The translations under genes were made by a program, and so were the position numbers. Below, in pieces: positions 1 through 23,081 of a stretch of 23,081 nt of DNA (the stretch's first letter is position 1; each line of letters opens with the position of its first letter). The notes under the pieces are model-generated. The model ran no database searches. It saw nothing but the letters and a program-made list of their open reading frames with translations, and was not told where the DNA came from. Source of the DNA: a virus; IMG/VR virus record IMGVR_UViG_3300036652_001187, positions 1 through 23,081 of that record; one strand, 5' to 3'.

Positions 1-136
1 AACACCCGTACCTCATCCCGGCGACGAAGGTATCGTCGGCTCGGGAAGCCGCGTGATGCCAGCGTCCGCTGAGCGTCTCCACGGCGGTGAGTGTCCGTTC
101 CGCCGTTGCCTGGAGGTCATTCACGCCCGTTTCCAT
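1..136 (-). CDS. Hypothetical protein, N-terminal 45 residues (runs off the window)
   Basis: The frame opens with ATG at 134-136 and stays open to the window edge without a stop. The start is supported by an AGGAG at 146-150, nine bases upstream, and by a good promoter at 164-193. The visible part begins METGVNDLQATAERTLTAVE and looks helical and hydrophilic, with no signal peptide. I do not recognise a family. It is the first gene of a new transcription unit, separated from the modification cluster by a 138-base gap, so it need not share that cluster's function. Confidence 0.7.
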   Translation of the reverse strand, partial: METGVNDLQATAERTLTAVETLSGRWHHAASRADDTFVAGMRYGC

Positions 137-163
137 GATCTTCGTCTCCTGTGGTCCGGTCGA

Positions 164-193
164 ACCGTAGTACCGGTGTTTGTGCTAGGTCAA
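164..193 (-). promoter_or_regulatory. Putative sigma70-type promoter for the gene starting at 136
   Basis: On the minus strand a -35 box TTGACC (188-193) is followed by an 18-base spacer and a -10 box TACGGT (164-169, TAnnnT type usual in actinobacteria). The predicted transcript would start near 157, giving a leader of about 20 bases that contains the AGGAG at 146-150. The same arrangement, with the identical TACGGTT, occurs upstream of the helicase gene at 15806-15835, which raises confidence that both are real. Confidence 0.6.
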
Positions 194-274
194 CACGATC
201 AGCGATCTTGCCCGACCTAGGTGTGGATCTTACCTCGTGGAGCTGTCCTGTCATCCGTTGGACCCAGGTCGATA

Positions 275-718
275 CTACCCGGTCAGGCGCGGTCTGGCAA
301 TACCTACGGCGCGCCACCAGGCGTCCACGACCACCTTCGCGGCCGCGCCGTTCACCGGGTCGTTCCACCATCGGCTGAGGCCCGACGTGTGGTGGATCCC
401 GAAGATCGAACCGCGGGCGACGGGTGGCACGACACCGGCGAACCGGCAGGTCTCCCGGCCCACGAGCATGATCGTCTCCCAGTCCGTCCCGAGGTGCCCG
501 ACGAAGTACTGCACGCGCCGTCGGGCGACCGTGCGCGACTCGTCACCGGTCTCGTACGCGTTGACGGTGTCGCAGCGCCTCAGGAGGTCATCTAGCGTGA
601 CGCCCGCCATCCTGGCCAGTCGACTACCGGACGCACAGTCGAGCGCCCTGCGGGAGAGGTCTCGACCTGGTCCAGGCGCCAGCCCGATGATGAGGTGGTT
701 ACCGGTCGCGGAGCGCAC
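275..718 (-). CDS. Uracil-DNA-glycosylase-superfamily-like protein
   Basis: A 147-residue protein with a GTG start at 716-718, overlapping the end of the SDR gene by 20 bases. It begins with a beta strand leading into LIIGLAPGPG (residues 9-18), which resembles motif 1 of the UDG superfamily (GxxPG type). A second strand (TIMLVGRET, about 82-90) and the segment HHTSGLSRWWND (109-120) match the usual placement of UDG motif 2 (HPS-type loop). The usual Pro of motif 2 is Thr here, so glycosylase activity is uncertain. It closes the base-modification cluster, which fits a role in excising or editing a base, but this is inference from context. An inactive DNA-binding relative is the main alternative. 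Confidence 0.55.
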   Translation of the reverse strand: MRSATGNHLIIGLAPGPGRDLSRRALDCASGSRLARMAGVTLDDLLRRCDTVNAYETGDESRTVARRRVQYFVGHLGTDWETIMLVGRETCRFAGVVPPVARGSIFGIHHTSGLSRWWNDPVNGAAAKVVVDAWWRAVGIARPRLTG

Positions 719-1583
719 GTGCGACCCCCTCCTCGATGGTGACGCGTGGCTTGTAGATCTTGTGCAGCTTGGTCGGGTCGCCGACGCGACGCATGACGCC
801 CACCGGGGCGTCGGCGCGCGGCGCAACGTCGCCCGAGTAGCCGGCCTCGGCCATGAACATCTCGGCGAGTCGGGTGAACGACGTGCCGACGCCGGTGCAG
901 ATGTTGAGCGGGCCGACCACGAGCGGGTCCCAGTCCAGCGTCTCGACGAGGGCGTCCACGACGTCGTCGATGTGGACCCAGTCACGGACCTGCCCACCCG
1001 TACCCCACACGACGAACGGGTCCTGGCGCGCCCAGGCACGTCGCGCGAACGACGGGAACGGGTAGTCCGTGTCCTGGTCCGTGCCGTACCCGGAGAACGG
1101 GCGGAACACGTAGACGCCCGCGCCGAGGGCGTTCACGTACTGGGCCAGCCTCTCACCTGTGAGCTTCACCCACCCGTACACGGCGTCGGGCTGGTCGGCG
1201 TCCTCGAGGTCGATGTCGGACTCGACGAGTGGCCCGTGGCCGGACCTGAGCGTCTGGTGCCTGACCGGGTACGCGGCGCTGCTCGAGAAGTACACGCTCC
1301 GTCGTGGCCTCGTGCGCAGCACGTACTGGAAGAAGTCCGAGTCGATGGCCAGGTCCGCGGCGACCTTCATCGGCTGCCCGTCGATCATCGCACGCCCGCC
1401 CACGACGGCGGCGAGGTGCACGACGAGCTCGAACCTTCCCGTGTCGTGCCGGAACACGTCGCGGCAGTCCACCCCGAGCCTCACGTCCACCCCCGTGACG
1501 TCCCACCCGTCGCGCTCGAGGCGCGCCACCACGTGGCGCCCGACGAACCCGGCGGACCCCGTCACGAGTGCTGTCTTGCCCAT
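699..1583 (-). CDS. NAD-dependent epimerase/dehydratase (extended SDR, GDP-mannose 3,5-epimerase-like)
   Basis: A 294-residue extended short-chain dehydrogenase that probably epimerises or otherwise remodels a nucleotide sugar. Visible features are the Rossmann motif TGSAGFVG (8-15), the strand VVHLAAVVGG (54-63), a serine-rich SSSAAYP (100-106) and the catalytic pair Tyr136-Lys140 in YGWVK. The HLAA-x-x-GG segment, the SSAAYP segment and a late VWGTGGQVRDWVHIDD segment recall GDP-mannose 3,5-epimerases more than UDP-galactose epimerases. I chose the ATG at 1581-1583 because GGAAG lies five bases upstream; a TTG four codons earlier is possible. It overlaps the methyltransferase gene by 22 bases. 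Within the cluster it would act after the nucleotidyltransferase. The exact substrate cannot be read from sequence. Confidence 0.82.
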   Translation of the reverse strand: MGKTALVTGSAGFVGRHVVARLERDGWDVTGVDVRLGVDCRDVFRHDTGRFELVVHLAAVVGGRAMIDGQPMKVAADLAIDSDFFQYVLRTRPRRSVYFSSSAAYPVRHQTLRSGHGPLVESDIDLEDADQPDAVYGWVKLTGERLAQYVNALGAGVYVFRPFSGYGTDQDTDYPFPSFARRAWARQDPFVVWGTGGQVRDWVHIDDVVDALVETLDWDPLVVGPLNICTGVGTSFTRLAEMFMAEAGYSGDVAPRADAPVGVMRRVGDPTKLHKIYKPRVTIEEGVARALRDR

Positions 1584-2872
1584 ACCGTCTTCCAATCGTT
1601 GGTCACGTCGATGATGTGCTCGCGCTCACCGCGGTCGGGGAACGGGACGGTGCGGTCCTCACCCGGCACCTTCAGCTTGAGGCCACGCGGCCACGCGCCG
1701 TCGGTGTACGAGCCTGGGCTCCCCTCGATGGACGCCTTAGCCCAGCGCGCGACCCACCGACCGGAGTGCACGGGGATGCCCTTGCCCCAGGTCATGGCGA
1801 CGGCGTTGCCCATGTGCCGTAGCGGCTCGATCCGCCACGCGTCCGGGAAGCCCTGGATGCGCGCCGCCTCGCGGTGCGTCAGCGTGCGAGGTAGCCAAGG
1901 GTGGAGCACGAGGTGGCACGCGCCGCCGGTGATGACACGTGCCGGGTAGTCCGCCAGCCAGCGTGACACCGAGTTGGGCACGGGACGGAACTCGTACGCG
2001 AGCAGGTTCCGCACCTGCCGCTCCGTCCACATCCCCGACCCGTCACCCTCCTCCCGCTGACGTGGGAGGTCGCCGAACTTCTCGTAGTACCGCCGCGTGG
2101 GTGCCATGACGGTCTCGCCCTCGTCCCACCCCACGTTCTCGATGAGGAACCTGGCACGCTTGTACGTCGGCGACCGGACGATCTCGTGCCCGTCCACCAG
2201 CCCGGTGCCGTCGTGCATCTGCGCCGACCACCACGACGCCCGGCCGCGGTACGGCTGCTGCTCCCACGTGAGCCCGAGGGGCGCCAGGTCGTGCAGCAGG
2301 TCACGAAACGACGGGACCCTGTCCAGCGTCACGCGCTCGACGCCGAACGGCACCCGTGACGCGACGAAGAAGTACCGCTTGCGGATCGACGCGCCGCCGA
2401 GGCTGGCGTTGTTGTGCAGCACGTGGTACAGGTCGTACTTGTGCCCGGACTCCTCCTCGAGGGTCGACCGCAGGTCGCGCATGAGGCCGATGCCCTGGCG
2501 GAACGCCTGCTGCACCGACTCGAAGATCACGACCTCGGGCTTCACGCGGGCGGCGTAGTGGATCAGCGCCCACATGCAGTCGTTGATCGGGCTGTCGTTG
2601 CCGCGGAAGCCCTTCGTGCTAGTTAGCGTCGAGAACCCTGAGCACGGTGGGTTGCCGAGCACGACCTGCGCGTCGACCGTGTCCCAGTCCTCGCCCGAGC
2701 GGCCGTACGACAGCTGGGTGTCCCAGCCGTCACCGAGCAGGTGCCGGTTCACGATGATGTTCGGCGCACCGAACCCCTGCGGCCACTCGCACCGGGTGGC
2801 CATCTCTAGCCCAGCCTGCGTGGCCGCCAGGTCGAACGCGCCACCGAACCCGAAGACGGATGCGAACCTCAC
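1562..2872 (-). CDS. DNA (cytosine-5) methyltransferase, with ESV instead of ENV in motif VI
   Basis: A 436-residue C5-MTase-family enzyme; family members transfer a methyl group from SAM to C5 of cytosine in DNA. Motifs appear in the standard order: I FGFGGAFDLAATQAG (7-21), IV GNPPCSGFS (73-81, nucleophile Cys77), VI FESV (117-120), VIII RKRYFFVAS (164-172), a recognition region up to about 325, IX HREAARIQGFPD (333-344) and X GNAV (355-358). Motif VI normally reads ENV; Ser119 replaces the Asn that contacts cytosine and SAM. The GTG start at 2870-2872 overlaps the preceding stop as GTGA and has GGAG upstream. The specificity is unknown. Its presence beside a putative dCMP hydroxymethylase is odd, because a fully substituted C5 would block it. 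Confidence 0.88.
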   Translation of the reverse strand: MRFASVFGFGGAFDLAATQAGLEMATRCEWPQGFGAPNIIVNRHLLGDGWDTQLSYGRSGEDWDTVDAQVVLGNPPCSGFSTLTSTKGFRGNDSPINDCMWALIHYAARVKPEVVIFESVQQAFRQGIGLMRDLRSTLEEESGHKYDLYHVLHNNASLGGASIRKRYFFVASRVPFGVERVTLDRVPSFRDLLHDLAPLGLTWEQQPYRGRASWWSAQMHDGTGLVDGHEIVRSPTYKRARFLIENVGWDEGETVMAPTRRYYEKFGDLPRQREEGDGSGMWTERQVRNLLAYEFRPVPNSVSRWLADYPARVITGGACHLVLHPWLPRTLTHREAARIQGFPDAWRIEPLRHMGNAVAMTWGKGIPVHSGRWVARWAKASIEGSPGSYTDGAWPRGLKLKVPGEDRTVPFPDRGEREHIIDVTNDWKTVWARQHS

Positions 2873-3306
2873 GCCGTGAACTCCAGGCGTCCCTCAACGG
2901 TCAAGGCGAACTTGAGTGTCGTCTTGGTGGCGACTGGGTTACTCGCACCGCGGTGGCACCCACTGCGGTCAGGAACCACACGCATACGTCGTCTGATCGC
3001 CGGTCGCTCACTGAATGGTTCGAGGAGTGTTATGTCGTGGATCGTGACGTCGAGGTCGCGGTAGGTCGTCTCGAAGAATCGGCGTGCGTCACCTTTCCAC
3101 CCGCCCTTGTTGTAGCACTCGTGATCGAACTTCATCACGATCGCGGCACGGTCACCAAAGTCGGCTGGCGGCTCATACCGAGTGTTACGAACCGTGCCAC
3201 TGACCTGTGCCCTTCGAGCCAGTGGGCGCGATAGGAACGCTGGGACGTGTTCGTTCCGCACCGTCACCAGCACGCCGATCTTGTTCACCCCGTATTGATC
3301 CCCCAT
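2869..3306 (-). CDS. Hypothetical protein (145 aa)
   Basis: I do not recognise this protein. It starts GDQYGVNKIGVLVTVRNEHV after the initiator Met and looks like a small alpha/beta protein with several charged strands. The ATG at 3304-3306 lies just past the preceding TAG with a nine-base gap to GGAGG; an ATG three codons earlier (3313-3315) is also possible. The gene ends in a GTGA overlap with the C5-methyltransferase, which suggests translational coupling. Codon third positions are visibly richer in A and T than in the methyltransferase or SDR genes, so it may be a recent arrival. The C-terminal strand pattern gives no function. Confidence 0.65.
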   Translation of the reverse strand: MGDQYGVNKIGVLVTVRNEHVPAFLSRPLARRAQVSGTVRNTRYEPPADFGDRAAIVMKFDHECYNKGGWKGDARRFFETTYRDLDVTIHDITLLEPFSERPAIRRRMRVVPDRSGCHRGASNPVATKTTLKFALTVEGRLEFTA

Positions 3307-3307
3307 G

Positions 3308-3643
3308 CTACTCATCCTCCTCCTGTGATCCTGGTGTGTCTTTCCTGGTGAACCCACTGTCATCCATCTGATTGAATGACGAGAGCTCCCGCCATCCTGT
3401 GTGTATGCTAGGTGGCGGGGTGATCATACCGAGCATGACCTGCCCATCATCGTCGGTGCCCATCACGGTAGGCGTGACGTGACGCAGTGCACGCTCGACC
3501 GTGACTGACGAGTCCTCGCGCACGCTGGCGCAATACACATCATACGGCATGTGACCGTACATGATCTCAGACAGGTCGCCGCCCCAGATCTTACGCTCCC
3601 ACTCATCGCGCGCCCGCTCTCGAAATCCTCGTGTGTCCGTCAC
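3308..3643 (-). CDS. Hypothetical protein (111 aa)
   Basis: I do not recognise this protein. It begins with GTG at 3641-3643, in a GTGA overlap with the pyrophosphatase gene upstream, and reads VTDTRGFRERARDEWERKIW at the N terminus, a charged and probably helical start. The middle contains GHMPYDVYCASVRED and the C terminus is very acidic (SQEEDE). No zinc site, membrane segment or nucleotide-binding motif is visible. Base composition is lower in GC than the sugar genes, as in the next gene. Its place between the nucleotide pyrophosphatase and the C5-methyltransferase is the only hint to a role. Confidence 0.62.
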   Translation of the reverse strand: MTDTRGFRERARDEWERKIWGGDLSEIMYGHMPYDVYCASVREDSSVTVERALRHVTPTVMGTDDDGQVMLGMITPPPSIHTGWRELSSFNQMDDSGFTRKDTPGSQEEDE

Positions 3644-4149
3644 CGCGGCACGGCCATGTCGAGTCGCTCGCACCAGACGTGCGACCATGGCTCCCGCCCA
3701 GCGACGTCATCGACCAGCGGCGTGACGAGGCGACACCTGACCGCGACGTCGTCGAGCGCCCGCCCGCAGCCTGGGCACTTGGTCGACACACCGTCGTAGC
3801 CGTCGAGCTGCCGTCGCGCGTTGATCTCGTGCTTCACACGATACTTGTCGAAGAGCTCGGTGGCGTCCATGCCCACGACGAGGCAGAGGTTCATGAGGAA
3901 GTGCCAGGCGTCCACGAGCTCACTCTTGAACGCGTCCTTGTCCTTGAACCCCGTGCCGGTCGCCCACGGCTTCCAGTGCGTCTCGGCGAGCGCCTCGTGC
4001 AGCTCGTCCACGAGTGCCGTGACGTTCCAGTGCACGAACTCGATGGCACGGGCGTCGCTAAGCTCGCCCGGGTCCTGGCCGTACGACTCGATCTGCAGGC
4101 GCAGCTGCTCCGCCAGCATCACGTCGAGCTTGTCCGTCGTGTCGGTCAC
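3640..4149 (-). CDS. MazG/dimeric dUTPase-dCTPase-type pyrophosphatase with C-terminal zinc ribbon
   Basis: A 169-residue protein whose first 115 residues match the all-alpha NTP pyrophosphatase fold, which hydrolyses dNTPs or NTPs to the monophosphate. Metal-binding pairs are Glu49-Glu52 in DELHEAL and Glu77-Asp80 in ELVDAWHFLMN, followed by the typical VGMDATELFDKYRVKHEINARRQ helix. T4 gp56 (dCTPase/dUTPase) belongs to the same superfamily, so the enzyme could drain dCTP and dUTP while supplying dCMP for the putative hydroxymethylase at the other end of the window. The tail carries a likely zinc ribbon, Cys125-x2-Cys128 with Cys139 and Cys160, which is not part of the core fold. GTG start at 4147-4149. 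The substrate (dCTP, dUTP or other) is not decidable from sequence. Confidence 0.8.
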   Translation of the reverse strand: MTDTTDKLDVMLAEQLRLQIESYGQDPGELSDARAIEFVHWNVTALVDELHEALAETHWKPWATGTGFKDKDAFKSELVDAWHFLMNLCLVVGMDATELFDKYRVKHEINARRQLDGYDGVSTKCPGCGRALDDVAVRCRLVTPLVDDVAGREPWSHVWCERLDMAVPR

Positions 4150-4195
4150 GCGACACCCAATCCTAACTGCTGCTCGATGCAGCGCTCCAGGTTAC

Positions 4196-5371
4196 TCACT
4201 CCCACACTCCTGTGGATAGGAACCGATACCATCGTGCCCGTGTCGTCTCATCGAGCACGCCACCGGAATGCGCTTCATCCGTTCTGATGTAGCTGGGTGC
4301 GGCGGGTCGTAGCCCACGGATGCACTGCTGCACCTCACCTGGTGTTGCCAGTGGTGTGTCACACACGAGCGGGTCGGGCACGTTGGTGATCGCGTCGTCA
4401 AGCTGCTGGTGGAATCGCTCGATCGACCAAGCGTGTGCGTAGAAGTACTCACACTGTCGCGCCGCTAGCCAGTCAAGATCGCTACCACTGATCTGCTCAA
4501 CATCGCAAGGTGCTAGGTCGCTGAACGGTGAGTCAGGCGCCTCGTTACGTGCGACGATCAACGGTGTGCATGTTGACACAGCCGTAAGGTATCGTAACCG
4601 CCACCAGCCGGACCCAGCGTGATCGTACGGCCGTGCTAGCGATCCCGCGTGCCGTAGGTGCATGCGGGTGATCACGTCTTCCGGTACGATGGGGCTCTGT
4701 CTGTCGCCGTACCGTACGATCGGCCAAGTGCAACCGTTCGCTAGGCCGCCGATGCCTTTCGGGGCACGCAGCGCCGCGAACAGCCATGATCGCTCACGTG
4801 TCGACGCCCGTGGCTCACACCCTTCGTATCCTGGGACAGGAGTTAGTCGTGACGGGTCTAGTGGCACAACGGAGGTGAACCCATTCGTCAACACACGTGC
4901 GGGGTCGAGCCCAGGGAACGAGAAGTTCTGTGTTACCATCGGACGCGCGTGCACGCTCTGCGCCGCGTGCACGATCGGCACGGCATAGTCGGGTAAGTGC
5001 CAGTAGCGCCAGTCAGATCTTGTTACGCCACCGACTAGCTCACGCAACACCTTCTTAGATGGGTCAGGTGCCCCGGGTGTCGGGAATGATCGTAGGACGC
5101 CGGTGATGTTGTGGTCGGTAACGAACGTGATGCTAGGGATCTGTGACATCGCCCACAGTGCGCCGTGCGAGTATCTACTTGACAACGATGACAGCTCCCA
5201 CAGCTGCACCAACGCGCGATCATACTTGGATAGATCGTCGGTAGGACGAACACGACGTACGTCTACCTCGTGGCCAAGATTCCGTAACGCGCCGATCAAG
5301 ACTGCGTCAAAGTTCGCAGAGAACGGTAGCGCTGGCCTGAGTGTCATGAACGACGTGACGAGGATCTTCAT
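4196..5371 (-). CDS. Glycosyltransferase-like protein (GT-B type, tentative)
   Basis: A 391-residue protein starting at ATG 5369-5371, in an ATGA overlap with the preceding glycosyltransferase-like gene. It opens with MKILVTSFMTLRP and NFDAVLIGALRNLGHEVDV (20-38), a typical GT-B first beta-alpha unit. It then shows strands YDRALVQLW (50-58) and ITFVTDHN (81-88). The region 241-273, HAGSLARPYDHAGSGWWRLR followed by YLTAVSTCTPLIV, looks like the C-terminal donor-binding half. I see no classical catalytic signature, so the assignment rests on fold pattern and neighbours. Third-position composition is clearly more AT-rich than in the flanking sugar genes, suggesting separate acquisition. The acceptor may be modified phage DNA (inference). 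Confidence 0.55.
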   Translation of the reverse strand: MKILVTSFMTLRPALPFSANFDAVLIGALRNLGHEVDVRRVRPTDDLSKYDRALVQLWELSSLSSRYSHGALWAMSQIPSITFVTDHNITGVLRSFPTPGAPDPSKKVLRELVGGVTRSDWRYWHLPDYAVPIVHAAQSVHARPMVTQNFSFPGLDPARVLTNGFTSVVPLDPSRLTPVPGYEGCEPRASTRERSWLFAALRAPKGIGGLANGCTWPIVRYGDRQSPIVPEDVITRMHLRHAGSLARPYDHAGSGWWRLRYLTAVSTCTPLIVARNEAPDSPFSDLAPCDVEQISGSDLDWLAARQCEYFYAHAWSIERFHQQLDDAITNVPDPLVCDTPLATPGEVQQCIRGLRPAAPSYIRTDEAHSGGVLDETTRARWYRFLSTGVWE

Positions 5372-6816
5372 TGGTGGATACCCAGCTGCATCTCGATCGT
5401 ACTCTCCAGGTAGTCCTGTCCTCGACGCCGGCTGAGCAGCGCCCTCTGGGCGGCGGTAAGCCACTCGTACGTCTCGCGTGACGTGTTGACCGCGTCGACC
5501 CTCTTCTTGAGCTCCCCGGGCTCCTGGACACGGAGCCAGCGCGCGAGGTGTAGCTCCTCGTCCGTCCAGTCGTCGCCGCGGACGGACCACAGCCCGTCAC
5601 ACACGGGCTGTGCGCCCGGCGTCCTCTCGAGTGACGGCAGCACCCAGCCCTGCCTATCCACCGGGCCTACGAAGAAGCACGCCGTGCGCGCCGCGAACGC
5701 CTGGTACGGCTTCGCGACGGACCACCCGATCCCGTCCAGCGACCGCGTGCCCGCGGGGAGCGACACCGTCGCACGCCAGGACGCGAGCAGGTCGGGGAAC
5801 TGGGCGACGCTGTTGCGCTGCACCGTGAACCCGATCACGTCGGCCTCGGTGCTCTTATCGTCCCACCTGCCGAACACCTCAGCGTCGGGGAACTGGTCCA
5901 CCACGTAGGTCTTGGTCAACCACGAACGGCGCCACTCGTCACGGTCTACGTACATCGACGTGGTGGCGACGCCGATGGGTCGACGCTCCTCGTACGGCCG
6001 CTGACCCCAGGTCTCCCAGTCGTCGTCGAGGATCATGAGCTCGAGGTCCGCCTGCTGGAACGAGTTCTCCACGATCCAGATCTCGCGGTCGCGCTCCCAC
6101 CGGGCGTTCGTGAAGCCCAGCGCCTGCGGGTCGCGCGTGTCGCCGTACCGCTCGTGCTTGGACGGCCGTGAGTACCGGTACTGCGAGAGCACGTGGTCTA
6201 GCCCCGTGGGCCACTTGACGTCGCGCGCCTTCATGTAGTTCCGGGGATCGGTGCAGATCCACGTCACGGGTGCGCGGCCGTCCGTGCGCTCACCCATCGC
6301 GTTCAGCGACCTCGTCAGGTACTCCGAGTAGTTACGCGACGTGGCCTGTGGGTGCGTGAGCTTGCCGTCCCGCCAGTGGCCCGACGCCTCTGGGATCGGG
6401 TAGTTGCTCGTCCCGTGCTGCCCGAGGTGGACGACCATGCCGTCGAGCTCCTCGTGCGACATCTTGATGAGCGACCGCTCGATATCCTTCAGCGCCTGCG
6501 CCTTGTCGCAGCAGTACACGTCCATGGTGTGCACGCCTGGGTAGTACACCTTGCAGTGCGCGCAGAAGTACCCCTTCTTGTCCATCGACACCGACGCGCG
6601 CGTGACGTCCTCCGGCCAGACGATCGTCACGTTCCCTGGGACGACGGATCTGTCCGGGATGGGGCCGTGCTTGCCGACGACCACCCACTCGACGTCAGGG
6701 TTGCGCCGCGCCAGCCGCCACAGCAGCTGCGGCGCCTCGGCGTCGCCCTGTGGGCCGTACCGCGCCGGGTCCATGGTCATGGAACGCCCGAGCTTGGCGT
6801 ACCCGATCTTCCTCAC
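5368..6816 (-). CDS. Glycosyltransferase-like protein with cysteine insertion
   Basis: A 482-residue protein with a GTG start at 6814-6816 (GTGA overlap with the kinase fusion). The N terminus MRKIGYAKLGRSM followed by GDAEAPQLLWRLARRNPDVE (24-43) and WVVVGKHG resembles GT-B glycosyltransferases, where one domain starts by grouping cells of beta-alpha units. Residues 83-103 hold CAHC and YCC (Cys85, 88, 102, 103), a possible small zinc site. A late segment, LDGIGWSVAKPYQAFAARTA then CFFVGPVDRQGW, fits a sugar-nucleotide-binding domain. A bacteriophage base glycosyltransferase is my preferred reading given the cluster. A surface or capsule-directed glycosyltransferase, or a non-enzymatic relative, remains possible. 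Confidence 0.58.
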   Translation of the reverse strand: MRKIGYAKLGRSMTMDPARYGPQGDAEAPQLLWRLARRNPDVEWVVVGKHGPIPDRSVVPGNVTIVWPEDVTRASVSMDKKGYFCAHCKVYYPGVHTMDVYCCDKAQALKDIERSLIKMSHEELDGMVVHLGQHGTSNYPIPEASGHWRDGKLTHPQATSRNYSEYLTRSLNAMGERTDGRAPVTWICTDPRNYMKARDVKWPTGLDHVLSQYRYSRPSKHERYGDTRDPQALGFTNARWERDREIWIVENSFQQADLELMILDDDWETWGQRPYEERRPIGVATTSMYVDRDEWRRSWLTKTYVVDQFPDAEVFGRWDDKSTEADVIGFTVQRNSVAQFPDLLASWRATVSLPAGTRSLDGIGWSVAKPYQAFAARTACFFVGPVDRQGWVLPSLERTPGAQPVCDGLWSVRGDDWTDEELHLARWLRVQEPGELKKRVDAVNTSRETYEWLTAAQRALLSRRRGQDYLESTIEMQLGIHQ

Positions 6817-8306
6817 GTGAGTCCCTCCAGCAACGTGACACCGCGTGCCACGAGCACCTCGTCGAGCGGCGCCGCGTGCAGCGGCGCCGAACTGAGCAGC
6901 GTCAGCCCAGCGATGATCGCGACGTCATCGCGTGGCCCGCCGAGCCAGCGGTACACGGCGTTCATGTGCGTGACGCCCCCGGCCCACAGCCTGAAGTCAC
7001 CGCGGCGCGCCCTGTCCCAGTGCACGACGCACCCGCCTATGATCTTGGCGAGATCATACCTGCGGTCGCCCCACTCGAGGTGCCCCGCGAAGTCCTGCCT
7101 CCAGTCGATCCCGACGAACCCAGCGCCGGTGTCGATGACGTTCCCGAAGTTGAAGTCACCGTGGAAGATGACGGGCTCGCACCCGTCCGCCAGCCCGTCC
7201 CACCTGACGCGCCGTAGCGCGTCGGTCGCCATGTCACGGAGGTCGGGTCGTAGGCGCGCGACCCGGTCGGCCGTCTTGCGCAGGTAGAACTCGGTGCAGG
7301 CGTCTACGCGTTCCTGGGCGGGCACGTTGGCCGGCTTCCAGATCTTGTCCGCCGCCCAGTCGAGCAGCCGCGGCACGAGGGTGTCGTCCGTCTCGGCGGT
7401 CGGGTAGCACGTGGTGCCCTCGATGAACTCGTACGCGAGCATCGTACCGCGCCGACTCACGAGCCGTGGGATGGTGCCGTTCAGCATCCATGCACGGTCG
7501 GCGCGCTCGCGAAGCACGGCCTCGTCCGCCCAGAACTTCACCACGCGCCCCTCACGTGGGAGCACGTAGGTCGCCTCGTCCGTCTTAGTCCAGTCGTAGC
7601 CACTGAAGGCTGCGACGGCGCGACGGTACGCGTCCTCGTCGCCGACGTCGGTCCACCCGACCCGCACGCCGAGCAGCGACCCGGAGTCGACGAGTCGTGC
7701 CAGGCCACCCGTGACCTGCCGCTCGCGCCCGACGAGGTCGCCGTTCGCGACCCCGCGCCAGAACGAGTCGATCTCCGACGGTTGGACGCACGCCAACCCG
7801 ACGTAGGCGAGCGACCCGTCACCGAGCCACGGCTGCTTGTCGAGCACCCGCGTGACCACACCCTCGGCGTCCACGGCCATACGACACCAGCGCTCGGGCG
7901 CCGTACCGGCTGGCACCGGCGCCACCGCGGCCCAGCTGCGCGTGGCCTCCCACAGGGCCGGGTCGTGGTTCCACAGCGTGTCGCATGACGTGAGGATCAT
8001 CTTGTCGTGACCCACCACGTGACGTGCCGCCAGCAGCGACGCCCCCGGCCCGGCGCCGGGCTGGTCCCAGTCGTCGACGTCGACGAACGTGACGTCGAGG
8101 CTGGGGTGCGCGAGTCGCACGTAGTCCTTGACCTGGTCGGCGCGGTAGCCCACGCACACGATGAGCCGGGCGCCTGCGGGTGCGAGGTCGAACAGGTGCG
8201 AGAGCAGCGCCCGGTCGTCGAGCGGTACGAGCGCCTTGTGCAGGCTGTCACCGACGCGGCCCATGCGCGAGCCTCGACCCGCGGCGAGGACGACGAACGC
8301 GGTCAT
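6813..8306 (-). CDS. Bifunctional sugar-1-phosphate nucleotidyltransferase / APH-type sugar kinase
   Basis: A 497-residue fusion. Residues 1-235 form a nucleotidyltransferase: LAAGRGSRMG (7-16) with Lys24 is the NTP-binding signature, Asp109 in TSCDTLW is the likely metal ligand, and GWTDVGDEDAY (217-227) is the usual end of the domain. Residues 240-490 form an APH/choline-kinase-like domain with FHGDFNFGNV (381-390, catalytic Asp384, Asn389), GIDWRQDFAG (Asp401) and the helix YDLAKIIGG (417-425). The domain pair parallels the separate MurU and AmgK proteins, where an APH-fold anomeric kinase makes a sugar-1-phosphate and the transferase activates it. A LicC/LicA-type choline route is the alternative. 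ATG start at 8304-8306, in an ATGA overlap with the cupin gene. Confidence 0.85.
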   Translation of the reverse strand: MTAFVVLAAGRGSRMGRVGDSLHKALVPLDDRALLSHLFDLAPAGARLIVCVGYRADQVKDYVRLAHPSLDVTFVDVDDWDQPGAGPGASLLAARHVVGHDKMILTSCDTLWNHDPALWEATRSWAAVAPVPAGTAPERWCRMAVDAEGVVTRVLDKQPWLGDGSLAYVGLACVQPSEIDSFWRGVANGDLVGRERQVTGGLARLVDSGSLLGVRVGWTDVGDEDAYRRAVAAFSGYDWTKTDEATYVLPREGRVVKFWADEAVLRERADRAWMLNGTIPRLVSRRGTMLAYEFIEGTTCYPTAETDDTLVPRLLDWAADKIWKPANVPAQERVDACTEFYLRKTADRVARLRPDLRDMATDALRRVRWDGLADGCEPVIFHGDFNFGNVIDTGAGFVGIDWRQDFAGHLEWGDRRYDLAKIIGGCVVHWDRARRGDFRLWAGGVTHMNAVYRWLGGPRDDVAIIAGLTLLSSAPLHAAPLDEVLVARGVTLLEGLT

Positions 8307-8833
8307 CGGCCGTAGTCGTCACTGACGCGCACCACGTCCGTCGGGTGGTACGTGCTGGCCTCGAAATAGAGCCGCTGCCCGGTGACGCGGTGGACGGTCC
8401 TCGGCGCGACGTGCACCGCCTCGTCGTCGAGGATGTGGATCATAACCTCGTCCTTGTACTCGTGGTACTGCTCGCTCGTGCGGTGCCCCTCAGCGACGTA
8501 GAGGAGCTTCAGCTGCAGTCGGTTCATGGTCGTGAGCGCCTCGAGCTCCCAACCCCACGGCTTACCGTGGAGTCGGATCGACTGCGCCGTCGCCGTGTGC
8601 ACGTCGTCCTCCGCGGCGGACGAGGTCACGACACCGGCGATGCCGCCGCGACCCACGATGGATGTATCCCCGAGGGCGATGAACTCCAGCGCCGTCATCG
8701 GCGGAACGTCGAGGCCGCCGTACGTCCACTCGCCGACCATCGGGAACATGATCCCGTACCCACGCACGCGCAGCCGCGTGTCGTCGTCGATGAGGTGGAG
8801 CGTGTAGCCGCTACCCCGCGATGAGCGCGTCAC
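8303..8833 (-). CDS. Cupin protein related to type II phosphomannose isomerase
   Basis: A 176-residue protein. The C-terminal half is a cupin matching the isomerase part of type II mannose-6-phosphate isomerase/guanylyltransferases: KPWGWE (about 90-95), a strand LQLKLLYVAEGHRTSEQYHE with the expected basic and His metal ligands, VAPRTVHRVTG, and the hallmark ending DVVRVSDDYGR. The first 85 residues (FPMVGEWTYGGLDVPPMTAL and on) are not a cupin I recognise. The GTG start at 8831-8833 is set by GGGAGG six bases upstream and overlaps the aldolase-like gene by 23 bases. It could interconvert a ketose and an aldose phosphate, or epimerise a sugar, for the nucleotide-sugar pathway. Metal ligands and activity are not proven. 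Confidence 0.72.
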   Translation of the reverse strand: MTRSSRGSGYTLHLIDDDTRLRVRGYGIMFPMVGEWTYGGLDVPPMTALEFIALGDTSIVGRGGIAGVVTSSAAEDDVHTATAQSIRLHGKPWGWELEALTTMNRLQLKLLYVAEGHRTSEQYHEYKDEVMIHILDDEAVHVAPRTVHRVTGQRLYFEASTYHPTDVVRVSDDYGR

Positions 8834-9695
8834 GGATCGCCTCCCGCACGTTCTCGTCGCTGTAGCTGTTGGTCACCTCGGCGACGACGCGGTCCTCGAG
8901 GTGGTACCGCAGCGCCGCGCGTGCGCGCTCGAACCGCGTCCCCTCGCCGTCGTTGAACCACCGCCGCCATGAACCCGTGCCATACGCGTAGTTGAGCAGC
9001 TTCGCGCTGGCGGCCCGAGGAAGTGATCGGAGCCACGCGTCGACCTCAACGTTCCCGAACTCCGGCGCGACGTTGTACGCGTCCAGCGCGTCGGCGTAGC
9101 GGGCGCGGTCACCGAGCCAGTCCATGTTGTGCGCCTTCGTGCCGATGCCGAGCCCGCGGTAGTCGGCGCCGTACCTAGTGACCCACCCGACGTCACGTAC
9201 GGAGCCACGCTGACGATCAGCCCAGATGTGACCACCCACGTCCATGACCGCGTACAGCGGGGTGACCCCGACCTCTACCGTCCTCCTGACGATCGTGTCC
9301 AGCCACAGCTGGTCATCACGCTCGCCGCCGACCTCTACCTTGCACCTAAGGGCGAACAGCCCCAGCAGCCTGCTGAGCTCACCTAGTTGCTCCGAGCGCG
9401 GTAGCCTGCACACGTCGATGTGTAGCACATCAAAACCCGCGTCCAGGTCCTGCTCGAACGCCTTGACCCAGTCGTCCTCAGGGTCGCCATTCTGGTACGG
9501 GCCGCCGTGATCACGCACGACCTGCGTGGCGCCACAGCTGAGGTCTTTCACGGTCGCCGCGAACTCGGCGTTCGTCAGGCCTGTGTATCCACCCTCATGC
9601 GTCACCTGACGCCGTGACGCCACGATCTGGGGGACGCGTAACCTAGCCGCCTCCTCGACCACGCGCCGTGATCCCGCGCCCACACACAACTTCAC
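8811..9695 (-). CDS. GatZ/KbaZ-like TIM-barrel protein (tagatose-bisphosphate aldolase non-catalytic subunit family)
   Basis: A 294-residue protein with a GTG start at 9693-9695, AGGAGG five bases upstream, in a GTGA overlap with the phosphatase gene. THEGGYTGLT (32-41), RDHGGPYQN (61-69) and LHIDV (91-95) line up with the NQDGGYTG, GGDHLGP and IHLD(A/M) segments of GatZ/KbaZ. Those proteins are described as chaperone-like partners of class II tagatose-bisphosphate aldolases. No partner GatY/KbaY gene is visible in the window, so this stand-alone copy may have its own activity on a sugar phosphate, such as aldol or epimerase chemistry. It sits between the KdsC-like phosphatase and the isomerase-type cupin, which supports a sugar-building role (inference). 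Confidence 0.68.
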   Translation of the reverse strand: MKLCVGAGSRRVVEEAARLRVPQIVASRRQVTHEGGYTGLTNAEFAATVKDLSCGATQVVRDHGGPYQNGDPEDDWVKAFEQDLDAGFDVLHIDVCRLPRSEQLGELSRLLGLFALRCKVEVGGERDDQLWLDTIVRRTVEVGVTPLYAVMDVGGHIWADRQRGSVRDVGWVTRYGADYRGLGIGTKAHNMDWLGDRARYADALDAYNVAPEFGNVEVDAWLRSLPRAASAKLLNYAYGTGSWRRWFNDGEGTRFERARAALRYHLEDRVVAEVTNSYSDENVREAIRDALIAG

Positions 9696-10231
9696 ATGAT
9701 CCTCCTGAGTACGTAGTCCACAGCCTGTGCTACGGCGCGGTGCCCGCCTGGGCGGCTGGTCACCGCATCCGCGCATCGTATCGTCCAAGGCCAGGCGTCC
9801 GCCGGCGCCACGCCGAACGCGACCTCGCGCACGTTGTCAGCGTCGTGCCACCCGTCCCCGATGTACACCGTCCTAGTCGAGTCGACGTCGTGGTGCTCGA
9901 CGAGCCACGGTACCCGAGCGGCACCGGGGGCGACGACGAGCGGTACGCCCATGTGCTCGGCGCGGTGACGGACGATCAGTGAGCCCTGCTCATCCGCGGT
10001 CACCAGCGTCACACGCAGGTGGGCGGCCTGCGCCGCCTTCAGCGCGTCCGAGTCGTCTGGGCCGAACGCCTTCCACGCCTTCTCGCCGAGCCCGTTGACG
10101 ACCAGTCGCCCGTCCGTCATGCACCCGTCCACGTCCACCACGAGGTCCCGTACCCCGAGACGCCGTAGTGCGGCGGCGCGCCTGCGACCGGCGACGGTCA
10201 CCCGCACACGATCGCGACGCACCCTGCCCAT
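9692..10231 (-). CDS. HAD-family sugar phosphatase, KdsC-like
   Basis: A 179-residue HAD hydrolase of the small C0 type seen in KdsC and sialate/heptose phosphatases, which remove phosphate from sugar acids or sugars. Motif I is DVDGCMTDG (33-41, nucleophile Asp33 and acid/base Asp35), motif II is the Thr of LVTAD (76-80), and motif IV is GDGWHDADN (125-133, Asp126 and Asp130). The RPGGHRAVAQAVDYVL tail matches the C-terminal Gly-Gly/Arg segment of KdsC. The ATG at 10229-10231 is preferred, with GAGGG upstream; a TTG two codons earlier is less likely. It is the first gene of the sugar cluster. Its product would be a free sugar, which fits the downstream APH-type kinase. Confidence 0.85.
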   Translation of the reverse strand: MGRVRRDRVRVTVAGRRRAAALRRLGVRDLVVDVDGCMTDGRLVVNGLGEKAWKAFGPDDSDALKAAQAAHLRVTLVTADEQGSLIVRHRAEHMGVPLVVAPGAARVPWLVEHHDVDSTRTVYIGDGWHDADNVREVAFGVAPADAWPWTIRCADAVTSRPGGHRAVAQAVDYVLRRIM

Positions 10232-10352
10232 CCCCAATCCCTCTGCCTAAGTGTGTGTGTGACGGCCTCGCCCCTACCGTCGCGCGCCGGCCCTTACTGG
10301 CACCCGCCGCTTGATCGACGACTGCCCGGTGAGACCTATCCCGGCGCTCCCT
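10232..10352. other. Intergenic gap between replication and sugar clusters
   Basis: This short gap, together with the hairpin next to it, is the longest non-coding stretch between genes inside the main array. It contains a (GT)n-like run near 10250-10261 and GC-rich text. I found no -35/-10 pair resembling the two promoters elsewhere in the window, and no small gene with a ribosome-binding site. If the sugar cluster has its own promoter it should lie here, but I cannot point to it. Confidence 0.5.
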
Positions 10353-10373
10353 GTCCCGTTCCCTACGGGGGGT

Positions 10374-10385
<12 letters not shown>
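10353..10385. repeat. Perfect 9-bp inverted repeat spanning the DUF669 gene stop codon
   Basis: GTCCCGTTC (10353-10361) and GAACGGGAC (10377-10385) are perfect reverse complements separated by 15 bases. The TAA stop of the DUF669-like gene (10374-10376) lies in the loop. A transcript could fold into a GC-rich hairpin just after the coding region. There is no following U-run on the minus strand, so a simple intrinsic terminator is doubtful; a partial terminator, mRNA-stability element or protein-binding site are alternatives. It separates the replication genes from the sugar cluster. Confidence 0.45.
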
Positions 10386-11111
<726 letters not shown>

Positions 11112-11147
11112 GCGGTGTGTCTCCTTCGGTTGGGTTGTTGTGTACGT

Positions 11148-11387
11148 CTACTGGATGTTACCCGACGGGAGGATGAGTCCCGTCGCCGCTGACTTGCCTA
11201 GCGTCTTGATCTGTTCGCCGAGGGTGACCGCGTGGTCCGCCGGGAGGAGGAACACGAAGGGACCGCCCACGACCGTCAACACCTGGAGAACGACGAACGT
11301 TCCCGCGGGCGTCACCGTCTGGCCGACGATGAACTGCAGTGGTGTGATCTGCGGTTGGACCTGCGGTTGCGGCTGCTGCTCAAGCAC
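11148..11387 (-). CDS. Small hypothetical protein (79 aa)
   Basis: I do not recognise this protein. It starts VLEQQPQPQVQPQITPLQF, a Gln-Pro-rich arm, followed by a beta-rich hydrophobic section (VGQTVTPAG, TFVVLQVLTVVGGPFVFLLP) and a helical end. The hydrophobic section is interrupted by Gly and Pro and does not look like a membrane helix. I chose GTG at 11385-11387 because it overlaps the preceding TGA by eight bases, with GAGG at a plausible distance; an upstream ATG at 11403-11405 is possible. It lies between the Sak4-like and DUF669 genes, so a part in recombination is conceivable. Confidence 0.55.
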   Translation of the reverse strand: MLEQQPQPQVQPQITPLQFIVGQTVTPAGTFVVLQVLTVVGGPFVFLLPADHAVTLGEQIKTLGKSAATGLILPSGNIQ

Positions 11388-12153
11388 TCGCCGCCACCTC
11401 GACATGCGCCGCACCGAAGATCGTGTCGATCATCGACTGGATGTTCGGGTCGTACACCGCCTCGCCGAGCTTACCCTGCACGCGCTCGCCGGCCTCGTAC
11501 AGGTTGTTCTTGGCGACGATCATTCGCCGGTACTTGGTCGCCGGCTGCATGGGATCCACGTTCGGCTCCTCGTGGATGTGCATGTAGCCGATGACGTCCA
11601 TGAAGTACGGCATCGTCACCCGAAGCTGACCCTGCACGTACGGGCGCCACTTGCCGTCGCGCTGCTCAGTCATCGCCGTGAGCACCACAGCCTCGAGCGG
11701 TGTCGTGGGATGCTCGGTCAGGTCGCGCAGCTGGCGGCACATTGCCTCCATGCCGTCGAGGAGGCGCCCCCACTTGCGCTGGTCCATATCCGGGTCACCC
11801 TCCTTGATCTGATCCTTGAGCTTCTTCTGGACCTCGGAGATGGAGTCGACGGCGACGGACTTGAAGTGGTGCTGCCCCGAGATGAGCCAGTCGATGGCGC
11901 GCTGCAGTGTCATGTAGTCACGCACGAGCACCACACAGATCGCCCACGTGCCGTCGCTGACCGGTGGGGACTCGGTCAGTGGATTCCAGAACACCTTGGG
12001 CGCGTCGATGAACCGGTATGCCGACTCGGCGTCGAGCAGCAGCATCGGCTTGGGACAGGTCGCCGCGAGCGTCGACTTGCCCACCTTCGTGTCGGCGTGT
12101 ACCACCACTGACAGCGCCCTGCCACGCACGGCGCCGTTGAGCGTCTCGCCCAC
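11380..12153 (-). CDS. Sak4-like RecA-family ATPase (AAA)
   Basis: A 257-residue P-loop protein. Walker A is ADTKVGKST (20-28), with the strand MLLLDAE (37-43) and Walker B FKSVAVDSISE (97-107, Asp103). This is the arrangement of phage Sak4-type single-strand annealing or RecA-core ATPases, which act in recombination with an SSB-like partner; the DUF669-like gene lies next downstream but one. The start is GTG at 12151-12153, sharing one base with the preceding TAG, and is set by AGGAGG five bases upstream; ATG at 12196-12198 would lie far from any such site. The C-terminal half is rich in helices, with GYMHIHEEPN and KYRRMIVAKNN. Confidence 0.8.
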   Translation of the reverse strand: MGETLNGAVRGRALSVVVHADTKVGKSTLAATCPKPMLLLDAESAYRFIDAPKVFWNPLTESPPVSDGTWAICVVLVRDYMTLQRAIDWLISGQHHFKSVAVDSISEVQKKLKDQIKEGDPDMDQRKWGRLLDGMEAMCRQLRDLTEHPTTPLEAVVLTAMTEQRDGKWRPYVQGQLRVTMPYFMDVIGYMHIHEEPNVDPMQPATKYRRMIVAKNNLYEAGERVQGKLGEAVYDPNIQSMIDTIFGAAHVEVAASA

Positions 12154-12338
12154 TACTTCCTCCTCGTCCTCAGCCACTCGCGCAGCTCGGTGTGACATGA
12201 CCTGCATAGGATCTTGCGCCGTACCCCGCCACGCTCGTCCAGCGACACCGTAACCCAGCCGTCCGACAACGTCGGGCGACCCTGACGGTCGACGGCCGCG
12301 GGCTGAGTCTCGCCGCAGACGCACGTGTAGTGCGTCAC
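12153..12338 (-). CDS. Small zinc-ribbon protein (61 aa)
   Basis: A 61-residue protein with two cysteine pairs, CVCG near residues 6-9 and CRSCH near 45-49, typical of a single zinc ribbon. The middle reads GWVTVSLDERGGVRRKILC. The GTG start at 12336-12338 overlaps the upstream stop as GTGA. It may bind nucleic acid or a replication protein. I do not recognise a named family; similar small zinc proteins are common in actinobacteriophages. Confidence 0.72.
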   Translation of the reverse strand: MTHYTCVCGETQPAAVDRQGRPTLSDGWVTVSLDERGGVRRKILCRSCHTELREWLRTRRK

Positions 12339-12697
12339 CTGGCGGCAGGGATCACTGGTGGTCTAGTACGAACCGCCACCTCGCCGACCTCGAACCCGTT
12401 CTTGTCAGCGAGGCGCCGGACGAGGCTCTCGGCGTCGTCAGCGTTCGCGCCCTTCGCCGTGTACGACCCAAAGAACGACACCCACCCGTTCCCACGCGCC
12501 AGGTGGGAGATCCTCCACAAAGCCGACGATTTGTTCACGATCACGTCCAGCAGGTCATCGGTGTCGTCGGTCAGCACCTCGACCGCGACGAGGCCTAACC
12601 ACGTCTGCATGATCTTCGGCGCACGCTTGCTGCCGGTGCGTTCCTTCTCGACGCGCGTGATCAGCGCCTCGATGTCGTCGTCCCTGTAACCCGTCAC
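12335..12697 (-). CDS. Hypothetical protein (120 aa)
   Basis: I do not recognise this protein. It reads VTGYRDDDIEALITRVEKER at the start, then a helical centre with LGLVAVEVLTDDTDDLLDVI and a beta-rich segment RISHLARGNGWVSFFGSYTA. The GTG start at 12695-12697 overlaps the nuclease gene stop as GTGA, with GAGGAG upstream. No catalytic motif is visible. Its tight coupling to the Cas4/RecB-like nuclease and the Sak4 gene suggests an accessory role in recombination or replication (inference). Confidence 0.65.
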   Translation of the reverse strand: MTGYRDDDIEALITRVEKERTGSKRAPKIMQTWLGLVAVEVLTDDTDDLLDVIVNKSSALWRISHLARGNGWVSFFGSYTAKGANADDAESLVRRLADKNGFEVGEVAVRTRPPVIPAAR

Positions 12698-13680
12698 GTC
12701 ATCTCCTCATCAGTCATCCCGTCGGCGTACCGCTCGTACGGGTCCACGTGTACGTAGTGCTCTTCCAGCAGCCCCTGCCAGTCGCTGCCGTCGTCCATCA
12801 TTGGGCAGACGCTGAGGAACGGGCACTTCCACGAGCAGTCCTTGCTCGGACGTGGGACTGCCCAGTACCGGTGGTCACCACCGGCGTCGAGCGCCGCCCG
12901 CATCTCGACGATCTCCTCGATGATCTTCTGGACGCGCAGCCACATGCTGCGGAGCGTGTCCATGTTGTGCCTGACCTCGATGCGACCGTAGAACGGCGGT
13001 TTGGCCGTCGCGGTGCGCTTGACCTTCCGGAGGATGTTGTAGAGGCCGCCGTCCGTGCGCTCGGGTGGGCCCTCGCCGGTCTTCTGCAGTGCGTCGAGGT
13101 ACTCGAGGAGCGCGTACATCTTCATCTGCTCATCGATGGGCAACAGCGTCGACTCGCCGGAGATCGACGGCCGTGTCTTGTGGTCGAGGAACAGCCGCGC
13201 CCCGTCCGTGCTGCGCACGACCCGCTGGTCCAGTCGCCCGCGGATCTTGACGCCGGGCACGGGGGAGTCCACCTCGATGGTGGCCTCGGTCGAGACCAGC
13301 GTGAAGAACTCGTCGGCTCCCGTCTCGTCGAGCCACTCGACGTAGCCCTGCAGCATCGCACGTGCGAGGTCCTTCTCCTTGCGGAGCTCGGGCGCGGCGG
13401 CCGGCCACCTCTTGATGTCCTCGTCGTACAGCTCCGTGATGCAGTCCACCAGGTTGACGGGTGGCCCGTCGTAGTTGGTGAGCGTAGACTTGTACCACTC
13501 ATCGAGCGCGATGTGCACCTTGATCCCGAGCGCGCGCGCCCCGACCTCGACGTCGTCACGTGACACGCCGTACTGCAGGTAGTGTGTCAGGTACCACTTG
13601 CGCCTGCAGTCCTTGTACGTCTGGATCTCGGAGTTGGAGATCGACAGCTCACCCGTGGCCGTGCGTGCGCCGTCGCTCAC
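12694..13680 (-). CDS. Cas4/RecB-like PD-(D/E)XK exonuclease with probable 4Fe-4S cluster
   Basis: A 328-residue nuclease. The core is visible as His56 (GIKVHIALDEW), Asp151 in RGRLDQRV, Asp166-x-Lys168 in FLDHKT and a QMKMYALLEYL helix (185-195), which is the RecB-nuclease pattern GxxD...DxK...QxxxY. Cys25 (YKDCRRKWY) together with Cys282, Cys286 and Cys292 (CSWKCPFLSVC) gives the N-terminal-one/C-terminal-three cysteine arrangement of AddB/Cas4 iron-sulphur nucleases. The GTG start at 13678-13680 overlaps the previous stop as GTGA. It probably resects or trims DNA ends for the Sak4/DUF669 recombination system or for replication. Confidence 0.85.
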   Translation of the reverse strand: MSDGARTATGELSISNSEIQTYKDCRRKWYLTHYLQYGVSRDDVEVGARALGIKVHIALDEWYKSTLTNYDGPPVNLVDCITELYDEDIKRWPAAAPELRKEKDLARAMLQGYVEWLDETGADEFFTLVSTEATIEVDSPVPGVKIRGRLDQRVVRSTDGARLFLDHKTRPSISGESTLLPIDEQMKMYALLEYLDALQKTGEGPPERTDGGLYNILRKVKRTATAKPPFYGRIEVRHNMDTLRSMWLRVQKIIEEIVEMRAALDAGGDHRYWAVPRPSKDCSWKCPFLSVCPMMDDGSDWQGLLEEHYVHVDPYERYADGMTDEEMT

Positions 13681-13892
13681 CCGGCACCTACGAGCGTCGC
13701 GCTGCGGACGAGGAAGTCCTCGGACACGATCACGCAGGTGCACGACACGCACACGTGCCGCCCCGGTGGCTTGTGCACGGTGATCGTCACGGCGCCCAAC
13801 GTGAACGCGTGGGAGCCCGCCTGGTCGTGCATGTTGTCCTCGGGCGCGCCCTCGTCGACCGGTGAACCGCACAGGTCACAGCAGTACCTCAT
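13677..13892 (-). CDS. Small cysteine-rich (zinc-binding) protein (71 aa)
   Basis: A 71-residue protein beginning MRYCCDLCGSPVDEG and containing a second pair CVSCTC near residue 50, giving a likely zinc-ribbon with CxxC knuckles about 40 residues apart. The loop includes HDQAGSHAFTLGAVTITVHK. ATG at 13890-13892 is preferred because AGGA lies nine bases upstream; a GTG two codons earlier is too close. It overlaps the nuclease gene by GTGA. Function unknown; it may act with the helicase or the nuclease on either side. Confidence 0.7.
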   Translation of the reverse strand: MRYCCDLCGSPVDEGAPEDNMHDQAGSHAFTLGAVTITVHKPPGRHVCVSCTCVIVSEDFLVRSATLVGAG

Positions 13893-13913
13893 CCTCACTC
13901 TTCCTGTCTCGCT

Positions 13914-15764
13914 CTAGGAGGCGAGCAGCTGGGACATGAACGCGCGGTCGCGCACGAACTCCTCCAGCCGCTCCCACTTGCCGGCGACCACCTCGCGGAC
14001 GCGGGACTCGACGGTCCCCTCCGCGATGATGTCGATGATGTTGATCTTATCGTGGACCTCGGCGCCGATCCGGTGCACCCGGTCCTCCGCCTGGTTGTTC
14101 TCGACCAGCGACCACGACCGCTGGAGGAACGCGAGGTTCGGGCTGCGCGTCAACGTGATGCCGACGCCGCCCGCCTGGACGGTGCCCATAATCACTCGGG
14201 TCTGCCCGCCTTGGAAGGCGTCGATAGACGCCTGTCGTTCGATGGCGCTCTGCCCACCGGTGATCAACCCGTGCGGGATCGACAGGCGCGTGAGCCTCGC
14301 GGACGCGAGCTCGATGAGCTGACGACTCATCGCGAAGACCACGAGCGGCTCCTGGTCAAGGTCGTCCAGCAGGTCCACGAGCGCGTCGACCTTGCATGAC
14401 GGGTCCTCGAGGTGCACGGTACCCGACTCGTCGAGCGTCGCGTACGACGAGGCAAACTGCATGAGCCGGGTCAGCTGCACGAGCGGGTTCTGTGCGACGA
14501 CGATCCCGTCCTCGAGCTGCGCCGCTAGCCCGGCGGACATCTGGTCGTACGCCTTCGCCTGCTTGGGCGACATCTCGACGAACCGTTCGACGTACGTCTT
14601 CCGCGGGAGGAACGGCAGCACCGCCTCCTTGGGCATGCGGCGCATGCGCGGGTCGACGGCCTTGAAGAACTCATCACGCGTGTCCGCCCGCAGGCCGGTG
14701 ACCGTGATCCCGCCCCAGTAGTTCGGGGTCGAGTGACAGTATCGGTCGATGAACTTGGACTTGCTGACCCACGACTGGTCATCGATGAAGTGCAGCGCAC
14801 TCCACAGGTCCGTCGGATTGTTGGCGATCGGCGTGCCGGTGAGTGCGAAGCGGTAGAGCGTCTCAGGCGTCGCACACGCCCACACGGCGCGCGTCTGCTT
14901 CGCCTTCGGGTCCTTCATGCGGTGCGCCTCGTCACAGACGATCGTCGCCCACGCCTTCTTGTTGAGCTCCTTCGGGCAGTGCTCGCACCGGGTCTGGGCG
15001 TTCACCTTGTCCTCGGCGCTCAGCGTGTTGTCGCACACGTGACAGCGCTTGATCCGCACGGAGCCGTATGGCGCGAGGCGTGAGTGCGTGCGCACCGACT
15101 CCCAGTTCATGATCACGACGCCGTCAGCGTCCGCGATCTGCTTATCGCGCTTGGTCTTGCCGCCGCCGAGCACGACCGGCGTCACGGCCGGCCACCAGCG
15201 CTTGAACTCGTTGACCCACGTGTGCTTCACGGTGTTGGGGACGATGATCAGCACCGGGAACGGCGACTCACACTGCCCGACGAGCGAGAGCTCGTGCATG
15301 AGCCTAACGGCGCGGATGACCTGCGCCGTCTTACCTGTGCCCATCTCGTCCGTGAGCAGGCACCGCGCCGCGGTGACGAGGAACTTCACGCCGGTCTCCT
15401 GGTACGGGTACAGTGAGAATCCAGCGTCGGTGCGCCACGACCTGATCGTCTCGGCAGCCGCGGATCGGTCGTCATCCGCGAGGCTGGTCGTGAGCCGCGC
15501 CTGCAGCGCCGGGACGATCCGGTCGGCGTGGTCGCGGATGGACCACTCGGCGAGCCTCGGCCCGACCTCGAGCTGGTCGCCGAACACGCCGCGGAGCGCC
15601 ACGCACGCCGTCCACGTCCGAGGGACGACCCACTTGTGGAGCTCCGGGTCGTACCGTGCGCCGTCCACCTGGCGAATCATGTCCCTGTGCCGGTACTCGG
15701 TGGACACGAGTACGCACTCGACGCCACGGTACTTGACACTTGAGCCTAGCTCAGCGGTCACCAT
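13914..15764 (-). CDS. SNF2-family DNA helicase/translocase with HARP-like N terminus and zinc insertion
   Basis: A 616-residue superfamily 2 ATPase. Residues 20-62 (STEYRHRDMIRQVDGARYDP, then WVVPRTWTACVALRGVF) resemble the HARP domain of annealing helicases. The motor has LTDEMGTGKT (137-146), DEAH at 278-281, TGTP at 309-312 and a C-terminal QAEDRVHRIGAE (motif VI). Cys241, 244, 260 and 263 (CHVC, CEHC) form a probable zinc finger inserted between the first and second motor blocks. It likely remodels forks or anneals strands in phage replication. ATG at 15762-15764 is the chosen start, although the nearest AGGAG (15779-15783) is 14 bases away, longer than usual. A promoter lies just upstream. 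Confidence 0.87.
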   Translation of the reverse strand: MVTAELGSSVKYRGVECVLVSTEYRHRDMIRQVDGARYDPELHKWVVPRTWTACVALRGVFGDQLEVGPRLAEWSIRDHADRIVPALQARLTTSLADDDRSAAAETIRSWRTDAGFSLYPYQETGVKFLVTAARCLLTDEMGTGKTAQVIRAVRLMHELSLVGQCESPFPVLIIVPNTVKHTWVNEFKRWWPAVTPVVLGGGKTKRDKQIADADGVVIMNWESVRTHSRLAPYGSVRIKRCHVCDNTLSAEDKVNAQTRCEHCPKELNKKAWATIVCDEAHRMKDPKAKQTRAVWACATPETLYRFALTGTPIANNPTDLWSALHFIDDQSWVSKSKFIDRYCHSTPNYWGGITVTGLRADTRDEFFKAVDPRMRRMPKEAVLPFLPRKTYVERFVEMSPKQAKAYDQMSAGLAAQLEDGIVVAQNPLVQLTRLMQFASSYATLDESGTVHLEDPSCKVDALVDLLDDLDQEPLVVFAMSRQLIELASARLTRLSIPHGLITGGQSAIERQASIDAFQGGQTRVIMGTVQAGGVGITLTRSPNLAFLQRSWSLVENNQAEDRVHRIGAEVHDKINIIDIIAEGTVESRVREVVAGKWERLEEFVRDRAFMSQLLAS

Positions 15765-15805
15765 TCTGCGGTCACTCTCTCCTGCTGTCCGTTCGTTCTG
15801 ATGCA

Positions 15806-15835
15806 ACCGTAGCACACCCTAGATTCACAGTGCAA
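15806..15835 (-). promoter_or_regulatory. Putative promoter upstream of the SNF2 helicase gene
   Basis: On the minus strand TTGCAC (15830-15835) and TACGGT (15806-15811) are separated by 18 bases, followed by T, as in the promoter at 164-193. The bases just upstream of the -10 (GTGC) also resemble the other promoter's GTAC. The -35 box lies at the edge of the resolvase gene, whose stop is at 15825-15827. Transcription would begin near 15799 and cover the replication and sugar genes. Confidence 0.6.
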
Positions 15836-16265
15836 TAGCCCCGGACCACCAACCGCGGGTGACCACGTAAAGCAGCAGGTGGCGGGTCGCGTCGTTGCCG
15901 TGACCGCGTCCCGGCGTCCACCAGCCGAGCTGCCTGAGACGGTCGTCAGAGGAGAACAACTTGGCCGACGACGGCGCCTGGAGCGTGAGCTCGCAGCCGT
16001 ACTTCCCGGCCAGGTAGCGACACACGCCGATCCCCTCCAGGGACCACGGGGCCTGCGTGTGCTTCGCGGTCTGCACCGTGATCGTGAACGACTCGCACGC
16101 GATGGCGAGGTCACGCTCGTACTTAGCGGTGACCTCCTCGACGTACGCCGGGAACTCGGGCCACGACAGCTCGGTCACCTCGGGGCGGTCGTCGTCCACG
16201 TGCCAGAGTGACAGCCCGGTCTTCTTGCCCGGGTCGACGGCGAGGACGTGCGGGGCGAGGCTCAC
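15825..16265 (-). CDS. RuvC-like Holliday junction resolvase
   Basis: A 146-residue RNase H-fold nuclease. The first acidic residue is Asp11 in LAVDPGKKTG, the second Glu58 in IACES, and a final Asp125 in HGNDATRHLL, the set expected for RuvC-type resolvases. The central helix TAKHTQAPWSLEGIGVCRYL is typical of the phage branch. GTG start at 16263-16265 overlaps the previous stop as GTGA. It probably resolves branched DNA before packaging, working with the recombination genes that follow. The very short C-terminus after Asp125 is normal for this branch as I know it. Confidence 0.8.
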   Translation of the reverse strand: MSLAPHVLAVDPGKKTGLSLWHVDDDRPEVTELSWPEFPAYVEEVTAKYERDLAIACESFTITVQTAKHTQAPWSLEGIGVCRYLAGKYGCELTLQAPSSAKLFSSDDRLRQLGWWTPGRGHGNDATRHLLLYVVTRGWWSGAIAL

Positions 16266-16444
16266 GTGGACTGTCCCAGCGTGTTACCCGACGTGATCAT
16301 CTGGCCGATGATGCACGACGCCTCCATCATCGTGAACCCGGTCGACACCAGCGCCAGGTACATCTTCCGCAACCCCTGTGCCGCCTCGGTCAGTCCCGGG
16401 TCTGGTTCGTCCCAACCCGGTGGCGGCGTCTTGTCGCTATCCAT
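16262..16444 (-). CDS. Small hypothetical protein (60 aa)
   Basis: I do not recognise this protein. It starts MDSDKTPPPGWDEPDPGLTE, a proline-rich acidic arm, and continues with a helix AAQGLRKMYLALVSTGFTMM and EASCIIGQMITSG. ATG at 16442-16444 overlaps the DUF3310 stop by eight bases and has an AGG-rich stretch upstream. The helical part is amphipathic and could form a helical hairpin. It sits between DUF3310 and the resolvase. Confidence 0.6.
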   Translation of the reverse strand: MDSDKTPPPGWDEPDPGLTEAAQGLRKMYLALVSTGFTMMEASCIIGQMITSGNTLGQST

Positions 16445-16655
16445 CCTGCCCCATCCTCCGTCGTCTGTCGATCTCACGTCTCACGTACCACTCAGCCTTC
16501 TCAAGGTCCTCAAGCGCGTTGCCCTTCTCGTCGGCGCGCCAGAGGTACTTGATCGCGTTGCCGACACAGAAGCTCATGTGCTCGGTGATCTGGATGCACT
16601 CGACGCCGGACGGATGGGCCAGGTAGTGCGCCGGGTGATTGACGGGGTCGCTCAC
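16437..16655 (-). CDS. DUF3310 (SaV-like) protein
   Basis: A 72-residue protein with the whole DUF3310 pattern: VNHPAHYLAHPSGVECIQIT, then FCVGNAIKYLWRADEKGNAL and EDLEKAEWYVRREIDRR. The family is widespread in phages and is often labelled a nucleotide kinase-like or SaV-like protein, but its biochemical role is not settled. GTG at 16653-16655 overlaps the preceding stop as GTGA. Nothing here departs from the family's normal length. Confidence 0.85.
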   Translation of the reverse strand: MSDPVNHPAHYLAHPSGVECIQITEHMSFCVGNAIKYLWRADEKGNALEDLEKAEWYVRREIDRRRRMGQDG

Positions 16656-16897
16656 TGCGCGCCACCGAACGACCGCACCAGACGGGCAGCGGCGAGATGT
16701 GCATTCCAAGTGGCCAGTGCTGCGACCAATTCCGTGTCAGGCATTGGCCGCCGAGCCGTCTCGATAGCGTCAGCGATCAGCGGCACCACCGCGTCCACCA
16801 TCGCCGCGACCGTCGTCCACTCGGTGATCCACCCGCGCGCCCGTGCAGCCTCTTTCGCCGCCGCGATCAGCGCGTCACGATCAACACGTTCAGACAT
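16652..16897 (-). CDS. Small hypothetical protein (81 aa)
   Basis: I do not recognise this protein. It is Ala-rich and helical throughout: MSERVDRDALIAAAKEAARA, a WITEWTTVAAMVDAVVPLIA segment and a C-terminal MPDTELVAALATWNAHLAAA. The ATG at 16895-16897 has AAGGAG seven bases upstream and overlaps the previous stop by eight bases. The pattern fits a small helical bundle. The first half recalls proteins repeated in actinophages that follow a D-ALI-x-AA-type start, but I cannot name a family. Confidence 0.62.
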   Translation of the reverse strand: MSERVDRDALIAAAKEAARARGWITEWTTVAAMVDAVVPLIADAIETARRPMPDTELVAALATWNAHLAAARLVRSFGGAQ

Positions 16898-17120
16898 CGG
16901 TGATCTCCTTCTTGCGTGCAGCGCGGGTCGCGCGGGCACGCATATGGATCGAGTCGTAGTGCTCCCGAATCGCCTCCGCCGCCAGGGCCTTCTCCAACTG
17001 CATCTGGCAGCAGAACAGTGCGACCCGCCATTGCATGACCGGATCGTCACGGACCGGCGTGAGCGCGGCCTGAAGGGCTGGATCGTCGGATAGGACGTCG
17101 AACACGACGGTGGTGCTCAC
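16890..17120 (-). CDS. Small hypothetical protein (76 aa)
   Basis: I do not recognise this protein. It begins VSTTVVFDVLSDDPALQAAL and continues with QWRVALFCCQMQLEKALAAE before a basic C terminus (HMRARATRAARKKEITDV) that could contact nucleic acid. GTG at 17118-17120 overlaps the previous stop as GTGA. The AAGGAG upstream belongs to a 22-base direct repeat also found at the start of the internal cistron at 17338. Confidence 0.65.
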   Translation of the reverse strand: MSTTVVFDVLSDDPALQAALTPVRDDPVMQWRVALFCCQMQLEKALAAEAIREHYDSIHMRARATRAARKKEITDV

Positions 17121-17136
17121 TGCTGCTCTCCTTCCG
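17115..17136. repeat. Direct repeat, copy 1 (gene junction)
   Basis: A 22-base segment, identical to 17333-17354, contains the last codons of one gene, a ribosome-binding site and the GTG start of the next. Homology continues six more bases beyond it, with one extra T in the second copy. It suggests duplication of a gene junction during assembly of this run of small genes. Confidence 0.85.
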
Positions 17137-17338
17137 GCTCCGCGATGGACGAATCACAGATCCACTCCATGACGTTCACGGAAACGACCCCAAAACTACG
17201 CAGGCACCGCGCGATCTGCTGCCCAAGATCCTCGAAGTCGCCACACGCGAACAGCGAGCGGGAGACTTGGCCGGAATCGTCCAGCGCATCGCAGCGCCAC
17301 TCAATGACCGCATCACAGCCCTCGACGCAATCGCTCAC
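17117..17338 (-). other. Internal cistron: probable independently translated 73-aa protein
   Basis: GTG at 17336-17338 starts VSDCVEGCDAVIEWRCDALD and ends EPEGEQQ. AAGGAG at 17346-17351 is seven bases upstream, the same sequence that starts the next gene at 17120. It contains several cysteines (residues 4, 8, 16 and later). I read it as an originally separate gene now in frame with the DUF6527-like gene; ribosomes may still initiate here. Confidence 0.6.
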
Positions 17339-17731
17339 TGCTGCTCTCCTTCCGTGCTCCGGTGGTCCCACGTACTCGTCGGTCAACCAGTCAGGCAACG
17401 GCACCATCGGGACCGTCTGCCCCGCGAGCGTGTGCGTGCAGTCGGACAGGAACTCCCATCGCCCGGCACGCACGAACGAGTGACAGGTCGTCTCTCCACC
17501 GGTCGGCACCGAGACGTGCCCGGGACGAGAGAACTTCTCGTCGTACTCCCACTGGACGCCGGTGACCTTGATGCTCGGCGCGATCGTCGGCGTGGCCTCG
17601 TTGCCGTCCCACGTCCAACCCGGCGTGCCGAACGTGATGCAGTGCGCGTCCTCGCAGCCCGGGCACCACATCCACAGTCTGCGTCCAGGAGCGGTACCGT
17701 TCCCGCCGATACGAACCACGGGACGCGTCAC
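17117..17731 (-). CDS. DUF6527-like protein fused to a second small protein, apparently by a one-base insertion
   Basis: The frame encodes 204 residues. Residues 1-125 have the DUF6527-like layout: CPGCEDAHCITFGTPGWTW, ATPTIAPSIKVTG, CHSFVRAGRWEFLSDC and LAGQTVPMVPLPDWL, with Cys and His residues that could bind metal. Residues 132-204 (VSDCVEGCDAVIEWRCDALD onward) form an unrelated small protein. The junction reads PPEHGRRAAVSD, in which a ribosome-binding site and GTG start (17336-17338) are translated in frame. Removing the single extra base at 17355 would end the first protein as PPEPEGEQQ, identical in its last seven residues to the ending of the second. GTG start at 17729-17731. A sequencing error is possible. 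Confidence 0.75.
   Translation of the reverse strand: MTRPVVRIGGNGTAPGRRLWMWCPGCEDAHCITFGTPGWTWDGNEATPTIAPSIKVTGVQWEYDEKFSRPGHVSVPTGGETTCHSFVRAGRWEFLSDCTHTLAGQTVPMVPLPDWLTDEYVGPPEHGRRAAVSDCVEGCDAVIEWRCDALDDSGQVSRSLFACGDFEDLGQQIARCLRSFGVVSVNVMEWICDSSIAEPEGEQQ
17333..17354. repeat. Direct repeat, copy 2 (gene junction, followed by an extra base)
   Basis: Identical to 17115-17136. The next base, T at 17355, has no counterpart in copy 1, after which GCTCCG resumes in both. This single-base difference changes the reading frame so that the upstream DUF6527-like gene runs into the downstream gene instead of ending at the TGA that overlaps the GTG start. Confidence 0.85.
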
Positions 17732-19095
17732 TTCTCGGCCTCCGGCTCGTCTAGGTCGATACCGAACTCGGCAGCAACCTCCTCCAACGTGGTGCCCTCC
17801 TCAGCGAGGGTGCGACGGACCGCCGCGACGATCCCCGGCGACGGATGATGACCGAGCAGTTGCCTGAGGTACTCGCGGCCACCGGGGGTGTCGAGCGGCC
17901 CTTCCGACTCCGGTGTAGCGACCTGATCCCATGAGACGATCCCGCCCTCGCACCCGGTCGTAGACCAGTGCTGCCGTTCGTGGCCCTTCACGAGCATGCA
18001 GGGAATGAGGCTCTCGGGGGTGACGGTCGGATGTCCGACCGCGTTGCAGCGTTCCGGCTCCGGCTCAAATCCGTACCCGCGCGCCAGTGCTGCCCTGTGT
18101 GTCTCCGGGTCACGGGCAGCGACCTCGCGGAGCAGGGACGCCACGCTCCTCGTCGTTGCGCCTCGCTTGCAGCCACAGCGGTTCGGTTCACTGCATCCGT
18201 CGCACCGGTCACGCTTGCCCTGTGTGGTCGGCTCCGGTGTGACGGCAGAGGCGAGAGCAGCGCGGAGCCCGGCCCAGTCGAGCGGTGGCTCTGCGATCTC
18301 GTTCACCATCGCCCACTGCTCGACGGCCCGCACCTGAGCGGCCAGCCGGTCACGCTCCACCACCGCCCGACACCCGACCGCGCCACACGCATCACCCGAC
18401 TCCAACGCAGCCTTCGCCACGGCAAGCTCAGCGGCGAGACGGTCACGATCCGCCAATGCCAGACGCCCGACCGACTCCAACGCGGCCACCGCCACGTCCC
18501 GTTCGGCGCGCACCTGCTGCAGGTCGTAGGCGTGCGCGTTGGCGGTGCGTTGTTCCCGTTGAACGGCTTCGGTCCACGCCTCGCTGATCCGGGCGATGCC
18601 GGCCTGCGTCCAGGCAAGCTCAGCGGCGAGACGATCACGCTCGTGCATCAACTTGATTCCGGCGGCCTGCTCGCCCAGTAGATGTTGGACGCGCTCGCCC
18701 AGCCGTGCCACCTCACCGATCAGCCAGTCGATGTCGTCAGGCGCGTGAGCGATGAACTCCGCGTCGGCACGGCGCTGCCCCGTCGCCGTGTCGCCATAAC
18801 TCGCTCGGACCGTCGCGACGGTCGGGTCTATGTCGAGCGCCTCGGGTGCCCGGGCGCAGTCCCACATCCGCGTCGTGGGATCGTCAACGTCCAACCAGCG
18901 CGGCCCGCACCCGACGCAAGTCACCCCCGCCGTGTGTTCGTAGGAGTGCCCATCGTCGTCACGTTCGGCCCAGAATGCCTCCTCGGCCGCCGTCTTGGCT
19001 GGCGCGATCACGGCCCGGTACCCATCGAAGGCCCACGGCCCCGGTGTTGCTGCTGCTCTCCTGGCCTTGATCTCGCCCAACCTGTCCGTGGTCAC
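17728..19095 (-). CDS. Modular phage protein: ATPGPW (Ead/Ea22-like) N terminus, coiled-coil repeats and cysteine modules
   Basis: A 455-residue protein of unknown function. The N terminus (RLGEIKARRAAATPGPWAFD, later ADAEFIAHAPDDIDWLIGEV) matches the ATPGPW/FIAHA pattern of Ead/Ea22-like phage proteins. The centre is a coiled coil with three copies of RDRLAA(E/Q), near residues 154, 222 and 256. Next comes a cysteine cluster CDGCSEPNRCGCKRG, then CMLVKGHERQHWSTTGC, a C/GH/HW pattern seen in small actinophage proteins, and a C-terminal helical segment ending DEPEAEK. It looks like several small phage modules joined. GTG at 19093-19095 overlaps the previous stop as GTGA. Confidence 0.72.
   Translation of the reverse strand: MTTDRLGEIKARRAAATPGPWAFDGYRAVIAPAKTAAEEAFWAERDDDGHSYEHTAGVTCVGCGPRWLDVDDPTTRMWDCARAPEALDIDPTVATVRASYGDTATGQRRADAEFIAHAPDDIDWLIGEVARLGERVQHLLGEQAAGIKLMHERDRLAAELAWTQAGIARISEAWTEAVQREQRTANAHAYDLQQVRAERDVAVAALESVGRLALADRDRLAAELAVAKAALESGDACGAVGCRAVVERDRLAAQVRAVEQWAMVNEIAEPPLDWAGLRAALASAVTPEPTTQGKRDRCDGCSEPNRCGCKRGATTRSVASLLREVAARDPETHRAALARGYGFEPEPERCNAVGHPTVTPESLIPCMLVKGHERQHWSTTGCEGGIVSWDQVATPESEGPLDTPGGREYLRQLLGHHPSPGIVAAVRRTLAEEGTTLEEVAAEFGIDLDEPEAEK
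18421..18633. repeat. Two 21-bp direct repeats in the coiled-coil coding region
   Basis: The same 21 bases (starting GGCAAGCTCAGCGGCG) occur at 18421-18441 and 18613-18633, each followed within one base by TCACG. A diverged third copy lies near 18338-18356. They encode the RDRLAAELA heptads of the coiled coil and indicate internal duplication within this gene. Confidence 0.8.
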
Positions 19096-19580
19096 GACGG
19101 CACCGGCTCGAGGTAGTCGATGGTCTTCTCGAACCACTCGGCGTACTCGATCTCCGAGCGGGTGGACTCGCCGATGTAGCCGTCAACGTTGAGGACCAGG
19201 ACTCGGTCGGCGAGGTCGATCTTGCGCTTGTGCAGCTCGTCGAGCGCGAGCTTCTCGGCGCTGTCATGGCCGACGCCTTCACCGTGACCGTGCTCGGCCT
19301 TGGCGTGCGGGTAGAAACCGACCGAGAGCACGATCTTGCCCTGCATCGTCAGCTCGTAGTTGGTCCGCTGGAACTCGTCGTAGAAGCGGGTCGAGCCGCA
19401 GAGCACCACGACCTCGGGACGGGGTGGCACGGACATCTTCCGTGAGAAGCAGCACGGGCAGTACCCGCCCGCAACCTGTCCGAGGTGTTCACACGTACGA
19501 CGCCGGCATCGGTACGTGTCACGGGGGCGTCCGGTCTTCACGCTCGCGCAATCCGCAGGCCGGATGGGTGTGTAGTTCAT
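19092..19580 (-). CDS. Nucleoside 2-deoxyribosyltransferase-like (DUF4406-like) protein with N-terminal zinc ribbon
   Basis: A 162-residue protein. Residues 55-160 form a Rossmann-like fold: EVVVLCGSTRFYDEFQ, a strand GKIVLSVG, the helix EKLALDELHKRKIDLADRV and then LVLNVDGYIGESTRSEIEYA, a pattern of the deoxyribosyltransferase/DUF4406 superfamily. Members handle or recognise nucleosides or nucleotides. The first 50 residues carry Cys-rich pairs (CRRRTC, YCPCCF) that look like a zinc ribbon. ATG at 19578-19580 has GAGGAG five bases upstream. A role in nucleotide metabolism beside the polymerase is plausible but not shown. A ligand-binding, non-enzymatic role is the alternative. Confidence 0.72.
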   Translation of the reverse strand: MNYTPIRPADCASVKTGRPRDTYRCRRRTCEHLGQVAGGYCPCCFSRKMSVPPRPEVVVLCGSTRFYDEFQRTNYELTMQGKIVLSVGFYPHAKAEHGHGEGVGHDSAEKLALDELHKRKIDLADRVLVLNVDGYIGESTRSEIEYAEWFEKTIDYLEPVPS

Positions 19581-19589
19581 CTCAGCTCC

Positions 19590-21377
19590 TCACCTGTACT
19601 TCTCGCCCCAGGACGACGTGAGCACGTCGGCGGACGCCGTGACCGGGACGGCGTACCCGTCACGGTCCGTCATCGTATCCTCGATGACCCGCTTCACGTC
19701 GTGCACCACATCAGACGGTACGTCGAACACGAGCTCGTCGTGCACGGGCAGGATCATGTACCCGCCCAGTCCCACGGCGTCGAGCTCGACGATCTTGCGC
19801 TTGAAGTACTCGGCCGCGTGACACTGGATGAGGTAGTTCACCAGCGTGTACACCTTGTCGTCGTCCGCCGGCATGCGACGCCCGAACGGCGTGACGATGT
19901 ACGGCTCGCCGTCGTCCCTGAGACGCTGCGACCCGCGCTGCTCGACCGTGCGCTGGAAGATCTTCACGCCGGGGAACTGCGCGTCGAACGCCTTCACGAC
20001 GGGGTCCATCACCTCGAACGGGACGCCTGCCGTCTCGGCCATCTTGGTCGTCCCGGCGCAGTAGGCCTTCCCGTACGCGGTGTTCTTGGTCAACTGTCGG
20101 CGCTGGTCCTTCTTCGTGATCGACCGGTCGCCGTAGATCTGGATGGCGAGGTTGATGAAGAAGTCACCGCCCGTCGAGTCCACGTCGTGGAACGCCTGCA
20201 CGAGCCCGGCGTCCTGGCTGAAGTGCGCGAGCAGCCGCATCTCGATCTGGTCCATGTCGCACGTGACGAGGGCGTTGCCGTCGCTCGGCACGAACGCCGA
20301 GCGCACGAGCCCGTCCTTCTTGGGCAGCGTCTGCAGCGCCGGGTCGGTGATCGACATGCGCGCGGTGCGCGTGCCGAGCGCCCACATCGTAGGGTGCAGC
20401 CTGTCGTCGGCGTCAGCCATCTCGATGAAGTTATCGAAGTACGGCCCGGTATTCTTCTCGGCCTTACGGATGTTGAGCACCGTATCCGCGAGCTCGCCCG
20501 CGGCCCCACCCTCGTACGAGATCAACTGCAGCTGGTACTTGTCCACGCTCGGCGCGCCCTTGGGGGTCGTACGCGTGATCTCGACGCCGAGCTCGCCGAA
20601 CGCCTTGAGAAGCTGCGGCGTGGACCCGACATTCGCGACGCCGTACGACTGCCTGACCCAGTCACGGGCCTGTGTGGCGTAGTCGTTGAGTCGTGTACGC
20701 TGTCGGTGACAGTACTCGATGTCGACCCGCGCACCCCTGAGCATCATATCGTTGAGCACGGCGAGCGTGCCGATCTCGAGCTCGTACACGTCCTTGTACG
20801 AGGACATGGTCGTCGGGGCGAGCTTCTTGTATATGTGGCAGGTGAGCACCGGGTCCATCGCGGCGTACACCCAGTACGGCGTGAAGTCCAACGGTACCGT
20901 GTCCCACGTCCAGCGGTTGTCCGTCATGCCGTCGGAGAGGACGCGCTGCGCCTGGGCCGCCTTCTGATCCACCATCATCGCGGCTAGCGGCTTCAGGCCG
21001 TGCGGCATCTTAGGGTGCGTGAGGTGGCTCATCGTCATCGTATCGTGGGTCCGGTGCCACGGCCACCGTGTGACCGCACCGTGGTGTGTCATGAACCGCG
21101 CGTCGAACGGTGCGTTGTGCAGCACGACCGGGCCTTCGTACGACCGCAGCGCCTCCTGCGCGACGCCGCCCCACCGCTCCCACGGGATCGCCCAGCCAGA
21201 CGACTCGTCACCGAGCTGGACCAGGCGGAGTCGGTCGCGGTGGAACGAGAACCCACCGGTCTCGGTGTCCACCCCGAGCACCTCACGTGTCTGACCGAGC
21301 CAGCGCTTGAGCTCGGACGCCTTGTCCACCGAGTCCACCAGGTGTAGGTTCACGTGGTCGAGGACGCCGCCGCTCAC
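19590..21377 (-). CDS. DNA polymerase I (family A) with 3'-5' exonuclease, no 5' nuclease
   Basis: A 595-residue replicative-type polymerase. Exonuclease residues are Asp37 and Glu39 (GVDTETGG), Asn88 and Asp92 (LHNAPFD) and Tyr171/Asp175 (YAAMDPVLT). The polymerase site shows motif A CDMDQIEMR (Asp374), motif B RRQLTKNTAYGKAY (Lys431, Tyr435) and motif C VHDELVF (His546, Asp547, Glu548). Tyr435 sits at the position of Phe762 in E. coli Pol I and of Tyr526 in T7 polymerase. Asp376 replaces the usual Ser in motif A, and the usual Gly after Tyr439 is Cys. GTG start at 21375-21377 is in a GTGA overlap. If the phage uses a modified cytosine, this enzyme must accept the modified dNTP. Confidence 0.93.
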   Translation of the reverse strand: MSGGVLDHVNLHLVDSVDKASELKRWLGQTREVLGVDTETGGFSFHRDRLRLVQLGDESSGWAIPWERWGGVAQEALRSYEGPVVLHNAPFDARFMTHHGAVTRWPWHRTHDTMTMSHLTHPKMPHGLKPLAAMMVDQKAAQAQRVLSDGMTDNRWTWDTVPLDFTPYWVYAAMDPVLTCHIYKKLAPTTMSSYKDVYELEIGTLAVLNDMMLRGARVDIEYCHRQRTRLNDYATQARDWVRQSYGVANVGSTPQLLKAFGELGVEITRTTPKGAPSVDKYQLQLISYEGGAAGELADTVLNIRKAEKNTGPYFDNFIEMADADDRLHPTMWALGTRTARMSITDPALQTLPKKDGLVRSAFVPSDGNALVTCDMDQIEMRLLAHFSQDAGLVQAFHDVDSTGGDFFINLAIQIYGDRSITKKDQRRQLTKNTAYGKAYCAGTTKMAETAGVPFEVMDPVVKAFDAQFPGVKIFQRTVEQRGSQRLRDDGEPYIVTPFGRRMPADDDKVYTLVNYLIQCHAAEYFKRKIVELDAVGLGGYMILPVHDELVFDVPSDVVHDVKRVIEDTMTDRDGYAVPVTASADVLTSSWGEKYR

Positions 21378-21595
21378 CGTCGCACCGTCGCGTCCAGGCA
21401 CTCGTTGATCCGTCGCGCCAGCATCCGTGCCTCGCGCCTGTCCAGGCTCAGCGCGCCGTAGGTGTCGTCGTCGTCACTGCCCGGCAGCGGGAACGCCAGC
21501 TGCACCTGGTCATCATCATCGGGGTCGATCCTGACGTAGCACCCGCGCATGTCGCGCCGCGTCGGCCAGATCGTGGTCCGTCCCGGGCGCCTCAC
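21374..21595 (-). CDS. Small hypothetical protein (73 aa)
   Basis: I do not recognise this protein. It reads VRRPGRTTIWPTRRDMRGCY at the start, then an acidic stretch VRIDPDDDDQVQLAFPLPGS and a helix LDRREARMLARRINECLDAT. The GTG at 21593-21595 overlaps the dCMP deaminase stop as GTGA, and its own stop overlaps the polymerase GTG. The alternation of basic and Asp-rich parts suggests an interaction module, possibly of the polymerase, but no function can be given. Confidence 0.65.
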   Translation of the reverse strand: MRRPGRTTIWPTRRDMRGCYVRIDPDDDDQVQLAFPLPGSDDDDTYGALSLDRREARMLARRINECLDATVRR

Positions 21596-22023
21596 CGGAA
21601 CCGTCGCATCATCATCGTCGGCGGCACGTCGTAGGTCGCGGGGTAGTCCTCGGCGTAGACCACCTCGATCACCCCCGCGACGGCCATCAGCTTCACGCAG
21701 TCGAGGCAGGGGCGCGTGGTCGTGTAGACCGTCGCCCCAGCTAGTCTGATGCCCTCTCGTGCACAGTAGGACACCACGTTCTGCTCGGCATGGACGCACA
21801 CGCACTGGGCGAGCGCCGACCCCGCGGTGAACCGCTCGTCGCCGCAGCGCTCGCACCCGCCGTCGTCACAGTGGGTCGCGCCCGGTAGGTTGCCGTTGAA
21901 GCCGTCCGCGAACGAGCGCCGCGAGCGTACGGCGACGGCGCCGACGTGACGCGAGCGACAGGTGGACATGGTCGCGTTGAGCTTGGCTCGCTCGAGCCAG
22001 TACCCGTCCCAGTCCCGGGTCAC
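21592..22023 (-). CDS. dCMP deaminase
   Basis: A 143-residue cytidine-deaminase-fold enzyme that converts dCMP to dUMP. The catalytic zinc site is His78-Ala-Glu80 with Pro105-Cys106-x2-Cys109. GFNGNLPGATHC (41-52) plus Cys57 and Cys60 match the substrate-binding and second-zinc loop of ComEB/T4-type dCMP deaminases. GTG at 22021-22023 overlaps the TS-family gene stop as GTGA, so both are translated together. dCMP is also the likely substrate of that neighbour, placing the two enzymes at a branch point between dUMP and hydroxymethyl-dCMP. Confidence 0.92.
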   Translation of the reverse strand: MTRDWDGYWLERAKLNATMSTCRSRHVGAVAVRSRRSFADGFNGNLPGATHCDDGGCERCGDERFTAGSALAQCVCVHAEQNVVSYCAREGIRLAGATVYTTTRPCLDCVKLMAVAGVIEVVYAEDYPATYDVPPTMMMRRFR

Positions 22024-22850
22024 CACGTCAGCGCCATCCCGTCCCACCAGTCGCCGGACCCCGGGAGTACCACGGGACCACGCAGCATCGACGCCGCCGA
22101 CTGCACGTCGTGCCACGTCCAGTCCTCGTCCACGTCTGAGTCCTCCGCCGTCCACAGCGGCGGCGCCACCTGCGCCGGTTTGGTGGGCGGGTGCAGCTGG
22201 TCGGTGTCCGGGAGCACACTGTCGTAGATGTGCATGCTGTACGCGCTGTGGCGGTACCGCCCGACGCCCACGCCGATGAACTCGGCGATGGTCCGCTGGA
22301 GCACCGTAAACATGAACACGTCATGTGCGACGCCCCACCACACGTCGTTGCTGCGGACCACCGTCTTGGCGTGCAGCGTGTCGTCTTGGATCTTGTACAT
22401 GACCATGACGTTGCACGGTACGTCCACGAGGCCGTCACTGAGGTCGAGGTGGGCGTCGTAGATGTTCGCCACCGCCTGCCGCGTGTCCGGGTCGCCGGTG
22501 AGTCTCCTGATCACGTGGGGCATGTGCGTCGCCAGACGCGGCCCGTACGCCCCGTGGAAGGTGCCGTCGTCGCTGAGGAACCGCGCTGTGTTCGGCGCGA
22601 CACGTGTCATCAGCTCGGGCCACGACTCGCCGGCGACGAGCTGTGCCGCCTCGAGCGCGGCGAGCCTCGTGGACGCCTTGCGGCCGATGTGCTCGGTGAG
22701 CGCGCGGGTCGGGTCGTGCAGCACGACGGTCATGTCCTCGACGTCGCGTGTCGGCAACCCGCGGGGCGAGCGTCGGACGCCGTGGTCCTTGACGTACCCC
22801 ACCAGCTCGAGGTACCCGGCCTGCATGTCGTTGACGTGGAGCTCCGGCAT
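22020..22850 (-). CDS. Thymidylate-synthase-family enzyme with dCMP-hydroxymethylase signature (Asp177)
   Basis: A 276-residue protein. From Cys146 to Tyr209 it aligns without a gap to E. coli thymidylate synthase: nucleophile Cys146 (VPCNV), Arg166-Ser167-x-Asp169 (RSND), His207 and Tyr209 (MHIYD). At position 177, where thymidylate synthases have the Asn that selects uracil, this protein has Asp (GVAHDVF). T4 dCMP hydroxymethylase carries Asp179 at this site. I therefore expect it to transfer a one-carbon group from methylene-tetrahydrofolate to dCMP, giving 5-hydroxymethyl-dCMP; a dCMP methylase is the alternative. GAYGPR (100-105) is the phosphate-loop region. ATG at 22848-22850 follows the preceding TAG by one base, with GAGG upstream. 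Confidence 0.82.
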   Translation of the reverse strand: MPELHVNDMQAGYLELVGYVKDHGVRRSPRGLPTRDVEDMTVVLHDPTRALTEHIGRKASTRLAALEAAQLVAGESWPELMTRVAPNTARFLSDDGTFHGAYGPRLATHMPHVIRRLTGDPDTRQAVANIYDAHLDLSDGLVDVPCNVMVMYKIQDDTLHAKTVVRSNDVWWGVAHDVFMFTVLQRTIAEFIGVGVGRYRHSAYSMHIYDSVLPDTDQLHPPTKPAQVAPPLWTAEDSDVDEDWTWHDVQSAASMLRGPVVLPGSGDWWDGMALTW

Positions 22851-22851
22851 C

Positions 22852-23081
22852 CTAGGCGACCTCGTCCGTCGTGACGTGGTTCTCGACCCGTCGGGCACGG
22901 GTGAACAGGCGTGCGGCCAGCTGGTGCGTGTCGTCGTCCGCGCCGACGTCCAACCTCCGCCAGCCGGGTAGCTCGTCGGCGAGTCTCCGGTAGTGCGCCG
23001 CGACCAGCGAGAGGTCCTCACGCCTGAGCAAGTCCTCGCCCTCGTCACGGCTGAACGCCCGTCGCGCCAGCACGTCGTCCG
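22852..23081 (-). CDS. Hypothetical protein, C-terminal part (start lies beyond the window)
   Basis: The frame is open to the right-hand edge and ends at TAG 22852-22854, just before the TS-family gene. About 76 residues are visible: DDVLARRAFSRDEGEDLLRR and onward to RRVENHVTTDEVA. It is charged and probably helical. A GTG at 23071-23073 could be a start, but without sight of an upstream ribosome-binding site I treat the gene as partial. I do not recognise a family. Confidence 0.6.
   Translation of the reverse strand, partial: DDVLARRAFSRDEGEDLLRREDLSLVAAHYRRLADELPGWRRLDVGADDDTHQLAARLFTRARRVENHVTTDEVA

Follow-up and report, generated by a model that had tools for sequence, protein, structure and literature searches.

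A probable route to glycosylated 5-hydroxymethylcytosine DNA in an actinophage-type tailed phage genome

Gene content of the operon and its surroundings

The window analysed here, a stretch of 23,081 nucleotides spanning positions 1 to 23,081 of the IMG/VR record IMGVR_UViG_3300036652_001187, is part of a tailed-phage genome, probably that of an actinobacterial virus. Positions 275–10231 of the minus strand form a single tightly packed operon with a third-position GC content (GC3) of 0.83–0.93 in most genes. It encodes a KdsC-like phosphatase, a GatZ-like barrel, a cupin, a nucleotidyltransferase-kinase fusion (NTK), two glycosyltransferase-like proteins (GT1 and GT2), a MazG/dUTPase_2 pyrophosphatase, a C5-methyltransferase, an SDR epimerase and a weak UDG-like ORF. 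All genes listed for this interval by a first-pass annotation, made from the sequence alone, are present, on the minus strand and with overlapping or abutting ends. Pfam matches bear out its C5-methyltransferase, SDR, MazG and NTK, while its UDG-like protein is only suggestive, with a motif-level resemblance and no match in the PDB. The features of the operon and of the adjoining replication module are as follows:

275..718, minus strand: UDG-superfamily-like ORF, weak (PF03167, E = 0.053; motifs GLAPG and HHTSGLSRW)
699..1583, minus strand: SDR nucleotide-sugar epimerase/dehydratase (PF01370, 2e-30; phrog_540, 1.9e-46)
1562..2872, minus strand: C5-cytosine methyltransferase homologue (PF00145, 2.2e-19)
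2869..3363, minus strand: small ORF of low GC3, no Pfam match
3308..3688, minus strand: small ORF of low GC3 like GT2, no homologue among the loci compared
3640..4149, minus strand: MazG/dUTPase_2 NTP pyrophosphatase, candidate dCTPase (PF08761, 1.1e-11; phrog_18650, 1.8e-43)
4196..5371, minus strand: GT2, second glycosyltransferase-like protein, phrog_14998 family (8e-7; ATG at 5371)
5368..6816, minus strand: GT1, GT-B glycosyltransferase with a T4 BGT-like predicted fold (AlphaFold2 and Foldseek)
6813..8306, minus strand: NTK, fusion of a MobA-like nucleotidyltransferase with an APH-type sugar kinase (PF12804, 6.5e-15; PF01636, 2.1e-7)
8303..8833, minus strand: mannose-phosphate-isomerase-like cupin, possible sugar (phosphate) isomerase (PF01050, 0.023, weak)
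8811..9695, minus strand: GatZ/KbaZ-like barrel, possible class II aldolase-type enzyme (PF08013, E = 0.0012; GTG at 9695, AGGAGG upstream)
9692..10231, minus strand: KdsC-like HAD sugar-phosphate phosphatase (ATG at 10231; NCBIfam NF007019, 66 bits; TIGR01670, 63 bits)
10374..11111, minus strand: SSB-like DUF669 protein of the replication module, encoded upstream of the sugar genes (PF05037, 1.1e-9)
19590..21401, minus strand: DNA polymerase I family polymerase with 3'-5' exonuclease (PF00476, 4e-54; PF01612, 3.8e-13)
21592..22023 (start approximate), minus strand: dCMP deaminase (PF00383, 1.9e-17)
22020..22850, minus strand: TS-family cytidylate C5-hydroxymethylase, predicted dCMP 5-hydroxymethylase (ATG at 22850; PF00303, 8.1e-14)

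A second record, G001 (IMGVR_UViG_3300037069_003331), is 100% identical to window positions 3–16816 and has ~13.9 kb more on the left, with tail and primase genes. A near-identity DNA search in phages returned nothing useful, with a single 140-bp match. At the protein level, the gene order of the operon recurs in other viruses at 28–48% identity and is thus not due to chance. The block is syntenic with regions of the Actinomycetia phage DSL-LC01, Gordonia phage Sixama and environmental loci L033, L035 and L049, and the DUF669 gene holds the same position in DSL-LC01, L033–L036, L048 and L049.

A predicted dCMP 5-hydroxymethylase

The first-pass annotation tentatively proposed 5-hydroxymethylcytosine (5hmC) as acceptor base and referred to an Asp177 enzyme. 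This enzyme is real and lies outside the operon, at 22020–22850, where its gene is upstream of the replication genes and beside that for dCMP deaminase. Its best PDB match is the CMP 5-hydroxymethylase MilA (4.1e-25), and the alignment contains equivalents of the catalytic Cys, the Asp three residues upstream, Asp177, Glu58, Ser167 and Arg126. Cys148 and the general Glu60 of T4 dCMP 5-hydroxymethylase align with C and E; T4 Asp179, which recognises cytosine and is Asn in TS, is D in the window enzyme and in all cluster relatives compared; and Asp145, three residues before the Cys and Leu in TS, is kept as the D of a DVPC motif. In the published T4 signature Asp145 serves in water activation (PMC6400193). 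Ser94 of the T4 enzyme (sometimes Thr), conserved in its family, is Gly in the window enzyme and in L035, L086 and L087. Ala176 and Lys133 of MilA are replaced by Ser and Arg, which predicts a deoxy substrate for the window enzyme (PMC5175136).

A different use of this enzyme family is found in RB69 and other Mosigvirus members, which carry 5-arabinosyl-dC, and in Thanatos, which carries pentosyl-dC (PMC6024577, PMC13390438, PMC12838424). These phages resemble the window in having an Asp177 TS-family enzyme, a dedicated sugar donor and a nucleotidyltransferase-kinase fusion of the same family. Homologues of the window NTK are RB69 ORF053/052 and the XG4 fusion (RB69 ORF052 match at 4e-5; iterative profile matches), and Thanatos TH1_060, of the NTK family, is 53% identical to the RB69 protein (PMC12838424). 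The window and XG4 also have phrog_4098, phrog_3980 and phrog_21938 in common. The TS-like enzyme might on this basis be a 5-hydroxy-dCMP synthase, with direct O-pentosylation of 5-hydroxycytosine by a pentose such as arabinose. However, RB69 ORF048 and TH1_062 have a distinct motif in common (Glu before Cys, Asp169 to Asn, Gly173 to Val), and the window enzyme keeps hydroxymethylase residues, with Asp at both the Glu-x-x-Cys and the Asp169-to-Asn positions of the 5-hodCMP-synthase type. Moreover, a KdsD-type isomerase was not recognised in the window, which has KdsC-GatZ-cupin genes in contrast to the arabinose-5-P isomerase genes of RB69 and Thanatos, and the RB69 glycosyltransferase candidate ORF003c, considered as a possible homologue of GT1 or GT2, matched neither profile. 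We therefore regard direct pentosylation as very unlikely. The residues instead point to 5hmdCMP as the likely product and 5hmC as the likely acceptor, in agreement with the earlier proposal.

Two glycosyltransferases outside known DNA-glycosyltransferase profiles

In T4, 5hmC is formed and glucosylated through gp42, gp56, an alpha-glucosyltransferase and a beta-glucosyltransferase (BGT), with host UDP-glucose as the sugar donor. The window resembles T4 in its dCMP-hydroxymethylase signature, dCTPase-type enzyme, dCMP deaminase and BGT-like GT-B fold. This fold is that of the GT1 AlphaFold2 model (pLDDT 74.2, pTM 0.79), which has T4 BGT among its best PDB matches in Foldseek (1nzd, 1qkj, 1j39 and 1bgt, E = 2e-6 to 1.4e-5, TMt up to 0.66); in BFVD, a 'DNA beta-glucosyltransferase' ranks second (5.5e-12). 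A sequence search of the PDB with GT1 gave no match. Neither GT1 nor GT2 matched Pfam, including its known DNA-glycosyltransferase families: PF09198, the T4 BGT family, found neither protein at E ≤ 0.1 and nothing in G001, with a positive T4 control, and the T4 alpha-GT (PF11440) and TAGT (PF20691) profiles were likewise negative, the former with a positive T4 control. GT1 thus appears to resemble T4 BGT by predicted fold and not to be a PF09198 member by sequence. The GT2 model, of low confidence and with GT-B matches, is too poor to rely on. Profile comparisons of GT1 with GT2, and of each with T4 BGT, gave weak or no matches; that of GT2 (a seven-member family alignment) with T4 BGT had a probability of 66% and covered only 59 columns, at the BGT N-terminus. 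The GC3 of GT2 is 0.65, against 0.83–0.93 in neighbouring genes, and given this low value GT2 was probably acquired recently.

The absence of a T4-type glycosyltransferase and the presence of a sugar-activation cassette agree with the earlier statement that this is not the T4 route. The window further differs from T4 in its PolA-based replication module and in the C5-methyltransferase and SDR genes of the operon. Its glycosyltransferases and sugar-making genes differ from those of T4 and its relatives.

A portable sugar cassette

The KdsC assignment is at family level only, its 66 bits falling below the curated cut-off of 208; in L049, L068 and L074 a homologue is the leading gene of the cassette. 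The PF08013 match of the GatZ-like protein is weak and below cut-off, with relatives reaching 5.9e-10. Searches found 28 other viral and 18 bacterial or archaeal relatives of this protein, and the family has conserved SRRQV, RDHGGP.Q, HID and APEFG motifs; PDB matches of its alignment to DNMT3B were short and judged spurious. Cupin relatives match PF01050 at 8.9e-9 and 3.4e-4, and the cupin gene usually adjoins the GatZ or NTK gene.

Elsewhere, in contigs without a TS gene (L038–L047), the GatZ-cupin-NTK cassette, with GatZ proteins 54–55% identical, has capsid/portal-type genes and glycosyltransferases of GT-A type as its neighbours. The same four families, KdsC included, occur close together in Marinomonas (L068) and Pelagibacteraceae (L074), in surface-polysaccharide-type loci where TS, GT1 and GT2 were not detected. 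Glycosylation of capsid or tail proteins has been proposed for some mycobacteriophages. The cassette-made NDP-sugar could accordingly be destined, via GT1 and GT2, for virion proteins or the host envelope, the dCMP hydroxymethylase being close by coincidence. Against this, the window and its syntenic relatives hold the cassette inside a replication module, together with the BGT-fold GT1 and TS-linked GT2; the virion-type and surface-type loci that were compared yielded no match to GT1; and phages FBB1 and phiAS4 combine GT2 with gp42-type enzymes, without the T4 5hmC glycosyltransferases. We consider virion or surface glycosylation improbable for this phage; it is a live alternative for others, given the cassettes beside capsid genes.

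Co-occurrence with TS-family and nucleotide-metabolism genes

DNA glycosylation is favoured by the distribution of GT1 and GT2; the first-pass annotation had suggested a search of other actinophages for the same gene set together with the Asp177 enzyme. GT2 relatives and a TS-family gene occur together in 6/6 IMG/VR records and five of six named phages, and GT1 relatives accompany TS in all records that are long enough and do not end just before TS (G008, G011, G020, XG4). Of the IMG/VR records that hold GT1, GT2 or both, 9/12 have TS, against one of the 17 cassette-bearing contigs lacking both (Fisher p = 1.9e-4, uncorrected for relatedness). The other 16 are without TS, and in several contigs the cassette adjoins capsid genes. 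The cassette is thus portable, and its genes in this window appear to be wired to DNA. GT1 and GT2 relatives are repeatedly found with Asp177-type TS, dCMP deaminase, MazG and C5-methyltransferase, and divergent viruses have GT2-family genes near those for TS and dCMP deaminase: the deaminase gene adjoins TS and GT2 in L004, L005, L006 and L009, is near both in L008, and adjoins TS in DSL-LC01.

The C5-methyltransferase retains a PPCSGFS catalytic motif, with ESV replacing ENV, and in L032, L033, L049, Sixama and DSL-LC01 its gene adjoins that for MazG or lies a short way off. This conservation in syntenic phages would suit the scheme of TET phages, in which DNA is methylated, 5-methylcytosine oxidised to 5hmC by an oxygenase, and the product glycosylated. 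A nucleotide-level hydroxymethylase makes this route unnecessary, and Tet_JBP (PF12851) was unmatched in the window, G001, G008, G020, DSL-LC01 and Sixama, in a search that had no positive-control match and an incomplete window genome. We hold it to be extremely improbable.

Proposed pathway

Glycosylation of DNA by the window genes, as first proposed, is strongly supported by comparative genomics, through the co-occurrence of GT1/GT2 with TS, the predicted BGT-like fold of GT1 and the hydroxymethylase residues. It is probable that the genes together hypermodify cytosine in a tailed phage of the actinophage type, with glycosyl-5hmC DNA as product. From the genes, their homologies and residues, the predicted GT1 fold and conserved linkage, we infer the activities, step order, sugar identity and function. 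MazG/dUTPase_2 would cleave dCTP to dCMP, part of which the deaminase would shunt to dUMP, and the TS-like enzyme would produce 5-hydroxymethyl-dCMP. A kinase, the host's or one encoded outside the window, would lead to the triphosphate for incorporation by the phage PolA; no hmdCMP kinase was identified among window genes, and a truncated ORF fragment upstream of the TS gene, considered for this role, matched none. Meanwhile, a free sugar would be formed from a phosphorylated precursor by the KdsC-like, GatZ-like and cupin proteins, then phosphorylated and nucleotidylated by NTK and perhaps epimerised by the SDR protein. GT1 would then move the sugar onto 5hmC in DNA, and GT2, probably the later acquisition, may put on a second or alternative sugar. 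The glycosylated DNA would resist host nucleases.

If this is correct, actinophage-type genomes would join those of T4-like phages in having glycosylated cytosine, and two glycosyltransferase families outside existing DNA-glycosyltransferase profiles would be added. Phages would seem to plug one sugar pathway into either DNA or virion decoration. Modified bases, when new, are relevant to evasion of restriction and CRISPR and as a source of DNA-labelling enzymes.

GT2 and UDP-galactopyranose mutase

UDP-galactopyranose mutase (UGM), called from Pfam only, is encoded in 9/13 GT2-bearing records, adjacent to GT2 where checked. Two T4-like phages, Erwinia phage FBB1 and Aeromonas phage phiAS4, encode a hydroxymethylase of the gp42 type and GT2 beside UGM, and neither contains a PF09198 or PF11440 glucosyltransferase (T4 as positive control). 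UGM was found neither in G001 nor among the called window genes, which implies that the GT2 donor there differs or is host-made. DSL-LC01 and Sixama are like the window in their syntenic replication block, Asp177 TS, GT2 homologue (gp127 in Sixama), MazG and C5-methyltransferase. They differ in that the KdsC-GatZ-cupin-NTK cassette is missing from the compared region of both, and in that DSL-LC01 has UGM, to which its authors ascribed a role at the host cell wall (PMC10611076).

A bolder reading, to which we give somewhat less than an even chance, is that GT2 represents an unrecognised, widespread family of DNA furanosyltransferases. These would use UDP-galactofuranose in FBB1, phiAS4, DSL-LC01 and several environmental viruses to form galactofuranosyl-5hmC; in the window phage, a cassette-made, unrecorded sugar would be placed on 5hmC by GT1, with GT2 extending or replacing it. 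Galactofuranosyl-5hmC was not found as a known base in the literature searched, nor was a prior report of actinophage 5hmC or of UGM with hmC, in a search that covered few subscription papers. The GT2-UGM link suggests a likely function for genes now annotated as 'hypothetical' or 'UDP-galactopyranose mutase' and yields a prediction on the isolated phages FBB1, phiAS4 and Sixama. The relatives in DSL-LC01 and Sixama are annotated only as glycosyltransferase or hypothetical protein.

Genomic context and gene order

With a GC content of 0.67 over 23,081 bases, the window (an IMG/VR record) is matched at 100% identity across positions 3-16816 by a second IMG/VR contig, IMGVR_UViG_3300037069_003331, which continues leftward for about 13.9 kb, into genes of tail and primase type; the source is therefore a tailed phage. 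An actinobacterial host is suggested by the GC content, by gene order shared with Gordonia phage Sixama and Actinomycetia phage DSL-LC01, and by the GatZ-like protein, whose relatives are largely actinobacterial. In the direction of the minus strand, the gene order is as follows.

22020-22850 (-), thymidylate synthase (TS)-like enzyme, predicted dCMP 5-hydroxymethylase
then (-), dCMP deaminase, PolA, several small ORFs, RuvC-like, SNF2 helicase, PD-(D/E)XK nuclease, RecA-like AAA protein, DUF669 SSB-like protein
275-10231, ten-kilobase sugar and base cluster, including:
6813-8306 (-), nucleotidyltransferase-kinase fusion (NTK)
5368-6816 (-), glycosyltransferase-like GT1
4196-5371 (-), glycosyltransferase-like GT2

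A long tail of Ala-Pro repeats (APAPAPAP..., 10480-10760) is a feature of the SSB-like protein. A C-terminal ORF fragment (22852-23081) precedes the TS gene and has no similarity to the thymidylate-kinase-like gene at the same place in DSL-LC01.

Predicted acceptor

The best solved-structure match of the TS-like protein was the CMP 5-hydroxymethylase MilA (4.1e-25). An alignment set it against T4 gp42, E. coli ThyA, MilA, RB69 ORF048 and Thanatos TH1_062. It has the Cys nucleophile, an Asp three positions upstream of that Cys, and Asp177, which mark dCMP hydroxymethylases, while Ser94, also conserved in that family (PMC6400193), is Gly. MilA Ala176 and Lys133 are replaced by Ser and Arg, changes that switch MilA from CMP to dCMP (PMC5175136). 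In RB69 and Thanatos a pentose is attached directly to 5-hydroxycytosine (PMC13390438, PMC12838424), and the TS enzymes of these phages have another motif in common (Glu, Asn169, Val173). Given this difference and the hydroxymethylase-type residues, 5-hydroxymethylcytosine (5hmC) is the likely acceptor in the window phage.

Glycosyltransferases and their linkage to TS genes

Neither GT1 nor GT2 had a Pfam match at E<=0.1, so by sequence both fall outside the T4 beta-GT, alpha-GT and TAGT families. The best PDB matches of a usable GT1 model (pLDDT 74, pTM 0.79) included several T4 beta-glucosyltransferase entries (E 2e-6 to 1.4e-5; target-normalised TM-score up to 0.66) as well as other GT-B enzymes; of the viral matches, the second-ranked is annotated as a DNA beta-glucosyltransferase. 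The GT2 model was poor (pLDDT 55), with GT-B enzymes as best matches.

TS genes occurred in 9 of 12 IMG/VR records with GT1 or GT2 versus 1 of 17 that have only the GatZ-type cassette (Fisher p=1.9e-4, a value inflated by related contigs among the records counted); the three GT1/GT2 records without TS are short or truncated. All six other IMG/VR contigs with GT2 relatives carry a TS-family gene, usually within two genes of GT2 and often with dCMP deaminase between. Among GT1-bearing viruses, TS-family genes were found in G008, G011 and G020, and also in Pseudoalteromonas phage XG4, which has TS, NTK and GT1 almost in succession. In two loci (L033, L049) the GT1 relative has the SSB-like gene on one side and MazG or the C5-methyltransferase on the other; in three (L034, L035, L036) it comes immediately after the SSB-like gene.

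UDP-galactopyranose mutase (UGM) was present in 9 of 13 GT2-bearing records searched, G001 (the overlapping contig) included, directly adjoining GT2 in the cases checked. The T4-like phages FBB1 and phiAS4 combine a gp42-type enzyme (DFMC, RSND motifs) with both genes, which stand in for the T4 alpha/beta-GT:

L029:6838-8963, UGM and GT2, Erwinia phage FBB1
L018:6796-8978, UGM and GT2, Aeromonas phage phiAS4

No PF09198 or PF11440 gene was found in either phage; the T4 control gave both. Because of this combination, GT2 looks like their 5hmC glycosyltransferase, for which UDP-galactofuranose would be the obvious donor. Predictions follow for isolated phages, the genes suggesting galactofuranosyl-5hmC in FBB1 and phiAS4 DNA.

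In the window (2869-5371), GT2 looks like a later addition, since its third-position GC (0.65) is far below that of its neighbours (0.83-0.93); L049 and L032 have the order NTK-GT1-MazG without GT2. Two small ORFs after MazG (3308-3688, 2869-3363) are also low (0.70), yet MazG between them and GT2 is at 0.91, which suggests that GT2 and these ORFs were gained recently through more than one event. Extra glycosyltransferase-like or GT2-paralogous proteins stand beside GT2 in Sixama (L028:13065-14315, gp126; L028:14312-15292) and DSL-LC01 (L017:14148-15137), hinting at sequential sugar addition.

Sugar cassette and other cluster members

The window, L049, Marinomonas (L068) and a Pelagibacteraceae genome (L074) each combine the KdsC-like phosphatase, GatZ-like barrel, cupin and NTK; many viruses have the trio without KdsC. 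NTK belongs to the RB69/XG4/Thanatos fusion family. The enzyme types fit a path in which phosphatase, class-II-aldolase-like barrel, isomerase-type cupin and kinase-nucleotidyltransferase would convert a phosphorylated precursor through free sugar and sugar-1-phosphate to an NDP-sugar. In L038-L047, annotated by reading translations, the trio (about 10000-13500 in most) lies beside HK97-type capsid/portal-like genes and GT-A type glycosyltransferases, and none of six contigs tested had a TS gene. There the cassette probably supplies an identical or related sugar for decorating the virion. Given that setting, we interpret it as a portable donor module, with neighbouring glycosyltransferases presumably setting the target.

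A 61-kb virus contig (G024; L055 and L084) carries NTK, KdsC, GatZ and an Asp177-type TS; no GT1 or GT2 match was found in the stretch read, and a different family of glycosyltransferases possibly does this job there.

The C5-methyltransferase (PPC present, ESV replacing ENV) is part of the block, as it is kept beside MazG in syntenic phages; its role may be protection, regulation or something else. The SDR protein is a sound homologue of nucleotide-sugar epimerases/dehydratases. The UDG-like assignment is weak.

Relation to known systems

The gene cluster described in the first-pass annotation holds, judged by window genes, homology and conserved linkage. Its proposal of DNA glycosylation is the best available reading, given the hydroxymethylase residues, BGT-like GT1 and GT1/GT2-TS co-occurrence: a predicted glycosylated-5hmC system that would work like T4 glucosylation. 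The window resembles T4 in its nucleotide-level hydroxymethylase and BGT-like glycosyltransferase, and arabinosylating phages in the sugar-activation fusion, but by the tests applied is a member of neither group.

RB69 ORF050c (L023:4493-5662; record 26492-27661), carries the annotation 'peptidase' and belongs to the U32 family (PF01136, 7.4e-11); one small ORF separates it from the 5-hydroxy-dCMP-type TS gene. The U32 family includes the 23S rRNA cytidine C5-hydroxylase RlhA. PMC12838424 leaves open where the 5-hydroxyl comes from, and ORF050c might contribute to it.
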